A DNA stretch of 64,000 bases. Origin: an uncultured Muribaculaceae bacterium (GTDB taxonomy: Bacteria; Bacteroidota; Bacteroidia; Bacteroidales; Muribaculaceae). How positions within the stretch are numbered: the first letter of the stretch is position 1; every line of letters begins with the position of its first letter. The stretch spans positions 47,456-111,455 of the forward strand of contig CALUMJ010000004.1 in assembly GCA_944321715.1 (NCBI GenBank), written 5' to 3'. Under the pieces are notes generated by a model. That model was not told the DNA's origin. It ran no database searches and saw only the letters and a list, made by a program, of their open reading frames with translations. The position numbers and the translations under genes are program-made. Shown here piece by piece: positions 1-64,000 of the stretch.

Positions 1-822
1 GAGGATTTTTTTGATTACAGGTGCGTAGGTGCGGGTGGGCGACAAAACGAGCTTTCCGGCATCCAATGGAACGCCCGGCACGGTGTCGGTGAGTCCTATC
101 GTGCCTGAGTAAACAAGGTCGGCGGGTACGTTATGGTCGTATGTTTCGGGATATTTCTCGGCTACTGCCTTTGCAAACACGTCGTGCCTTGCCGAAGTCA
201 GCCCGTTGCTTCCCATGCCCCCGTTGTATTGCTTTTCGTAGGTGGCTTGCCCCGACGATGCCAGCCCAACAATCACGTCGCCGGCGGCGATGTTGGCATT
301 GTCAATCACATCGCTGCGCCGCATGCGGCATGTGACTGTGCTATCGACGATGATTGTGCGCACGAGGTCGCCCACGTCGGCAGTTTCGCCCCCTGTCGAA
401 ATAATATTAACGCCCAATTGTCGCAATTCTTGCAGCAGCTCCTCAGTGCCGTTGATTATTGCCGCAATCACTTCGCCGGGAATGAGCATCTTGTTGCGGC
501 CGATTGTCGATGAGAGCAGTATGTTGTCGGTAGCTCCCACGCACAGCAGGTCGTCGATGTTCATAATCAAGGCATCTTGCGCAATACCTTTCCACACACT
601 CAAGTCGCCTGTTTCACGCCAGTAGGCGTATGCGAGTGACGATTTGGTGCCGGCACCGTCGGCGTGCATGATGTTGCAGTATTCAGGGTCGCCTCCAAGC
701 AGGTCGGGAATTATTTTGCAGAAAGCCTTTGGGTACAAGCCTTTGTCAACATTCTTGATGGCATTGTGTACATCTTCTTTCGATGCCGACACTCCGCGCA
801 GGTCATAACGTTGGTCAGTCAT
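1..822 (-). CDS. purM: Phosphoribosylformylglycinamidine cyclo-ligase (AIR synthase), 3' part outside the window
   Basis: Reading leftward from the ATG at 822-820 gives an open frame of 274 codons that runs off the left edge. The N-terminus MTDQRYDLRGVSASKEDVHN, the stretch HADGAGTKSSLAY, NIDDLLCVGA and STGGETADVGDL are the hallmarks of the PurM/AIR-synthase fold as found in Bacteroidota. The enzyme closes the imidazole ring of FGAM with ATP in the fifth step of purine synthesis, in the cytoplasm. DGAGTK and NIDDLL belong to the ATP and metal site. The Bacteroidota form is usually near 390 residues, so about a third is missing here. It starts 14 bp after the stop of cdsA and is probably cotranscribed with it. 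Recognition is firm; only the C-terminus is unseen. Confidence 0.9.
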   Translation of the reverse strand, partial: MTDQRYDLRGVSASKEDVHNAIKNVDKGLYPKAFCKIIPDLLGGDPEYCNIMHADGAGTKSSLAYAYWRETGDLSVWKGIAQDALIMNIDDLLCVGATDNILLSSTIGRNKMLIPGEVIAAIINGTEELLQELRQLGVNIISTGGETADVGDLVRTIIVDSTVTCRMRRSDVIDNANIAAGDVIVGLASSGQATYEKQYNGGMGSNGLTSARHDVFAKAVAEKYPETYDHNVPADLVYSGTIGLTDTVPGVPLDAGKLVLSPTRTYAPVIKKIL

Positions 823-836
823 AGCGATGTGTATAT

Positions 837-1700
837 TTAGATTTTTATCATTATATCCAACATTAGGAGGAATGCCACGATAACTGGCGATACCAGCAGC
901 AAGCTGTCGATTCGGTCGAGTATTCCGCCGTGGCCAGGGATTAAGTGCCCCGAGTCTTTGACGTGGACTGTGCGCTTGAGCAGCGACTCGGCGAGGTCGC
1001 CCCATGTAGCGAAAACTGGCACAATGATGCCCAGCACAATGAATGCTTCGAGTGGTAAGAGCATGTGTGGGCCAAAGAGCTCTTCGCCGAAGTAGTATAG
1101 CAGAAATCCGGCAATTGCGCTGAATGCCAATCCACCCCAAAATCCTTCCCAAGATTTCTTGGGCGATATGCGTTCAAACAGGCGGTGGCGACCCAGCAGG
1201 CTGCCCACGCAGAATGCTCCTGTGTCGTTGAGCCAAATCATTATAAAGATGGCTAATAACAATTTGGAGCTGCAGAAGTATATCGTATTGAGCATTGCCA
1301 ACGGCAGTGCCACATATATTTGTGCCAAACACGAGTGTGCAAACGATTGCAGGGCGTTGTCGGCCTTGATGTATATTTGTAAAATGATGCGGGCCACTAT
1401 GTAGGTGATGCACAAGGCGGTAAATAGCTCATATAGACTAACGGCATGAGGGCTGGGGTATTTTTGTCCGTGGAGGAAAAATGCCGAGAATAGCATCACG
1501 CCCCCAAAGCAGTCGAGAATGATTACCAGAAGCTTGTGGCGGCTATTATTGTCAACCAAGTGGTGCAATTCGATAATTCCCAGCACAGTGAAAATGGCGA
1601 AAAGCCCATAAAACAAGTAAGGTGATTGTAGCAGCAATGCAGCGACAATCAAAGCGACGTAAATGCTGCCCGATGCAGCCCTGACCAATATTTTTTTCAC
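837..1700 (-). CDS. cdsA: Phosphatidate cytidylyltransferase (CDP-diacylglycerol synthase)
   Basis: A 287-residue, very hydrophobic protein with about eight membrane segments, the usual CdsA size. The C-terminal signature KDSGHLIPGHGGILDRIDS (about residues 245-265) and the upstream SPKKSWEGFWGG are diagnostic for the family. It makes CDP-diacylglycerol from phosphatidic acid and CTP in the inner membrane, the branch point to phosphatidylethanolamine and phosphatidylglycerol. The start MKKILVRAASG is the only one before the first membrane helix. It lies about 25 nt downstream of the predicted transcription start, with purM following after 14 bp. Confidence 0.95.
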   Translation of the reverse strand: MKKILVRAASGSIYVALIVAALLLQSPYLFYGLFAIFTVLGIIELHHLVDNNSRHKLLVIILDCFGGVMLFSAFFLHGQKYPSPHAVSLYELFTALCITYIVARIILQIYIKADNALQSFAHSCLAQIYVALPLAMLNTIYFCSSKLLLAIFIMIWLNDTGAFCVGSLLGRHRLFERISPKKSWEGFWGGLAFSAIAGFLLYYFGEELFGPHMLLPLEAFIVLGIIVPVFATWGDLAESLLKRTVHVKDSGHLIPGHGGILDRIDSLLLVSPVIVAFLLMLDIMIKI

Positions 1701-1732
1701 TGTAATGGTATTTTGAAAATTTATTACGAAGA

Positions 1733-1763
1733 CAAAGTTAATTAATATTCCAAAATGTTCAAA
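1733..1763 (-). promoter_or_regulatory. Promoter of cdsA-purM
   Basis: Read on the minus strand there is a -33 box TTTG (1763-1760), a 19-nt spacer and a -7 box TAACTTTG (1740-1733). This matches the Bacteroidota housekeeping consensus TTTG-N19-21-TAnnTTTG. The predicted start near 1726 leaves a leader of about 25 nt before the cdsA ATG. Confidence 0.7.
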
Positions 1764-1923
1764 ATCCCATCTCGGTAAATGGCAATGATGAGCTTAAAAT
1801 TGCGGAAATGTGATGTGTGTGACAATTTTTTATAGACAAAAGGGGGTGTATTTGAAAAGTTATTATTAATTTCGGCAATGCGAAATGTTACATGATTGTC
1901 ATACGATTTAAGGATAGTTGTGG

Positions 1924-1931
1924 TAATTTTG
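1924..1931 (+). promoter_or_regulatory. Probable -7 box of the response regulator operon
   Basis: TAATTTTG fits TAnnTTTG and sits 22 nt before the ATG at 1954. I see no good TTTG -33 box at the right distance, so the promoter may be weak or need an activator. Confidence 0.45.
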
Positions 1932-1953
1932 CAAATCATAAACGTATTTAAGT

Positions 1954-2643
1954 ATGGCTACGAAAAGCAGAATCTTAGTCGTGGATGACGAAGATACTAT
2001 TTGTGAAGTGTTGAAGCTCAACCTTGAGATAGCCGGCTATGATGTCGATACCGCCAATTCGGCCGAGGCAGCCATGAAGATGCCTCTTGCCGATTATGAC
2101 TTGTATATCATAGACGTGATGATGGGTGAGATGAACGGTTTCGACTTTGCATCGAAAATCCGTATGACCGAAGCACTGAAAGATATTCCGATTATAATAT
2201 GCACGGCAAAGGATAGCGAGGAAGATTTGCTCGACGGTTTCAGCCGTGGAATAGACGACTATGTGAAAAAGCCATTTTCGGTGCGTGAGCTTGTGGTACG
2301 CATCAAGAGTGTGCTGCGCCGCACCAAAGGTGCTGAAAGCGAGGAAGGTGCATCGTCGCTAACATACAACACGCTGGTGCTTGATGCCGAGAAGAAGTTA
2401 TGCTCCATCGACGGTGAAGAGATTTCACTCACCAAGAAGGAATTTGAAATATTGCGGTTGTTCTTGCAAAACCGGGGGCGTATATTCTCGCGCGAAGAGA
2501 TATTGGGCAAAGTGTGGGAAGATGACGTGCTGGTAATTGACCGTACCATTGACGTGAATATCAATAGGTTGAGAAAGAAATTAAAACAATATGGTAACAA
2601 CATTATAACTAAACTGGGGTATGGATACGGTTTCAAAGAGTAA
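1954..2643 (+). CDS. OmpR/PhoB-family response regulator
   Basis: 229 residues. The N-terminal receiver domain (1-120) has the acidic pair D11/D12, the phospho-acceptor D54 (in YIIDVMMG), T84 and the conserved K106 (in VKKPFS). The C-terminal winged-helix DNA-binding domain (about 130-228) carries the typical EISLTKKEFEILRLF and NINRLRKKL segments. It is expected to be phosphorylated by the histidine kinase that follows and to regulate transcription. Its 3' end overlaps the kinase start by 23 bp, so the two are co-translated. The signal and regulon cannot be read from sequence. The phosphate transporter directly downstream makes phosphate a natural guess, but a Pho function is inference only. 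Confidence 0.93.
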   Translation: MATKSRILVVDDEDTICEVLKLNLEIAGYDVDTANSAEAAMKMPLADYDLYIIDVMMGEMNGFDFASKIRMTEALKDIPIIICTAKDSEEDLLDGFSRGIDDYVKKPFSVRELVVRIKSVLRRTKGAESEEGASSLTYNTLVLDAEKKLCSIDGEEISLTKKEFEILRLFLQNRGRIFSREEILGKVWEDDVLVIDRTIDVNINRLRKKLKQYGNNIITKLGYGYGFKE

Positions 2644-4066
2644 GTTTAATTATCAGACAAGACTGTTTTTCCTTATCATCGTGTTTACGTGGATTTTGAC
2701 GTTTGCATTTTTCACGTTGCAATATACGCGTGAAAAGGAGTATAAAGTGAAAACGCTCAACAACGAGCTGCAAATGCTCAACATGAAGGTGTTGCACAGC
2801 ATCGAGAACCACGACAGCATCGACAGGTTGCATATTGAGAGTCTGCTGGCCGATGACTCGGTGCGGGTGACTGTCATGGACATGGCTGGCAATGTGCTTT
2901 ATGACAATTCGCACAGCGGAGAGTTGGAAAACCATATCGACCGCGTGGAAATGGAGAATGCAATAGCCCATGGCGAAGGTTACACCATACGCCGCCGCTC
3001 CGATACCGACCGTAACGAATACTTCTATTCGGCCACGAGGGGTGACTCGGTAGTGGTGCGTACAGCCCTGCCTTACAGCAAGGCGTTGACCGACTATTTC
3101 AGAGTGGATTCGGTGTATATGTGGATAATAGTGCTGGTGGCACTGATAGTGAGCGTGGTGGCTTATTTTGCAACCCGCCGCTTAGGACAAAGCATACAGA
3201 ACTTGAGCGATTTTGCCACGCAGGCCGAACAGGGCAACATACTTACCTACGACACTTCGAGCTTCCCTCAGGACGAATTGGGTGAAATATCGAGGCAAAT
3301 CATAAGCCTTTACAAGAAGTTGAAGCAGACCATACAGGAACGTGACGACAATATGCGTAACGCCATATTCGAGGAGCAGGAGAAGGTGCGCATCAAGCAG
3401 CAGCTTACCAGCAATATAAACCATGAGATTAAAACTCCGGTTCATGCCATACAGGCTTGTTTGGAAACTGTGGTGAACAATCGTGACAGTTTCGACAAGG
3501 ATACTATATTGGGGCTTATAGACAAGGCCTACCAGAATGTGCAGCGGTTGTGCTCGTTGTTGCACGACATATCGGTAATCACGCGCATTACCGAAGCTGG
3601 CGACCAAATCAAGAAGTCGGCAGTGAATATCAATGAGGTGCTTGCATCGGTAGTCGATGATGTCGAGCAGTTCCCTCCCGAAAAGCGAATGAGGGTGAAC
3701 GTGAATGTTCCCGATGGAATGGTTGTGCAAGGTAACGACACGCTTATCGAGGCAATTTTCCACAATTTGCTCATTAATGCCCTGTCGTACTCTGGCGGCC
3801 GCGACATATTTATCGATATGGTTGAGGAAACCCCCGAATATTATAAGTTCCGTTTTGCCGACAACGGTGTGGGCGTAGCTCCCGAACATCTCAACCACCT
3901 GTTTGAGCGTTTCTACCGTGTGGACGAGGGCCGTTCACGGAAACTCGGGGGTACGGGATTGGGATTGGCAATTGTGAAGAATGCCATACTTTTCCATCGC
4001 GGCACTGTGACGGTGCGAAACCGTCAGGCCGGTGGACTTGAGTTTACATTTACTATCCACAAATGA
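2621..4066 (+). CDS. Membrane sensor histidine kinase
   Basis: 481 residues. Membrane segments lie at about 15-35 (LFFLIIVFTWILTFAFF) and 165-187 (MWIIVLVALIVSVVAYFA), with a periplasmic sensor region of about 130 residues between them. A HAMP-like linker follows, then the dimerisation/phospho-acceptor helix with H268 in NINHEIKTPVHA. The ATPase domain shows the N box near NLLINALSYSGG, the G1 box ADNGVGVAP and the G2 box GGTGLGLAIVKN. It is the partner of the response regulator it overlaps. The start inside the upstream gene is the only one that keeps the first membrane helix with its positive N-terminal flank. The sensor region resembles no ligand-binding fold I can name. Confidence 0.93.
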   Translation: MDTVSKSKFNYQTRLFFLIIVFTWILTFAFFTLQYTREKEYKVKTLNNELQMLNMKVLHSIENHDSIDRLHIESLLADDSVRVTVMDMAGNVLYDNSHSGELENHIDRVEMENAIAHGEGYTIRRRSDTDRNEYFYSATRGDSVVVRTALPYSKALTDYFRVDSVYMWIIVLVALIVSVVAYFATRRLGQSIQNLSDFATQAEQGNILTYDTSSFPQDELGEISRQIISLYKKLKQTIQERDDNMRNAIFEEQEKVRIKQQLTSNINHEIKTPVHAIQACLETVVNNRDSFDKDTILGLIDKAYQNVQRLCSLLHDISVITRITEAGDQIKKSAVNINEVLASVVDDVEQFPPEKRMRVNVNVPDGMVVQGNDTLIEAIFHNLLINALSYSGGRDIFIDMVEETPEYYKFRFADNGVGVAPEHLNHLFERFYRVDEGRSRKLGGTGLGLAIVKNAILFHRGTVTVRNRQAGGLEFTFTIHK

Positions 4067-4101
4067 AAAATAAATAGAAGTAAAACACATAACTTTATAT
4101 T

Positions 4102-6345
4102 ATGAGTCCTATTTTCACAGTAATCATTATTGTACTGGCGTTGCTTGCTATCTTGGACCTGATAGTGGGCGTATCCAACGATGCAGTGAATTTCCTGAAT
4201 TCGGCGTTGGGTGCAAAAATTGCTCCGATGAAGGTCATCTTGACGGTGGCTTCGGTGGGCATATTGATTGGTGTCGTGACGTCAAACGGCATGATGGAAG
4301 TGGCCCGCAGCGGTGTGATGCACCCGGGCATGTTTACTTTCCGCGAAATTATGTTCCTGTTTGTGGGTGTGATGCTCACCGATGTGATTTTGTTGAACAC
4401 ATTTAATTCGCTTGGCTTGCCCACTTCGACCACCGTGTCGCTGATTTCGGAGTTGCTCGGTAGTGCTGTTGCGGTGGCATCATTCAAGATTTATGCCGAC
4501 CCAAGCCTGAGCATATCCGACTTAGGGTCGTTTATCAATAGCGGCAAGGCGTTGGTAATCATATCGGGCATATTGTTGTCGGTGGTGATAGCATTCACTG
4601 TCGGTGCGATATTGATGTACTTTAGCCGCATCCTTTTCACATTCCGTTATGCCAAAGGTTTGAAACGGTTTGGTGCAGTGTGGTGCGGAATTTCGATAGT
4701 AGGCATTTTGTATTTTGCTATTTTCCAAGGCATGAAGAGTTCGGGGCTTTTCTCGGCCGAAGTGCTTGGGTATATCAACGACCACATCTATGTGGTACTT
4801 TTCGTAACATGGGTGGTTTCGTCGTTGATAATGTGGATTTTGCAACTGTGCAAGGTGAATATAATGAAAATCACCATCCTTGCAGGAACAATGGCACTCG
4901 CACTTGCGTTTGCAGGTAACGACCTTGTCAATTTCATAGGTGTTCCGCTTGCCGGACTCGATTCATACATGATTGCCCTTAACAATGGAGCTAATGAAAA
5001 TATGCTGATGGGCGAACTTGCCAAGCCTGCGCAAGCCAACATTTGGTTCCTCGTCGTTTCGGGCATAGTGATGATATTGACGCTGTTTTTCTCGCGCTCG
5101 GCGATGCGTGTGGCCGAAACACAACTTAACCTGTCGTCGCAGCACGACGAGGAGGAGCGTTTCGGTTCATCCCCGGCATCACGTTCGTTGGTACGTACAG
5201 CGCTTGCACTTAATACATTCTATAAGCGCATTATGCCCGAGGCATTGCTCGAACGCATCAACAAGCGTTTCGTGCCGTTGACCGAGGAGGAGCGTGGGTC
5301 GGCAGCATACGACCACATCAGGGCCGTTGTAAACCTCACGGCGGCTGCTATCCTTATATGTATCGGCACATCGTTCCAGTTGCCGCTTTCCACCACCTAC
5401 GTGGTGTTTATGGTAGCAATGGGTTCGTCGCTTGCCGACCGTGCATGGGGCCGCGATAGTGCCGTTTACCGCATCACTGGTGTGATGGTGGTGATTTCGG
5501 GTTGGTTCCTGACTGCGGTTGTGGGATTCACGGCTTCGTTCATTATCGGCATTCTGTTGATGTGGGGTGGCTGGATTTCATTTGTCATCATACTCATAAT
5601 ATGCGGGTATGTGCTGTGCTATAATCTGATTTTCAAATCCAAGAAGAAAGAGGATGACGAGGTTGAACGCTTGCAGCTCAAAGAAGATGCCAATGCCGAG
5701 GACGTGCTTTACTCATGCACCGAAACTGTGGTCAGCACCATGGAAGATGTGTCGTCGATTTACAACCACATGCTTGTCGCTCTATATACCGAGAATCGCA
5801 AAGTGCTGAAAGAAACGGTTGCGCAGTCGGAAGCCTTGTATAACGAAGCCAATAAGCGCAAATACAATATGTCGGTCACGTTGAAACGACTCGAAGAGCA
5901 GAACATCGAAACGGGCTACTTCTATGTGCAAGTGGTGGACTACCTGAGCGAGGTGTCGAAGGCGTTGTTGCACTGCACGCGTCCGGCATACGAGCATATC
6001 AATAACAACCACCGCAGCTTATCGGAAAGCCAGATAATGGACTTGAAAACTATCAACGACGAGGTTGATAACATATTTGCAACTATCAACCAAATGTTGC
6101 GTAACAAGGATTTTACTGGCATTGACGAGGTGATGACTATGCGTGACGAATTGTTCTCGACTATTGCCGAGAGCATAAAGAACCAAATACGCCGATTGAA
6201 GAATCAGGAGATGAGCACGCGTGCCAGCGAGCTGTACCTTAACATCTTGAATGAAACCAAGAATATGGTGTTGCAATCGCGCAATCTGCTCAAATCGCAA
6301 GCATATTTCCTTAATAAGATACAGGTGTCGAGCACTCGTCCGTAA
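4102..6345 (+). CDS. Pit-family inorganic phosphate transporter with C-terminal PhoU-like domain
   Basis: 747 residues. The two inverted PiT repeats each show the GxND signature: VGVSNDAVNF near residue 25 and FAGNDLVNFIGVPLAG near residue 272. There are ten or more membrane helices. The last 200 residues (about 540-747) are helical and charged, of the PhoU-like/DUF47 type that often accompanies PiT proteins in Bacteroidota. The protein should import phosphate by cation symport. It starts 35 bp after the histidine kinase and is followed by a strong hairpin, so it may be the last gene of that operon. Length and fusion are normal for this phylum. Confidence 0.92.
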   Translation: MSPIFTVIIIVLALLAILDLIVGVSNDAVNFLNSALGAKIAPMKVILTVASVGILIGVVTSNGMMEVARSGVMHPGMFTFREIMFLFVGVMLTDVILLNTFNSLGLPTSTTVSLISELLGSAVAVASFKIYADPSLSISDLGSFINSGKALVIISGILLSVVIAFTVGAILMYFSRILFTFRYAKGLKRFGAVWCGISIVGILYFAIFQGMKSSGLFSAEVLGYINDHIYVVLFVTWVVSSLIMWILQLCKVNIMKITILAGTMALALAFAGNDLVNFIGVPLAGLDSYMIALNNGANENMLMGELAKPAQANIWFLVVSGIVMILTLFFSRSAMRVAETQLNLSSQHDEEERFGSSPASRSLVRTALALNTFYKRIMPEALLERINKRFVPLTEEERGSAAYDHIRAVVNLTAAAILICIGTSFQLPLSTTYVVFMVAMGSSLADRAWGRDSAVYRITGVMVVISGWFLTAVVGFTASFIIGILLMWGGWISFVIILIICGYVLCYNLIFKSKKKEDDEVERLQLKEDANAEDVLYSCTETVVSTMEDVSSIYNHMLVALYTENRKVLKETVAQSEALYNEANKRKYNMSVTLKRLEEQNIETGYFYVQVVDYLSEVSKALLHCTRPAYEHINNNHRSLSESQIMDLKTINDEVDNIFATINQMLRNKDFTGIDEVMTMRDELFSTIAESIKNQIRRLKNQEMSTRASELYLNILNETKNMVLQSRNLLKSQAYFLNKIQVSSTRP

Positions 6346-6368
6346 AGGAGGCACCTATTGTAGCAACA

Positions 6369-6410
6369 GACTGCGGCGTGGCTGGAGGGTATCCGAGCCA
6401 CGCCGCAGTC
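6369..6410 (+). terminator. Strong intergenic hairpin after the phosphate transporter
   Basis: A perfect 15-bp stem, GACTGCGGCGTGGCT (6369-6383) against its complement (6396-6410), with a 12-nt loop. It lacks a clear T-run on either side, so it may act as an RNA 3' end or processing barrier between the convergent transporter and fmt rather than as a textbook intrinsic terminator. Confidence 0.6.
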
Positions 6411-6441
6411 GTATATTGGGGAAGGGTACTGTGTTCTTATT

Positions 6442-6590
6442 TTGAGGGTGTGTCAAAATGCTTAGCCACCCAACTCGTAGGAACGCACGGCTCGTGCGTC
6501 AGTGTGCTGTATATGTTGTTAACTGTCTGCAAATAAGTAGAGTGTATGTCAGATTGCTAGGCGGGCGCACGAGCCGTCCCTACGAATTGG
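6442..6590. repeat. Interspersed repeat with internal inverted arms (family B)
   Basis: The block starts GAGGGTGTGTCAAAAT, followed by CGTAGGAACGCACGGCTCG at 6477-6495. An imperfect inverted copy of that arm, GCGCACGAGCCGTCCCTACG, lies at 6564-6583. A second copy of the left half lies at the right end of the window (63922-64000). No protein is encoded. It resembles a small non-autonomous, foldback-type element in the gap between two convergent genes. Confidence 0.7.
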
Positions 6591-6634
6591 AAATATCACA
6601 ATTCCCTGATAAATGTATATGATTGGGGTTGTTG

Positions 6635-7594
6635 TTACTTCAGGTGGAATCCGCGCAGGAAGTCGGCTGCCGGCATTCGCTTTTTGCCGGCAAGTTGCAG
6701 TTGTGTGATTTCGATGATGCCGTCGGTACAAGCTGCGTATAAATGTCCGTTTTCTGCCCACATTTCACCGGGTTTATGGTCTTGCAATGGCAGGTCGGTG
6801 ATTGCTGCCGCAAATATCTTTGCCGTGTGTATTGTATCGGCGGTATCGGCGATTTCGGTCCATGCGGCTGGGTAGGGCGAAAGTCCACGCACAAGGTTGC
6901 GCACTTGTCGCATGGGGCGGTTCCAGTCGATTTTGCATGTTTCCTTGAAAATCTTCGGAGCAGGGGTAGCCTCTGTACCGGCATTGCATAGCTCTTCCTG
7001 CGCAATGGGTTTTACGTTTCCGGCTATTATGGCATCGACAGTTTCGATTACCATGTCGGCACCTATCATCATCAGGCGGTCATGCACGTCGCCCACATTG
7101 TCGTCATCGGCAATGGCTATTTTACGTTGTTGTATAATGTCACCGGTGTCGATTTCATGTTTCAAGAAAAATGTGGTCACACCTGTTTCGGTTTCGCCGT
7201 TGATTACCGCCCAGTTGATTGGGGCTGCTCCGCGGTATTTAGGCAGCAGCGAGGCGTGCAGGTTGAAAGTGCCCAAAGGAGGCATGTTCCACACCACCTC
7301 GGGCAACATGCGGAATGCGATTACGATTTGCAAGTCGGCTTGCAGTGAGCGCAGTTCTTCGACAAACTGTGGATTCTTCAGCCGCTCGGGTTGTAATAGC
7401 CGCAGCCCGTGTTGCAAGGCATATTGTTTGACTGGCGATTGCAGCAACTTGTGGCCTCGTCCGGCCTCTTTGTCGGGCATAGTCACCACACCCACTATGT
7501 TGTATCCGCCCTCGACGAGGCGGCGCAGGCTTTCTACGGCAAAGTCGGGAGTGCCGAAAAATACTATTCTTAGTGTTTCTTTGTTGTATGTCAT
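6635..7594 (-). CDS. fmt: Methionyl-tRNA formyltransferase
   Basis: 319 residues, the normal length. It starts IVFFGTPDFAVESL after a short lead. HASLLPKYRGAAPINWAV carries the formyl-transfer site and EIDTGDI the catalytic Asp. The C-terminal OB-like domain (about 210-319) binds the tRNA. The enzyme formylates initiator Met-tRNA from 10-formyl-THF. It is the last gene of a leftward set tsaC, sugar transferase, ClC channel, fmt, starting 21 bp after the channel gene. Confidence 0.95.
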   Translation of the reverse strand: MTYNKETLRIVFFGTPDFAVESLRRLVEGGYNIVGVVTMPDKEAGRGHKLLQSPVKQYALQHGLRLLQPERLKNPQFVEELRSLQADLQIVIAFRMLPEVVWNMPPLGTFNLHASLLPKYRGAAPINWAVINGETETGVTTFFLKHEIDTGDIIQQRKIAIADDDNVGDVHDRLMMIGADMVIETVDAIIAGNVKPIAQEELCNAGTEATPAPKIFKETCKIDWNRPMRQVRNLVRGLSPYPAAWTEIADTADTIHTAKIFAAAITDLPLQDHKPGEMWAENGHLYAACTDGIIEITQLQLAGKKRMPAADFLRGFHLK

Positions 7595-7615
7595 CGTTAG
7601 TTATGTAGAAGTGTT

Positions 7616-9436
7616 TTAATCGTCGGTGTAATGTTTCAGCACACGGCGGTAGGAGTTGAAAATCTTGGATTTAGAAACAAATCCCACATATTTCCCGTTT
7701 TCGACCACAGGCAGGTTCCAAGCATTGGTGTCGTCGAATTTTTTCATCACGGCATCCATCGTCTCGCCCACTTCGATTTTGGCAGGAGCGGCTGTCATGA
7801 ATTTGCTGACGTAGATTTTGCGGTAAAGGTCGGGGCGGAACATGATGTTGCGAATGTCGTCGAGCAGTACGATTCCGAGCAGAGTGCCGTTGTTGTCGGT
7901 GACGGGGAACAGGTTGCGGTTGGAGTGGGAAATGACGTCAACCATCTCTTTGAGCGACATTTCGGGATGAACCGGCAAGAAGTCTTTTTCGATTACATTG
8001 TCGATTTTGAGCAGTGTCAACACGGTTTTGTCTTTCTCGTGGGTTAGCAATTCACCTCGTTGCGCCAGACGCATATTGTATATGCTCCAAGGCAGGAATA
8101 GGCGTATTGTACCATACGACACGAGCGAAACAATGAGCAGAGGCAGGAACAGCTGGTAGCCGCCAGTCATCTCGGCGGTGAGGAAGATAGCCATAAGCGG
8201 AGCGTGCATCACGGCCGACATCACTCCGGCCATTCCAAGCAGTGCGAAATTCTTGATTGACAACCCACCCTCGGCAAGGCCCAAGGTGTTGATTAATATG
8301 GCAAACAGGAAGCCTGCCATGCACCCGACATAGAGCGACGGGGCGAATGTTCCGCCGACACCGCCGCCTCCGTTTGTGGCACTGGTGGCAAATACTTTTG
8401 TCAGAATAATCAATGCGACGAATGTGATTACCATCCACACGTTATTGCGGTAATCATAGAAGACGCTGCCGTCGAAAATTTGCGCATAATTGCCGTTGAG
8501 CAACGAGTTGATTGGTCCGTAGCCTTCGCCGTAGAGCGGAGGAAACAGGAATATGAGCAAGCTGAGTATTGCTCCGCCTACCGCAAATTTCAACCACGGG
8601 TTGCCAAGGCGGCCAAACATGCGTTCCATCATGTTCATGGCTTTGGTGAAATAGAGCGACACGAAACCGCAGAACACACCTAATGCTATGGCATAGGGGA
8701 TGCGCATGGTGACGAATGTTTCGCTTTGCGAGAAGAAAAATTCGGAATCGTAGCCTGTGAAAGTATAGGCAATTGATGCTGCGGCCACCGACGAAATCAT
8801 GAGCGGCATCACCGACACTGCCGTGAGGTCGAGCATCAGCACTTCGATGGTGAACAACATCCCGGCTATGGGTGCTTTGAAGATTCCGGCTATGCCGGCA
8901 GCCGCTCCGCACCCCACGAGTATCATCAATACACGTGGCGACATGTGGAATGCGCTGCCGAGGTTCGACCCGATTGCCGCCCCAGTATAAACGATGGGGC
9001 CTTCGGCTCCAACCGACCCGCCAAAGCCGATTGTCACCGAGCTGCCAAACAGCGACGACCACATGTTGTGTGGCTTCAGCCGGCTTTTTTTCTGCGATAT
9101 GGCATATAGCACACGCGTCACGCCGTGTGAAATGTTGTCACGCACCACATATCTGACGAATATGCTTGTCAACAGAACGCCTAAAACCGGCCATAGCAGG
9201 TACAGGTAGTTACCCTCGTTGACGGCTACGCTCGATGTGAGTGCGCCCGAAATGACATGTATGAGATATTTCAGCAGTAGGGCAGCAAATCCCGAAACTA
9301 TGCCGACTATCAGGGCGAGTATCAGCACAAATGTGCGCTCCTTGATATGCTTCTCGCGCCACACCAATAGCCGCAAGTACCACGAGCCAGAGTTCTCGCC
9401 AAATGTTGGGAAAAGTTTTAGTGCTATATTTTTCAT
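7616..9436 (-). CDS. ClC-family chloride channel/transporter with C-terminal CBS pair
   Basis: 606 residues. The membrane domain (about 25-450) shows the ClC filter segments GSVGAEGPIVYTG, whose Glu is the gating glutamate of the family, and GGVGGTFAPSLYVG. The last 130 residues form two CBS domains, with MSLKEMVDVI / NLFPVTDNNGTLLGIV and AWNLPVVENGKYVGFVS as typical strands. It should move chloride or related anions, either as a channel or as an H+/Cl- exchanger; which one cannot be decided here. One nucleotide separates its start from the stop of the sugar transferase upstream. Confidence 0.93.
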   Translation of the reverse strand: MKNIALKLFPTFGENSGSWYLRLLVWREKHIKERTFVLILALIVGIVSGFAALLLKYLIHVISGALTSSVAVNEGNYLYLLWPVLGVLLTSIFVRYVVRDNISHGVTRVLYAISQKKSRLKPHNMWSSLFGSSVTIGFGGSVGAEGPIVYTGAAIGSNLGSAFHMSPRVLMILVGCGAAAGIAGIFKAPIAGMLFTIEVLMLDLTAVSVMPLMISSVAAASIAYTFTGYDSEFFFSQSETFVTMRIPYAIALGVFCGFVSLYFTKAMNMMERMFGRLGNPWLKFAVGGAILSLLIFLFPPLYGEGYGPINSLLNGNYAQIFDGSVFYDYRNNVWMVITFVALIILTKVFATSATNGGGGVGGTFAPSLYVGCMAGFLFAILINTLGLAEGGLSIKNFALLGMAGVMSAVMHAPLMAIFLTAEMTGGYQLFLPLLIVSLVSYGTIRLFLPWSIYNMRLAQRGELLTHEKDKTVLTLLKIDNVIEKDFLPVHPEMSLKEMVDVISHSNRNLFPVTDNNGTLLGIVLLDDIRNIMFRPDLYRKIYVSKFMTAAPAKIEVGETMDAVMKKFDDTNAWNLPVVENGKYVGFVSKSKIFNSYRRVLKHYTDD

Positions 9437-9437
9437 T

Positions 9438-10901
9438 TTACAATCCTTTGCCTGTCACAACCGTCCAAATGGTGTAAATCATTATTTTCATATCGGTTGC
9501 GAATGAAATATTTTCAATATAGATTAGGTCGTACCGCATTCGTTCCACCATGCTTTCGATGCTCGATGCGTAGCCATATTTTACCATTCCGAATGATGTG
9601 ATGCCTGGACGCACCTGTTGCAGCAATATGTATTGCGGTGCGCGTTCGATTATCTGGTCGATGAAATATTGCCTTTCGGGGCGCGGCCCCACGAGGGCCA
9701 TGTCGCCGCGCAGCACATTCCAGAATTGGGGCAACTCGTCGATGCGGTATTTGCGCATTATGTGTCCGACTGGCGTGATGCGCTTGTCATCGATTGATGT
9801 CAATTGAGGCTGTCCGCCCTGCTCGGCATCAACCACCATGGTGCGGAACTTGTATATTGTAAATGGCTTGCCATGCAAGCCTATGCGTTGCTGCTTGAAT
9901 ATCACAGGGCCTTTGCTTGTCGTTTTTATGACAATAGCTATTATTGCCAGAAATGGAAGCAACAGCAGCAGTGCCACTGTCGAAATCACCATGTCGGACG
10001 CGCGTTTCAGGTTGGTTTCGCACTCTGTCATGTTGCTCGACGAGATGTCGATGAGCGGAGTGCCATACACGGTGTCCAAGCGTCCGCGCGAAAGGAACAC
10101 GTCGGTTTCGTTCGACAATAATTTTATGGGAATGTTTAACGGGTACAGATGGTTGAGTGTGTGCAGCACGTTGTCGATTCCATTGCTTTGTGGCACCACG
10201 ATTAGGTCGGTTATGCCTAATTGTCGGCATACGTTTTCAATCTTGTCGAACTCATACACGGGCTTCCCTCCGATTTGGTCCGGGGCTATATTGCTGCCGA
10301 GGTTGTTGACGAATCCCGCCACTTTGTAGCCAAGCCTGGGCTTCAGGCTGTCGAGCTCGTCGGCAAATTTGATGGCATTGTCATTGCAGCCGATGATGAG
10401 TGTGGGAAATTCGATTAGCGACCGTGCGATGCGGCGTTTCTCGCTCAGGGTGATTGCGAGGCGAATGGGGTAGATGAATACGAGCAAGATTGCCCACAGG
10501 GCCAATAATATCTCGTAGTTGCGGTAATGGTCGATGACGGCATCGTTAATCAATGCCACAAAGTACACCAGCATCATGCACACAAATGTGGACATGAACG
10601 ATGTGGTGGCTTCTTGCAGCAGCGACTTGCGATGCACGTTGTTGTAATATCCCGACAGCCAGTATATGCCCATCATTGCCACAGGGAAACACACTTGCCC
10701 CACCATTACCATGTCGGCTGACAGGAATGAGCCGAGTGTGCCGAAGCCTTGCAACGCGATTATGTCGCGCTGCAGGTGGTAACGCACAACGTTATATATG
10801 GCCATGGCGACGTTCGACATTACGAAGTCGCCGATTTGGTAGGCCATGCGTTGTGTGCGTGTGTTGTTTGTCGCCGTCGCTGTTCCCACGGTGTGGTTCA
10901 T
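9438..10901 (-). CDS. Polyprenyl-phosphate sugar-1-phosphate transferase (WcaJ/initiating glycosyltransferase type)
   Basis: 487 residues. An N-terminal half with about four membrane helices leads into a Rossmann-like central part (GCNDNAIKFADEL, about 180-195). The C-terminal catalytic domain has FKQQRIGLHGKPFTIYKFRTM, the conserved RKYRIDELPQFWNVLRGDM and LVGPRPERQYF (split here for length). It is expected to transfer a hexose-1-phosphate from a UDP-sugar to undecaprenyl phosphate, starting a capsule or exopolysaccharide repeat unit. It overlaps tsaC by four bases (ATGA). No other polysaccharide gene is adjacent, so the glycan it starts must be encoded elsewhere. Confidence 0.92.
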   Translation of the reverse strand: MNHTVGTATATNNTRTQRMAYQIGDFVMSNVAMAIYNVVRYHLQRDIIALQGFGTLGSFLSADMVMVGQVCFPVAMMGIYWLSGYYNNVHRKSLLQEATTSFMSTFVCMMLVYFVALINDAVIDHYRNYEILLALWAILLVFIYPIRLAITLSEKRRIARSLIEFPTLIIGCNDNAIKFADELDSLKPRLGYKVAGFVNNLGSNIAPDQIGGKPVYEFDKIENVCRQLGITDLIVVPQSNGIDNVLHTLNHLYPLNIPIKLLSNETDVFLSRGRLDTVYGTPLIDISSSNMTECETNLKRASDMVISTVALLLLLPFLAIIAIVIKTTSKGPVIFKQQRIGLHGKPFTIYKFRTMVVDAEQGGQPQLTSIDDKRITPVGHIMRKYRIDELPQFWNVLRGDMALVGPRPERQYFIDQIIERAPQYILLQQVRPGITSFGMVKYGYASSIESMVERMRYDLIYIENISFATDMKIMIYTIWTVVTGKGL

Positions 10902-11467
10902 TCCCTTATTATGCTTATTGTACCATCGGTTTTCAGCTTTATGATGCTTGACGGGCGATGCGGTGTCTTGTCGTCTTGGCGGTATTGGGCTATGTAGTCA
11001 ACGCCTTGCTTGATGGCATCGTCGATTTCGTCGAAGAATGGGGCAGGTTTCTTGCCGCTGATATTAGCCGATGTCGATACCACGGGGCGGTTCAAGCGGC
11101 GGCACAATTCGCGGGAAAATGGTTCGTTGCTGACACGGATGCCTATGCTGCCGTCGGCTCCGATGAGGTTGGCAGCAAGGTTGCGGGCATTGTCATATAT
11201 TATAGTCAGAGGTTTATCTGCGACTTCCACCAATTGGTAGGCAATTTCAGGCACTTCGTCAACGATGCGTTCTATTCGAGCCATGTCGTCAACGAGTACC
11301 AGCATGGCCTTGTTGTCGGCACGTTGCTTCAATTGATATATCCGTTTTACAGCATCGGCGTTGGTGGCATCGCAGCCTATGCCCCACACGGTGTCGGTGG
11401 GGTATAGTATTATGCCACCGCGTTTCATCACCTCGACGCATTTTTTTACATCTTCTTCAAAAACCAT
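10898..11467 (-). CDS. tsaC: L-threonylcarbamoyladenylate synthase (Sua5/YrdC family)
   Basis: 189 residues, all one YrdC-type domain. GGIILYPTDTVWGIGCDA near the N-terminus, KQRADNKAMLVLVDD, and RPVVSTSANISGKKPA are the family blocks for ATP and threonine binding. It makes the threonylcarbamoyl-AMP used for tRNA t6A37. The short form lacks the C-terminal Sua5 domain, hence TsaC type. The partner TsaE is also in this window (52794-53237), far away, as is common. It heads the leftward operon that ends with fmt. Confidence 0.92.
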   Translation of the reverse strand: MVFEEDVKKCVEVMKRGGIILYPTDTVWGIGCDATNADAVKRIYQLKQRADNKAMLVLVDDMARIERIVDEVPEIAYQLVEVADKPLTIIYDNARNLAANLIGADGSIGIRVSNEPFSRELCRRLNRPVVSTSANISGKKPAPFFDEIDDAIKQGVDYIAQYRQDDKTPHRPSSIIKLKTDGTISIIRE

Positions 11468-11551
11468 AGTTTTAAGTATAAACGATGTGACAACGTTGTA
11501 ATATGGCGGTATTCAGGCGCATAAGCGATGCGCAACATATTTCCGCAATCA

Positions 11552-11584
11552 CAAAGATAAGCATTTTTCCCATTATATGCGAAA
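11552..11584 (-). promoter_or_regulatory. Probable promoter of the tsaC-fmt operon
   Basis: On the minus strand the -7 box TATCTTTG (11559-11552) fits TAnnTTTG, with a poorer -33 (TTTCG) 20 nt further upstream. It leaves a leader near 80 nt before the tsaC ATG. Confidence 0.45.
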
Positions 11585-11760
11585 AAACGCGTGGCTACGA
11601 CATCAAATGTAAGAATGCCGCAGTGAAACAGTTCTTGTGCGAAAAAGGCCTGAGATTTGTCGGTAAATTAAGGAACTGCCACAACTTCAAATAAAACAAA
11701 CTTGGGGGCGGGTTGCTGCCCATGATGTCGCATAAATGAATGAGCTGGTGGCGGCACGGT

Positions 11761-11809
11761 TAATTTTGTGCGGACGGAGGTGTATTATGTGCGCACTTTT
11801 GTAACTTTG
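11761..11809 (+). promoter_or_regulatory. Two tandem -7-like boxes before the ABC-F gene
   Basis: TAATTTTG (11761-11768) and TAACTTTG (11802-11809) both match TAnnTTTG upstream of the ATG at 11837; neither has a clear TTTG -33. The rest of the 369-nt gap 11468-11836 holds no gene that I can support. Confidence 0.4.
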
Positions 11810-11836
11810 CAGTCGTAAAATCTATGACTACGGGCT

Positions 11837-13702
11837 ATGAACAGCATATTGCAGATTGAGGAAATCACAAAGTCGTTTGGCGACAGGGTCTTGTTTGCCG
11901 ATGTCACATTGGGCATTGGCGAAGGTGAAAAGATTGGGCTTATTGCTAAAAACGGGGCCGGGAAATCGACCCTGTTGAAAATATTGGCTGGCAAGGAAGC
12001 GGCCGACAGCGGAAGGGTGGTGATGCGTGGCGGTGTGCGCATGGGCTACCTTGAACAAGAACCAGTCATGAACCCCGATGCCGCAGTGATTGACACTTTC
12101 CTCGATGATGGCAGCGAACGTGCCGCGGTGATAAAGGAGTATGAACGTGCCGTGGCAATGGGCGATGCCGTGGTGCTGGCCGAAGCGATGTCGAAGATGG
12201 ATGCCCTCGACTTGTGGGGCTATGAAAACGACTTCAAGCAAATACTTGCCCAACTGCACATTATGGACTATTACCAGCGCGTGGGTGAATTATCGGGCGG
12301 GCAGTTGAAGCGTGTGGCATTGGCAAAGGTGATTATCGACAAGCCCGACTTGCTGCTGCTCGACGAACCGACCAACCACTTAGACGTGGACGTAATCGAG
12401 TGGCTTGAGGGGTACTTGTCGCACTCGCGCATGACGCTTTTGATGGTGACGCACGACCGCTATTTTCTTGACCGTGTGTGCAACAAGATTGTGGAAATCG
12501 ACGGCAGTGCACTGTACAAATATGACGGGAATTACTCATATTACCTTGAAAAAAGACAGGAGCGGATAGATGCCGAAAATGCCGACGTGGCCCGTGCCAA
12601 GAACTTGTTGCGTACCGAATTGGAATGGATGCGCCGACAGCCACAAGCCCGTGGCGGCAAGGCTCGTTACCGCATCAATGCCTTCTATGAGTTGGAAAAG
12701 CGAGCGCAGTCTGTGCGCGCCGACCGTGACGTAGAGCTCGATGTAAAGGCTTCGTACATAGGTTCCAAGATTTTTGTTGCACACGATGTGTGCAAGAGGT
12801 TTGGCGACAAGGTAATCCTCAACGGGCTGAATTACACATTTGCCCGTTACGAGAAGTTGGGCATTGTGGGCGACAACGGGGTAGGCAAGTCAACGTTTAT
12901 AAAATGCCTGTTGGGGCGCGAACCGCTCGACAGCGGTTATTTCGAGGTGGGCGAAACGGTTGAATTTGGCTATTACAGCCAAGAGGGAATCAAGTTTGAC
13001 GAAAGCAAGAAAGTAATCGATGCGGTGAGCGAGATTGCCGAATATGTGCGGTTTGACGAGAAAACGGCCTATACGGCATCGCAATTCCTGCAATTATTCT
13101 TGTTCTCGCCAGCCGACCAGCAGAAATTCATTTTCAAGTTGAGCGGCGGGGAGAAACGTCGCCTGTACTTAGCCACGGTGCTGATGCGCAAGCCTAATTT
13201 CTTGATACTCGATGAGCCGACCAACGACTTAGACATAAAGACGCTCGAAGTGCTCGAAAATTACCTTGCCGGCTTCAAGGGGTGCGTGATAATAGTGTCG
13301 CACGACCGCTTTTTCATGGACCGCACTGTTGACCACTTGTTTGTTTTCGAGGGCGGTGGCGTTATCCGCGACTTCCCGGGTAATTACAGCGACTACCGTG
13401 CGGCACGCGAGGAGGAAAAACGCATTGAGGCTGCCCGGCAAAAGGAGGTTGCCAAGCCGCAAGTGGCACAGCAGCCGCGGCCAAGCAATCCCAACAAGAT
13501 GACGTTCAAGGAACGCAAGGAGTTTGAGGCATTAGACAGCGAAATCGCCCAGCTCACTGCCGAGAAGGAGGCATTAGATGTACTATTCAACAGCGGCGAA
13601 GTAATCCCCGACATTGCCGAACGCTCAAATCGCTACAACGAGCTGTGCCGCCTGCTCGACGAGAAAGAGTTGCGCTGGCTCGAACTCAGCGAAAAGTCAT
13701 AA
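11837..13702 (+). CDS. ABC-F ATPase (Uup/EttA-like, ribosome-associated)
   Basis: 621 residues with two ABC cassettes and no membrane part. Cassette 1 has Walker A AKNGAGKST, signature LSGGQLKR and Walker B LLLLDEPTNHLD. Cassette 2 has GDNGVGKST, LSGGEKRR and LILDEPTNDLD. Between them lies the charged linker region (about 240-300) and at the C-terminus a coiled coil (about 555-621, FKERKEFEALDSEIAQL), the Uup arrangement. ABC-F proteins act on the ribosome E site or on DNA intermediates; some give antibiotic resistance, but nothing here singles out such a role. The C-terminal coiled coil favours Uup over EttA. Confidence 0.92.
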   Translation: MNSILQIEEITKSFGDRVLFADVTLGIGEGEKIGLIAKNGAGKSTLLKILAGKEAADSGRVVMRGGVRMGYLEQEPVMNPDAAVIDTFLDDGSERAAVIKEYERAVAMGDAVVLAEAMSKMDALDLWGYENDFKQILAQLHIMDYYQRVGELSGGQLKRVALAKVIIDKPDLLLLDEPTNHLDVDVIEWLEGYLSHSRMTLLMVTHDRYFLDRVCNKIVEIDGSALYKYDGNYSYYLEKRQERIDAENADVARAKNLLRTELEWMRRQPQARGGKARYRINAFYELEKRAQSVRADRDVELDVKASYIGSKIFVAHDVCKRFGDKVILNGLNYTFARYEKLGIVGDNGVGKSTFIKCLLGREPLDSGYFEVGETVEFGYYSQEGIKFDESKKVIDAVSEIAEYVRFDEKTAYTASQFLQLFLFSPADQQKFIFKLSGGEKRRLYLATVLMRKPNFLILDEPTNDLDIKTLEVLENYLAGFKGCVIIVSHDRFFMDRTVDHLFVFEGGGVIRDFPGNYSDYRAAREEEKRIEAARQKEVAKPQVAQQPRPSNPNKMTFKERKEFEALDSEIAQLTAEKEALDVLFNSGEVIPDIAERSNRYNELCRLLDEKELRWLELSEKS

Positions 13703-13921
13703 CCAAACTACCTATTTATGCCTCATAAATCGTATAGTGTTAAAATGTGCGATATGGCCTGAACACCTGAGATTTTTCGGGGTTCGTCAATTCTTGCTTG
13801 CCATGAAATTATTTATGAATGTTGGCAATGCCAAGGCAAGCAAGAACGCCTTAATTGGGTTGTTGATGGTGTTAATGATTTGATAAACAAGAATTTATGG
13901 AGTAAACACTGTTCAAAATCT
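13703..13921. other. Non-coding stretch between the ABC-F gene and the peptide locus
   Basis: No convincing gene, terminator or promoter. A 26-codon frame at 13803-13883 starts MKLFMNVGNAKASKNAL but has no recognisable relatives or upstream signal, and I do not call it. Confidence 0.4.
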
Positions 13922-14035
13922 ATCCGTTTCCTTGCAAGAAACGGACGGTCGTGTATCAATCTAATATTCAATATCTTAAGACTGTTTATTCATTATTTTG
14001 ATAGGCAACAAAAATCTTTTTTCTACATTACAAGA

Positions 14036-14075
14036 AAAAAGTATAATACTTTTTCTTATGGTTCAATACTTTTTC
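14036..14075. promoter_or_regulatory. Operator-like half-sites in front of the peptide locus
   Basis: ATACTTTTTC occurs twice as a direct repeat 20 bp apart (14046-14055 and 14066-14075). The first copy is also half of a near-perfect palindrome, AAAAAGTAT-a-ATACTTTTT (14036-14054). The spacing of two helical turns across the -33 region is what a dimeric regulator would contact. Inference only. Confidence 0.4.
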
Positions 14076-14084
14076 ATACATTTG
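14052..14084 (+). promoter_or_regulatory. Promoter driving the peptide locus
   Basis: A perfect -7 box TACATTTG (14077-14084) is preceded after 21 nt by TTTC (14052-14055), three of four bases of the -33 box. Transcription would begin near 14091, inside the right inverted repeat, about 100 nt before the precursor ATG. Confidence 0.55.
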
Positions 14085-14190
14085 CATTATAGCCATCCGT
14101 TTCTTGCAAGGAAACGGATGGAAATTAAATCCACACTGGCGGAATCCGAAAAGCCCTAATAGAGTAGGAAGTAATTCAATATCAGAAGAT

Positions 14191-14310
14191 ATGAAAACTC
14201 TTAATTTCCAAGTGGTAGCTGCTGCTCAGAATGTAAACTCAATGTTTGAGTACAGCAACTTTAGCGAGAGTGGACCGTGTGATATGTGCTGGGGAGACCT
14301 AAGCCTTTAA
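14191..14310 (+). CDS. Candidate RiPP precursor peptide, 39 residues
   Basis: A short frame starting MKTLNFQVVAAAQ and ending SGPCDMCWGDLSL. It sits directly in front of five radical-SAM enzymes, the normal place for a precursor. The first 27 residues would be the leader and the tail GPCDMCWGDLSL the core. The tail holds two Cys (30 and 33), Trp34 and two Asp (31 and 36), all plausible targets for thioether formation or methylthiolation. There is no Gly-Gly leader site and no secretion signal. The frame is open back to an ATG at 14104, but the ATG at 14191 is preceded by AGGAAG and gives a natural leader, so I prefer it. I recognise no family for it. Confidence 0.7.
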   Translation: MKTLNFQVVAAAQNVNSMFEYSNFSESGPCDMCWGDLSL

Positions 14311-14317
14311 GCCGGAG

Positions 14318-14360
14318 GGACGAGGTTAAATGGAGCTACTGTTTTCCTCGTCCATTTTCT
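14318..14360 (+). terminator. Attenuator-like hairpin between precursor and first enzyme
   Basis: An 8-bp perfect stem, GGACGAGG (14318-14325) with CCTCGTCC (14346-14353), has a 20-nt loop and is followed by ATTTTCT. It begins 7 nt after the precursor stop and ends before the next start. Such a leaky terminator or RNA-stabilising hairpin commonly keeps precursor mRNA above enzyme mRNA. Confidence 0.55.
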
Positions 14361-14380
14361 AAAACATATTCTTGCAGACT

Positions 14381-15685
14381 ATGTATTGGTCAAAATATAA
14401 TATATTATCAAAATCAGAAAAATACGATTATCTTTTGTTCAACACGATGTCGTTGGCGTTTATTCGGATTGGCAAAGATGATATTGGAACATGGTTGGAA
14501 CTCAAAGATACCCCGGATGCATATAAGAACTTCAGCAATTATGCCTTTTTACTAAAAGCGCATATAATAGTAGAGAACCAAGAAGACGATTTTAATGTAT
14601 ATCTTGCCGACATCCTGAAAAACAGGTACAACCCTGTTGACATGGCGCTAACGATTCTGCCGACACGTGGCTGCAACTTTGGGTGTATTTATTGTTATGA
14701 GCAGGACCGCCCCATGATAAATATGGATGAGCAAACCGAAAGGGCAATATTGGCTTTTGTAAAATCCAACAAGCATCTGAAACGCCTTAGCGTTGTGTGG
14801 TATGGAGGTGAGCCTCTTATTAATTTCCATTCGATAGAAAGGTTGTCCAAGGCATTCCTCGCTATGGGCATCGAGTACTCGGCAAAGATGGTTACAAATG
14901 GATACTTGCTGACAAGCGAAATTGCGGAAAAATTGGAAACGCTCGCTATCCGCAATATACAAATTACACTTGATGGCCCGGAGGCGGTCCACAACAAACG
15001 GCGGATGCTTCTGGGAGGGCAACCTACCTATCGTCGCATAATGGAGAATCTGAAATATCTTCTAAGTGTCAACGGAACCATTACGGTTGATGTACGCACA
15101 AATGTGGATAGGCGCAATATGGCTGAGTACAACACTTTTTATCGGCAGTTTAAAGCTGAAGTAAACGACCCTCGCATAAATCTTTACCCAGGCTTTGTGT
15201 CCGACCTTTTGTCTTCGGAATGCGTATCGGCGGAATACAATATCAGTGCAGGGGGATATAAAGCTCAATTCGCACTTGACATATTCAACAACTACGGCAT
15301 AGAGATAAAATCGTTTTTGCCTAAATATAGGCGCCATAGTTGTGTCGCAAGCAAGTATTGGGCATTTGTCATAGGCCCCGAAGGCGAACTCTACAAATGT
15401 TGGCGTATGGTAGGAAACAAGCAACAAGAAATAGGGAACGTAAATACAGGTGCCATGGACATGGCCAAATTTTCACGCTACCTTGTCGGGGCCGATTATA
15501 CGCAAGACAGGAAATGCCTTGACTGCGAATTTGTCACACTTTGTGGTGGCGGTTGCCCATTAGTGCGTATGCGCAACAAATACGAAGGAACGAATATAAA
15601 TCACTGCTGCCCCGAAAAGTCGAGTATGGAGAAACTGATGGAAATGCGGTATGAAATGTTCTTGAAGCAGCAGCGTGCAATGTGA
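14381..15685 (+). CDS. Radical SAM/SPASM peptide maturase 1
   Basis: 434 residues from the ATG at 14381 (an in-frame TTG lies at 14372). The N-terminus MYWSKYNILSKSEKYDYLLF is of the kind seen at the start of many SPASM peptide maturases. The radical-SAM cluster motif is C98-x3-C102-x2-C105 in RGCNFGCIYCYEQ. GGEPL near residue 147 is the SAM-binding GGE motif. The C-terminal SPASM region holds further Cys for auxiliary Fe-S clusters (HSCVASKYW, YKCW, CLDCEFVTLCGGGCPLV, HCCPE). Relatives install thioether or C-C crosslinks on peptides; the reaction here is unknown. The most likely substrate is the 39-mer just upstream. Its stop overlaps the next start (TGATG). Confidence 0.9.
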   Translation: MYWSKYNILSKSEKYDYLLFNTMSLAFIRIGKDDIGTWLELKDTPDAYKNFSNYAFLLKAHIIVENQEDDFNVYLADILKNRYNPVDMALTILPTRGCNFGCIYCYEQDRPMINMDEQTERAILAFVKSNKHLKRLSVVWYGGEPLINFHSIERLSKAFLAMGIEYSAKMVTNGYLLTSEIAEKLETLAIRNIQITLDGPEAVHNKRRMLLGGQPTYRRIMENLKYLLSVNGTITVDVRTNVDRRNMAEYNTFYRQFKAEVNDPRINLYPGFVSDLLSSECVSAEYNISAGGYKAQFALDIFNNYGIEIKSFLPKYRRHSCVASKYWAFVIGPEGELYKCWRMVGNKQQEIGNVNTGAMDMAKFSRYLVGADYTQDRKCLDCEFVTLCGGGCPLVRMRNKYEGTNINHCCPEKSSMEKLMEMRYEMFLKQQRAM

Positions 15686-17007
15686 TGAAGAAAGTATATA
15701 TCGAGACATACGGGTGTAGGATGAACCTTTGTGACAGCGAGATTATCCTCGGTATATTGTCGGGGCATGGATATGGATATACTGGTGTCTTGGCCGATGC
15801 CGATTGTGTAATTCTCAATGGTTGTTCAGTCCGTGAAATTGGCCATACAAAGGTATTTGAGCGTATTGCGGAGCTTGAAAAAACTCTTGCGTCACACGTT
15901 ATACTCATTATTGCAGGGTGCGTATCCACGCAACTTGATGATTCTTTTTTTGCTGCCTATCCGCGTGTGCAACTTGTCATACACTCTACGGCTTATAAGC
16001 ATATTTTCGAGGCAATAGGAGCACTTGCCCGAAACCAATCAACGCATCTTATTGTAACTGGTGACAACAATGATGAAATATACGACCGGCAGTTGCCTTT
16101 GCGATTATTGGAAGATAATGTTACGGCGGCGGTCACAATAATGAAAGGTTGCGACTTTTATTGTAGCTACTGCATAGAACCATACACGCGAGGCGGACGG
16201 ACAAACCGCAGTTACGAAGGGATTATGGCAGAGATTGCCGACATACGAGATAAAGGTTATCGAGAAATCACCCTTTTCGGGCATATTGTGGATTTATGGG
16301 AAGGTGAACATGACGGGGGGCCCAAGAATTTCGCCCAGCTGTTGTCCGACATAGCAGAAGCCTGTCCCGAGCAGCGCATAAAGTTTATATCATCGCATCC
16401 CTTGACTTTTACCGACCAAATGGCCGATGTGATGGCGAGGCACAAAAATATCATGAGGGTTGCCCATCTTCCGGTACAATCGGGGTCGAATGAGGTTCTG
16501 CGCAGGATGAACCGGAAATATACGGCAGCCCAGTTTGTTGAACGCATTTATGCGATAAAAGAGATAGTACCAGATATAAACATTGTCACAGACATTATGG
16601 TGGGCTTTCCCGGTGAAAAGGAAAAAGATTTTGAAGCGACGCTTAAGTTACTTGATACAATACGTCTGACCGATATCAATGTATTTAAGTTTTCGATGCG
16701 AAAAGGAACACCGACGCACAAGAAGTATAGCGATGATGTGCCCCCCTATGTAAAAGAAGAGCGGCGGCGCAAGGTATATTCCTTGGTTGAAAAAATCCGT
16801 AACGAGGCGGCTCGTAACCTTGTAGGAACGACGCAACGTGTAGTGGCGGAATCCCGATATAAGGAGTCCCGTTGGTGGAGTGGGCGGGATATGTGCCACA
16901 GGACAATTTATTTTGTTCCAAAACAGGGGATGGCTATAGGGGAACAGTGCGATATTGTGGTTCGAGGTGTTGAAGACGGCAAATTGTATGGAGAATTGTG
17001 CTTATGA
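15685..17007 (+). CDS. MiaB-type radical SAM methylthiotransferase homologue (enzyme 1 of 3)
   Basis: 440 residues starting MKKVYIETYGCRMN. The N-terminal MTTase domain has three Cys in TYGCRMN, LNGCSVRE and AGCVSTQ for the auxiliary 4Fe-4S cluster. The radical-SAM motif is C156-x3-C160-x2-C163 (KGCDFYCSYC). LPVQSGSNEVLRRMNRKYT is the family block, and the last 60 residues form a TRAM-like domain. MiaB methylthiolates i6A37 of tRNA. Placement inside this operon, one base behind a SPASM maturase, argues for a peptide rather than a tRNA substrate; that is inference. The start uses the TGATG overlap. It ends in an ATGA overlap with the next gene. Confidence 0.88.
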   Translation: MKKVYIETYGCRMNLCDSEIILGILSGHGYGYTGVLADADCVILNGCSVREIGHTKVFERIAELEKTLASHVILIIAGCVSTQLDDSFFAAYPRVQLVIHSTAYKHIFEAIGALARNQSTHLIVTGDNNDEIYDRQLPLRLLEDNVTAAVTIMKGCDFYCSYCIEPYTRGGRTNRSYEGIMAEIADIRDKGYREITLFGHIVDLWEGEHDGGPKNFAQLLSDIAEACPEQRIKFISSHPLTFTDQMADVMARHKNIMRVAHLPVQSGSNEVLRRMNRKYTAAQFVERIYAIKEIVPDINIVTDIMVGFPGEKEKDFEATLKLLDTIRLTDINVFKFSMRKGTPTHKKYSDDVPPYVKEERRRKVYSLVEKIRNEAARNLVGTTQRVVAESRYKESRWWSGRDMCHRTIYFVPKQGMAIGEQCDIVVRGVEDGKLYGELCL

Positions 17008-18284
17008 AAGTGCATGTTGAAAACATCGGTTGTTTTAAGAACCTCGTAGATTGCGAGCGTTTGCTTTATGCGATTGAACAAATGGGAATTGAGATTTCGT
17101 TCGGCAAGTTGCACGATTCTGCCGACATTGCCATCATCAATACTTGTGGTTTTATCAATGATGCAGAAACAGGTTCGATTGCGCTCATTACACGTTATGC
17201 CGCACTGAAAAGGGAAGGAACCATCTCCCAATTATGGGTAATGGGGTGTTATGGGCAAAAAATGGGTGAGAAATTGGCTACGATGATACCTGAAATTGAC
17301 AAGGTATTTGGCAACTTCAACTGGAATGAAATTCTGGTCAGGATAGGCTTGGTCGATGCTATCGGCGTGCAACGGCATATAACAACTCCCCCGCATTATG
17401 CCTACTTGAAAATTTCGGAAGGTTGCAGCAGGCCTTGTGCTTATTGTATCAAACCTGTCTTGAACGGTCCATTGAGGTCTGTTCCCATGGAACGATTGAT
17501 AGAGGAAGTGAAATGGCTTGTCGGTCAAGGTGTATGTGAATTACAGTTGGTGGCACAAAATCTTACGGACTATGGACTTGACTTGTACGGGGATAAGAAA
17601 ATAGCCGAACTTGTGGAGCGTGTTGCTGACATTCCGGGTGTTGAATGGATTAGGCTACATTATGCTTATCCTATAGGATTTCCTACTCGGTTGCTCGATG
17701 TAATGAGAGAGAGGAGCAACGTATGCAAGTATCTCGACATGGCATTGCAGCATTGTAATGCAAAAATACTCAGGCTTATGCGCAGGAGTATGTCGAAAGA
17801 AAGTCTTGCCACTCTGCTCGCAAAAATTCGCAACAGCGTCCCGGGTATCTATTTGAGGACGACTCTCATGGTTGGATTTCCGGGAGAAACCGACGAGATG
17901 TTTGAAGAACTGTGTGCATTTGTCAAAGAACAGAAATTTGAACGGATGGGTGTTTTTTGTTATTCTGCCCAGCAAGGTTCTTACAGTCATAGTAACTATG
18001 TAGATACAGTACCCGAAAATGTAAAGGTATCAAGGGCTTTCACGCTCATGGATATACAAAAAGAATATTACCAATCGCTTAATTCCTCTCTTGTGGGGCG
18101 TGTCCAAAAGGTTATTGTGGATTGTTGCCAAGATGGCAAGTACCACTGTCGCACTGAACACAGTACACCTATGGCCGACCCTAAAATCATAGTTGACAGT
18201 AGTCGCCCATTGAAAAGTGGTTCTTTCCAGATGGTGCGGATTACTGAAGCTGTCGGTAAGGATATGAGAGGTGTTGCCCTATAA
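17004..18284 (+). CDS. RimO-like radical SAM methylthiotransferase homologue (enzyme 2 of 3)
   Basis: 426 residues from the ATG at 17004. Auxiliary-cluster Cys lie in ENIGCFKN, INTCGFIND and VMGCYGQK; the radical-SAM motif is C141-x3-C145-x2-C148 (EGCSRPCAYC). Segments such as WIRLHYAYPIGFPTRLLDVM, ALQHCNAKILRLMRRSMSK and TTLMVGFPGETDE read like RimO, the enzyme that methylthiolates an Asp of ribosomal protein S12. A C-terminal TRAM domain is present. RimO is the one MTTase known to act on protein, and the candidate precursor core contains two Asp, so an Asp target is attractive. This could also be the genome's only RimO, but its operon position argues against that. Confidence 0.87.
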   Translation: MKVHVENIGCFKNLVDCERLLYAIEQMGIEISFGKLHDSADIAIINTCGFINDAETGSIALITRYAALKREGTISQLWVMGCYGQKMGEKLATMIPEIDKVFGNFNWNEILVRIGLVDAIGVQRHITTPPHYAYLKISEGCSRPCAYCIKPVLNGPLRSVPMERLIEEVKWLVGQGVCELQLVAQNLTDYGLDLYGDKKIAELVERVADIPGVEWIRLHYAYPIGFPTRLLDVMRERSNVCKYLDMALQHCNAKILRLMRRSMSKESLATLLAKIRNSVPGIYLRTTLMVGFPGETDEMFEELCAFVKEQKFERMGVFCYSAQQGSYSHSNYVDTVPENVKVSRAFTLMDIQKEYYQSLNSSLVGRVQKVIVDCCQDGKYHCRTEHSTPMADPKIIVDSSRPLKSGSFQMVRITEAVGKDMRGVAL

Positions 18285-18295
18285 ACCAGCAAAGT

Positions 18296-19576
18296 ATGAA
18301 CATATTTTCAAAGAACAATATAGCACTGCTACCTAAGCCTGGTTCTCCAGATATAATTGTATATCTGCCATTTGCAGGATATGCAACGGTAGTAGATTTG
18401 GCGGAATTGTCATGCCTGGAGTCGGCCATTTCGGAAACAAGTAGGAGCCATATTTCTCCTCATTTGGCAGAAATTATCGGAAAGCTGAACAAGGACACTG
18501 TGCATTTGCGTGAAACACCTCGCACGGTCGATGGGATGCGTAGTTTGATGTTGCTCCCTAATAACAAATGCAATTTCAAGTGTTCATATTGTTATTCGGC
18601 CAAAGGACGGACAAATGGCGAAATATCCCCGGGCATACTGAAATCGGGCCTTGCTTATTTCCTTAATCCTCAAAGGGCGAACAATGAACGGCTGTCCATC
18701 TCGGTATTGGGCGGAGGCGAGCCGTTATTGTCGTGGAAGATACTTAGGCCCGCTCTTGAATATGCTCTATCAATGAGCGCAAAGCGAACAAAAGCATGTC
18801 CGATTTCTCTTGTCACAAATGGGTCGATATACTCGGATGAAATTGCATCGTTTTGCATCAATAACAATATAAGCATAAGTGTCTCGTTCGATATTTTGCC
18901 GGATGTGCAGGATATGCAACGCGGGCATTGGAAAGAGGTGTCGGACAATATTAATCGTTTTGCAGAAGCTGGCATTGATGTGGCTCTCAATACGGTCATC
19001 AGCGACAGGAATGTTGCGAGAATGGTTGAAATGGTAGAGCATCTTCTTATTCATAACCATTTGGTAAAGAAGGTTTCGTTTAAAACATTGATTGCCAAAA
19101 ATTATTTCCAGGACATTGAAAGCCGTTGCAAATACTACGAATCTTTTATTTCAAATTTTTTCAAAGCAAAGAAAGTGGCCGACAAGCATGGCATTTGGCT
19201 TACTTGCTCTTATATGAACACTTGCATAACCCTTACAGACCGTTACTGCCACGGGAAATTTGTCATTACCGCCGATGGAGATATTTCTGTATGCCACACG
19301 GTCGGTTCGAAGCACGACGACTTATACGACCAGTTTGTATTCGGGCATATAGATGAATTGACCGGGCAGGTCACTATCGATGATAACAAACTTTCCAAAA
19401 TACTCCGGCATGACGTTTACCACAATGCTTCATGTGAAGACTGTCCTGCTCGTTGGCATTGCGCTGGCGGTTGTTATGCCGACCATTTCCATATCGACAA
19501 GAAGGAACATGAAGCTTATTGCGAATCCATGCGGCATTTCCTCGCATATTATCTAATCTATAAATACAAATTATGA
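18296..19576 (+). CDS. Radical SAM/SPASM peptide maturase 2
   Basis: 426 residues. The radical-SAM motif is C92-x3-C96-x2-C99 (NKCNFKCSYCYS). LGGGEPLLSW is the GGE motif. The C-terminal SPASM part has YCHGKFVIT, CHTVGS and CEDCPARWHCAGGCYADHF. It is only distantly similar to maturase 1, and its N-terminal 75 residues are of a different kind, so it probably performs a second, distinct modification or recognises a different part of the peptide. It starts 11 bp after the RimO-like gene and overlaps the next by ATGA. Substrate and chemistry are inferred from the neighbourhood only. Confidence 0.88.
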   Translation: MNIFSKNNIALLPKPGSPDIIVYLPFAGYATVVDLAELSCLESAISETSRSHISPHLAEIIGKLNKDTVHLRETPRTVDGMRSLMLLPNNKCNFKCSYCYSAKGRTNGEISPGILKSGLAYFLNPQRANNERLSISVLGGGEPLLSWKILRPALEYALSMSAKRTKACPISLVTNGSIYSDEIASFCINNNISISVSFDILPDVQDMQRGHWKEVSDNINRFAEAGIDVALNTVISDRNVARMVEMVEHLLIHNHLVKKVSFKTLIAKNYFQDIESRCKYYESFISNFFKAKKVADKHGIWLTCSYMNTCITLTDRYCHGKFVITADGDISVCHTVGSKHDDLYDQFVFGHIDELTGQVTIDDNKLSKILRHDVYHNASCEDCPARWHCAGGCYADHFHIDKKEHEAYCESMRHFLAYYLIYKYKL

Positions 19577-20820
19577 AGACCGTATATATCAACAGTAACG
19601 GGTGTGCCGTATTGAAGCATGAAACAGAACGTATAGCTCGGTATTTCAAGTTGAACGGGTGGGTGTTGGCAAAGGGGCCCGAAAGCTCGGACGTGGTGGT
19701 TATGACCTGTTGCGGGGTAACACATAATGAGGAGGACGAGGCCATAGAGATGCTAAGGCAATTGGAAAATGTCCGCGCAAAAGATAGCCAAATCATAGTG
19801 TCGGGGTGTATGCCAGCATTTGCCAAAGACAGGGTCCTTGGCGTTTCGCCCAATGCCACCATATTGAAGTATGCCGAGCTTCCATGCCTTGATGGCATAA
19901 TTATGGCAGATACTCCATTCGAGTCGGTTTATTATAATGCACATCCCATGCTTGAAACTGAGGATAGCTCGGTGTGCGACAAGGATAAAGACCTGAGTGT
20001 GATGCGCGGAATAGACCGATTGTGTGGCGGCAGCGAATGTGAGCGGGCGTGGAATATATCGACATTGCGCAAATATATGTGGGATGATAGCCTAACATTC
20101 CAGATAAAAGTATCATACGGATGCCCCGGCAATTGCAGTTATTGCGCCACCAAATTGGGTATAGGGGAGTTCAGGAGTGTCGATAAAGATTTTGTAATAA
20201 AGCAATTTGTCGAGGGATTGGACAAGGGGTACACTTATTTTATGCTTATGGGGGATGAAATAGGAGCTTATGGGCGTGACATAAATACGTCGTTGCCCGA
20301 TTTGCTTCAGCAGATGTATGATTTGTCGAATGGGAAAGCCGTCATTTCCATCCGGTACATCCATCCTGACATATTGGTCAATTTGTATGACAGGTTGAAA
20401 AAGTTTTTTGCTACAGGATTTGTTAATTACTTCTGTTGTGCCATACAGTCGGCAAGTCCTGCGGTATTAAAACGCATGAACAGGAATCCGGATATAGAAC
20501 CGTTCATACGTTGCATGGAGGATATGAATAGGAATAAGTACCCGGTTAGCAAGCATACACAAATCATCGTAGGCTTTCCGGGGGAGACATCTGAAGATGT
20601 GCTCTTGACAATGGATGCTATTCGCCGTTGCAAGTTCGAGCATATCAACATTAATCTGTTTAGTCCTCGTCGCCACACGGCAGCGTGGAGCATGGAAGAG
20701 ACCGTGACTCAAGAAGAAAAAATGTTTAGGGCAGGACTTATTAGATATTCCTTGAATTTATACAAGAAAGCATTGTTGTATGATGCGATTAAAAGCTCCA
20801 TGCTGGGCGCGGCAAAATGA
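19573..20820 (+). CDS. Divergent methylthiotransferase-like radical SAM enzyme lacking TRAM (enzyme 3 of 3)
   Basis: 415 residues beginning MKTVYINSNGCAVLKHETER. The three N-terminal Cys of the MTTase fold are kept (NSNGCAVL, MTCCGVTHN, VSGCMPAF), as is the radical-SAM motif C184-x3-C188-x2-C191 (YGCPGNCSYC). SASPAVLKRMNRNPD and IIVGFPGETSEDV are MTTase blocks. About 60 extra residues lie between the two Cys sets. The protein ends about where the TRAM domain of the other two would begin (KALLYDAIKSSMLG). Loss of this RNA/substrate-binding domain suggests a substrate unlike tRNA. It starts inside the SPASM gene by ATGA and is followed 18 bp later by the S9-type peptidase gene. Confidence 0.82.
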   Translation: MKTVYINSNGCAVLKHETERIARYFKLNGWVLAKGPESSDVVVMTCCGVTHNEEDEAIEMLRQLENVRAKDSQIIVSGCMPAFAKDRVLGVSPNATILKYAELPCLDGIIMADTPFESVYYNAHPMLETEDSSVCDKDKDLSVMRGIDRLCGGSECERAWNISTLRKYMWDDSLTFQIKVSYGCPGNCSYCATKLGIGEFRSVDKDFVIKQFVEGLDKGYTYFMLMGDEIGAYGRDINTSLPDLLQQMYDLSNGKAVISIRYIHPDILVNLYDRLKKFFATGFVNYFCCAIQSASPAVLKRMNRNPDIEPFIRCMEDMNRNKYPVSKHTQIIVGFPGETSEDVLLTMDAIRRCKFEHININLFSPRRHTAAWSMEETVTQEEKMFRAGLIRYSLNLYKKALLYDAIKSSMLGAAK

Positions 20821-20838
20821 AACGGTTTTCTCCAAACA

Positions 20839-21858
20839 ATGAAAAAGCGGATATTCATAGAGAGCGGTTGCAGCGATGGTGTAAGAAACGAGGTGTTTAA
20901 ATATGATTACACATCTTCGATGGATAAATACATGCGCAGGGATGAATATGGCTTCTGGCATTCTTGTGGAGTGGGTATATCTTTGGAACAGGAAACATTG
21001 TGCCGTGTGTTTTACAAAAAAGGGTGGTCGGATATCGGAACCGAATATGCGCTTCCCGCAATCCAAAATAAAGCGATTGTTCAAATCAGGGAACAGGTGA
21101 ACGACCGTGGGCTTGAAGTGGTTATTATCCATGAGAAGCCCGAGAGAGCCCCGGCAATCGTGATTTGTCTTGGAGGTCCTATAATCCCTGTGCCCGATTT
21201 CATGGCTGCGGGTTCTATATATAGTCATTTTATTCAGCAAGGTTACGCCTTGGTCGTTCCACTGCGGCGAGGCGTGTCGGAGATTAACATGGAATGGGAA
21301 CGAGCATTGGACGGCCATTATGGAGAATATGACGTAGAAGATACCATCGAAGCGACAGATTTTGTATTAGCCAGCCATGCAGATTGGATTGATGCAGAAA
21401 ATGTTTTCCTTTATGGGGGAAGTTATGGTGGGTATGTGGCGGAACTGATTGCAGGAAAGGCAAACTCAAATAAAAGATATAAAGCAATCATTGCTCATTG
21501 TGGAGTATATGACATGGCGGCTTATCCGTGGCATAACCAGGGCATACCCGAAGAGACGATGGACACATACGGCAAAACGCACGACAAGTCCTTGTATGCG
21601 CATCGAGTAAAGGGAATTTCTCCCAAGACATATATTTCCAACTGGAATGTGCCCGTATTGCTGGTACATCATTTAAACGACACGACGACATGGGTCGGGC
21701 AATCGGTAGCGGCATATAATGATGCCTTGAAATTAAACAAGCAGGTAGCCTTGCTTGTTGTACGCGGCCCTCATACTTATGATATTCCCAATAAAGAGAT
21801 TTTGTTTCACGAATTAACCACGTTCTTTAATAAATGTTTGAAAATAAGATGTATATGA
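20839..21858 (+). CDS. S9-type (prolyl oligopeptidase-like) serine peptidase/alpha-beta hydrolase
   Basis: 339 residues. The nucleophile elbow GGSYGGYVAEL places Ser195. Asp281 (HHLNDTTTW) and His312 (RGPHTYD) complete a catalytic triad in the right order. There is no beta-propeller, only an N-terminal extension of about 100 residues, and no signal peptide, so it is cytoplasmic. In this operon it is a good candidate to cut the leader from the modified peptide; a role as an intracellular hydrolase is the alternative. It starts 18 bp after the third MTTase-like gene, and its stop overlaps the M42 peptidase start. Confidence 0.85.
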   Translation: MKKRIFIESGCSDGVRNEVFKYDYTSSMDKYMRRDEYGFWHSCGVGISLEQETLCRVFYKKGWSDIGTEYALPAIQNKAIVQIREQVNDRGLEVVIIHEKPERAPAIVICLGGPIIPVPDFMAAGSIYSHFIQQGYALVVPLRRGVSEINMEWERALDGHYGEYDVEDTIEATDFVLASHADWIDAENVFLYGGSYGGYVAELIAGKANSNKRYKAIIAHCGVYDMAAYPWHNQGIPEETMDTYGKTHDKSLYAHRVKGISPKTYISNWNVPVLLVHHLNDTTTWVGQSVAAYNDALKLNKQVALLVVRGPHTYDIPNKEILFHELTTFFNKCLKIRCI

Positions 21859-22889
21859 ACAGCAATTTTTTGATGGCCTTGCTATCCACCCCTACGGTGT
21901 CGGGGTTTGAGGACGCAGGGTGCAAGATATATGAAAGCTATCTCAATGGGTACGTTGATGAATGCAAGAGGGATATTTTAGGGAACTCCTATGCAGTCCT
22001 CGATGCTCCCGAAGAATTTCCAATGGTCATGGTAGAAGCACATATCGATGAAATTGGTTTCCAAGTATTGTACATTGCCGATGACGGTCGTATTTACGTC
22101 CGCAAGAATGGTGGGATAGACATGCAGTGCATACCGGGAAGCAGGGTCGTGATATACGGGAATTCGGGGGAGGTGCATGGCGTTATCGGGAAAACCCCGG
22201 TTCACCTGCAAAATGGCCAGGAAAGGGAGAAAACCCCGGAATTATCGAACTTATGGATAGATACAGGGCTTGAAGCCGAAGAGGTGAAAGGGAAAGTTAA
22301 TGTGGGAGATGTGGTGGCTTTGAAACAAGATGCGGAGATGATGGGCAAATACCGTGTAACATCGAAGGCATTGGACGACAAAATCGGGGTTTATGTGGTG
22401 GCCGAGGTTATGAAACGGTTGGGAAATGAGCGGGACTCGCTTCGATGCAAAGTTCAAGGTGTCGCCACCGTGCAGGAGGAAGTCGGTTGCAGGGGAGCTT
22501 TGGCAAGTGGATATACTATTATGCCCGATGTCAGTATTAGCATTGATGTGGATTTTGCAACAGACGTTCCCGGTTGTTCCAAAATGAAATACGGTGACAT
22601 CCGTTTAGGTCAAGGAGTAGTCGTTGCATGCTGCCTGGATAGTGATATGCGCATCGTGGAACAACTACGAGGAATAGCATCCGAAAAGTCAATTCCTATA
22701 CAATATTCTGCGCGTCCTTATGCGACAGGAGGGACGAATGCGTCAAGGATTCGCACTATCCGAAAAGGTGTACGCACTGTTTTGTTGGGTATTCCATGCC
22801 GGTATATGCATACACCGGTCGAGGTGTGTGATATGCGCGATGTTGAGGCAGCAATATCCTTGATTACCGAATATGTCAAATCGATATAA
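21849..22889 (+). CDS. M42-family metallo-aminopeptidase
   Basis: About 346 residues from the ATG at 21849 (an upstream in-frame ATG at 21834 would add five). Metal ligands of the M42 fold are visible: His in VEAHIDEIGF, Asp in ALDDKIGVY, the catalytic Glu pair in TVQEEVGCRG, Asp in SIDVDFATD and His in CRYMHTPVE. TGGTNASRIR is also typical. M42 enzymes are dodecameric cytoplasmic aminopeptidases. As the last gene of the operon it may trim the N-terminus of the core after the serine peptidase has cut. It overlaps the peptidase gene by ten bases. Confidence 0.88.
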   Translation: MYMNSNFLMALLSTPTVSGFEDAGCKIYESYLNGYVDECKRDILGNSYAVLDAPEEFPMVMVEAHIDEIGFQVLYIADDGRIYVRKNGGIDMQCIPGSRVVIYGNSGEVHGVIGKTPVHLQNGQEREKTPELSNLWIDTGLEAEEVKGKVNVGDVVALKQDAEMMGKYRVTSKALDDKIGVYVVAEVMKRLGNERDSLRCKVQGVATVQEEVGCRGALASGYTIMPDVSISIDVDFATDVPGCSKMKYGDIRLGQGVVVACCLDSDMRIVEQLRGIASEKSIPIQYSARPYATGGTNASRIRTIRKGVRTVLLGIPCRYMHTPVEVCDMRDVEAAISLITEYVKSI

Positions 22890-22903
22890 GCGAGGCAAGT
22901 TTA

Positions 22904-22914
22904 CCCCCCCCCCC
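22904..22914 (+). repeat. Run of eleven C
   Basis: A homopolymer of 11 C follows 14 nt after the last gene of the peptide locus, in the 86-bp gap before the convergent ATPase gene. Such tracts are unstable, but this one is outside any gene. Confidence 0.9.
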
Positions 22915-22975
22915 GAAAATAAAACCAGTGAACTTGCGCTTGGAAAAATGGTTGCATACTGCCGAACTTTGCAGT

Positions 22976-24301
22976 TTACATATCATCCATAGTGAGCAAT
23001 CTGCTCTCAATCTCATAGTTGAACAAAACCTTCTTGCGGAGAGCTTCCACCTTTTGCGCGAACAATTCCGGCTTGAAGTTTTTGGCTTGCCGTTTTACTT
23101 CAGCCACCAGCGCACGCTTGTCTTCCGCATACAACCCTATGATGTCGATTTCATGCTGCTCTTTATTGTTTTTCCCCTGCCACCAAGAACCTATTTCGGC
23201 AAAATCCTTGCTCTCCATCATCTGCTGGCGGAAATACATTTCCAGCGCGAGTCCGGAGAAAGTTGGATAATCATCCTTTATAATGTTTGCCAACCGCTCG
23301 TAGTTCTGTATCTCAATGTAGCTTTGATGCTTGATGAAATAACGGAACCAAAACCGCAGGAACATATCCGATACCTCATAACGGACAGACTGTGAACTCT
23401 CTTTGGAAAGTATCGGACGCTTTTTCTTAACCAGATTATAATCCTCTTCCAACCGTTTCAGTTGTCCCCCCAAACTGATGCCGCCCAAAGCGGCCTCCAT
23501 TTCCGGCAATGTATTCCTACCATTGGATATGGCGGAGAGTATGGAGAAATAATTCCCGTATTTCTTGCCGAACTCCTGTATCAACAGTGCCTGGCCTTCA
23601 GTGAGGAAAGAAGACTCTGGCTGCAACATGAAATCGACCATGCTTTCCATATCCGTACAGCCGTTGTCCATGAATTGCTCAATATATTTTGGAACGCCGC
23701 CGGTGAAGGTGTATAACGCCAGCAAATCGTCTTTCGTGTACTCCGGTTTATGGTCTGCCAGTATTTCTTTCAATACGGGAGTCGTGAAGGGGAATAACTT
23801 CATGATGCTGTCTGCACGACCGTACAAGGGCTCTTTCGCATCTCTGAATATTCTGTTCATAAGCGTATAGACCGAGCCGCTGACAATCAGGTTCACATGG
23901 CTTACCTTGCGATACCTGTCCCAAGTGTCCTGCATCAGACTATATATTTCAGGATTGATATAGTAGAATTCCTGGAATTCATCAATGAGCAGGTTGAATT
24001 GCACCTGCTTTCCCAAATCCATCAGAAAACGGAACATTTCGCTGAAACTCGTAAAGACCGGAACATAAACATCCAATGACTGGCGCACTTCAGCGGTGAA
24101 GCGCATGCAAAGGTCGGCTTCATTGCTCCGGCTGACAAACAGATAAACGGTTGGCGTACCTTCACAGCTTTTGAAAATCAGGCTTGTTTTCCCAATCCGG
24201 CGCCTGCCGGTCAGTACGGTCATTTGCGAATGATTGGAAAAGGCAATCTGGCGGACTTTTTCCAATGCGGCAAGTTCTTTATCCCTGTTGTAAAACTTCA
24301 T
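22976..24301 (-). CDS. AAA-type ATPase with DUF234-like C-terminus
   Basis: 441 residues. Walker A is TGRRRIGKTSLI, Walker B LLIDEFQEF. A sensor-like segment VNLIVSGSVYTLM follows. The middle third carries a winged-helix-like part, and the C-terminal region (RFWFRYFIKHQSYIE, EIDIIGLYAEDKRALVAEVKR) is of the DUF234 type, with a nuclease-like E-x-D-I-x-G pattern. These ATPases are common as single genes in Bacteroidota and archaea; the function is unknown, and a defence or mobile-element link is often suspected. It faces the peptide operon tail to tail and is probably independent of it. Confidence 0.85.
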   Translation of the reverse strand: MKFYNRDKELAALEKVRQIAFSNHSQMTVLTGRRRIGKTSLIFKSCEGTPTVYLFVSRSNEADLCMRFTAEVRQSLDVYVPVFTSFSEMFRFLMDLGKQVQFNLLIDEFQEFYYINPEIYSLMQDTWDRYRKVSHVNLIVSGSVYTLMNRIFRDAKEPLYGRADSIMKLFPFTTPVLKEILADHKPEYTKDDLLALYTFTGGVPKYIEQFMDNGCTDMESMVDFMLQPESSFLTEGQALLIQEFGKKYGNYFSILSAISNGRNTLPEMEAALGGISLGGQLKRLEEDYNLVKKKRPILSKESSQSVRYEVSDMFLRFWFRYFIKHQSYIEIQNYERLANIIKDDYPTFSGLALEMYFRQQMMESKDFAEIGSWWQGKNNKEQHEIDIIGLYAEDKRALVAEVKRQAKNFKPELFAQKVEALRKKVLFNYEIESRLLTMDDM

Positions 24302-24634
24302 ATTTCTTATCTGTTATTACTTTTATATTGTTCGCCCGTAAAGTTTACGGTTGTAATATTTACGGCGGTAAACTTTACTGCGGTTACAAAAATAGCAATT
24401 CTATTTGAACAACAGACTATGAAAGCACTAAAAATACAGAGCAACCGCACCAAAATTTTATCGGTAGCCTAATTTATTGATAATCAAATGTTGTATTTTC
24501 TAATATTCGACAAGGTGTCCTAAAGATAGACATTGATTATCGGCATATTGATATTTTGATGCAGTTGCTCTGACCAAAAATAGGATTTTTTCAAATATTT
24601 CAGGCTGAATGTCAGCAGCTTTGTGCGAATAAAA
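24302..24634. other. Intergenic region, ATPase gene to tRNA-Lys
   Basis: Apart from the promoter/operator array at 24336-24394 I see no gene or RNA in this stretch of over 300 bases. Confidence 0.5.
24336..24394 (-). promoter_or_regulatory. Promoter and palindromic operator array of the ATPase gene
   Basis: On the minus strand the -7 box TATTTTTG (24394-24387) fits TAnnTTTG. Directly downstream, over the transcription start and leader, lie CCGTAAAGTTTACGG (24336-24350, a perfect palindrome around one base) and TTTACGG/CGGTAAA/CTTTAC half-sites at 24359-24378. GTAAAGTTTAC and GTAAACTTTAC form an 11-bp inverted pair. The position and symmetry are those of a repressor-binding array. Confidence 0.55.
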
Positions 24635-24664
24635 AGAGAGGTCTTCAGTAATGAAGACCTCTCT
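24635..24664 (-). terminator. Intrinsic terminator of tRNA-Lys
   Basis: A perfect 12-bp stem AGAGAGGTCTTC/GAAGACCTCTCT (24635-24646 and 24653-24664) has a 6-nt loop and is followed on the minus strand by a T-run. It begins two bases after the tRNA CCA end. Confidence 0.9.
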
Positions 24665-24665
24665 T

Positions 24666-24741
24666 TGGTGATCCGCTTGGGGCTCGAACCCAAGACCCCA
24701 TCCTTAAAAGGGATGTGCTCTACCAGCTGAGCTAGCGAATC
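24666..24741 (-). tRNA. tRNA-Lys (anticodon UUU)
   Basis: The minus strand folds as a full cloverleaf of 76 nt including encoded CCA. The acceptor stem GATTCGC/GCGGATC has one G-U pair. The D-arm is GCTC...GAGC, the anticodon loop CTTTTAA is closed by the stem CATCC/GGATG, and the T-arm loop is TTCGAGC. Anticodon TTT reads Lys AAA/AAG. It stands alone, with its own terminator. Confidence 0.97.
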
Positions 24742-24895
24742 TCCTTAAAAGCGATGCAAAGGTATGGTTTTTTGTTGAAACTGGCAAATGTTTTTGCGAA
24801 AATTTTTAAAACATTTTTCGATTTTGCTGTTTATTAGGGTGTTACGTGTGTACTTTTTTTGTCTGTTAACGAGCTTGCCAGCTTGGGTGGTGAAG

Positions 24896-25714
24896 TCATT
24901 TGCCCGAGGCGGCTTCGCGGCAGCGGCAAAGTTGCAGGAAAATGTCGTTGATTTCGAGTAGGTCGGGAGTCAACAGTTTGCGGCAGCCTTGCGCCACCGA
25001 CGGTGTGATTTGGCATTCCTGCCCGTTGCCCGATGAGGCAATCGCACAGGTCATGCAGCCTATGGTGTCGGAGTCGCCGCCCATCGATATGGCCAGCCGC
25101 AGTGCCGCATCGGCATCGGTGCGTTGCAGGAATGCCATGATGGCGATTGGCACGCTGCCTTGGCAGCTCACGTCGAACGTGTATTGGCTGCGTATGTCTT
25201 CGAGTTTTATATCGAGATTGTAGCCGAATGTGTTTTCGACGTATTCTTTAATGTAGCTGCGTGTCTTGCCACGTCGGTTGAGGTACACGCAGGCGGCAAT
25301 GGCTTGTGCGCCTTTGATGCCCTCGGGGTGGTTGTGGGTGACGGCGGCCGATGTGTAGGCCAGTTGCAATGCTTCGTCGAGCGACGAGGCGTACAGCCCG
25401 ACTGGGCTGACGCGCATTCCCGAGCCGTTGCCGTAGCTGTTGTAGGGTGCTGGATTGCTCGATACGAGCCAGCGGCGGAATCCTCCGCCATATCCTGCAT
25501 GAGGATAGCGGCGGCCAAGTGTCTGCATGCATTCGACCAGCGTCGATGGGCTGTGTGACGGGTCCACGAGCAGCCATCGTGCGACGGTAAGCGTCATTAC
25601 AGTGTCGTCGGTGAACTCGCTGCCGTGCGGAAGCATTTCAAAATTTTCGGTCTTGATGTTGCGCCATTCGCGTGTCGAACCGACAATGTCGCCAATTATA
25701 GCTCCTAAAATCAT
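24896..25714 (-). CDS. ADP-ribosylglycohydrolase family protein
   Basis: 272 residues, start MILGAIIGDIVGSTREW. The two metal-binding signatures of the DraG/ARH fold are present: EFTDDTVMTLTVARWLL near residue 35, and SMGGDSDTIGCMTCAIA near residue 228. Members remove ADP-ribose from proteins, nucleic acids or small molecules. The target here is unknown; neither a DraT-like transferase nor a toxin ADP-ribosyltransferase is adjacent. Its promoter carries a palindrome that points to dedicated regulation. Confidence 0.9.
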   Translation of the reverse strand: MILGAIIGDIVGSTREWRNIKTENFEMLPHGSEFTDDTVMTLTVARWLLVDPSHSPSTLVECMQTLGRRYPHAGYGGGFRRWLVSSNPAPYNSYGNGSGMRVSPVGLYASSLDEALQLAYTSAAVTHNHPEGIKGAQAIAACVYLNRRGKTRSYIKEYVENTFGYNLDIKLEDIRSQYTFDVSCQGSVPIAIMAFLQRTDADAALRLAISMGGDSDTIGCMTCAIASSGNGQECQITPSVAQGCRKLLTPDLLEINDIFLQLCRCREAASGK

Positions 25715-25756
25715 AATGTAATAACTTTATTGTTGTTAATGTTTCGGTAAGTTTTT

Positions 25757-25798
25757 TTTGATGCGACAAATTTACGCATCAAATTCCGAATATGCAAG
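25757..25798 (-). promoter_or_regulatory. Promoter with overlapping operator of the ADP-ribosylglycohydrolase
   Basis: On the minus strand there is a -33-like CTTG (25798-25795), 20 nt, then a perfect -7 box TAAATTTG (25774-25767). The -7 box is the centre of a 9-bp perfect inverted repeat, TTTGATGCG (25757-25765) and CGCATCAAA (25775-25783), with a 9-nt spacer. A protein bound there would block RNA polymerase. Confidence 0.6.
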
Positions 25799-26076
25799 CA
25801 TAATGTGTAAAAAATACACACAAGATGCGTTGTTTTTATCACGTGTGACCTTTGGTGGCTGCGACGTGGCGATTATTCTGGCTTGTGCCTTGATATGGCA
25901 CATTGGTCGCTTAACTTTGCATGCGAACCAGAAAAATAGATACTTATGAACAGAATATTCCCCAACCATGTATTCCTTTACCAGTGCATAATCGACTGGA
26001 CTGCGGGATATGTGTGAAAGACGACTGAAAAAGCATCTTAAAAGCCCGGCAGCCCATGATATATCGGTTGTTTATC

Positions 26077-26107
26077 TTTGGCGTTCTAAAGGATTTTTGT
26101 AACTTTG
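26077..26107 (+). promoter_or_regulatory. Promoter at the head of the toxin-immunity island
   Basis: TTTG (26077-26080), 19 nt, TAACTTTG (26100-26107): both boxes match the consensus and the spacing is ideal. The predicted leader is about 270 nt, up to the ATG at 26384. The rest of the gap 25799-26383 shows no gene I can support. Confidence 0.6.
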
Positions 26108-26383
26108 TAAAAGTTGCGAAGCTGCAAAAGCGACGCAAAGATAGATTAAAAGACATATTACATAACTTGCTGACAATATTATCAGTCCTGGTTAAATCTG
26201 GAAAATTTACAAATGGAGTCCATGATAATAAGTCAAGGCTTATTCTGTACCTTTCGTTGAAGGGCATGGGCTGCTTTTCTTATTCCGACTCCAAGGTCTT
26301 CCGCAAAAAAATTGCCAGTAGAATGAGAAGAAGTTTGTTCTATGTCCATTTTTTTATTTTAAACCACTTAAAATCAATAGCGT

Positions 26384-26740
26384 ATGAAACACTGTAAAAA
26401 AATCTTCATGTTAGTCCCGATGGTCGTGCTTGTAGGACTTCTCCTTACATCGGCCGCATTACGACAAAAAACTGCCAATATGGAAAAGGCTCAAACATAT
26501 TATTGTGAATATTGTGGCAAGAAGTTCCCAGATGTTCGCCAACTCACTTCAGCCCCATGTCCTCGTCATCCCGATGGTTCCAACAAAGGTCGCCACAAAC
26601 TGTATGGAGGCTGTGAAAAACAGGAATACACTTGCAAGTATTGTGGAAAGAAATTCCCCAGCATCCAAGTGATGACTGGCGGACAATGTGTGAATCATCC
26701 CAAAGGCGCCAACAAGGGTTCGCATGCCCCTGCGTTGTAA
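26384..26740 (+). CDS. Small membrane-anchored protein with two zinc-finger-like repeats
   Basis: 118 residues. The N-terminal hydrophobic segment (about 7-27, IFMLVPMVVLVGLLLTSAAL) is a signal or anchor. Two tandem copies of a roughly 35-residue unit follow: YYCEYCGKKFPDVRQLTSAPC and YTCKYCGKKFPSIQVMTGGQC (split from their tails), each ending in a CxxHP...NKG pattern. C-x2-C...C-x3-H in each copy is a plausible Zn site. I know no function. It is the first gene of an AT-rich stretch that continues with the MORN-nuclease gene and may be its accessory. Confidence 0.75.
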   Translation: MKHCKKIFMLVPMVVLVGLLLTSAALRQKTANMEKAQTYYCEYCGKKFPDVRQLTSAPCPRHPDGSNKGRHKLYGGCEKQEYTCKYCGKKFPSIQVMTGGQCVNHPKGANKGSHAPAL

Positions 26741-26844
26741 GCCATGTATGTAATTCAAAGACTTTGAGAAACTTCATATTTGGATGGACGGACTTAAAGA
26801 AATTTCACAAAAGCAAAAAAGTATAAATCACTTCAGTCTATAAA

Positions 26845-29559
26845 ATGCTACGGACGCTAAGACACATAATTATGGCATGCCTTGTACTTTATATGGCAAG
26901 TGCATGTTCTTCTACGCCAGATTACCAATGGATTAGGACTGACGGTGATGTATTATTATGGCTTCCTTCTTCAGATACAACAAAATCTTATGTCTGGAGA
27001 GGGAATGTCATTGACAGCATTGCTAATGGAAATGGCATTCTTTCTGCCTTTGATACGGAAGGCAAGGAGATTGATTCTAATGTAAATATGTTCTACGGAG
27101 CATCCTCACTAGAAGATATTATTACGATGGACGATGGAAGTCGTTATGTCGGAGCTCTTGTGGATGACAAGATGGAAGGTTTCGGCGTATTAGTGAAAAG
27201 CAATGAGGTTTACATCGGTACTTTTCATGAGAGTAAACCTGATGGCTTTCTAAAGCTCTACCGAAATAGCAAACTCTATTATGAGGGAAATTGGAAGGAT
27301 GGAACTTTCAATGGAGAAGGTACGCTTTACAAAGAAGATGGTTCGATTAAAACGGGTGATTGGGTAACAGGGCGGCTTTCTCAAACATTAGTTGATGTAC
27401 AGTTGCCACAAGGACATTACTATGGCTATGCTAAAGACGGCAATCCAGATGGACTGGGCAAAATGGATTACACAAACGGTACGTCTTATCAAGGGAAGTG
27501 GAAAACGGGATTTTGGGAAGGCGAAGGCCTGTATATCAGTAACAACGATTCTGTTTATGGTGTTTGGGAAAAAGGAAAAATTTGTGGGGACGTGATATAT
27601 CGTACTCCACAATTATACTTTGAAGGTACTTTTGTAGATAATATTCCTGTGGGTGCCGGTAATTTGGCTCAATCTGATGGCTCTTATTATTCTGGTTTTT
27701 GGCTTGATGGAAAAAGAGAAGGAAATGGAGATATGATATTCTCCAATGGAGATTCTTATACCGGAGAATGGACGAATAATGAATTTGATGGGTTCGGTGT
27801 CTATGAATATGCCGCAGCGAAAGCGGTATATCAAGGAGATTGGTCTGGTGGACTTCAAAATGGGAATGGGTTTTATAAATGTCCACAATTCAGCTATAAT
27901 GGGCAATGGGAAAAAGGTTGGATGGATGGAGATGGAGTGCTTACATTTAGTAATGGCGATAGATATGAAGGTACTGTCCATGAAAATATAATCGATGGCA
28001 TAGGCTCTTACAACTATGCCAGCGGGAATTGGTATGAAGGCGAATTTGTAAATGGCAAGATGAACGGCCTTGGAGTCTTCCAATTTAAGAATGGAAATAG
28101 ATTCGAGGGAGAGTTCTATGATGGAAAGATTTATGGAGATGGTACCATGTATCTTGTGGGAGACAAAGGTACTGTTTCAATTACCGGTTTTTGGCCAAAG
28201 GATGGGAGTTTCCCCAAAGAGGCCAGTATATTATTTGAAAATGGCGATTTGTATGAAGGCCCGTTGAAGAATGGTGTTCCCACACAGGAAGGAACATGGA
28301 TTTCAGGAGAAGAAAGACAAGAAAAGTTAGATAAGGTAAACAAATCCACACTCCATAAGGCCAATGAATTATATAAAAAACATCGAGAAACTATTAATTG
28401 GTGCTTGACGGGTGTAAGTGCTTTTGTTACAGCAGTAGAAGTTGCAAGTGCTTCTACTGGTGTTGGAGTACCTATTGCAGCATTTGCCCATGGCGTTAAT
28501 ACGGCTATAAACGTTGTTGATGCTTCTATGGCTATAGCTTCTGCAAGCATCGATGTTATGGAAAACGCACAACTAGGGGCAGACAATACGGAAGCCATTC
28601 AGAATCTCACCACCGAAGTTTCCATGAATGCAGCTTTTGTTCTAGTACCTAAAGTTGCAAAGGTTGCTGTTAAGCCTTTGAAAAGTGGAGTGAAATACGT
28701 CGTTCGAAGTCAACTGGCCGAACAAATCCTGAAAGGTGGTAAAAACATCGCAAAAAAATCTGCTTTAAGATTCATTCGAGGAAAGATCAATGGTAAGGTT
28801 ATTCGCCTGTCTGTGGCTAAAAAAGAACGGAAGATAGAGGAAACTCTGGTCCAAAGCAAAGTAACACGAAAACCAATGACTGCTTTAGGACGTTTGCTGA
28901 CACGATTCAAAGACCAAACTGTATCTTATTCTTCATACCTGAAACAATCGAAAGCTAATCCAAGTTTAAAGAATCAGTTAAGGTTCTCTAAGGAAGGAAG
29001 CTCTAAGAACTTAGGATACAATCTAAATCTTTATGGAACTCAAAAATGGTTTGATAAAAATAGACGCTACAAAAAATATCAAAATCTACCCAAATCACAA
29101 ATAGAAGCACATCATGTTATACCTTCCAATCCCAAAACAGACATAGGGAAAGAAGCTAGAGAAATCTGGGTTAAATATTTTGGTAGTGTAGACCATCCTT
29201 GCAATGGCATTTGGTTAGGTAGAGCAGACAAAGATGGTATCTATAAGGCTTTAGGAAAAGGTTCTAATCATAGTTCAAATTCTTTAAAATATGAGCAAAA
29301 AGTATGTAGAGATCTAGTGAATGCTCGCAATAAATACGAAAAGCAATATGCTAATAATCCCGAAATGATGCGACAAGTATTGGCAGAAACTGTGGATAAT
29401 CTCAAAAAACAATTGTACAAGGGCGAATTGGCTATTGGCAGTGATTCTCACACCGTACACACCGTATGGAGTATATTTAAAAATAAGAATAATCCAGGCA
29501 TTATTTCTAATGCCGCGCAAAAAATAATGGTACCAATTTTAAACTTAGCGACAAGATAA
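26845..29559 (+). CDS. MORN-repeat lipoprotein with C-terminal AHH-type nuclease domain (polymorphic toxin)
   Basis: 904 residues. The N-terminus ends in a lipobox (YMASAC, Cys21). Residues about 90-480 are a long array of MORN repeats with the pattern GxGxxxxxxGxxYxGxWxxG (e.g. DGLGKMDYTNGTSYQGKW, GNGDMIFSNGDSYTGEW). Residues about 515-600 contain glycine/alanine-rich hydrophobic stretches of the pretoxin type. The C-terminus has IEAHHVIPSN with A755-H756-H757, then NGIWLG and further His (SNHSS, SHTVHTVW), matching the AHH branch of HNH/EndoVII nucleases. The domain order fits a contact-dependent nuclease effector; how it is exported is not visible. The next gene starts two bases later and is the probable immunity gene. 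Confidence 0.82.
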   Translation: MLRTLRHIIMACLVLYMASACSSTPDYQWIRTDGDVLLWLPSSDTTKSYVWRGNVIDSIANGNGILSAFDTEGKEIDSNVNMFYGASSLEDIITMDDGSRYVGALVDDKMEGFGVLVKSNEVYIGTFHESKPDGFLKLYRNSKLYYEGNWKDGTFNGEGTLYKEDGSIKTGDWVTGRLSQTLVDVQLPQGHYYGYAKDGNPDGLGKMDYTNGTSYQGKWKTGFWEGEGLYISNNDSVYGVWEKGKICGDVIYRTPQLYFEGTFVDNIPVGAGNLAQSDGSYYSGFWLDGKREGNGDMIFSNGDSYTGEWTNNEFDGFGVYEYAAAKAVYQGDWSGGLQNGNGFYKCPQFSYNGQWEKGWMDGDGVLTFSNGDRYEGTVHENIIDGIGSYNYASGNWYEGEFVNGKMNGLGVFQFKNGNRFEGEFYDGKIYGDGTMYLVGDKGTVSITGFWPKDGSFPKEASILFENGDLYEGPLKNGVPTQEGTWISGEERQEKLDKVNKSTLHKANELYKKHRETINWCLTGVSAFVTAVEVASASTGVGVPIAAFAHGVNTAINVVDASMAIASASIDVMENAQLGADNTEAIQNLTTEVSMNAAFVLVPKVAKVAVKPLKSGVKYVVRSQLAEQILKGGKNIAKKSALRFIRGKINGKVIRLSVAKKERKIEETLVQSKVTRKPMTALGRLLTRFKDQTVSYSSYLKQSKANPSLKNQLRFSKEGSSKNLGYNLNLYGTQKWFDKNRRYKKYQNLPKSQIEAHHVIPSNPKTDIGKEAREIWVKYFGSVDHPCNGIWLGRADKDGIYKALGKGSNHSSNSLKYEQKVCRDLVNARNKYEKQYANNPEMMRQVLAETVDNLKKQLYKGELAIGSDSHTVHTVWSIFKNKNNPGIISNAAQKIMVPILNLATR

Positions 29560-29560
29560 T

Positions 29561-30094
29561 ATGGAAATCTATCAACTATCATTTGATTATAGCTATGCTT
29601 TAGCTGATGTCGTAGAATCGCTTAATGGAGCGGATTCTTTGGAGCTTTGTGCTGAAAGGCCGGAGCTAATGGATAAGTTTAGATATGGTTGGCTTACTAA
29701 TGAATCTACTAAAATTCCGGACTTTGTAATCATCATGTCAAATATGTTGGGTTGCAGAGCTGAGATTTCTAAGGATGTAAAAAACTTATTTCCAAGTTTA
29801 GCTCTACACCCTATAAAAGTTAGAACTGATGACTACATATTGTTTTCCAGCATACCCATTCTCTCTGATCATCTTAACCTCAAGAAATCTAAGATTACGA
29901 GATTTTCTAATGGCGATATAATGGATGTGCCAACTCCTGTATTTTTACCAGGTAGTTATCCTATTTTATTCAAAGTTAAAGAAATGCCATCTACTTATTT
30001 TTGCACACAAGAGTTCAAAGACTTGATAGATGCCCATTCATATACAGGCTTAATATTTGAAGAACGTAAAATTAAATCGAAATCATGGTTTTAA
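29561..30094 (+). CDS. Probable immunity protein (Imm11/DUF1629-like)
   Basis: 177 residues, no signal peptide, acidic. Blocks such as ITRFSNGDIMDVPTPVF, KVKEMPSTYFCTQEFKDL and the C-terminal YTGLIFEERKI read like the Imm11 (DUF1629) family, whose members end in a conserved G-L-x-F element. It begins two bases after the nuclease gene stop, the standard place for the cognate antitoxin. The assignment rests on motif memory plus position; the position is the stronger argument. Confidence 0.72.
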   Translation: MEIYQLSFDYSYALADVVESLNGADSLELCAERPELMDKFRYGWLTNESTKIPDFVIIMSNMLGCRAEISKDVKNLFPSLALHPIKVRTDDYILFSSIPILSDHLNLKKSKITRFSNGDIMDVPTPVFLPGSYPILFKVKEMPSTYFCTQEFKDLIDAHSYTGLIFEERKIKSKSWF

Positions 30095-30105
30095 AATCTA
30101 CTAAT

Positions 30106-30870
30106 ATGGAAGAGAAAAAACAACAAAATCAGACATCGAACACTCAACAAAGCGCTGAATGCTCAAAATGTCACAAACAAGTATCATCTACGGATGGAGT
30201 TCAAAAGTCAAATGGCTTTGTATGCAATGAATGCATCAGCAAAAGTAAGAAACGAATCCTACTGACTGCTATCGGTGGCGTAGTTGTTGTAGCGGCCATT
30301 ATTGTGTGGGTGCTTACAGGTAATAGTAAAAGAACAGGAGAAGGGTTCGAAGGAGTTGGAGAAATACAGGACTCTGTATCTTTATCGGTAAATGCCAATG
30401 AAGTGAAGTTTGATTTATCAACAGCAACTGCTGTATGTTCTCCTGCATCAACACAAGCTCCGATTTCAAATTTGACCGATTTCAAAAATGTATTTGCTCA
30501 AAATGTAGCCAATGCAACAGATGAAAACTCTAAGAACATCATAATCCCATCTGTTAGTCCACTCTTTGAAATTAATACGGACCATTTCATAAATGATGGA
30601 GATGTGTTGGTTCGGGAATTTGCCTTAGCCTATAACAAAACCAATAAAGAAGCTACCGTTATCGTTGAGGGATACACTTGTGACCTTGGTGGAGTTAATC
30701 TGAATAATAAACTATCAGAAGTACGAGCCAAGACTGTTAAGAAGATATTGGTAGATGCAGGTGTTCCTGAAAATAAGATTGAAGTTAAATGGTATGGCAA
30801 ATCTCGTTTCAACGAATTCAACTATTCCACCAAGAGTGAATATCGTCGAGTGATATTGTCCGTGAAATAA
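30106..30870 (+). CDS. Zinc-ribbon, single-pass membrane protein with OmpA-like domain
   Basis: 254 residues from the ATG at 30106 (an upstream ATG at 30085 would overlap the immunity gene). Residues about 15-45 form a zinc ribbon, CSKCHKQ...VCNECISK. A membrane helix follows at about 52-75 (ILLTAIGGVVVVAAIIVWVL). The C-terminal 120 residues are OmpA-like (FEINTDHFINDGDVLVREF, VEGYTCDLGGVNLNNKLSEVR), suited to peptidoglycan binding. The order, a cytoplasmic ribbon with a periplasmic OmpA domain, is unusual. It lies in the toxin island and may belong to the same transcript; its role is unknown. Confidence 0.8.
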   Translation: MEEKKQQNQTSNTQQSAECSKCHKQVSSTDGVQKSNGFVCNECISKSKKRILLTAIGGVVVVAAIIVWVLTGNSKRTGEGFEGVGEIQDSVSLSVNANEVKFDLSTATAVCSPASTQAPISNLTDFKNVFAQNVANATDENSKNIIIPSVSPLFEINTDHFINDGDVLVREFALAYNKTNKEATVIVEGYTCDLGGVNLNNKLSEVRAKTVKKILVDAGVPENKIEVKWYGKSRFNEFNYSTKSEYRRVILSVK

Positions 30871-30880
30871 TTGTCTTGTA

Positions 30881-31189
30881 ATGATGGGAGCGGCTGCAGC
30901 AAATCGGGTGATTAAAGAAATTACGAAAGAATTTGCAAAACAGGTAATCAAAAGATTGCCTCAAAAAGCCTTGACAAAAACCGTTTACTATCCCATTATT
31001 AAGCAAATAGCAAAATGGATTGGTATAAAACTAACTAAAGAGTCTTTCGCTAAAGGACTTGGGAAAGTTATTCCTGTTTTAGGTGGCGCTATTTCGGGGG
31101 TAGTTACATTTGCTACCTTTCGTCCCAGCGCCAAAAGGTTGCAACACAAATTACAAGAAAATATGCCATTGTTTACGGAACATTCCTAA
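30881..31189 (+). CDS. Short EcsC-like C-terminal fragment
   Basis: 102 residues (a second ATG lies three bases on). The segment GLGKVIPVLGGAISGVVTFATFRPSAKRL resembles, in two halves, the C-terminal end of EcsC-family proteins, which are normally around 250 residues. There is an amphipathic helix before it and no signal peptide. It is either a trimmed remnant or a stand-alone small protein of the toxin island. It starts 10 bp after the OmpA-like gene. Confidence in the family is low; confidence that the frame is coding is moderate. Confidence 0.55.
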   Translation: MMGAAAANRVIKEITKEFAKQVIKRLPQKALTKTVYYPIIKQIAKWIGIKLTKESFAKGLGKVIPVLGGAISGVVTFATFRPSAKRLQHKLQENMPLFTEHS

Positions 31190-31234
31190 AACGGAATGGG
31201 TGTGGCGATTTTTTCGAGTTATTTTTGTGCGTGT

Positions 31235-31265
31235 TTTGCCAATTCGGAAAATATGCGTAAATTTG
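31235..31265 (+). promoter_or_regulatory. Promoter of rpmE2
   Basis: TTTG (31235-31238), 19 nt, TAAATTTG (31258-31265): a full match to the Bacteroidota consensus. The transcription start should be near 31272, giving a 65-nt leader. Confidence 0.75.
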
Positions 31266-31336
31266 CAAGCCATTACAAAATCCACGTTACCAGCGTGGGA
31301 AAAGAGTAGATAATAATTTTAAGAATATACAGAACA

Positions 31337-31591
31337 ATGAAAAAAGGTATTCATCCGAGCAACTATCGCGAAGTGGTATTTAAGGATATGTCGAATGGCG
31401 AAACTTTTATCACTCGCTCGACTGTGGCTTCAAAGGAAACCATCGAGATTGATGGTGTGACTTACCCGTTGGTAAAGCTTGAAATCACAAGTTCTTCGCA
31501 CCCCTATTTTACGGGCAAGCAGAAATTGGTTGACACTGCTGGACGTGTTGACAAGTTCTTGCAACGTTATGGCAACCGCAAGAAGGCATAA
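31337..31591 (+). CDS. rpmE2: 50S ribosomal protein L31, type B
   Basis: 84 residues: [20 protein letters not shown], then [20 protein letters not shown] and the basic end RYGNRKKA. The CxxC zinc pairs of the ordinary L31 are absent, which defines the zinc-independent B type. It is part of the large ribosomal subunit. It stands alone between its own promoter and a hairpin. Confidence 0.95.
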
Positions 31592-31620
31592 TCCGTAGCG
31601 GTAGTATAGAAAAAGGCATT

Positions 31621-31669
31621 AGAAGCCCCGTCGCGCCGAGCCAAGTGCTTGGACCACGACGGGGCTTCT
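31621..31669 (+). terminator. Terminator hairpin of rpmE2
   Basis: A 13-bp perfect stem AGAAGCCCCGTCG (31621-31633) with CGACGGGGCTTCT (31657-31669). The loop itself contains a small CCAAG/CTTGG stem. Only a short T-rich tail follows. Confidence 0.7.
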
Positions 31670-31849
31670 TGCGTTGTGGCAGTTGATGGCCGCAAATGAT
31701 GGGCCAAGGAAGGACATTCGGGCAAGATAAAACCGAATCGGTGCAAAATTAAGGATTTACCGATTTGGGTTAAAACGAGGCTTAAATGGTTGCCGGTGGA
31801 TAATATTTTGTGGATAGCGGCGTTATACTTTTGATATAGATGTGTGTAA

Positions 31850-34800
31850 ATGCTTATGAGAATAACATTACGATATGTTTTTGCCGTTACCGCATGGGTG
31901 GTGTCATGCGTCTTTCCGGTGAACATGCTGGCATTGAGCGCGACGCATTATGCCGAGAATAGCGTGTTATCGTCGGGAAGATGGGTTAAAATCGCAGTTG
32001 ACGATACGGGCATATATTCAATATCCAATTCAACGCTTGCTTCATGGGGATTTTCCGACCCGGCCAGCGTGAAGGTGTTCGGTTACGGCGGTGCGCCAGT
32101 TTCGACACTCTTAGACGATGAGCAAATCGACGACTTGCCGCAAGTGCCTGTCTTGCGCCGCCAGAGCGGCATACTTTTCTATGCGCAAGGGCCAACTACG
32201 TGGCGAGAATCGACTGTGTCGGGGTTCACATACAAGCAATACCAGCACCCATACGCCATGCAGGGCTACTACTTCATCACCGACCGAAGCGACATCGAGC
32301 CTATTACTATTGACACCGAGGCTGCAAATGTGGGCAATGGAGAAGTGGTGAATACTTTTATCGACCGAGTATATCACGAGTCGGAATTGGTATCGCCCGG
32401 CGAAACGGGAAATTATCTGCTTGGCGAGGATTTCCGTTACACGACAACGCAAACATTCAGTTTCGACCTTGACGGATTGGTGCCTGGCACGACTGTCAGT
32501 GTACTCACGGGATTTGGCGCGGCGACGAGTGGCAGCCGGGGCAGCCTTTCGTTCAGGTATAATGGTAACTTGTTGAATAGTTCCACTTCGGATAACATCT
32601 CGACGTTGTCGGGCCGGTATGACCACGTAAACATCAGCACCTCGTTGAAGCAGTTCACTCTCGACACCGAGAGCCTCGATTATTCCATTTCGTTCAGTTG
32701 TTCGGGTTCGGTTTCGGTGGCTCGGCTTGATTATGTAACAGTCAATTACACTCGCAGCCTCGACATGGGTGGAGCCTCTCAATTGCTGTTCCGCAGTCCG
32801 AGTGACGGTGTGGCGTCGGCGGTGTATGAGTTGTCTAATTGCACCGACGACACGCATATATGGGATGTGACCGCATCGCACAGCCCTGTGGAAGTGAGTT
32901 ACGTGTCGAGTGGAGGGGTGGCTCGTTTCTCGCCATCGGCAAGCGGCGCGAGGGAATATGTAGCTTTCACCGAGAGCGGCACATATCAGTCGCCGACATA
33001 TATTGGTACAGTAGCCAACCAGGACTTGCATTCCGAGCCAATCCCCGACATGCTAATCATCACGCCAAGCGAGTTTGCCGCTGCTGCGCGCCGTGTGGCC
33101 AGCCTGCACGAGGAGCTTGATACCATGAGGGTGCTGGTTGTGGACCACACGCTCATATTCAACGAGTTTTCGTCGGGAACGCCCGACGTGATGGCATACC
33201 GCAAACTTGCCAAAATGTTTTATGACCGAGGCACGAGTGCCGACGGCCATAAATTGGGCTACATATTGCTCATGGGGCGGTCGTTATATGACAACAGGGG
33301 TATAACAGCTGCCGCGCAAGGGCTCGACTATCCGCGAGTGCTGATGTGGCAAACCGATGCCGGGCATGAAGAGCTTGCGTCGTATAGCACCGACGATATT
33401 GTGGCAACATTGTCGGACGGGTCGAGTACCTCGAATATGTATAGCCGTGGCATGGATGTGTCGATAGGGCGTATGCCTGTGAAAAGTGCCGACGAGGCCG
33501 ATGATGCCGTGGACAAGCTTGAGGAATATGTCACCGGGCAGGATTTCGGCTCGTGGAAAAACAATGTCATTGTGCTTGCCGACGACGAAGACTCGGCAGT
33601 GCACATGGAGCAAGCCGATACCTGCATAACGGTCATGGAGGACAATGGGGGCGAGAATTATTTTTATAACCGCGTGTATATAGACGCCTTTCCAATCAAT
33701 GATGACGGCAGCGGCAACAAATATCCCGATGCCAAGCGAAGGCTGTTTAAACTGCTTAACGACGGGGCGTTGGTGTTCAATTACGTCGGGCATGGCAATC
33801 CGGTGAGTTGGACAGCCGACGGTATAATGACGCTCACCGACATAAACGACAACCTGTATTACAAACACATACCATTCCTGTACACGGCGACGTGCGACTT
33901 TTCACGGCTTGACGGTAGCACTGTTTCGGGCGGCGAATTGATGTTCCTAAACCGGCGTGGCGGAGCTGTGGCATTATTCTCAACACTGCGGCAAGTGGGT
34001 ATCTCGCGCAATGGGGTGCTTACCGAGTCGTATGGGCGGCATGTCTTCAGCCGCGACGAGCATGGCGAGTTCCTACGTATCGGTGATATATGCCGCTTGT
34101 CGAAAAACGAAGTCATCGACGATAACAAGTTGCGTTACATCCTGCTTGGCGACCCTGCGATGCGGCTGGCATATCCTACATTGCATGCCGTGGTTGAAAC
34201 AATCAACGGCATCGAACCCACCGAAGACAACATGCCCGAGTTCAAGGCCATGCAGACGATGACTGTGCGTGGGGCGATATATGACGTGTGGGGCAACAAG
34301 GACACATCGTTTAACGGGGCGATTTTTCCCACGCTGTATGATGCCGAACATCCGGTCAAGACAAATGGCAATGGCACTACTGGTAAACCGTTTGATTATA
34401 ACGAGCGCAGCAACATGCTCGCAGTAGTGAAAGACTCGGTGAGCAACGGCGAATTTGAATTCAGCATCAATATCCCGTCGGAAATATCGTCGGACAACTA
34501 CAGCCCTGCGTTGCTAAGCCTCTATGCTTATAGCGACGATGGCAAGGAAGCCAATGGCTCGAATAGCGATTTCTATGTTTATGGCTATGACGACACGGTT
34601 GATACCGACACTGTCGGGCCAAACATACGTGTAATGTACCTGAATAATTCGGATTTCACCGATGGCGGCAACGTCAATGAGTCGCCGCTGTTGGTTGCCG
34701 AGGTGTATGACGCTTCGGGGTTGAACTTCTCCGACTCGGGAATAGGACACCAGATGACATTGCTGCTCGATAACACTACCACATATTCCGACGTGTCGTC

Positions 34801-35287
34801 GTATTTCACGCCTGAGATTGCACCCGAAGGCGAAGAGGGCACTGGCGGTTTCATATACTATCCGCTCGAAGAGCTTTCGGAAGGCGAGCATACGTTGCGG
34901 CTCAAGGTGTGGGATACATTTGCAAATTCAAGCGAGCGGACGGTAACGTTCAATGTCATCAACGGCCTTGCCCCAGAGTTATATGAGGTGTATGCCACTC
35001 CTAATCCGGCAAGTACCGAAGCTAATTTCTATCTCCGCCACAACCGCCCCGATGCCTCTATTGTGGTCACTGTATATGTTTACAACCTGATGGGGCAATT
35101 GGTGTGGAGTGCGACCGAGAGCGGACGTAGCGACATGTTTACATCGTTCCCTATCACTTGGGACCTCACCGACATGGCTGGCCGTCGTGTGCCGCGTGGC
35201 ATATATGTATATCGTGCAGGTATCTCGACCGACGGTGTGCATGAAACGACCGATTCGCACAAGATAGCCGTGGCGGCCGAGCAGTGA
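31850..35287 (+). CDS. porU: Type IX secretion system sortase, PorU-like (gingipain-type C25 peptidase)
   Basis: 1145 residues. A hydrophobic signal segment lies at about 5-30. The C25 peptidase core has the catalytic His648 in YVGHGNPVSW and Cys682 in TATCDFSR, followed by GGAVALFSTLRQVG. Before it, residues about 300-400 are beta-rich, and the last 90 residues (YATPNPASTEANFYL ... GRRVPRGIYVYR) form the type-A-like CTD fold. PorU cleaves the C-terminal sorting domain of T9SS cargo at the cell surface and attaches it to A-LPS. Length and domain order match. A second in-frame ATG at 31856 is an equally good start. No other T9SS gene is nearby. Confidence 0.9.
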   Translation: MLMRITLRYVFAVTAWVVSCVFPVNMLALSATHYAENSVLSSGRWVKIAVDDTGIYSISNSTLASWGFSDPASVKVFGYGGAPVSTLLDDEQIDDLPQVPVLRRQSGILFYAQGPTTWRESTVSGFTYKQYQHPYAMQGYYFITDRSDIEPITIDTEAANVGNGEVVNTFIDRVYHESELVSPGETGNYLLGEDFRYTTTQTFSFDLDGLVPGTTVSVLTGFGAATSGSRGSLSFRYNGNLLNSSTSDNISTLSGRYDHVNISTSLKQFTLDTESLDYSISFSCSGSVSVARLDYVTVNYTRSLDMGGASQLLFRSPSDGVASAVYELSNCTDDTHIWDVTASHSPVEVSYVSSGGVARFSPSASGAREYVAFTESGTYQSPTYIGTVANQDLHSEPIPDMLIITPSEFAAAARRVASLHEELDTMRVLVVDHTLIFNEFSSGTPDVMAYRKLAKMFYDRGTSADGHKLGYILLMGRSLYDNRGITAAAQGLDYPRVLMWQTDAGHEELASYSTDDIVATLSDGSSTSNMYSRGMDVSIGRMPVKSADEADDAVDKLEEYVTGQDFGSWKNNVIVLADDEDSAVHMEQADTCITVMEDNGGENYFYNRVYIDAFPINDDGSGNKYPDAKRRLFKLLNDGALVFNYVGHGNPVSWTADGIMTLTDINDNLYYKHIPFLYTATCDFSRLDGSTVSGGELMFLNRRGGAVALFSTLRQVGISRNGVLTESYGRHVFSRDEHGEFLRIGDICRLSKNEVIDDNKLRYILLGDPAMRLAYPTLHAVVETINGIEPTEDNMPEFKAMQTMTVRGAIYDVWGNKDTSFNGAIFPTLYDAEHPVKTNGNGTTGKPFDYNERSNMLAVVKDSVSNGEFEFSINIPSEISSDNYSPALLSLYAYSDDGKEANGSNSDFYVYGYDDTVDTDTVGPNIRVMYLNNSDFTDGGNVNESPLLVAEVYDASGLNFSDSGIGHQMTLLLDNTTTYSDVSSYFTPEIAPEGEEGTGGFIYYPLEELSEGEHTLRLKVWDTFANSSERTVTFNVINGLAPELYEVYATPNPASTEANFYLRHNRPDASIVVTVYVYNLMGQLVWSATESGRSDMFTSFPITWDLTDMAGRRVPRGIYVYRAGISTDGVHETTDSHKIAVAAEQ

Positions 35288-35315
35288 CGCAAAGACATAT
35301 AGCATAAAAAAACAG

Positions 35316-35352
35316 CGGAGGAGCCGAGCCTTAAATTGGCACAGCTCCTCCG
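35316..35352. terminator. Bidirectional terminator between porU and the GH2 gene
   Basis: A 9-bp stem CGGAGGAGC/GCTCCTCCG (35316-35324, 35344-35352) is flanked by an A-run on the left, which is a T-run for leftward transcripts, and by CTTTTA on the right. Confidence 0.75.
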
Positions 35353-35371
35353 TGGCTTTTATGTGGGTGGA

Positions 35372-37807
35372 TTAGAAATTCAATGTCTTTGACCCGAGGG
35401 TGGGCGAGGAGAGAGTGACGGTGTATGAGCCACTTGATGCACGCCGCGGGGCTATGAGCAGCTGTGCCCGACCAGCAAACGTGCTTATTGTGAAATGTTG
35501 ACGGTCGGTTCCGGGAGCAGGGCGTTCGGCCGACTTGAAGCCCGGGTCGCCGTTGCCGTAGCCGAGTATGTCGGCATCGCCAGTGACAGTCACTTCCACC
35601 TCGGTATTGGCATCTGGCACGATGCGTTTGTTGCCGTCGATGAGAGTAATGTCGATTACAGCGAGGTCGCTGCCGTCGCCCCGGTAGGGCGAGTTCCATG
35701 CCGTTGCATCGATGGCTTCGGCCTTGCCGGTGGTTTCGACTGTGGTTTCAATCACTTTTTTGCCGCCACGGTAGCCTGTGGCTTTGATTTTGCCGGGATT
35801 GTAGGTCGCCGTCCATTCAATGTGCCCGTTGCGCGGCATTGGCTTGCGTCCGAGCCGCTTGCCGTTGACAGTCAGCTCCACTTCGTCGCAATTGCTGTAG
35901 GCCCACACTTCCACCGTTTCGCCCTCGTGTCCGTCTAAGTTCCAGTGCGGCAAAATGTGCAGCACCGGCTCGTCGGTCCACCATGCTTTTAGGTAATATG
36001 CCTCGTCCTTGGGGTAACCGCAATAGTCCATCAGTCCGAATTGCGAGCCTGTGGCCGGCCACTTCATCGGGTTTGGCTCACCGCGGTAGTCAAGCCCGGT
36101 CCAGTAGAACAGTCCGCCTAACCATGGGCGTTCGTCATAGAATTTCCAGCCGCGTTCAATTACATTCTTCATGTTTTGTTGCCCGGCTGGCACACGGTTG
36201 ATTGATGCCATCCAGCCACGCACCGAGTCGGTAAAGTAAACGTCGCGCGTTCCGCAACCGCTTGTTTCTTCTGTACCTACGGCACACCATTGCGGATTTT
36301 TTTCATGCAGGCCATTTATGTCGTTTTGTATCAAGTAGTTGTAGCCCTGTACATCTAAGCCGTATATAAGCACGTTCCCGCCAGCGTTGCCGGCAGTGGC
36401 GAGCCTTGTTGAGTCGAAACGATGCACATGGGCGCACATCGAGCGAGCAATTTTTTTGCCGCTTTCGGTTCCCTCGATTGCCCACTCTTCGTTGCCGATG
36501 CTCCACAATATGATACTCGGGTGGTTGCAGTCGCGCTCAATCATGCGTCGCAGCAGTCCGATATGCTCGTCGTTGATGCCCATCAGTCGGTTCTCGTCCA
36601 TCACGAGCATACCCATTTCGTCGCACAAGTCGAGCATTTCGGGCGATGCCGGGTTGTGCGAGCTGCGAATGGCGTTGCTTCCCATCCACTTTAGCCGCTC
36701 GATGCGGTATCGCCACAACTCTCGGTTCACCGCCACGCCCACGCCGGCATGGTCGAGGTGCATATTCGTACCTTTGATTTTCACCACTTTGCCATTGAGC
36801 AAAAATCCGCGTTGCGGGTCGAATTGTATGTTGCGAATGCCCGTGCGTGTGGTGTAGCTGTCGATTTTCGTGCCACTGTCGTCATACACGTCAGTTATGA
36901 CGGTGTAAAGGTATGGGTCGTCTAATTGCCACAAGTGTGGCGACTCGATGGTAAGGCTTTCCACCACCCGTGCTTCATCTTTGGCCTGCACGGTGCAAGT
37001 GGTGCCGGCCGACTGTGCCACTGTCGTGCCGTCGGCATCGAGCAGCCGTTGCTTCACTGTGGCCGTGTGTGCTTCCAAGTGGTCGTTTTTGATTAATGTG
37101 CCAACGTTTACTGTGGCACTGCCATAGTCGGGAGCAATGTCGGCTGTGACTTGCGTGCCGAAGTGCGCCACACGCAGCGGCGAAGTGATGTAAAGCCGCA
37201 CGTTGCCATAAATTCCTGCGCCCTCGTAATACCATCCCTCCTCGGTAGAGGCGTCGGCACGCACGGTCAGCAGGTTGTCGCCGCCATAGTTGAGGTATTC
37301 GGTGAGGTCATAAACCTGCGAGGCATATCCGCTGGGTTCATGGCCAAGGTAGAAGCCGTTGCAAAACACCTGTGCATCGCGGAAAATGGCGTCAAACACC
37401 ACATACACGTGCTTGCCCTCGGCCTCCTTGTCGATGGTGAAATGCTTTCGATACCAGCCCACGCTGTTCTCGGGATATTTCCAGCCTACCATTTTGTAGC
37501 CGTGGCTGTGGCTTGCCTCGCCGCTGAATGGCAAGTCCACCACCCAGTCGTGTGGCAAGTCCACATCGTTCCATCGGCTGTCGTCGAACTTGTCGAGGAT
37601 AGGGCTTGTAGCCTGAAATGTGGCTTGCACCTTCGACAGATATGTAAAATACTCGGTGCCGTGTGTGAAATCTTGCTGCATGTCGGCAGCATTGCCGAGC
37701 GAGAATTTCCACCCCGGGTTCATGTCGATGTAGCTGCGCGGAGCTATAGCCCACGCCGCCGAAACGATTCCTGTTGCAATAAAAAATAGAAGCAGTAGCC
37801 TTTTCAT
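35372..37807 (-). CDS. GH2-family glycoside hydrolase (beta-galactosidase-like), secreted
   Basis: 811 residues with a signal peptide cut near AAWA-IAPR (about residue 20). Domain order is the jelly-roll sugar-binding domain (PHDWVVDLPF, YRKHFTIDKEAEG), an Ig-like domain, the TIM barrel with acid/base Glu in LWSIGNEEW and probable nucleophile Glu in GTEETSGCGTRD, a DUF4982-like domain (about 610-680, VEVWAYSNCDEVELTVNGKR) and a C-terminal beta domain. GH2 enzymes remove terminal beta-galactose, glucuronate or mannose; the exact substrate cannot be read. It is divergent from a SusCDE operon and is probably the exo-enzyme of that glycan locus. Confidence 0.9.
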   Translation of the reverse strand: MKRLLLLFFIATGIVSAAWAIAPRSYIDMNPGWKFSLGNAADMQQDFTHGTEYFTYLSKVQATFQATSPILDKFDDSRWNDVDLPHDWVVDLPFSGEASHSHGYKMVGWKYPENSVGWYRKHFTIDKEAEGKHVYVVFDAIFRDAQVFCNGFYLGHEPSGYASQVYDLTEYLNYGGDNLLTVRADASTEEGWYYEGAGIYGNVRLYITSPLRVAHFGTQVTADIAPDYGSATVNVGTLIKNDHLEAHTATVKQRLLDADGTTVAQSAGTTCTVQAKDEARVVESLTIESPHLWQLDDPYLYTVITDVYDDSGTKIDSYTTRTGIRNIQFDPQRGFLLNGKVVKIKGTNMHLDHAGVGVAVNRELWRYRIERLKWMGSNAIRSSHNPASPEMLDLCDEMGMLVMDENRLMGINDEHIGLLRRMIERDCNHPSIILWSIGNEEWAIEGTESGKKIARSMCAHVHRFDSTRLATAGNAGGNVLIYGLDVQGYNYLIQNDINGLHEKNPQWCAVGTEETSGCGTRDVYFTDSVRGWMASINRVPAGQQNMKNVIERGWKFYDERPWLGGLFYWTGLDYRGEPNPMKWPATGSQFGLMDYCGYPKDEAYYLKAWWTDEPVLHILPHWNLDGHEGETVEVWAYSNCDEVELTVNGKRLGRKPMPRNGHIEWTATYNPGKIKATGYRGGKKVIETTVETTGKAEAIDATAWNSPYRGDGSDLAVIDITLIDGNKRIVPDANTEVEVTVTGDADILGYGNGDPGFKSAERPAPGTDRQHFTISTFAGRAQLLIAPRRASSGSYTVTLSSPTLGSKTLNF

Positions 37808-37832
37808 GATTTTTTGCTTTTTTTGTTTTATG

Positions 37833-37865
37833 CAAATATAACGAATCGCCTATGTATGGGGCAAC
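37833..37865 (-). promoter_or_regulatory. Promoter of the GH2 gene
   Basis: On the minus strand the -7 box TATATTTG (37840-37833) is preceded by a -33-like GTTG (37865-37862) after 21 nt. Confidence 0.5.
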
Positions 37866-38103
37866 GCACCGTCACAATAGTATCATAAAATGGTAAAAAA
37901 GTGTAAAACACTGCCAAAATGCAACCGTTGCGCCCATATATGCGACATTGTAGCTGTCAATGCGGCAGCAGAGTGTCAAAATGCCCTTGCCAGCGTGTGT
38001 GTAGGGTGGCGGCGGCATGGTTCGTGAGGTTGTTTTGCCTCTATATTATTAATGTGTATAGCCCGGTAAATTATACTTTTCTTGCAAAAAGTTGTATTTT
38101 TTG

Positions 38104-38134
38104 TTTGTTTTTTGTTGAGAAATACTTAGTTTTG
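38104..38134 (+). promoter_or_regulatory. Promoter of the SusCDE operon
   Basis: TTTG (38104-38107), 19 nt, TAGTTTTG (38127-38134): consensus boxes and spacing. The predicted start near 38141 gives an unusually long 5' leader of about 260 nt before the SusC gene, containing one short frame. Confidence 0.7.
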
Positions 38135-38240
38135 CATCTGCTAATGCACACCTTGTGGCATATAAGGGCGCAAGGTGGTCAAAATGAATAACAGGCATCG
38201 GGCCTTGAAGAACCTATGATTTATGGTAAAGATACAACGC

Positions 38241-38327
38241 ATGAAAACGACCAAAAACAAGCGTACTGCACACTTACGAGTGGTCGAAATTGCCGCCAGT
38301 GTGGAGAAATCCCTCATAACATCATAG
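38241..38327 (+). CDS. Possible 28-residue leader peptide in the SusC 5' region
   Basis: A short frame MKTTKNKRTAHLRVVE...SLITS* lies wholly within the predicted leader of the SusC mRNA, 75 nt before its start. It is basic, with no hydrophobic segment. It could be a regulatory upstream frame or chance; there is no independent support. Confidence 0.3.
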   Translation: MKTTKNKRTAHLRVVEIAASVEKSLITS

Positions 38328-38401
38328 GCTGTATTGTGACCGACTATATTAGAATTATATAAATTTAAAAAACCCAAATGTAAAACTAAAAACAATCTTG
38401 C

Positions 38402-41400
38402 ATGAAGACCATTTGTTATCAAATGACACGGAAGATGTGGCTTGCAATGCTCATGGCATTGTGTATCGCGCTTCCAGCTTTAGCGCAGAAGACGACCGTA
38501 CAAGGTACGGTAGTTGACCCCGCGGGCGAGCCGTTAATCGGTGCCAGCGTCATTGCGCAAGGCACCACGACGGGTGTCGCAACAGATTTTGATGGGCATT
38601 TTGCCATCCAAGTTGACCCAAATGCCACTCTGGTGGTTTCCTACGTGGGTTATGAACCAACTACCGTAGCTGTAAACGGACAGACCAACATCACCGTAAC
38701 GCTGAAAGAAAGCGCGTTGATGCTCGAAGAGGTTGTGGCCATCGGTTATGGTACTGTGAAGAAAGAAGACGCTACTGGTTCGGTGGCAACCGTGAAGCCC
38801 ACCGAAATAGCTGCCGGGCTTTCGTCGTCGGTTCAAGACCTGCTCGTCGGCCAAACGCCTGGTGTGGTAGTTACTCCATCGGCAGGGCCTGAAGGCTCGG
38901 GTACAATCCGTATCCGTGGTGGTTCGTCGCTGAACGCCAGCAACGACCCTCTGATTGTGCTCGACGGTGTGCCATTGAGCAACCAGGGTACACAAGGTAT
39001 GGGTAACGCCCTTGCCATGATTTCGCCCGACAACATCGAGACGATGACTATCTTGAAAGACGCTTCGGCCACTGCCATCTATGGTAGCCGCGCATCAAAC
39101 GGTGTAATCATCATCACCACCAAGAAAGGCCAAGCTGGCAAGGTGCAAGTTAACTTCACCGCCAACATGACCGTGCAGACCGCCCGCAAGACGTGGGATG
39201 TGCTCACTGGCGACGAATATCGCCAAGTGATGACTAACTACTGGGGCGAAGGCAGCCCTGCCGCACAGGCACTTGGCACAGCCAATACCGACTGGCAGGA
39301 CGAAGTGCTTCGCACCACGGTTTCGCACGACTATAGCTTGAGCGTCGGTGGTAAAGCCGGTTTCTTGCCCTATCGTGTCGCAGTTACTTACACTGGCAAC
39401 AGCGGTATCATTCGCAACACGTCGATGGACCGTGTAACTGCCGGCATCAACCTTACTCCGGAATTCTTTGACGGCAAGCTGAAAGTGCAAGCCAACGTCA
39501 AGGGATACTATATCGAAAACGAGTTTGCCGACACAGGCAGTGCCGTAGGCGGCGCACTTGCAGCCGACCCAACCCACAGCCCATACACCAATTATATAAT
39601 GGACGACTCGTCGGTGGGCACGCTGTTCAACGGTTACACGTCGCAAATGAACGGTGACCAGTTCAACATCAACGGTGTTAACAACCCGGTGGCAGCTATC
39701 GAGCAACGCTCGGACATTGCCAAGGTATGGCGTAGCAACGGTAACTTGCAACTCGACTACGCATTGCACTTCTTGCCCGAATTGCGCCTCAACCTTAACC
39801 TCGGTTACGACATAAGCAAGACCAACGAACACACGCTCACCGCTGGCAACGCTCCAGCCATGTGGGATGCCAACTATCAGGATGGTGCTGGTACTGACTA
39901 CTATGTTTACCAACAACGCGCCAACACCTTGCTCGACTTCTATGCCAACTATAAGAAGTATTTCGAGGTCATCAAGTCGGACATCGACGTGACTGCCGGT
40001 TACTCTTGGCAATATTTCTACAGCAAGGGCCACAACAATGGCACATTGTTCACCACTCCGGGTTATATCACTTCGCAAGTGGGAACCGATGAAAACGGCA
40101 ATCCTATTTATAATCTCAGCTATGGCACCGACCGCACAGGTCAAACCTACCGCAATCCTGAAGAATCGTATTGGAAGAACCATTATCAATTGGTTTCGTT
40201 CTTCGGACGTTTGAACTACACGCTTATGAACCGTTACTTGTTGACATTCACGATGCGTGGTGATGGTACTTCGCGTTTCTCGGAGGATAATCGCTGGGGC
40301 GTATTCCCATCAGTAGCCCTCGGCTGGAAGATTTCGGACGAAGCATTCATGGAAAGCACCAAGGACTGGATGAACGAGTTCAAGTTGCGCCTCGGTTGGG
40401 GTGTCACTGGTCAGCAAGACCTTGGCGACAACTACTTCCCCTACATGGCCATCTACCAACAATCTACTGCCGGTTCTTACTATCCATGGCTTGACGGACG
40501 TGACGGCTACATGTCAACGCTTTATCCGCAAGGTTACGATGCCAACCTCAAGTGGGAGGAAACTACCACTTGGAATGCCGGTTTGGACTTCGGTTTCTTG
40601 AACAACCGCATCACTGCATCGCTTGACTGGTACTATCGTGAAACTAAGGACTTGCTTAGCTACGTGACAGTGCCTGTAGGTTCGACCACTACCAACATGC
40701 TCAACCAGAATATCGGTACACTCGAAAACATGGGTGTTGAATTTGGTATCACCGCCCGCCCGATTGTAACCAAGGACTTCACTTGGACGCTCACCTACAA
40801 TGTTGCATGGAACCGCAACGAAATCACCAAGTTGAACAACGATGGCTCGTTTGTGACAACCGGTGGTATTTCGGGTGGTACTGGTAACACAGTTCAAGTA
40901 CACGCAGTAGGTCACCCAGCCAACTCGTTCTTCCTGTATGAGCAAGTGTATGATGCCAATGGCAACCCAATCGAGGGCGTATTTGTTGACCAAGACAAGG
41001 ATGGCGACATCGACAACGACGACAAGGTCATCAACAAGAGTCCCGACCCGAAGGTAACAATGACATTCGGCTCGACATTCAACTACAAGAATTGGGACTT
41101 CGGTTTCAATCTCCGTGCCAGCATAGGCAACTATGTATATGCCAACGTGCATGCTGAGCGTTCGGTACTCAACCGCACCTATCAGAATGCCGGCTTGAGC
41201 AACCTCATCGACAGCGACTTCTACTTCGACGGTTCGCTCACCACGGCTAACCTCTATATGAGCGACTACTGGTTGCGTAACGGTAGCTTCTTGCGTTGCG
41301 AGAACATCACCATCGGCTACACTTGGCCATCGTTGTTGAAAGACCAGCTCCGCCTGCGCCTCTACGGTGCCGTGCAGAACCCGTTTGTCATCACCAAGTA

Positions 41401-41494
41401 TGACGGTCTTGACCCCGAAGTTTACGGCGGTATCGACAACAACGTATATCCGCGTCCTGTTACGTTCAACCTTGGCGTAGTTGCGACATTCTAA
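38402..41494 (+). CDS. SusC-family TonB-dependent outer-membrane transporter
   Basis: 1030 residues. The signal peptide ends at PALA-Q (about residue 28). A CarboxypepD_reg-like Ig domain follows (VQGTVVDPAGEPLIGASVIA), then the TonB-box region, the plug (VVAIGYGTVKKEDATGSV; IRIRGGSSLNASNDPLIVLDG; ATAIYGSRASNGVIIITTKKG), a 22-strand barrel and a terminal aromatic residue (GVVATF). It imports oligosaccharides bound by its SusD partner, using TonB energy. No anti-sigma binding N-terminal extension is present, so control is not of the trans-envelope sigma type. It is followed by SusD and SusE genes. Confidence 0.95.
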   Translation: MKTICYQMTRKMWLAMLMALCIALPALAQKTTVQGTVVDPAGEPLIGASVIAQGTTTGVATDFDGHFAIQVDPNATLVVSYVGYEPTTVAVNGQTNITVTLKESALMLEEVVAIGYGTVKKEDATGSVATVKPTEIAAGLSSSVQDLLVGQTPGVVVTPSAGPEGSGTIRIRGGSSLNASNDPLIVLDGVPLSNQGTQGMGNALAMISPDNIETMTILKDASATAIYGSRASNGVIIITTKKGQAGKVQVNFTANMTVQTARKTWDVLTGDEYRQVMTNYWGEGSPAAQALGTANTDWQDEVLRTTVSHDYSLSVGGKAGFLPYRVAVTYTGNSGIIRNTSMDRVTAGINLTPEFFDGKLKVQANVKGYYIENEFADTGSAVGGALAADPTHSPYTNYIMDDSSVGTLFNGYTSQMNGDQFNINGVNNPVAAIEQRSDIAKVWRSNGNLQLDYALHFLPELRLNLNLGYDISKTNEHTLTAGNAPAMWDANYQDGAGTDYYVYQQRANTLLDFYANYKKYFEVIKSDIDVTAGYSWQYFYSKGHNNGTLFTTPGYITSQVGTDENGNPIYNLSYGTDRTGQTYRNPEESYWKNHYQLVSFFGRLNYTLMNRYLLTFTMRGDGTSRFSEDNRWGVFPSVALGWKISDEAFMESTKDWMNEFKLRLGWGVTGQQDLGDNYFPYMAIYQQSTAGSYYPWLDGRDGYMSTLYPQGYDANLKWEETTTWNAGLDFGFLNNRITASLDWYYRETKDLLSYVTVPVGSTTTNMLNQNIGTLENMGVEFGITARPIVTKDFTWTLTYNVAWNRNEITKLNNDGSFVTTGGISGGTGNTVQVHAVGHPANSFFLYEQVYDANGNPIEGVFVDQDKDGDIDNDDKVINKSPDPKVTMTFGSTFNYKNWDFGFNLRASIGNYVYANVHAERSVLNRTYQNAGLSNLIDSDFYFDGSLTTANLYMSDYWLRNGSFLRCENITIGYTWPSLLKDQLRLRLYGAVQNPFVITKYDGLDPEVYGGIDNNVYPRPVTFNLGVVATF

Positions 41495-41544
41495 TGCTTA
41501 CATAGCACAGTAAAACGTTTAATCAAAAAGCAGAAACGAATTTT

Positions 41545-43281
41545 ATGAAATCTTTAAGTAAAATATTTTCAGTCCTTGGCGTTTCACTTGCATTAGGCTT
41601 GTCGTCATGCGTGGGCGACCTGGACTTGCTGCCAAATGACCCCAACTCGTTGACAGCAGACAAGTTTGCCGAAAATCCCGAAGAGTATCTCATGCAGGTA
41701 ATGGCAAAATGCTACTCGGGCATGGCAGTTTCGGGCCAGACAGGTCCCGACGGTTCGAGCGACATCTCGGGCCTTGACGGCGGTACAAGCCAATACACCC
41801 GTGCCTTGTATATGTTGCAGGAGTTCACTACCGATGAGTCGAAGTGGATTTGGCCCGATGCAGGTGTGGTTGACTTGAACACCAACACTTGGGGTAACGG
41901 TAACGTGAACATATTCGGTACTTATAGCCGTCTTTACGTGCATATTGCCATTTGCAACGACTTCTTGCGCTTGTGCGACAACCTTGGCACATACGGCATC
42001 TCGCCCGATGCTGAATTGCAAGCTACGATTGACCAATACAAGCTCGAAGCCCGTGCATTGCGCGCCATGAGCTACTACTGGGCTCTCGACCTGTTTGGCA
42101 ACGCCAGCTTCATCGACGAAACTTCACCTGCCGGCACATCGCCAGTGCAATACACCCGCCAGCAGCTTTACGACTGGCTCGTGACCGAGCTTGAAGACCT
42201 TGTCAACACGTTCCCGACCACTACGCCCATCTATGGCCGCGTAGGCATCGACGGTGTTGAAGCCCTGCTTGCCCGCGTTTACCTCAATGCCGAGGTTTAC
42301 ACAGGCACCGCAGCCTACGACAAGTGCTCGCAACACTGTGCCAACATTATCGCCCGTCACCAGGGCGAGGGCTTCCGTGGTTCGGGGCTTGCTCCGGTTT
42401 ATATGTACCTCTTCTGCGGCGACAACGATGAGTATATGCCCGGCGGTGGCGGTGTGAACGAAATCCTTTGGGGTATTCCATACGACAGCGAAAATATCCA
42501 ACCATACGGTGGTACAATGTTCCTCTGCGCAGCTGGTATATCTAACCTGACTTGGGCCGACAACAACGCCATCATGACCGCTACCGATTATGGTATGTCG
42601 GCACAATGGGGCTGTATGCACGCTACTTCGCAATTTGCCGACAAGTTTGAGAGCAACGATGATGTACGCTGGTCGATGTGGTGCAAGGAAGCGCAAGGCT
42701 TCAACAAAGCCAACACGGGCTTTTCGACATTCACCGACGGCTATGGCGTGGTTAAGTTCACTAACCTGCTCAAGGGCAACGTTACCGACCCGAGCGGATG
42801 GAGTCGCGACAACAATGGTGTCAATAGCAACAACTGGAGCAGTGCCAACGGTGGCGTATATGCTACCGACGGCTCGGCTGCTCGTGCCGACAACTTCCCC
42901 GACACCGACCTGCCACTTATTCGCCTTGCCGATGTTTACTTGATGTACACCGAGTCTTATATCATGGGCAATGCAGGCGATGCCACCAGCGCGCTCAACT
43001 ATGTGAACTTGGTACGCGCCCGTGCAAATGAAACTAACTGGACAGCAAGCGACCTCACAGCCGACAACATCCTCGATGAGCGTTGCCGCGAGCTTTACTG
43101 GGAGCTTACCCGCCGCAGCGACCTTGTGCGCCATGGTAAGTTCTCGGGTGGCACATACAACTGGTCGTGGAAGAACAACGAGCCCAACGGTGCAAGCATC
43201 GGCACCCACATGGACCTCTTCCCAATCCCGGCTAACGTGATTTCGGCTCAACCTGAATTCGTACAGAATCCGAACTATTAA
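41545..43281 (+). CDS. SusD-family glycan-binding lipoprotein
   Basis: 578 residues. The lipoprotein signal ends in LSSC (Cys near residue 22). The TPR-rich SusD fold is recognisable from EARALRAMSYYWALDLFGN, GVEALLARVYLNAEVY and the end region IRLADVYLMYTESYIM and ILDERCRELYWELTRRSDLVRHG (split for length). It caps the SusC barrel at the cell surface and binds the glycan. It starts 50 bp after the SusC gene. Confidence 0.95.
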   Translation: MKSLSKIFSVLGVSLALGLSSCVGDLDLLPNDPNSLTADKFAENPEEYLMQVMAKCYSGMAVSGQTGPDGSSDISGLDGGTSQYTRALYMLQEFTTDESKWIWPDAGVVDLNTNTWGNGNVNIFGTYSRLYVHIAICNDFLRLCDNLGTYGISPDAELQATIDQYKLEARALRAMSYYWALDLFGNASFIDETSPAGTSPVQYTRQQLYDWLVTELEDLVNTFPTTTPIYGRVGIDGVEALLARVYLNAEVYTGTAAYDKCSQHCANIIARHQGEGFRGSGLAPVYMYLFCGDNDEYMPGGGGVNEILWGIPYDSENIQPYGGTMFLCAAGISNLTWADNNAIMTATDYGMSAQWGCMHATSQFADKFESNDDVRWSMWCKEAQGFNKANTGFSTFTDGYGVVKFTNLLKGNVTDPSGWSRDNNGVNSNNWSSANGGVYATDGSAARADNFPDTDLPLIRLADVYLMYTESYIMGNAGDATSALNYVNLVRARANETNWTASDLTADNILDERCRELYWELTRRSDLVRHGKFSGGTYNWSWKNNEPNGASIGTHMDLFPIPANVISAQPEFVQNPNY

Positions 43282-43308
43282 TTCATATAATAAAAGTGGA
43301 TTATTCAC

Positions 43309-44535
43309 ATGAAAACTAAAATTTTAAACATACTTATGTTGCTTGCGGTAGCCATCGGGTTTGCTGCCTGCAACGACGATACCGAACCGGTGCTTTCGTT
43401 GACCGATGCAGGAAATGTTACAGAGCAGAACATTCCCAGCACCTTAGTGCTCGACAAAGCCAACGCTTCGGGCGTTGTGTTCTCGCTGACTTGGACTGCC
43501 CCCGAATTTAATGTGAAGGTGGCACAAAACTACCGCGTGGAAATTTCTAATTCGGCAGATTTCGCTACTACGGCTTCGGTGGCTACAACTGCGGCTACCA
43601 CATATAGCGTTACTGCCGACGAACTCAACACCGCCGTGCTTGAATATATGCCGTCGGTAGAAGAAGTATCGCCAATTGATGTGTTTGTGCGTGTGCGTTG
43701 CGAACTCAACGACGACCCCGCTGGCGGTTATGTAGTGGGCGAACAAACATTCCCTGTAAACGTCACTCCTTATCCGGGCGAATATCCGCGTCTTTATGTC
43801 ATCGGTTCGATACAGGGCTGGAACATCAGTTCGTCGAACTATTTCTTGCGCGACCGCGAGGGCAACAATGTCTATACTGGCGAACTCGGCATTCCTAACG
43901 GTGCTCAATTCCGCTTCTACAAGGAACTTGGCGACTGGGACAAAAACAGCTATGGTTCGCAAGTGGAAGATGCCGGTGTAAACATCACCCTCACCGATGG
44001 TGCATATTCCGGAGCATTGGTTGAAGGCAAGGGTAGCTGGATATTCCCGGCCGATTGCGAGGGTACTTACAATGTGACTGTTGACTTGACCAACTTGACT
44101 GTCAGCTTCGAGTATGCCGGTGAATACCGCGACACAGCCGAAGACCCTGGCACAGGCGGTGACGAACCTGCAAGTGCCGAAGGCTGCTTCATGGTGGGCA
44201 ACATCAACAATTGGAGCTTGGCTCCGACAGCGACCGAAGGCCAGATGACCGAATCTTACGAAGGCTCTAACGTGTGGTCGGCAACATTGAATCTGCCCGA
44301 TAGTGGTAACGGATATTCCTACTTCCGCTTCTACACCAAGCTCGAAAACGACAACTGGGGCGATGGAACTTGGGGTTCGACTACTGGAGCAGACTTTGAA
44401 ATTACAATAACTGACGGTCTGGGTGAAGCCGAAGTGCTTGAAGGCAGTCAAGGTTCATTCATGGTTCCGACTGGCACATACGAGGTATCGCTCGACCTTA
44501 ACAACAGTTCTTTGGTAGTTGTACCGGTTGAATAA
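43309..44535 (+). CDS. SusE/SusF-like surface glycan-binding lipoprotein
   Basis: 408 residues. Lipobox GFAAC (Cys about 20). The N-terminal SusE-type Ig domain (about 25-150, VVFSLTWTAPEFNVKVAQNY) is followed by two repeats of a carbohydrate-binding module (RLYVIGSIQGWNISSSNYF... and GCFMVGNINNWSLAPTA...), each about 115 residues with conserved W and F(R)FYxxL strands. It should hold the polysaccharide at the cell surface for the SusCD complex. A terminator follows, so the operon is C-D-E with no endo-enzyme in it. Confidence 0.9.
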   Translation: MKTKILNILMLLAVAIGFAACNDDTEPVLSLTDAGNVTEQNIPSTLVLDKANASGVVFSLTWTAPEFNVKVAQNYRVEISNSADFATTASVATTAATTYSVTADELNTAVLEYMPSVEEVSPIDVFVRVRCELNDDPAGGYVVGEQTFPVNVTPYPGEYPRLYVIGSIQGWNISSSNYFLRDREGNNVYTGELGIPNGAQFRFYKELGDWDKNSYGSQVEDAGVNITLTDGAYSGALVEGKGSWIFPADCEGTYNVTVDLTNLTVSFEYAGEYRDTAEDPGTGGDEPASAEGCFMVGNINNWSLAPTATEGQMTESYEGSNVWSATLNLPDSGNGYSYFRFYTKLENDNWGDGTWGSTTGADFEITITDGLGEAEVLEGSQGSFMVPTGTYEVSLDLNNSSLVVVPVE

Positions 44536-44572
44536 GCCGAAAATCTTGAATTAACAAGCATACTCATTTTGC

Positions 44573-44610
44573 AGGGTGCGTTCCATCGCGGGGCGCACCT
44601 TGTTTTTTTT
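44573..44610 (+). terminator. Intrinsic terminator of the SusCDE operon
   Basis: An 8-bp stem with one G-U pair (AGGGTGCG 44573-44580, CGCACCTT 44594-44601) is followed by eight T (44603-44610). Confidence 0.9.
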
Positions 44611-44757
44611 GCCTCATTTGGCTTAAAAGTGCTAATTATGCTTAAATGGCATGGGAAATGTTTTGATGTTATGGGATAAAATGGTAAATTTATAACTCAA
44701 TTTAATAAGCGTTCCTCGCAAGGGGACGTTGATAGTAGAACTAAAAAACTTACAATT

Positions 44758-44949
44758 ATGAAACCTTTACACATTATTTTGGCTGTGATTGGCGGTGCTA
44801 TAGCAGGAGCCACGGTAGGGCTTCTTTTTGCCCCCGAGAGTGGAACAACAACACGAAAGAAAATTGCCGATTATCTGAAAGAAAAAGGCATCAAACTAAG
44901 GAAGGAACAAATTGACGAACTCGCTTCGGAAATCGATGCGGCAGAGTGA
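44758..44949 (+). CDS. YtxH-like small membrane protein 1
   Basis: 63 residues: one glycine-rich membrane helix (IILAVIGGAIAGATVGLLFAPES, about 4-26, split), then a charged amphipathic helix KKIADYLKEKGIKL. This is the YtxH pattern (GxxAGxxxGLLFAP). The function is unknown; such proteins are often general stress proteins. It is paired with a similar gene 57 bp downstream. Confidence 0.82.
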   Translation: MKPLHIILAVIGGAIAGATVGLLFAPESGTTTRKKIADYLKEKGIKLRKEQIDELASEIDAAE

Positions 44950-45006
44950 CGGCAGCCTTTCATGTGTGCATGAAATATTAACCACAATAACAGGAGGAAA
45001 GTAGTG

Positions 45007-45204
45007 ATGAAAAATTATTTGGGAATTCTATACGCCTTTTTGGGCGGAGCTGTAGTGGGGTGTGCGGCTGCTATACTGTTTGCTCCCGAGAAAGGGGCAG
45101 AATTGCGCCAGCGCATCAAAAACAAGCTGAAAGAACACGGCATCGACCTCAGCGACGACGAAGTGGAAGAGCTCGTTGAGCAAATCGCCAACGACATAGA
45201 GTAA
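45007..45204 (+). CDS. YtxH-like small membrane protein 2
   Basis: 65 residues from the ATG at 45007. The GGAVVGCAAAILFAPEKGAE helix and RQRIKNKLKEHGIDL tail make it a paralogue of the preceding gene. A strong Shine-Dalgarno AGGAGG (44992-44997), rare in this phylum, sits nine bases before this ATG and decides the start over the GTG at 45004. Confidence 0.8.
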   Translation: MKNYLGILYAFLGGAVVGCAAAILFAPEKGAELRQRIKNKLKEHGIDLSDDEVEELVEQIANDIE

Positions 45205-45264
45205 ACTTGCTGTGTGCTGGCGTTGCCACAGGCTGTCGTCTAAGTGCGCAGTGTTAAAAAGAAA

Positions 45265-45324
45265 CGGCGAGCGAGAATGTGCATGATGCTTGAAGATTTC
45301 TTGCAATCGGGGCACATCTCGCCG
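45265..45324 (+). other. Stable RNA stem-loop before the holin-like gene
   Basis: CGGCGAG (45265-45271) and ATGTGC (45277-45282), separated by a 5-nt bulge, pair with GCACAT-CTCGCCG (45312-45324): 13 bp in total with a 29-nt loop. It ends 28 nt before the next ATG and may be an attenuator or a terminator of the YtxH transcript. Confidence 0.4.
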
Positions 45325-45352
45325 CTTTGTTACAATATTAAAAACATAAATT

Positions 45353-45700
45353 ATGGCAGAAGCCCAAAACCAATACATAAGGCTGTGGGAGGAGTTTAAA
45401 CGCTACTTCCGCTTGCAGATTGATTACACGCGCCTGACGGTAGTAGAGAAATTGTCGTTGTTGCTGGCGGCAGTCACAGTGTCGTTAGTGATGGGGGTGC
45501 TGTGCGTGTGTGCGATGTTCTACCTGTCGTTTGCCCTTGCCGAAGTCATCGGCCAATGGACTGGGGTGGATTGGGCGGCATACGTGATAGTGGGCGGACT
45601 TTTTGCCATATTGATGCTGATAGTCTATGCCTTCAGGAAACAATTAATCATCAACCCTGTGACGCGATTTGTCACACGGTTGTTTCTCGACAAGAAATGA
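45353..45700 (+). CDS. Phage-holin-superfamily (DUF1469-like) membrane protein
   Basis: 115 residues with two membrane helices (about 36-60 and 73-95) between an N-terminal amphipathic helix (EEFKRYFRLQIDYTRLTVVEK) and a basic tail (TRFVTRLFLDKK). This layout is that of Phage_holin_3_6 / DUF1469 proteins, found with YtxH genes in many genomes and not linked to phage lysis. It overlaps the next gene by ATGA. Confidence 0.75.
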   Translation: MAEAQNQYIRLWEEFKRYFRLQIDYTRLTVVEKLSLLLAAVTVSLVMGVLCVCAMFYLSFALAEVIGQWTGVDWAAYVIVGGLFAILMLIVYAFRKQLIINPVTRFVTRLFLDKK

Positions 45701-45996
45701 CCATGCCAACGAATATGCAAGAAAACGCCAATGCCGCTCGGCAAGAGTGGCGAGGCTATGACATCGATGAACTGCGCTATCACCGTGCAGTGGCATTGGT
45801 GAAACTTGAGATGCAGCGCGCACGGCTTGCCGAGTCGGCGCAGTCGGTGACCGGCGCAGTGGTGGCAATGCGCGACAATCTGTCAGGCAAGCGGTTTTCG
45901 GGCCGCCTTAAGTTTTTGAATTATATAGTCATAGGTTACAAGTCGATGCGCACTGTCGTCGGGTTGTGGAACACATTTAAACGTAAAAGACAATGA
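45697..45996 (+). CDS. Small protein of unknown function coupled to the holin-like gene
   Basis: 99 residues, start chosen at the ATG overlapping the previous stop. It is helical and charged: IDELRYHRAVALVKLEMQR near the N-terminus and a basic end (NTFKRKRQ). No membrane helix. It belongs to the YtxH/holin stress-type gene set by position and overlaps prmA by four bases. Confidence 0.7.
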   Translation: MTMPTNMQENANAARQEWRGYDIDELRYHRAVALVKLEMQRARLAESAQSVTGAVVAMRDNLSGKRFSGRLKFLNYIVIGYKSMRTVVGLWNTFKRKRQ

Positions 45997-46838
45997 ATGA
46001 TTACATGCGAGTGGCGTTGCACCTGTCGCCCTACGACGAGATGAATGCCGACATATTGGTTGCCGCATTGGCCGATTACGGCTATGAATGCTTCGAACCC
46101 ACCGACGATGGCACTAATGCCTACATAAAGGTGGGCGACTATGACCCGCAGGCGGTGACGGCGGCCATAAGCGATGCTGGCATAGATGCCGCTGTAGAGT
46201 GGGAGGCCGAGGAAATCAAGGGTCGTAACTGGAATGAGGAGTGGGAAAAGAATTATTTCAAGCCCATGGAAATAGCCGGACGATGTGTCATTCACAGCAC
46301 TTTCCACACCGATTACCCTCGGCTCGAATATGAAATAGTCATAGACCCGAAAATGGCTTTCGGCACGGGGCATCACGAAACCACCAGCTTGATGGTGGAA
46401 CAAATTTTGCGTGAGGATATGGCCGGAAAGCATGTAATAGACATGGGTACTGGCACGGGCATACTGGCAATATTGGCGTCGATGCGTGGTGCTTCGTTGG
46501 CCGAAGGGATTGAAATCGACGAGGATGCCTATCTCAATGCCGTGGAAAATGTAGCACTCAACCATGTGGAGAACGTTACACTGATGCATGGCGATGCGTC
46601 ACAGCTAAAGAGCCTTGAGCCTGCCGATTTCCTGCTTGCCAACATCAACCGCAATGTCATTACCGCCGACATTGGGCTCTATGCCTCGGCGTTGAAGCCG
46701 GGTGGCACGATGTTGCTTAGCGGCTTTTATGCCGACGACATACCAGTAGTGCAGCAGGCTGCCGAACAAGTGGGACTTACAGCCTTGACTCACAACGAGA
46801 AAAACCGCTGGGTGATGCTCAAGCTCAGCCGCAAATAG
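45993..46838 (+). CDS. prmA: Ribosomal protein L11 methyltransferase
   Basis: 281 residues. The N-terminal substrate-binding domain (1-110) is followed by the SAM domain with MAFGTGHHETTSLM, the motif I DMGTGTGILAI and the NPPY-like LLANINRNV, all PrmA hallmarks. It trimethylates L11. It is translationally coupled to the small gene before it. Confidence 0.93.
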   Translation: MNDYMRVALHLSPYDEMNADILVAALADYGYECFEPTDDGTNAYIKVGDYDPQAVTAAISDAGIDAAVEWEAEEIKGRNWNEEWEKNYFKPMEIAGRCVIHSTFHTDYPRLEYEIVIDPKMAFGTGHHETTSLMVEQILREDMAGKHVIDMGTGTGILAILASMRGASLAEGIEIDEDAYLNAVENVALNHVENVTLMHGDASQLKSLEPADFLLANINRNVITADIGLYASALKPGGTMLLSGFYADDIPVVQQAAEQVGLTALTHNEKNRWVMLKLSRK

Positions 46839-46873
46839 GAGTGTTCACATAAAGCAGCGAAGAGGAAACAATC

Positions 46874-47419
46874 ATGGAGTATTCGGCTGAATATCTTATA
46901 GAACGTAGCAGGAAATTGGCCTACTATCTGAGGCACGACAAGGATTATGATTATGAGCAAGGCAGTGCATATAGGAGCGTGAGCGACTTGATTGAAAATC
47001 ATGGCTATACGCTCGATTTGCTTGAAACTTTGGTGGTTACCGACAGTAAAGGACGTTATATGTTCTCGGGCGACAGGACAAAGATTAGAGCGACCTATGG
47101 GCATTCTAAGTGGATTAAAGTCGAATATGCCGAGGCGCTTCCTCCCGATTTGTTGTATCATGGTACGGTTTCGGGTTTCTTGCCCAAGATACAAGAGACG
47201 GGCATAAAACCCATGAGCCGCACCCATGTGCACATGTCAACCGATATTGTAGTGGCTAAGGATATGGGAATGAGGCACAAGAAGCATGGCGACGTGCGCA
47301 TCATTGTCATTGATTCCCGGCAGATGAGTGCCGACGGTGTGAAATTTTATATGTCGGGTGGCGACCTGTGGCTCACCGACTGTGTCGCTCCAAAGTATTT
47401 TGTCGATATAGTGCAATAA
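46874..47419 (+). CDS. kptA: RNA 2'-phosphotransferase (Tpt1/KptA)
   Basis: 181 residues, the usual length. The catalytic R-H-R-R set is visible: RKLAYYLRHDKD, IRATYGHSKW and KPMSRTHVHMS. LYHGTVSGFLPKI is the NAD-binding block. KptA moves a 2'-phosphate from RNA to NAD+, forming ADP-ribose 1'',2''-cyclic phosphate. Bacteria lack the tRNA splicing that needs it in yeast, so its natural substrate here is unknown. A piece of an interspersed repeat lies 20 bp after the stop. Confidence 0.92.
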   Translation: MEYSAEYLIERSRKLAYYLRHDKDYDYEQGSAYRSVSDLIENHGYTLDLLETLVVTDSKGRYMFSGDRTKIRATYGHSKWIKVEYAEALPPDLLYHGTVSGFLPKIQETGIKPMSRTHVHMSTDIVVAKDMGMRHKKHGDVRIIVIDSRQMSADGVKFYMSGGDLWLTDCVAPKYFVDIVQ

Positions 47420-47438
47420 TTGACGGCTCGGAAATCGG

Positions 47439-47475
47439 AGAAAATCCATCTCAAACCATTGAACAAAACAGTTTC
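47439..47475. repeat. Solo right end of a MITE-like repeat (family A)
   Basis: AAAATCCATCTCAAACCATT-GAACAAAACAGTTTCTT matches the right end, with terminal inverted repeat AAAACAGTTTCT, of the full copy at 61578-61762. The left part is missing here. Confidence 0.75.
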
Positions 47476-47614
47476 TTGCACGATGGCAAGGCTCGTGCGT
47501 TACTGCAAAATCGCGCTAAACTGCATCTTGATATACCCTCTACAACAAATAAATGTAATTGCAATTTTGAACCCTCTCCCCGGCTATCGTGCGGATTAAA
47601 TGAAAAAAACATGA

Positions 47615-49327
<1,713 letters not shown>

Positions 49328-49371
49328 TAAATGGTATAAACACAAAAATTATACAATCACAATAGTAAAAG

Positions 49372-51522
49372 ATGGATAAAAACGCGATTATCGGAATGCT
49401 GCTGATGGGCTTGGTAATCTTCGGATTTATGTGGCTCAACCAGCCTTCCGAGGCCGAACTGGCTCAACGCCGCGCGGCTGCCGAACAAGCCGAGGCCGAA
49501 GCACGCCGTCAGGCCGAAGTGAGCGTGTCGCTTGGTGTGGTTGACACAATGACCACTGCCGAAGTGACTTCGTTGAAGACGATAGTGCAACAATTCGGCA
49601 ACGCTTCGACCGAAGGTGAACAAGCAGCATATACGCTTGAGAACGGCGGTACCGCCATCACCCTTGAAAACGGCGAACTGTCGGGCTACATCACACTTGC
49701 CGGCGGCGCAACTGGCGACCTTGCCGAAATCTTCTCTACGACAACCGACAATGTGGCATTTCACAACCGCCTTGTGGCAAAGGTGCGCGAGTTGCTCGAC
49801 AATTACACCCGTAAAGGCGTATTTGCCAATTTCCTGAACGGTAACGATTCGACACTCGTGCTTGAAAACGAAGTGCTGCGTGTGGAATTGTCGTCGCATG
49901 GCGGGCAAATATCGAGCGTTACGTTGAAAGATTATAAAGACCACAAGAATTTCAACGATGCCGACTCGGTGAGCAGTCCGGTGAAGCTCTTTGATGCCAC
50001 TACCAACAGCTACAGTTTCATACTGAACACCCATGCGCAACGTTTCGACACCAAGGATTTCTATTTCACTCCGGTACAACTCAACGACAGCACCGTGGTG
50101 ATGCAGCTCGACTTGGGCGGCGGTAGCAAGTTTGGCATACGTTACACGTTGTCGTCTGGCCGCTACGATGTGGCAATGGATGTGATACAAGAACAGATGG
50201 ACAAGGTAATCCCGACGAATATCCCCAACCTCGATTTCGCGTGGAGTCAAAAAATGTCGCGCCACGAGGCCGGCCGAATGTTTGAGGAGCGCAACAGTGC
50301 GCTATATTACAAGTATTCGGGTGGCAGCGTTGACAACCTCAGCGAGTCGGGCAACGACGATGAACAGATGCAAGACCGTTTGAAATGGGTAGGGTTCAAA
50401 AATCAGTTCTTCTCAAGCATTTTGGTATGCAAGACCGCATTCAACGGTGCCGAGCTTGAGAGCCATGCCATTCCGTCGGAAAGTTTAGACAGCCGCAATT
50501 ACCTGAAAAACATGAGCATGACGAGTTCGCTCGATTACAGTTCGGCCAATCAGGTAGCGGCACAGTTTAATTTCTATTTCGGCCCCAACTTGTATCCATT
50601 GTTGTCGTCTTACGACAAAATCATCTCGCCCGACGAGGATTTGCACCTCACCAAGGTCATCCCGCTCGGTTGGCCCATATTCAGGTGGATAAACACGTGG
50701 TTCATCATTCCACTGTTCAATTTCCTCGGCAGCTTTATCCCAAGCTATGGCGTGATAATACTCATCATGACCATACTCATAAAGTTGATTTTGTGGCCGT
50801 TGGCACACAAGAGCTACAAGTCGCAAGCGCGCATGCGCTTCCTTGCCCCCGATGTGAAAGCTCTTAACGACAAGTATCCCGACAAGGAGCAAGCCATGAC
50901 CAAGCAGCAGAAGTTGATGGAACTCTACCGCAATGCCGGGGCAAGCCCCATGAGCGGCTGTCTGCCACTGCTGTTGCAGATGCCTATACTGGTGGCTATG
51001 TTCACGTTCTTCCCTTCGTGCATTGAGCTGCGCGGTGAGTCGTTCTTGTGGGTGAAAGACTTGTCGGCACCCGATGCAATAGTGAGTTGGGATGCACAAA
51101 TTCCGTTCATAACCAACTACTTCGGCAATCACATCAGCCTTTTCTGCTTGTTGATGACCGTTACCAATGTCGTTTATACTCGCATCAACATGCAAAGCCA
51201 GGCAGGTGGCCAGTCGATGCCGGGCATGAAGATGATGGCCTACCTGATGCCGCTCATGTTCCTCGTGTTCTTCAACAATTATGCGGCAGGTTTGAGCTAC
51301 TATTACTTTGTGTCGTTGTTGATTACAATCATGCAGACATACGCTTATCGTCACTTCGTTAGCGAAGAGAAGATGCGCGCATTGATGGCCGAAAATTCCA
51401 AGAAGCCCAAGAAAAAGAGCGGTTTCATGGCAAGGCTCGAAGAGGCGCAACGCCAGCAGCAAGCCATGCTTGCCGAGCAGCAACGCCGCAAGGGCGGTGG
51501 CAACAGCAAGGGCCGCCATTGA
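49372..51522 (+). CDS. yidC: Membrane protein insertase YidC
   Basis: 716 residues, Gram-negative type. The first membrane helix (about 5-21, IIGMLLMGLVIFGFMWL) is followed by a large periplasmic beta domain (about 30-420), then the conserved five-helix core: SFIPSYGVIILIMTILIKLI, the cytoplasmic loop QARMRFLAPDVKALNDKYPD, MSGCLPLLLQMPILVAMFTF and the final helices. The tail is basic (KKPKKKSG, RRKGGGNSKGRH), as for ribosome contact. It inserts and folds inner-membrane proteins. It follows pyrG by 44 bp. Confidence 0.95.
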   Translation: MDKNAIIGMLLMGLVIFGFMWLNQPSEAELAQRRAAAEQAEAEARRQAEVSVSLGVVDTMTTAEVTSLKTIVQQFGNASTEGEQAAYTLENGGTAITLENGELSGYITLAGGATGDLAEIFSTTTDNVAFHNRLVAKVRELLDNYTRKGVFANFLNGNDSTLVLENEVLRVELSSHGGQISSVTLKDYKDHKNFNDADSVSSPVKLFDATTNSYSFILNTHAQRFDTKDFYFTPVQLNDSTVVMQLDLGGGSKFGIRYTLSSGRYDVAMDVIQEQMDKVIPTNIPNLDFAWSQKMSRHEAGRMFEERNSALYYKYSGGSVDNLSESGNDDEQMQDRLKWVGFKNQFFSSILVCKTAFNGAELESHAIPSESLDSRNYLKNMSMTSSLDYSSANQVAAQFNFYFGPNLYPLLSSYDKIISPDEDLHLTKVIPLGWPIFRWINTWFIIPLFNFLGSFIPSYGVIILIMTILIKLILWPLAHKSYKSQARMRFLAPDVKALNDKYPDKEQAMTKQQKLMELYRNAGASPMSGCLPLLLQMPILVAMFTFFPSCIELRGESFLWVKDLSAPDAIVSWDAQIPFITNYFGNHISLFCLLMTVTNVVYTRINMQSQAGGQSMPGMKMMAYLMPLMFLVFFNNYAAGLSYYYFVSLLITIMQTYAYRHFVSEEKMRALMAENSKKPKKKSGFMARLEEAQRQQQAMLAEQQRRKGGGNSKGRH

Positions 51523-51549
51523 TAATAATACAATAATTTACAATCGATT

Positions 51550-52782
51550 ATGGCATTAGTCAACGAAGATTTCCTGAAATTAAAGAGCAACTACCTCTTT
51601 GCCGACATCGCAAAGAGGGTTGAAAAATATCGGTCGGAAAATCCCGACAAGAAAATCATACGCTTGGGCATCGGCGACGTTACACGGCCATTGCCACAAG
51701 CATGCATCGAGGCGATGCATCGTGCCGTGGACGACTTGTCGCGCAGCGAAACATTCTATGGCTATGGTCCCGAGCAAGGCTACGATTTCTTGCGCGAGGC
51801 TATTGTGAAGAATGATTTTGAGCCGCGTGGCGTGAAGCTCGCCGTGGACGAGGTATTTGTCAGTGACGGAGCTAAGAGCGACACCGGCAACATAGGCGAA
51901 ATATTGCGCAAGGCCAACAGCGTGGGCGTGACCGACCCGGTTTATCCCGTTTATGTTGACAGCAATGTGATGAGTGGCCGAGCCGGCGACTTGTTGCCAG
52001 ACGGCAAGTGGAGCAACGTAACTTATTTCCCGTGCACTGCTGCCAACGACTTCAACCCGGCACTCCCTGATGGGCAAGTTGACATAATATACTTGTGTTA
52101 TCCCAACAATCCCACAGGTACCACACTGACGCACGAGCAGTTGAAGAAGTGGGTTGATTATGCCATTGCGCATGATTCGTTAATCATATTTGATGCGGCA
52201 TACGAGGCTTTCATAAGCCGCAGCGAAGTGCCTCACTCAATTTATGAAATAGAGGGGGCGCGCAAGGTGGCTATCGAAATACGCAGTTTCTCGAAAACGG
52301 CCGGTTTCACAGGCGTGCGGTGTGGCTACACTGTAGTGCCTAAAGAGGTGACTGCCGCAGCTGCTGATGGAACACGCATCCAGCTCAACGGACTGTGGAA
52401 TCGCCGTCAATGCACCAAGTTCAATGGCGCAAGCTATATCACGCAGCGTGGTGCGGCTGCCATATACACTCCCGAAGGTCATGCGCAAGTGGTGGAAACC
52501 ATCAATTATTACAAGGAGAATGCCCGCATGATGCGCGGCGGCCTCGAAGCCGCCGGGTTCACGGTGTATGGTGGCGTAGATGCCCCATATATATGGCTCA
52601 AGACTCCCGATGGCATCGGGTCGTGGGAATTCTTCGACCGATTGCTCAATGAGGTCAATGTGGTGGGAACTCCTGGCGTAGGTTTCGGCCCGAGTGGCGA
52701 AGGATATTTCCGCCTGACAGCGTTCGGCGGGCATGAAGCCACAGCCGAAGCAATGGAGCGCATTCGCAAATGGCAATTATAA
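51550..52782 (+). CDS. dapL: LL-diaminopimelate aminotransferase
   Basis: 410 residues. It starts [20 protein letters not shown], typical for DapL. The PLP lysine is in [27 protein letters not shown] and [15 protein letters not shown] are family blocks. It converts tetrahydrodipicolinate directly to LL-DAP for lysine and peptidoglycan, the route used in Bacteroidota. Confidence 0.95.
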
Positions 52783-52793
52783 AATGTGCAATT

Positions 52794-53237
52794 ATGGAAA
52801 CAAAAGTTATCAATATTCCCAATCTTGATGCCTTGGAGGCGGCAGCACGGGAATTTGCTGCGGCGATGGGCGATTACACGGTGTATGCTTTTTATGGCGA
52901 AATGGGTGCCGGCAAGACGACATTTATCAGCGCGCTGTGCCGTGTGCTTGGTGTGGAAGATGACATGGCCAATTCGCCATCGTTCTCGATTATTAACGAG
53001 TATCGCAGTGACACCACAGCCGAACTGATTTACCACTTTGACTGCTACAGGCTGCAAGACGAGCACGAAGCCGAGGACATCGGTGTGGAGGATTACTTCG
53101 ACAGCGGTGCGTTGTGCCTGATAGAATGGCCCGAGCGCATTGAGGACTTGCTGCCCGACGACACTGTGACGGTGCGCATTGCGGAAGATGCCGACAGCCA
53201 TGCTCGCACGCTCACCATGGAATTTCCCGAAGTGTGA
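52794..53237 (+). CDS. tsaE: tRNA threonylcarbamoyladenosine biosynthesis ATPase TsaE
   Basis: 147 residues from the ATG at 52794 (an in-frame ATG at 52770 lies inside dapL). Walker A is [26 protein letters not shown] and [17 protein letters not shown] are family blocks. It drives the TsaBD complex that makes t6A37 from the TsaC product. Its stop overlaps the birA start (TGATG). Confidence 0.92.
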
Positions 53238-53971
53238 TGGCTCGATACATAAACATACACGAAACTGCTTCGACAAATACTTACCTTGCCCGCATGGCGA
53301 CTATGTTGCCGTCGGGCACGGTAATTTATACCCACCACCAATCGGCAGGGCGTGGGCAGCGTGGCAATTCGTGGGAAGCCGAACCGGGAAAGAATCTTAC
53401 ATTCTCGTTGCTTGTGAAAAATCCGCAAGTAGCCCCTTCGGCCCAATTCTACATCAGCGAGGCCGTGTCGCTTGCCATTGTGGACTTCTTGTCGCAATAT
53501 GCCACGGGATTTACAATCAAATGGCCCAACGACATATACCACGGCGACAGCAAGGTGTGTGGCATTCTCATCGAACACTCGTTGTGCGGTAATGCCATTA
53601 AACACACGATAATAGGGGTGGGAATAAACGTCAACCAGCACGAGTTCCACAGCGATGCTCCCAATCCTGTGTCGTTGTGGCAAATCATTGGCAAGGAGGT
53701 TCCACTTGAAGAAGCATTGAGGGATGTGTGCACACGCATTGAAAACGCTGTGGCATCGCTCGCCGATGCTGCATCGCTGGCTGCGCTGCACAGTCGTTAT
53801 TTGCAGTCGCTCTATTGCCGTGATGGCAAGTTGCACGATTTCACACTGCCGTCGGGCGAGCGGTTCAGGGCGAGCATCGCTGATGTGCGCCCCACAGGTA
53901 TGCTCATGCTCGACCATGAAGACGGCACTTCGCATGCCTATGCCTTCAAGGAGGTAGCTTTCGTGGTTTGA
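53237..53971 (+). CDS. birA: Biotin--[acetyl-CoA-carboxylase] ligase, catalytic form without HTH
   Basis: 244 residues. QSAGRGQRGNSW is the biotinyl-AMP loop and IKWPNDIYHGDSKVCGIL the central block; the C-terminal SH3-like domain is present. The N-terminal DNA-binding domain of bifunctional BirA is absent, so it is an enzyme only and cannot repress biotin genes. Confidence 0.92.
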   Translation: MARYINIHETASTNTYLARMATMLPSGTVIYTHHQSAGRGQRGNSWEAEPGKNLTFSLLVKNPQVAPSAQFYISEAVSLAIVDFLSQYATGFTIKWPNDIYHGDSKVCGILIEHSLCGNAIKHTIIGVGINVNQHEFHSDAPNPVSLWQIIGKEVPLEEALRDVCTRIENAVASLADAASLAALHSRYLQSLYCRDGKLHDFTLPSGERFRASIADVRPTGMLMLDHEDGTSHAYAFKEVAFVV

Positions 53972-53994
53972 TTTCGTTAGGTAATAATATATTT

Positions 53995-54045
53995 CACGCC
54001 AACGGTTGCGCAAGCATCTGATTGCAGCAGCCGCTGGCGTGTCGT
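53995..54045 (+). terminator. Terminator hairpin after birA
   Basis: CACGCC-aaCGGtTGC (from 53995) pairs with GCAGCcGctGGCGTG (to 54041), an imperfect stem of about 12 bp followed by TCGTTTTA. Confidence 0.6.
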
Positions 54046-54104
54046 TTTATCGGGGAGGGGTCTCAAAATTGCAATGCCTGAAACAATCGGCAGACAACAA
54101 AGTA

Positions 54105-54131
54105 ACCCCCAATCGGTTTCCGATTTGGGGT
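54105..54131 (-). terminator. Hairpin at the 3' end of the FtsZ-like gene
   Basis: ACCCCcAATCGG (54105-54116; one of the five C unpaired) folds on CCGATTtGGGGT (54120-54131) with a 3-nt loop, 44 bp beyond the stop of the leftward gene. It is a likely transcript end, although the T-run is poor. Confidence 0.45.
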
Positions 54132-54174
54132 AAATGTATTTACAATTTTGGCAACCCTATTTGTTAGATTGTGT

Positions 54175-54669
54175 CTAAAATACGGCGACTAAGATTAGCC
54201 TAATTGTGTCTTTTGTGGATTTGTTGGCCGAACAGCCCCATATCATATCAATTTTGTCGTCTATTCCTATGGCTTCCTGTATTGCCGTGTGCAACGTTTG
54301 TATGTGCTCTATTGTGAAGTCGTCATTAGTCGTGAATTGAAATATTATGCGCTTGATTTTTTTGCCGTTGTGGGCATCGACGATGCGGGCAATTTCTGAT
54401 TTTAATGTGTTGTGGCAGTCTGCAAGAGTTGTTTCTAATGTTATGGTATCGATATCGCCGTTCCCCATTAAAGTGGTGCGTATATCGTTAAAATCAATCA
54501 TTATGTAGTTTTCGCCTGAAATCAAGCATTCTATAACATCGCACAGTTGTTCTTTTGTCGTAAGTCCGCAAGCGCGGTCGCCTATAAGTTCGTTAATTTC
54601 GGCTTTAATGGAATCGGTACACTCGTTAGCACCTATCATTCCCTCGAAAAAGTCATTATTATTTTCCAT
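54175..54669 (-). CDS. Orphan FtsZ C-terminal-domain-like protein
   Basis: 164 residues from the ATG at 54669, which is placed 20 nt after the predicted start of a consensus promoter; the frame extends to 54825 but that part would lie upstream of the promoter. Residues about 65-164 read like the second domain of FtsZ: IMIDFNDIRTTLMGNG aligns with the FtsZ segment around V-D-F-A-D-V-R, KRIIFQFTTNDDFTIEHI with its following strand and helix, and DDKIDMIWG...DTIRLILVAVF with its last strands. The GTPase domain with its GGGTG-type T4 loop is absent. The first 60 residues are acidic and unknown. It could modulate cell division or cap FtsZ-like filaments; this is inference. Confidence 0.6.
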   Translation of the reverse strand: MENNNDFFEGMIGANECTDSIKAEINELIGDRACGLTTKEQLCDVIECLISGENYIMIDFNDIRTTLMGNGDIDTITLETTLADCHNTLKSEIARIVDAHNGKKIKRIIFQFTTNDDFTIEHIQTLHTAIQEAIGIDDKIDMIWGCSANKSTKDTIRLILVAVF

Positions 54670-54695
54670 AGCGTTAAAAATTTTTGATGTCGCCT

Positions 54696-54727
54696 CAAAG
54701 GTAATGAATAATGCCGTCATTCGCAAA
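54696..54727 (-). promoter_or_regulatory. Promoter of the FtsZ-like gene
   Basis: On the minus strand there is TTTG (54727-54724), 20 nt, TACCTTTG (54703-54696): a complete consensus. It fixes the start of the downstream gene at 54669. Confidence 0.7.
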
Positions 54728-54830
54728 ATTCTCTTTATTATTATGAGCATCGCTCTCACAGCTCTTTTATTTAATGTTAATGGGTCGATGAGGCGTGTAA
54801 AAATTGAGCGTTCTACAAATTGCATAAATT

Positions 54831-55664
54831 CTATTTGGGATGTTTAATATTCCACGTAATGCAGTTGAGTCCGCCTCCATAGCAGATTATGCTTGAAATA
54901 TCGACCGGTTCAATGCAACCTTTATAGTCGGGGAATGCCTTCTCAATTTGCAGCAAGGCATGTTCATCTTCCTTGATATTGAATGCTGGCACTATGATAA
55001 CATTCTTTGTTTGGAGAAAATTGATGTATGCCCATGAATGTTCTCTGTTCCGCGGGCGGGTAGAGTATTTCATTACTATGACATTAAAATTCCGTTCTAA
55101 TTCTTTGAGGAATTTGTTTGCAAAGAATCGTGACATTTCATAAGCTGTCAGCAAGACCGTATTTCCGTCAACCCAACGGACTATGCCATCGGCATGACCA
55201 TATGTTTCGGATTTATCCCATGGTAGGAAGACGATACTACATTCAAACAACTGTTCAAGTATGGCTACTACTTTGTTGCGTGTGATATTTTTGTTCTCAA
55301 TGAGCACTTTTTCTGTCATTATCACTTTATCGGGGCATTTGATAATGTTGCCGCCGTCTATTATCAAATTTGTTTTGACGGGCTGGATAGCCAGGTCGTG
55401 CAAAGTGGCTGTTGGGTCGGTAATATATCTTTTGTTTTCCTTATTCTGCAAATAGTCAGGTGCATAAACGTACTGAACAAACTTGGTTTCATTGACTTGT
55501 ATGGGCATATAATCCCTGCACCAATAATCTTTGGTGTGATGCAAGAAACCATATTTAATTTGATACTTGTCCAACAGTTTGCAGACATTATTTATCGGAA
55601 TTGGAAAGTCATTTAATGCCCATTCCGAGAAATATACGGTATCAGTCAGTCGGTCAGTAACCAT
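54831..55664 (-). CDS. Agmatine deiminase / peptidyl-arginine deiminase family protein
   Basis: 277 residues. The catalytic residues of the guanidino-modifying fold are visible: YWCRDYMPIQV (Asp), LIIDGGNIIK, TYGHADGIVRW (His and Asp) and the nucleophile Cys in YGGGLNCITWN near the C-terminus. The family hydrolyses agmatine to N-carbamoylputrescine, or peptidyl arginine. It is about 70 residues shorter than ordinary agmatine deiminases and has no signal peptide. Its start overlaps the preceding gene by 19 bp. The exact substrate is uncertain. Confidence 0.85.
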   Translation of the reverse strand: MVTDRLTDTVYFSEWALNDFPIPINNVCKLLDKYQIKYGFLHHTKDYWCRDYMPIQVNETKFVQYVYAPDYLQNKENKRYITDPTATLHDLAIQPVKTNLIIDGGNIIKCPDKVIMTEKVLIENKNITRNKVVAILEQLFECSIVFLPWDKSETYGHADGIVRWVDGNTVLLTAYEMSRFFANKFLKELERNFNVIVMKYSTRPRNREHSWAYINFLQTKNVIIVPAFNIKEDEHALLQIEKAFPDYKGCIEPVDISSIICYGGGLNCITWNIKHPK

Positions 55665-56257
55665 ATATCTTCATTAAGTTTAAATCGCCATTGCCGTGTG
55701 TCTTCTGTTTTTTTGCCATCTTTAACGATGTCTGTCCGTAGTCTTCTGCTTTGTATAAGCTGTTTTTGTGGGTAGTGTTCATCGTCAACCCATACGATAC
55801 TGGGATTGCCGTTTAGCGAAAAGCCATTTAGATAGTCATATAGATAGGTCGAACGGTCATCTCTCGTCTTATTTTTTAGTAGGAGAAAGTCATTTAGTCT
55901 GCAGTCATAAATAGAATATTCGCGTATCAAGGCTGAGGCTCTATATTCTTGCTCTCTATTTTCAAATGTTATGTCATATCCAGAGATATGGGCATTAAGT
56001 GTCATGATAGGAAAGTAGGGTACATTCACATTGTTATTGCTGTTTCTGTGATACATGATTGGGTCTTTGATGGCATCTGGCTTATTGCTCTCGTCATGGT
56101 AGTAAAATTCGACTGTGCGAATATATACTCTGTAGGCATCGTTTACTTTGATGTAGCCTCCATAAATGAAATGAGGTGCCAGCTTTGCGAATGCCGCCGT
56201 CAATTCTTCTTCAGAAGAATGCCGCTTGAAATTTGACAAATGCTCATATAAAGTCAT
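55646..56257 (-). CDS. Conserved-looking protein of unknown function
   Basis: 203 residues, no signal peptide or membrane helix. Blocks such as FIYGGYIKVNDAYRVYIRTV, DPIMYHRNSNN, GYDITFENREQEYRASALI and YLYDYLNGF look like an enzyme core. There is a weak resemblance to AAG-type 3-methyladenine DNA glycosylases around the V-E-x-x-Y segment, which I would not rely on. It is translationally coupled to the deiminase gene that follows, so the two probably act together or were acquired together. Confidence 0.7.
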   Translation of the reverse strand: MTLYEHLSNFKRHSSEEELTAAFAKLAPHFIYGGYIKVNDAYRVYIRTVEFYYHDESNKPDAIKDPIMYHRNSNNNVNVPYFPIMTLNAHISGYDITFENREQEYRASALIREYSIYDCRLNDFLLLKNKTRDDRSTYLYDYLNGFSLNGNPSIVWVDDEHYPQKQLIQSRRLRTDIVKDGKKTEDTRQWRFKLNEDIWLLTD

Positions 56258-56428
56258 ACTTTGGTAAATTTAAATTCTTCTAATAGTGATTTATATTTTA
56301 TCTGGAATTGTCTTAAAGTTTCAGTGACCTGATTGATAGGTCGCATTGTGAGTTGTATGCAAAGGTACAGAATTTTTATCCTGTATCTTGCGTTGACCCC
56401 AAAAATGCCGCGGCTAATATTGTATATG

Positions 56429-56460
56429 TTTGTTATTTAATGGCATTTTGAGTATCTTTG
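56429..56460 (+). promoter_or_regulatory. Promoter of the sulfatase gene
   Basis: TTTG (56429-56432), 20 nt, TATCTTTG (56453-56460). It gives a 38-nt leader to the ATG at 56505. A second -7-like box TATATTTG (56485-56492) is too close to that ATG. Confidence 0.65.
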
Positions 56461-56504
56461 AATAATTTTCATGTAAATTGCTGGTATATTTGAAACATAT
56501 TACA

Positions 56505-58064
56505 ATGATGAATAACGGACGGATAGGTATAATCACTCTTGCATTGGCATCGGTGAGCAACGCAGTATGTGCACAGGTTGGAAACAGAGGCGAAGAGCAG
56601 GAGTTGCCCAACGTGATATTGATTTATGCCGACGACTTGGGCTATGGCGACCTTGAATGTTATGGCGCATGTAACGTACATACGCCCAATGTCAACCGCT
56701 TGGCAGAGCATGGCATAAGGTTTACCAACGGATATGCGGCAGCATCGACCAGCACGCCGTCGCGCTATTCGTTATTGACTGGAGAGTATGCTTGGAGGCG
56801 CAATGATACTGGTATCGCTCGCGGCGATGCGGGAATGATTGTCAAGCCGTGGCAATACACCATGGCCGACATGTTTAAAAGTGCCGGATATGTCACGGCG
56901 GCTTTGGGTAAATGGCATTTGGGATTGGGCGAAAAAACTGGTTGTCAGGACTGGAATGCACCGTTACCAGCCGCGCTTGGCGATTTGGGATTTGACTATT
57001 CCTACATCATGGCTGCCACTGCCGACCGTGTACCTTGCGTGTTTATCGAGAACGGCAAGGTGGCCAATTATGATTCGTCGTCACCCATATATGTGAGCTA
57101 CGAAAAGAATTTCCCGGGCGAGCCTACTGGCAAGGATAATCCCGAATTGCTGTATAATCTGCGGTCGAGCCACGGCCATGACCAATCGATTGTGAACGGA
57201 ATAGGACGCATTGGTTACATGAAGGGTGGTGGCAAGGCCTTGTGGAAAGACGAGAATATTGCCGACTCAATCACAGCTCATGCAATAGATTTTATCCAGA
57301 AACACAAAGATGAGCGATTTTTCATGTATTTTGCCACCAACGACGTTCATGTTCCGCGGTTCCCACATCCACGCTTCAGAGGAAAAAATAAGATGGGGCT
57401 GCGTGGCGAGGCTATAATACAATTTGACTGGAGCGTAGGACAACTGTTGGAGACGTTGGATGAATTGGGATTGACCGAAAACACGTTGATAATATTGTCG
57501 AGCGACAATGGACCTGTAGTAGATGATGGCTACCAAGACCGTGCCGAGGAGCTTCTCAACGGGCATACGCCGGCTGGAGCTTTGAGGGGCGGCAAATACA
57601 GCACGTTTGAGGGAGGTACACGTGTGCCTGTAATCGTGCATTGGCCGAGGGAGATACGTGTGCCTCAAGTGAGCGAAGTGATAGTTTCGCAAATCGACTG
57701 GTTGGCATCGCTGGCATCGCTCGTCGGAGCTAAAATTCCCTCAGGCAGTGCGCCCGACAGCTACGACAGAATGGGCAACTTGCTGGGTGCTGACGATAGC
57801 GACCGTCCGTGGGTCATCGAACACGCGGCCAACAATACGTTGTCGGTAAGGACGCGCAATTGGAAGTATATCGAGCCAAATGACGACCCAAGGACTATCC
57901 AAAAGACCACCAACACCGAACTCGGCAATTCGAGCGAACCGCAGTTGTATGACATGACGGTGGAAGGCGAACGCGAGAATGTCGCCACACGTTATCCAGC
58001 TAAAGTGTTTGAGTTGCAAAGCATATTGCGCCAAGTGCGCAACCGCACTATAAGCATACGGTAA
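56505..58064 (+). CDS. Secreted sulfatase (arylsulfatase family, Ser-type)
   Basis: 519 residues from the ATG at 56505, with a signal peptide ending near AVCA-Q. Metal-binding IYADDLGYGDLECYG lies near the N-terminus. The formylglycine motif is S83-T-P-S-R87 in STSTPSRYSLLTGEY, so Ser is modified by an anaerobic sulfatase-maturating enzyme encoded elsewhere. KWHLGLGEKTGC and the GRGGKYS-like LRGGKYSTFEGGTRVPVIV further identify the S1 sulfatase family. It removes sulfate esters from host or plant glycans; the substrate is unknown. It stands alone between a promoter and a terminator. Confidence 0.92.
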   Translation: MMNNGRIGIITLALASVSNAVCAQVGNRGEEQELPNVILIYADDLGYGDLECYGACNVHTPNVNRLAEHGIRFTNGYAAASTSTPSRYSLLTGEYAWRRNDTGIARGDAGMIVKPWQYTMADMFKSAGYVTAALGKWHLGLGEKTGCQDWNAPLPAALGDLGFDYSYIMAATADRVPCVFIENGKVANYDSSSPIYVSYEKNFPGEPTGKDNPELLYNLRSSHGHDQSIVNGIGRIGYMKGGGKALWKDENIADSITAHAIDFIQKHKDERFFMYFATNDVHVPRFPHPRFRGKNKMGLRGEAIIQFDWSVGQLLETLDELGLTENTLIILSSDNGPVVDDGYQDRAEELLNGHTPAGALRGGKYSTFEGGTRVPVIVHWPREIRVPQVSEVIVSQIDWLASLASLVGAKIPSGSAPDSYDRMGNLLGADDSDRPWVIEHAANNTLSVRTRNWKYIEPNDDPRTIQKTTNTELGNSSEPQLYDMTVEGERENVATRYPAKVFELQSILRQVRNRTISIR

Positions 58065-58079
58065 TTGGCCGGTATAAAA

Positions 58080-58122
58080 GCAGCGGGGCGTGGCAAAATT
58101 GCGGCACGCCCCGTTGCTTTTT
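58080..58122. terminator. Bidirectional terminator between sulfatase and manC
   Basis: A 13-bp stem with one G-U pair (GCAGCGGGGCGTG 58080-58092, CACGCCCCGTTGC 58105-58117) is followed by TTTTT on the right and preceded by AAAA on the left. Confidence 0.9.
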
Positions 58123-58148
58123 GGCTCTTGTTTCGTTGTGACAGGCAA

Positions 58149-59231
58149 TTATTGGTATTTGTCGCCAAACGATGATTTCACGTCATTGACAAACTGCTTG
58201 ATGCGCTGCTCTTCGTTTTGCGGACATATTAGCAGCACGTCGTCGGCATCGGCGATGATATAATCTTTAAGCCCCGAGGCGACAATCAGTTTGCCATTCT
58301 TTTTAACTGCAATCATGTTGTTGTTGCAGTTGTATAGCATGGCGTTGCAGTTCTGCGTCACGTTGCCCTCTTTGCTCTTTGGCGAGTATTCATATAGCAC
58401 ACCCCATGTTCCAAGGTCGTTCCAGCCGAAGTTGACGCACGACACGAATACGTTTGGGGCTTTTTCCATCACGGCAAAGTCGATTGAAATGTTGGGGCAT
58501 TCGGGGAAATTGGCGTTTATGAAAGCCGTTTCCTCGGCAGTACCGAATGTGTCGGCACCCGCCTCAAATTTGCAATAAACGTTTGGAGCATAGTCGTGCA
58601 GTGCCTTCAGGATGCTTTTCACCGACCACAGGAATATGCCGGAGTTCCAGAAAAACTCGCCACTTTCGACAAATATTCGGGCAATCTCGATGTCGGGTTT
58701 CTCGGTGAAAGTCTTTACATGCAGAATGCCATCGACATCTGATTTTTCGCCCACTTGTATGTATCCATACCCGGTTTCGGGCCTGTTTGGCTTTATTCCG
58801 AGTGTGAGCAGAGCGTCATGGCTTTCTACAAAGTTGTAGCCGTTCACGATTTCCTGCCTGAATAGCTCTTCGTTGAATATCAGATGGTCGCTGGGCGATA
58901 CCATGATTGTAGCATTGGGATTGATGGCTCGTATGTGGAATGCGGCCCAGGCAATGCAAGGAGCAGTATTACGGCGGGTAGGTTCGAGCAAAATCTGTTC
59001 GTCGCTGATTTCTGGCAGTTGCTCTTTTACTATGTCGCGGTAGTTTTCGTTTGTGACAACGATTATGTTGCTGTGTGGCACGATGTCTTTTACCCGGTCG
59101 AAACTCATTTGTAGCAGTGTTCGCCCCGTGCCTAAGAAATCGATAAATTGTTTGGGCAATTCTTGGCGGCTGTAAGGCCAGAAGCGGCTTCCAACGCCTC
59201 CGCCCATTATTACGCAATATCGGTTATTCAT
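58149..59231 (-). CDS. manC: Mannose-1-phosphate guanylyltransferase
   Basis: 360 residues, single-domain form. MGGGVGSRFWPYSRQELPKQ is the nucleotidyltransferase signature; VSPSDHLIF, ETGYGYIQVG, FTEKPD and NSGIFLW are GMP-type blocks. It makes GDP-mannose from mannose-1-phosphate and GTP for GDP-fucose and surface glycans. The isomerase domain of bifunctional ManC/AlgA is absent. It is a lone gene transcribed leftward. Confidence 0.93.
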   Translation of the reverse strand: MNNRYCVIMGGGVGSRFWPYSRQELPKQFIDFLGTGRTLLQMSFDRVKDIVPHSNIIVVTNENYRDIVKEQLPEISDEQILLEPTRRNTAPCIAWAAFHIRAINPNATIMVSPSDHLIFNEELFRQEIVNGYNFVESHDALLTLGIKPNRPETGYGYIQVGEKSDVDGILHVKTFTEKPDIEIARIFVESGEFFWNSGIFLWSVKSILKALHDYAPNVYCKFEAGADTFGTAEETAFINANFPECPNISIDFAVMEKAPNVFVSCVNFGWNDLGTWGVLYEYSPKSKEGNVTQNCNAMLYNCNNNMIAVKKNGKLIVASGLKDYIIADADDVLLICPQNEEQRIKQFVNDVKSSFGDKYQ

Positions 59232-59914
59232 AGTGCAGATGGTGGTTTTGTATTTTTTACTTTGCTAAGTTAGCAAATTATGGTTTAGTGTTGGCAATAA
59301 TAGTGTTAATAATTATGTTAAGTTTTTAAAACTGCGTTGCCACGCGCCGCTATTTTGATACACCTTCTAAAGAAATTAAGGAAAGTGGAGCTGCGGCGTG
59401 TAGAAAAAGAAAAAAAGGCACTTCTCACGAGGTGCCTTGATTTTCTATTCCACACGTTGTTTTGTGGAATAATTTACCATTTCCTAAACAACCTTAATAA
59501 CAAACCTTTTACCTTAAACCAATTTAAGTGAATTGCTAATCACTAACAATCATGAATGGCGGTAATGCTGGATTTTGTATGCCGCCGGCCGTGTGACCCA
59601 CGGCATACTTTTGCATAAACCCTAAAAATTCCCTTAATGAAAGGAAAATTGCAACATCTCTTTATGGACTTTTTTAAACCCTAAATAATGAAAATTCACG
59701 GTTAGGAATCCGGTGGCTTGGCAGGCAATTGAACGTTGCCAGATTGTAAGGCTTGTTTTTCCCTGCCTTGCTGTTGCAAAATTATAATCAATTATTCGGG
59801 GTTGCTCATCTGTATAAACAAAATATAAATATATTTTAGAGTTATATTTAATTAAAACACTGTAATACAGTATATTATAATTACGACTGCTTGGCAAAAA
59901 TATAAACCGAAATA
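59232..59914. other. 683-bp non-coding region with several hairpins
   Basis: No gene is supported. The palindrome TTTGCTAA-g-TTAGCAAA (59261-59277) lies just upstream of manC. Hairpins follow: AAGGCAC/GTGCCTT (59415-59421, 59432-59438), ATTCCACA/TGTGGAAT (59447-59454, 59463-59470) and GTATGCCG/CGGCATAC (59577-59584, 59601-59608). The last is followed by TTTT on the plus strand, where no protein gene would need a terminator. A small plus-strand RNA ending near 59612 is possible but unproven. Confidence 0.4.
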
Positions 59915-61486
59915 TTACGTAATCGAACCTATTTTCATTACATTTTCTTCGAAATGCTCCCTGTCGATGGCCTTGTTTTTGATTTTGTTTCGATAGGTGT
60001 AGATGGTGTTGACCGAGTAGTGCAAGAACGATGCAATCTTGTTGGCATCATCGACACCCATACGCAGGAAAGCGAATATGCGCAGCTCGGTGGTCAGCCG
60101 GCCCACGTCTTTTACATTGATGCGTTCGGCGGGTTGCAGCAGATTGTTGAATTCTTCGATAAAAGTCGGGTATATGTGCAAGAAGGCACTATCGAAGTTT
60201 TCATAAAATTGCCTGTGTTGTTCTTCGGCAAATTTCGACGATTTTGCCATTTTCACCAAGTCCTCGACTTGCCCGGCAGTGATTTTGCGAGTCACTGTCT
60301 TGCAGAAGTTGTCTAAGCGGTCCATGTAGATTGAGCACAGGTCGAGGAAATGGCCGATGTATTCCTCTTTGATTTTATTGGCATTTTTCAGCTCCTGACG
60401 TGTGGCGTTGAGGCGGCGCATCTGCTTGAGCAGAAAATAGCAGGCACCTACAAAGCCTATGGCAAGCAGGGTGCTTATGAGCGACACGAACATCAGAATG
60501 CGGTGTTTTTTTTGCAGCTGCACTTTGTAGGCCTTGTCGATGAGAGGTGTGATGCTCGATATTTGCGTGGTGCGAAGGCGGGCGTTGCAAAACACGGCAT
60601 CGGCAAGCGATGTGGTGATATAGGCGTATGCGTGTTCGATGTCGCCGTTTTCATACAGGTAAACTGCAAGGTTTTGCAGCGAAGTGGTTTCCTTTACCGA
60701 GCTTTTGATGTCGGCGATTGCCGACAGTGCAAAGTAGCGGGCGGCATCGTCGGGATTGTCTTCGGCGATGCGTATTTGGGCCATGTTGGCGGCGGCGCGG
60801 GCATATATATTGTTGTCGGGATTGCTGTTTTCGATTATGTCGGTGAGTAGTTTCTTTGCCGTGTGTTCCTGTCCGTTGATGTAGTATTGTTCGGCGCAGA
60901 ATAGTTTGAACTCGGGTGTGCCGGGTTGCAGCAGTTTGAGCAATTCGTTGCGGTAGAGAGCCTGTCGTGCCGTATATTCGTCCAAGTATTTGTTCATGTT
61001 GCTACTGTTGCCTTGCAGCGTGTAGGCCTCGATGTAGGAGTATAGCTGCCGTCCGCAGTCATACCACTCCTTGTTAAGTTGAGCAGGGATTCCTTTCTGT
61101 TCGATGTAGGTGAGCTCGCTCACAGCTTCATGGAAAAAACCCATGATGCTCATAACCTTGATTTTGCCTAATTGGGCTTTTATGGCGGCTGCACTGTCGT
61201 CGAGTTCCTTTGCCAATGTGAGAGCTTGCTCGTAATAGGCCAGAGCCGAATCAGAAACGAAAGTTTCATATTCACGTGCCACATTGCACAGTATCAGGTA
61301 TCGTTCGTGCTGGCTGTTGGCACTGATACTGCACATCGAGTCGATGCGTGCCATCTTTTGCTGGTCATAGACTGGCCGTAATTCGAGTTCATGGTCAAGA
61401 CGTTTGAGGATGTTGTTGTCTATTCCCTTTTGAGCCGTTGCGGTGGTGCATACCACGACGGCTAACATTAGTAAAAGAAATTTCAT
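59915..61486 (-). CDS. DUF6377-type membrane TPR regulator
   Basis: 523 residues. The signal peptide (MKFLLLMLAVVVCTTATA) is followed by a helical TPR-like periplasmic part (about 20-320), one membrane helix (about 326-348, ILMFVSLISTLLAIGFVGAC), a coiled coil (RRLNATRQELKNANKIKEEY) and a cytoplasmic C-terminus with an HTH-like element (MGVDDANKIASFLHYSVNTIYTYRNKI, split after FLHYSV). The order matches Bacteroidota DUF6377 proteins, thought to sense an envelope signal and bind DNA directly. It may control the adjacent glycan-related genes, but nothing in sequence proves a target. Confidence 0.82.
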   Translation of the reverse strand: MKFLLLMLAVVVCTTATAQKGIDNNILKRLDHELELRPVYDQQKMARIDSMCSISANSQHERYLILCNVAREYETFVSDSALAYYEQALTLAKELDDSAAAIKAQLGKIKVMSIMGFFHEAVSELTYIEQKGIPAQLNKEWYDCGRQLYSYIEAYTLQGNSSNMNKYLDEYTARQALYRNELLKLLQPGTPEFKLFCAEQYYINGQEHTAKKLLTDIIENSNPDNNIYARAAANMAQIRIAEDNPDDAARYFALSAIADIKSSVKETTSLQNLAVYLYENGDIEHAYAYITTSLADAVFCNARLRTTQISSITPLIDKAYKVQLQKKHRILMFVSLISTLLAIGFVGACYFLLKQMRRLNATRQELKNANKIKEEYIGHFLDLCSIYMDRLDNFCKTVTRKITAGQVEDLVKMAKSSKFAEEQHRQFYENFDSAFLHIYPTFIEEFNNLLQPAERINVKDVGRLTTELRIFAFLRMGVDDANKIASFLHYSVNTIYTYRNKIKNKAIDREHFEENVMKIGSIT

Positions 61487-61577
61487 TCAGGTAAAAAAAA
61501 GGTTTGTTTGACAGCAAACTTACAAAAAAACTACGGAATAATTGCACGTATTATACAGATTTGCATAATGAAAATTG

Positions 61578-61762
61578 AGAAACTGTTTTGAATTTTTACG
61601 GGAAAAATTTAAGAGAAGTTTTTTTGTTCATGTTTCGAGAGTATTTTCGGGCGCTTTCGCTTATTTTTCCAACGTTTAATTCTTTAGACATATTCAAAAA
61701 ATAATCAAAATCGCCTCGAAAAAACATCTTAAACCATTGAATGAAAAAGTAAAACAGTTTCT
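61578..61762. repeat. Full-length MITE-like repeat (family A), 185 bp
   Basis: Terminal inverted repeats AGAAACTGTTTT (61578-61589) and AAAACAGTTTCT (61751-61762) enclose 161 bp of AT-rich non-coding DNA. A second, right-truncated copy lies at 63753-63920 and a solo right end at 47439-47475. The full copy fills most of the gap before the next gene, which starts 35 bp later. It encodes no protein. Confidence 0.8.
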
Positions 61763-61796
61763 AAAAAAAAGAATAAACCAATAGACTCAATAGAAA

Positions 61797-62627
61797 ATGA
61801 AAAAGATATTATTAGTATTGTTCAATATTTTAACAATAACAGTTATGGCACAGACAAAAGGACGGTTTGAGGTTCACGACCTCGGCAATTTCACACTGCA
61901 TGTTTATTACACCAACGACGCATTGGGCGATGCAAGCTACATCATCGAGGGTAAAGATGCGCTTGTGACAATGGAACAACCGTTGTTCAAGGAGAATGTT
62001 GCAGAGTTTGATGCCTACCTTGCCAAGATTGACAAACCTGTGGATAAGCGCGTTACCGACTACCACGTGGGCGGCACTGGTAGCCACGAAGTGGTCATGC
62101 CAGAGGGTATGCACGAGTTTACGCGAGGCGAGGTGTATGCCGGTATGATGAATGGCTTTGCACAAGCATTTGGCGATGCCATGACCGAGATGCCTACGGG
62201 TCGGGCTTCGGAGGTGGCGTTCGGCACGGTACAGACATGGGCTGGTGTCGCATTCGAATTTAGGCATGGTGCTGCCACTGACTTCCCGGGTGCAAGCATC
62301 TTGATAGGCGGAAAGGCTTATTATACACACTGGACTCCGGCAAAGGCACACGTCAGCCATTTGCAAATATCTTCGGCAGCCGCAATCGATGCCGAAATTG
62401 CCGAGGCCGAGAGTTCGTTGGCGACCGGGGCAGAATTGTTTATTGGCGGGCATGGCGGAGCTGCTGGTCGTGACGCAGTGGAATTTAAAATAGCATATCT
62501 TAAAAAGATGAAAGATGTGCTTGGCTCAGCCAATACGGCGCAAGACTTCGTGACTGCCATGAAAGAGGCTTTCCCCCGGGTTGGCTGGCGAAGCAGGCTT
62601 GGACGACTTGGGCAAGGCGTTATATAA
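61797..62627 (+). CDS. Secreted metallo-beta-lactamase-fold-like protein, C-terminal frameshift
   Basis: 276 residues as read. Signal peptide MKKILLVLFNILTITVMAQ. The N-terminal half (FTLHVYYTNDALGDASYIIE...ALVTMEQPLFKENV) follows the first strands of the MBL fold, but the HxHxDH metal site is replaced by VTDYHVGGTGSHEVV, so classic zinc hydrolysis is doubtful. GGHGG appears late. At the run of five C (62573-62577) the frame turns into an Arg/Trp-rich tail; deleting one C restores FPGLAGEAGLDDLGKALYK and a stop at 62629-62631. The function is unknown. Confidence 0.65.
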   Translation: MKKILLVLFNILTITVMAQTKGRFEVHDLGNFTLHVYYTNDALGDASYIIEGKDALVTMEQPLFKENVAEFDAYLAKIDKPVDKRVTDYHVGGTGSHEVVMPEGMHEFTRGEVYAGMMNGFAQAFGDAMTEMPTGRASEVAFGTVQTWAGVAFEFRHGAATDFPGASILIGGKAYYTHWTPAKAHVSHLQISSAAAIDAEIAEAESSLATGAELFIGGHGGAAGRDAVEFKIAYLKKMKDVLGSANTAQDFVTAMKEAFPRVGWRSRLGRLGQGVI

Positions 62628-62709
62628 ATAGTCGTTTACAGTGCGGTTTTGATGTTAAGCAGATGTGTGGCACAAGTCCGAGCCTCGCATCTGCTTAACG
62701 TTTGGTGGG

Positions 62710-63174
62710 TTATTCTTCTTCGTCGATGCGTTCCAACTTGAAGATTACAGGGCGGGTGCAGTCGTTGCAGCATGTAATCATCACTTTTTCGTCGTTAGTC
62801 CAGCCACGCATTATCGAGCCGCCTTGTAGCGCAGCATATACATAGCGGCTAATGCAGTCCCAAGCCTCGGCGCAGAAAGAGCCGTTGAGCATGCGGAAGA
62901 AATTGTCGCTATCCACCATTATCACTTGCCCTTCGCGGAAGTATGGGCATGGACCCGACTTAGGGTCGGCGAGATGCTTCTCTTGCAAGTCGTGGTAGCA
63001 TTCGCGTTTCATGACTGTGATTTTGCATTTGTGTTTCATAGTTGTGACGTCGTTTTTTAGTTTTGTGTTGCTGTTATATTCATACTCTTTTGTGCGAGCA
63101 AGCATTGGGCTGTCCGAGATGGCAACTTCCATGACCGATGCACCTGCTTGTCTGATAAATTTGCGCCTGTCCAT
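62710..63174 (-). CDS. TIGR04076-family protein with Tat-like N-terminus
   Basis: 154 residues. The C-terminal 100 residues show the TIGR04076 pattern: KITVMKRECYHDLQEKHL, SGPCPYFREGQVIMVD, NGSFCAEAWDCISRYVYAAL, GGSIMRGW, CCNDCTRPVIFKLE. The conserved Cys may hold a metal or cluster. The N-terminus MDRRKFIRQAGASV looks like a Tat (RR) signal, though the hydrophobic core is weak. Family function is unknown; members often accompany redox enzymes. Confidence 0.82.
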   Translation of the reverse strand: MDRRKFIRQAGASVMEVAISDSPMLARTKEYEYNSNTKLKNDVTTMKHKCKITVMKRECYHDLQEKHLADPKSGPCPYFREGQVIMVDSDNFFRMLNGSFCAEAWDCISRYVYAALQGGSIMRGWTNDEKVMITCCNDCTRPVIFKLERIDEEE

Positions 63175-63327
63175 GATAGGTAGGTTTTTTGTTTATGCAA
63201 AAATAATGTGCAATAGACAAAATTAAAATATGGGGCGAATTATTCAGGTATGGATAAATTTGTCACTATAAGTTAATGTTGGAGAAAATGGCTAACTTAG
63301 CATTCGGCGAAATATTTATGAATATAT

Positions 63328-63687
63328 ATGTACAAGAAGAAAATACCTTTGGATATAGATTGTTGTGTGAAGATTTCATTGGAAGTGATAGGCGGAAAGT
63401 GGAAAACGTATATCTTGTATGAATTAAACAAGGGGAAACGTCGTCCAAGTGAATTGCATAGGCTGTTTGTAGATGCAAGCCCGCGAGTCATCAACCGGCA
63501 GTTGCGTGAATTGGAATTGCATGGTATGATAAAAAAGGTTGTGTATCCCGAACTCCCTCCGCATGTGGAATATTCCATAACATAAGACGGCAAAAGTGTT
63601 ATGCCTATAATTTATATGTTGGAACAATGGGGTAACAGGTTCAGGGATAAAATGGTTAAGGTTTTAGAAGAGGATGCGCCAAAATAG
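63328..63687 (+). pseudogene. HxlR-family transcriptional regulator interrupted by an in-frame stop
   Basis: The frame 63328-63687 would encode a 119-residue HxlR winged-helix regulator: DIDCCVKISLEVIGGKWKTY, the recognition region SPRVINRQLRELELHG and the wing PPHVEYSIT. A TAA at 63583-63585 follows EYSIT; after it the same frame continues DGKSVMPIIYMLEQWGNR and ends at a TAG (63685-63687). In intact members this segment reads straight through as the C-terminal dimerisation helix. The 85-residue product would keep the DNA-binding part but lose the helix. Confidence 0.8.
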
Positions 63688-63752
63688 ACCATTGCCAACA
63701 GTAAGAGAAAGGTGTGCCGAAATGCGAATTAATGTGATTTGCAGGGAAGCTA

Positions 63753-63920
63753 AGAAACTGTTTTGAGATTTTACAGAAATAGTTTTAGATTGAGTTCTTT
63801 GTTCTCATTTTGAGCGTCTTTTCGACCGTTTACGATTATTTTTCGACATTTAGCTCTTTAGACTTACTCGAAAAACAATCAAAATCACCTCGAAAATCCA
63901 TCTCAAGCCATCGAACAAAA
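63753..63920. repeat. Right-truncated copy of the MITE-like repeat (family A)
   Basis: It starts with AGAAACTGTTTT and follows the 61578 copy closely, including AATCAAAATCACCTCGAAAA and CCATCTCAAGCCAT-CGAACAAAA. Instead of the right terminal repeat it runs directly into a family B repeat. Confidence 0.75.
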
Positions 63921-63921
63921 A

Positions 63922-64000
63922 TTGAGGGTGTATCAAAATTGGCATCAATCTGGTTCGTAGGGACGCACGGCTCGTGCGTCCGAGTGCCGTAGGTTTTGTT
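63922..64000. repeat. Copy of family B repeat, cut by the window edge
   Basis: TTGAGGGTGTATCAAAAT followed by TTCGTAGGGACGCACGGCTC matches the left half of 6442-6590. No gene is seen between 63688 and the window end. Confidence 0.75.

Follow-up and report, generated by a model that had tools for sequence, protein, structure and literature searches.

The window, by which we mean the whole stretch of 64,000 nucleotides that was analysed, contains an operon in which a gene for a very short peptide is followed by five radical SAM enzymes and two peptidases. The features are as follows.

14077-14084, + strand: possible promoter, -7 element TACATTTG (sequence reading), which fits TAnnTTTG; TATATTTG also stands directly before the RNA element in L181
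14136-14170, + strand: DUF805b RNA (Rfam RF02914), candidate cis-regulatory leader; 45.1 bits, gathering 35.6
14191-14310, + strand: precursor peptide of 39 aa, MKTLNFQVVAAAQNVNSMFEYSNFSESGPCDMCWGDLSL; ORF, with a homologous peptide in 5/5 cassettes
14272-14307, + strand: invariant end of the peptide, GPCDMCWGDLSL; identical in 5/5 cassettes, synonymous changes present
14278-14307, + strand: predicted product CDMCWGDLSL, assuming cleavage behind Pro
14318-14353, + strand: hairpin after the peptide stop, stem GGACGAGG / CCTCGTCC; from folding, possible partial terminator
14381-15685, + strand: SPASM1 radical SAM maturase (P0002, whose sequence is taken from TTG 14372); ORF and family models
15685-17007, + strand: MiaB-like methylthiotransferase-like enzyme (P0003); ORF, family models and tree; GTG 15682 is a possible start, used in P0003
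17004-18284, + strand: RimO-like methylthiotransferase-like enzyme (P0004); ORF, family models and tree; GTG 16998 is a possible start
18296-19576, + strand: SPASM2 radical SAM maturase (P0005); ORF and family models
19573-20820, + strand: third methylthiotransferase-like enzyme, without TRAM domain (P0006); ORF, family models, structure comparison and tree
20839-21858, + strand: S9 (prolyl oligopeptidase family) serine peptidase (P0007); ORF and Pfam; GxSxGG and GPH motifs in 5/5 cassettes
21849-22889, + strand: M42 aminopeptidase (P0008); ORF and Pfam; ATG 21834 is a possible start; in 3/5 cassettes

All eight + strand ORFs were found in the order given by the initial annotation, whose overlaps of 1-10 bp hold with the inner ATG of the M42 gene (21849) but not with ATG 21834, which gives an overlap of 25 bp. 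SPASM1 probably starts at ATG 14381 and not at TTG 14372, since its homologues align from the former. Pfam finds UPF0004 and Radical_SAM in all three methylthiotransferase (MTTase)-like proteins, Radical_SAM in both SPASM proteins, Peptidase_S9 in P0007 and Peptidase_M42 in P0008. GC3 is 0.44-0.52 in the operon versus 0.58-0.67 in ten flanking genes.

The operon is a conserved cassette. Four further genomes carry the same set (peptide, SPASM1, MiaB-like, RimO-like, SPASM2, third MTTase-like enzyme and S9 peptidase), and peptide, maturases and MTTases keep their order in 5/5 cassettes, which answers the question of conserved gene order raised earlier; because both the gene set and the end of the peptide recur in these four genomes, the association is more than chance. 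The accessory peptidases vary (M42 in 3/5 cassettes, M18 in 1/5). Genome searches were samples, whose counts are not frequencies in nature. Of the 103 stretches of genome contigs matching a radical SAM motif pattern derived from P0006, all of which were examined, two are cassettes (L091, L136) and the others are other MTTases or show nothing similar. P0002 had a match in 12 of 295 genomes of the order (E<=1e-45), one being the window's; the 12 match regions from the other 11 genomes, some of them short contigs, yielded no homologue of the cluster MTTases by BLAST. It matched two loci in 379 genomes of G1078's family (E<=1e-90), a known cassette and a 43% identical relative without MTTase, and three in 190 genomes of G1079's family (E<=1e-80), all cassettes. 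P0006 (E<=1e-45) was found only in the window genome among 397 family and 395 phylum genomes, among the matches listed (at most four candidates scored per genome), with no relative in 8/8 genomes of the same genus. For P0003 in 99 genomes (E<=1e-40), the matches listed besides the window copy are MTTases 26-39% identical. Scans with P0006 of genome contigs and viral contigs gave no confirmed relative, nor did scans of viral contigs with P0002, P0003 or the SPASM1 alignment. Among plasmids, P0006 matched 92 records, the best 20 of 92 being ordinary MTTases 21.6-25.6% identical, and P0002 matched 181, the best 10 of 181 being 25-31% identical.

The peptide is 38-39 residues long in 5/5 cassettes, contains Gly-Pro in each and ends in the same twelve residues. 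Across the five peptides, the values are pS 0.74 and pN 0.01 in this end (single non-synonymous differences between some core pairs stem from path averaging across Leu codons, the residues being identical) and pS 0.77 and pN 0.34 in the leader. Identity of the end despite such strong synonymous divergence points to a translated, constrained precursor. The RiPP-type locus with one shared precursor put forward in the initial annotation is thus strongly supported by the identical end in 5/5 cassettes, by very strong purifying selection on it and by the presence of canonical MTTases elsewhere. The opposite case, enzymes occurring without a small peptide, did not arise for the complete set, although relatives of SPASM1 alone do occur MTTase-free. 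The peptide (P0001) had no match among plasmids, and the single stretch with the CDMCWGD pattern in viral contigs is, by eye, another frame of an unrelated gene and was set aside as chance.

The peptide gene sits between two RNA features. TAnnTTTG is what we take to be the Bacteroidota -7 element consensus, and the DUF805b RNA downstream of it recurs in the other four cassettes (48.0, 47.9, 47.6 and 53.9 bits; gathering 35.6), its 3' end lying 20-23 nt upstream of the peptide ATG in 5/5. The stem after the peptide stop also folds in all five (z -2.0 in the window and -7.1, -3.9, -4.1 and -4.8 elsewhere, against mononucleotide shuffles). With its constant C-terminus adjoining the stop codon, a downstream hairpin and an upstream RNA element, the peptide would also fit the role of a regulatory leader, that is, an arrest or attenuation peptide of the operon rather than an enzyme substrate. 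We find this quite improbable, since the leader half is constrained as well, a SPASM maturase gene lies directly downstream, and the 43% SPASM1 relative in G1337 adjoins a peptide whose leader is similar but whose Cys-rich end is different. The two peptides also have C-x-G-D-L in common, a point in favour of a RiPP pathway.

Both SPASM enzymes stand apart from named families. The SPASM region of P0002 passes TIGR04085 (54.1 vs 27 bits) and P0005 barely reaches Pfam SPASM (21.5 vs 21.5 bits). The best-scoring models for P0002 are TIGR04463 (215 bits), Clo7bot (TIGR04334, 198.7) and PapB (NF047865, 134.5), and PapB is also the best for P0005 (101.7), yet these scores are far below the cut-offs of 525, 600 and 340 bits, so that neither enzyme reaches the PapB equivalog cut-off. 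SPASM1 is 68-77% identical between cassettes (89% between L207 and L208) and its 12 Cys are all invariant in 5/5. No Pfam match to an RRE domain, which is common but not universal in RiPP pathways, was found in 5/5 SPASM1 at E<=10, and a single-sequence structure model of P0002 reached only a pLDDT of 37.7. Since relatives of SPASM1 29-43% identical occur without MTTases and beside other peptides, SPASM1 homologues were rejected as evidence for the whole system.

CxxxCxxC and three auxiliary-cluster Cys, noted for the window in the initial annotation, are present without exception in the three MTTase-like enzymes of 5/5 clusters. P0004 resembles RimO, the S12 Asp methylthiotransferase, in passing the NCBI cut-off (TIGR01125, 374.6 vs 356.95 bits; the L207 copy just passes, 357.3), in combining UPF0004, radical SAM and TRAM_2 domains, and in its six cluster Cys. 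P0003 shares all cluster Cys with MiaB, the tRNA ms2i6A methylthiotransferase, and falls narrowly below its cut-off (TIGR01574, 353.8 vs 355.3 bits), whereas the L207 copy passes (359.5). Both exceed the TIGR00089 subfamily cut-off of 251 bits (P0003 384.0, P0004 339.8). P0006 is below every MTTase cut-off (TIGR00089 203.7 vs 251 bits; L207 copy 221.4). In the tree, each cluster MTTase forms its own clade of five, P0004 nested within the canonical RimO rows (98), P0003 as sister to canonical MiaB and P0006 in a deep clade of orphans. In each clade the window copy clusters with those of L207 and L208, and the set was therefore inherited together.

To our knowledge, characterised methylthiotransferases act on tRNA or ribosomal protein S12, which raises the question of whether the cluster enzymes are simply extra modifiers of these substrates beside an incidental peptide. 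Family scores alone leave room for classical substrates, because P0004 and the L207 copies pass cut-offs and the RimO-like enzymes keep TRAM_2 (3/3 scanned). Weighed against the position of P0004 among RimO sequences, however, are the separate clades, the gene order kept with peptide and maturases in 5/5, and the retention of housekeeping MiaB, MtaB and RimO in 3/3 hosts examined, of five. The window genome encodes canonical MiaB, MtaB and RimO elsewhere (480.1, 401.8 and 457.2 bits), and G1078 and G1079 each have three MTTases outside the cassette that group with canonical ones; P0003 is 44-57% identical to other cluster copies vs 36% to its own genome's MiaB. We regard extra tRNA or S12 modification as very unlikely, and P0004 was rejected as the organism's RimO in view of the better-scoring copy.

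Among MiaB-like enzymes, Pfam TRAM is undetected in the window and L181 copies and scores 25.1 bits in L180, as against 41.7 bits in the window's canonical MiaB; the L181 protein ends after the radical SAM domain, and the MiaB model still extends over the C-terminal region of P0003. The third enzyme has no Pfam TRAM in 3/3 scanned. Structure models suggest that P0006 has the MtaB fold (9a6d), with its N-terminal and radical SAM domains, and matches MtaB, MiaB and RimO models over its full length (TM about 0.7), but it differs from MtaB and archaeal-type MTTases (TIGR01579, TIGR01578) in its scores, its orphan clade and its C-terminus, a predicted long helix in place of the TRAM domain of MiaB and RimO. 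Its extra cysteines (46, 156, 288, 289, 314 and 353) are invariant in 5/5. These departures could mean that at least one MTTase-like enzyme in a true RiPP pathway performs sulfur insertion without methylation, forms a sulfur bridge or catalyses another radical step. Given the predicted full-length fold match and the six cluster cysteines retained in 5/5, we think this rather unlikely; it overlaps our preferred reading, and the confidences are not exclusive.

Known RiPP systems provide a partial guide. In pathways for RiPP-derived cofactors such as PQQ and mycofactocin, a short precursor with an invariant core is processed by a radical SAM maturase and peptidases, no exporter being needed, and the cassette is similar. 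It differs in having three MTTase-like enzymes, no PqqD/MftB-like partner in the operon and no linked dehydrogenase. It also differs from Bacteroidota GG-leader RiPPs, with no double-glycine site in 5/5 peptides and no transporter identified in any of the five cassettes (where one protein, of 287 aa in L207, lacks a Pfam match). Since the cassette contains neither exporter nor immunity genes and the core is constant, we think it more likely that the product benefits its maker, as a cofactor, metal ligand or signal, than that it kills competitors. Its export by an unlinked transporter, to act outside the cell as an antimicrobial or signal, would find a precedent in SPASM1 relatives of other Bacteroidota that adjoin GG-leader peptides and large genes sized like peptidase-type ABC exporters (an identity drawn from size and context), but against a transporter-free cassette and an identical core we see it as possible and on the whole doubtful.

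The explanation that we favour, and consider likely as a whole, is a self-contained RiPP pathway moving between Bacteroidota. The DUF805b element would control expression, and the hairpin downstream of the peptide gene would raise the output of precursor above that of the enzymes. SPASM1 would bind the leader (F-x-V-V segment) and crosslink the core, our best guess being a thioether that links Cys33 to Asp36 (C-x-x-D); SPASM2 would add a second crosslink. RimO alone is reported to modify an S12 peptide analogue in vitro (PMC13063428), which makes peptides possible MTTase substrates. The RimO-like enzyme might place a methylthio group on a core Asp (Asp36 or Asp31), a target suggested by the resemblance of the S12 target loop KDLPG to the core GDLSL, while the MiaB-like and third enzymes might modify two further carbons. 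Aminopeptidases (M42, M18 where present, else housekeeping ones) would trim the leader as far as Gly-Pro, where they would stall; the S9 peptidase, cutting after proline, would then take off this pair and release modified CDMCWGDLSL or a fragment. That the peptide is both crosslinked and methylthiolated we infer from the enzyme families; the modification sites and the sequence of events are guessed from motifs. Counted against this explanation are the patchy occurrence of M42 and M18 and the missing Pfam RRE in SPASM1. At its most speculative, and here we are inclined to doubt, the product would be a ribosomal cofactor or metal ligand, a fixed decapeptide that owes its crosslinks to two SPASM enzymes and its methylthio groups, on up to three carbons, to RimO-, MiaB- and orphan-derived enzymes, made and used inside Bacteroidota and passed between families as a cassette under the control of DUF805b, itself maybe a general leader of RiPP precursors.

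If true, this would be an undescribed use of methylthiotransferase chemistry, on a tiny peptide. Searches of open-access literature turned up no account of methylthiotransferases in RiPP biosynthesis, and the main text of a Bacteroidales RiPP cluster survey (PMC10352776) has no mention of methylthio, MiaB or RimO. One reason for the locus being overlooked could be that NCBI cut-offs would assign the RimO-like enzyme to RimO and, for a subset of hosts, the MiaB-like one to MiaB. Gene order, co-inheritance and an invariant peptide tie (i) a RimO duplicate, (ii) a MiaB relative and (iii) an orphan lineage to a RiPP pathway, which makes the recruitment of methylthiotransferase chemistry to natural-product or cofactor making a directly testable claim and suggests the peptide as a substrate candidate for some of the orphan MTTases. 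Searches for DUF805b, or for DUF805 with 'RNA motif', found no paper in the open-access literature, and the cassette offers a functional lead for this RNA.

Reading the open reading frames of the window places the eight genes of the operon (14191-22889, forward strand) in the positions, order and orientation that the initial annotation had claimed, and the enzyme classes are concordant between NCBIfam and Pfam. At 374.6 bits, the RimO-like enzyme P0004 clears the equivalog cut-off for RimO (356.95 bits), the MiaB-like P0003 lies 1.5 bits under that for MiaB, and the third methylthiotransferase (MTTase)-like enzyme, P0006, is below the score for the general MTTase subfamily (203.7 vs 251 bits). 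For the SPASM enzymes P0002 (SPASM1) and P0005 (SPASM2), no equivalog model reaches its cut-off among the 25 NCBIfam rows listed; the top models among the matches listed are TIGR04463 (215 vs a cut-off of 525 bits) and PapB (101.7 vs 340 bits), respectively. An ATPase_2/DUF234 gene, present in just three of nine genus genomes, adjoins the downstream end of the operon (22976-24301, reverse strand); the ABC-F gene at the opposite end has a strong copy (72-100%) in eight of the nine.

The same genes recur elsewhere. When the genome collection was scanned with a motif pattern derived from P0006, 103 stretches matched; every one was inspected, and two are homologous cassettes (L180 and L181). Searches with P0002 in the families of these two hosts returned the known cassette plus a 43% relative without MTTases (genome G1337) among 379 genomes of one family, and the known cassette plus two more (L207 and L208) among 190 genomes of the other.

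The five cassettes, with the peptide, gene order and flanking genes recorded for each
Window, 14191-22889, forward strand: peptide MKTLNFQVVAAAQNVNSMFEYSNFSESGPCDMCWGDLSL, SPASM1, MiaB-like, RimO-like, SPASM2, third MTTase, S9, M42
L180, Mediterranea massiliensis NZ_LT635836.1 (Bacteroidaceae): peptide MKAINFQVVAAAQDANSVFGYSNFCESGPCDMCWGDLSL, SPASM1, MiaB-like, RimO-like, SPASM2, M18 aminopeptidase, M42, third MTTase, S9; flank DDE transposase, tyrosine recombinase
L181, RGIG10151, a Bacteroidales MAG from yak rumen: peptide MNSLDFKVVAQAKAENAVNDFCNFSQNGPCDMCWGDLSL, SPASM1, MiaB-like, RimO-like, SPASM2, third MTTase, S9; flank Fic
L207: peptide MEVKFHVVKASVEENGIFTYANFSQNGPCDMCWGDLSL; additional 287-aa protein without Pfam match; flank sigma-54, AAA ATPase
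L208: peptide MEVKFHVVKTSVEENGIFTYADFSKNGPCDMCWGDLSL, for which an alternative in-frame start eight codons upstream is possible; flank acyl-CoA dehydrogenase, ETF alpha

Within the stretches fetched, an S9 peptidase is present in all five cassettes, M42 in three and M18 in one; the flanking genes scanned differ, and no transporter was identified within any of the five.

Over the ten pairs of the five peptides, the last 12 codons have a summed pS of 0.74 and a pN of 0.01 (the latter comes from path averaging between Leu codons, the residues being identical), and the preceding 25 codons have a pS of 0.77 and a pN of 0.34. SPASM1 is the best-conserved enzyme (68-77% identity across cassettes, with 77% between L180 and P0002, and 89% between L207 and L208), which fits a fixed substrate; the remaining enzyme families are 31-66% identical, the L207/L208 pair excepted. 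Hairpin folds follow the peptide stop in all five cassettes, with sequences that are unrelated except for L207 vs L208, and together with the invariant end they would agree with the peptide being a leader-peptide attenuator. This is nevertheless an unlikely reading, since it is at odds with the constrained leader half, with the adjoining maturase and with the related peptide in G1337 (MKEKITFKVVVAPQKENLSFFEREICAAKCCCYGCSGDLCGV), which has a similar F-x-V-V leader and C-x-G-D-L. In L197, a 42-aa peptide ending CCCYGCSGDLCGV (5421-5549, reverse strand) overlaps a SPASM1 relative, with no MTTase found in the 16 kb fetched; L056 has GG-leader peptides of 51, 52 and 54 aa in tandem immediately upstream of 11907, ahead of a SPASM enzyme that shares 31% identity with P0002.

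All five cassettes have a DUF805b RNA (RF02914) upstream of the peptide, its end 20-23 nt from the ATG. Its model has three matches above gathering in the window genome, and the two outside the operon are each 22 nt upstream of a small peptide (ending PCGKGPTNCQNQW and CAGGPTNCQNQW) adjoining a 383-aa rSAM protein (contig C3, L195, 4207-5997). This rSAM protein followed by two DUF805b-led peptides makes a second candidate RiPP locus for the window genome. One more match there is weak (27.1 bits) and is upstream of a lipoprotein-like ORF rather than a peptide gene. No match was found in 14 control genomes, nor in the six neighbourhoods of SPASM1 relatives, out of thirteen, that were searched (L054, L055, L060, L062, L063 and L197). 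Upstream of the element in the window is a 37-nt inverted repeat, 86% complementary (13912-13948 / 14093-14129).

Could the MTTase-like enzymes simply be extra tRNA or S12 enzymes? Family scores agree with this, but co-inheritance with the peptide is at odds with it, and we consider it improbable. The window genome has six strong ORF matches to the MTTase subfamily model, of which three belong to the operon; two additional matches of 23-24 bits come from rSAM proteins of other kinds. Since the three strong matches outside the operon score above cut-offs as MiaB (480.1 bits), MtaB (401.8) and RimO (457.2), the genome does not need the operon for these housekeeping functions. The canonical enzymes were looked at in three hosts out of five (the window genome, G1078 and G1079). 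In a 61-row tree built by a quick method with SH-aLRT support only (a 55-row version was also built), the MiaB-like, RimO-like and third MTTase-like enzymes each form one clade of five (99, 100 and 100), within which the window, L207 and L208 are grouped every time (100, 99 and 100). Twelve canonical MiaB rows form the sister group of the MiaB-like clade (95), the RimO-like clade is nested among the three canonical RimO rows (98; exact attachment supported only at 33), and the third is grouped with twenty orphans from the motif scan (99). Tandem pairs of P0006-like orphan MTTases occur in L182, L183, L184, L185 and L156 (hosts: Planctomycetota, Riflebacteria, Wallbacteria, bacterium ADurb.Bin243 and UBP16), near polysaccharide genes (L182) and a ketoacyl synthase (L185) in the two neighbourhoods scanned.

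Catalytic motifs are intact. As initially proposed for the window, the MTTase-like enzymes keep CxxxCxxC and three UPF0004 cysteines, which proved invariant in all three enzymes of every cassette; SPASM1 keeps 12/12 and SPASM2 12/16 of the window cysteines. All S9 enzymes have GxSxGG and GPH, four of five match our own acid-region pattern (L207 is the exception), and all three M42 proteins match AHIDE, DD, EE and YMHT. Pfam detects TRAM_2 in the three RimO-like enzymes scanned, TRAM in one of three MiaB-like enzymes (L180, not the window or L181, although the MiaB model still spans the P0003 C-terminal region) and TRAM in none of three third MTTases. Built on 20 sequences, the AlphaFold model for P0006 (pLDDT 87.6) has a long C-terminal helix and resembles MtaB 9a6d, MiaB 7mjv-7mjz and RimO 4jc0 (TM 0.69-0.74 by query length, rmsd 4.6-7.6).

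Beyond what is directly established (gene content, conservation, intact catalytic motifs and the leader element), SPASM1 would act on C-x-x-D of the peptide, because the peptide of its G1337 relative has a similar leader and C-x-G-D-L, and because PapB and quinohemoprotein-maturase models, which represent enzymes linking Cys to Asp or Glu, are among the P0002/P0005 matches. The leader may be trimmed down to Gly-Pro and then cut behind Pro, as peptidase-family specificities would have it; the decapeptide CDMCWGDLSL that this would release has, in linear form, a calculated mass of 1141.424 Da. As for the RimO-like enzyme, RimO modifies Asp88 of S12 and is active on a peptide analogue (PMC13063428); the E. 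coli S12 target loop (VKDLPGV) and the core (WGDLSL) have just Asp-Leu in common, a weak hint at its target. No RiPP methylthiotransferase came up in full-text searches of an open-access library. While rSAM RiPPs are a known kind, one with MTTase-like enzymes, here three together with an invariant peptide, is new as far as could be seen.

The genomic setting bears on the mobility of the cassette. GC3 is 0.44-0.52 in the operon vs 0.58-0.67 in ten flanking genes; blastn found no part of the operon in the 13-16 kb around the upstream ABC-F gene in four sister species (77-81% DNA identity for that gene), and a search for P0006 relatives at E<=1e-45 gave none in eight same-genus genomes. The M. 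massiliensis cassette is near its transposase and recombinase, and our reading of the sequence there adds another transposase and an ORF resembling a relaxase. In the window, a low-GC stretch encodes a 904-aa protein (26845-29559) that combines MORN repeats with a match to AHH nuclease at its C terminus and looks like a polymorphic toxin.
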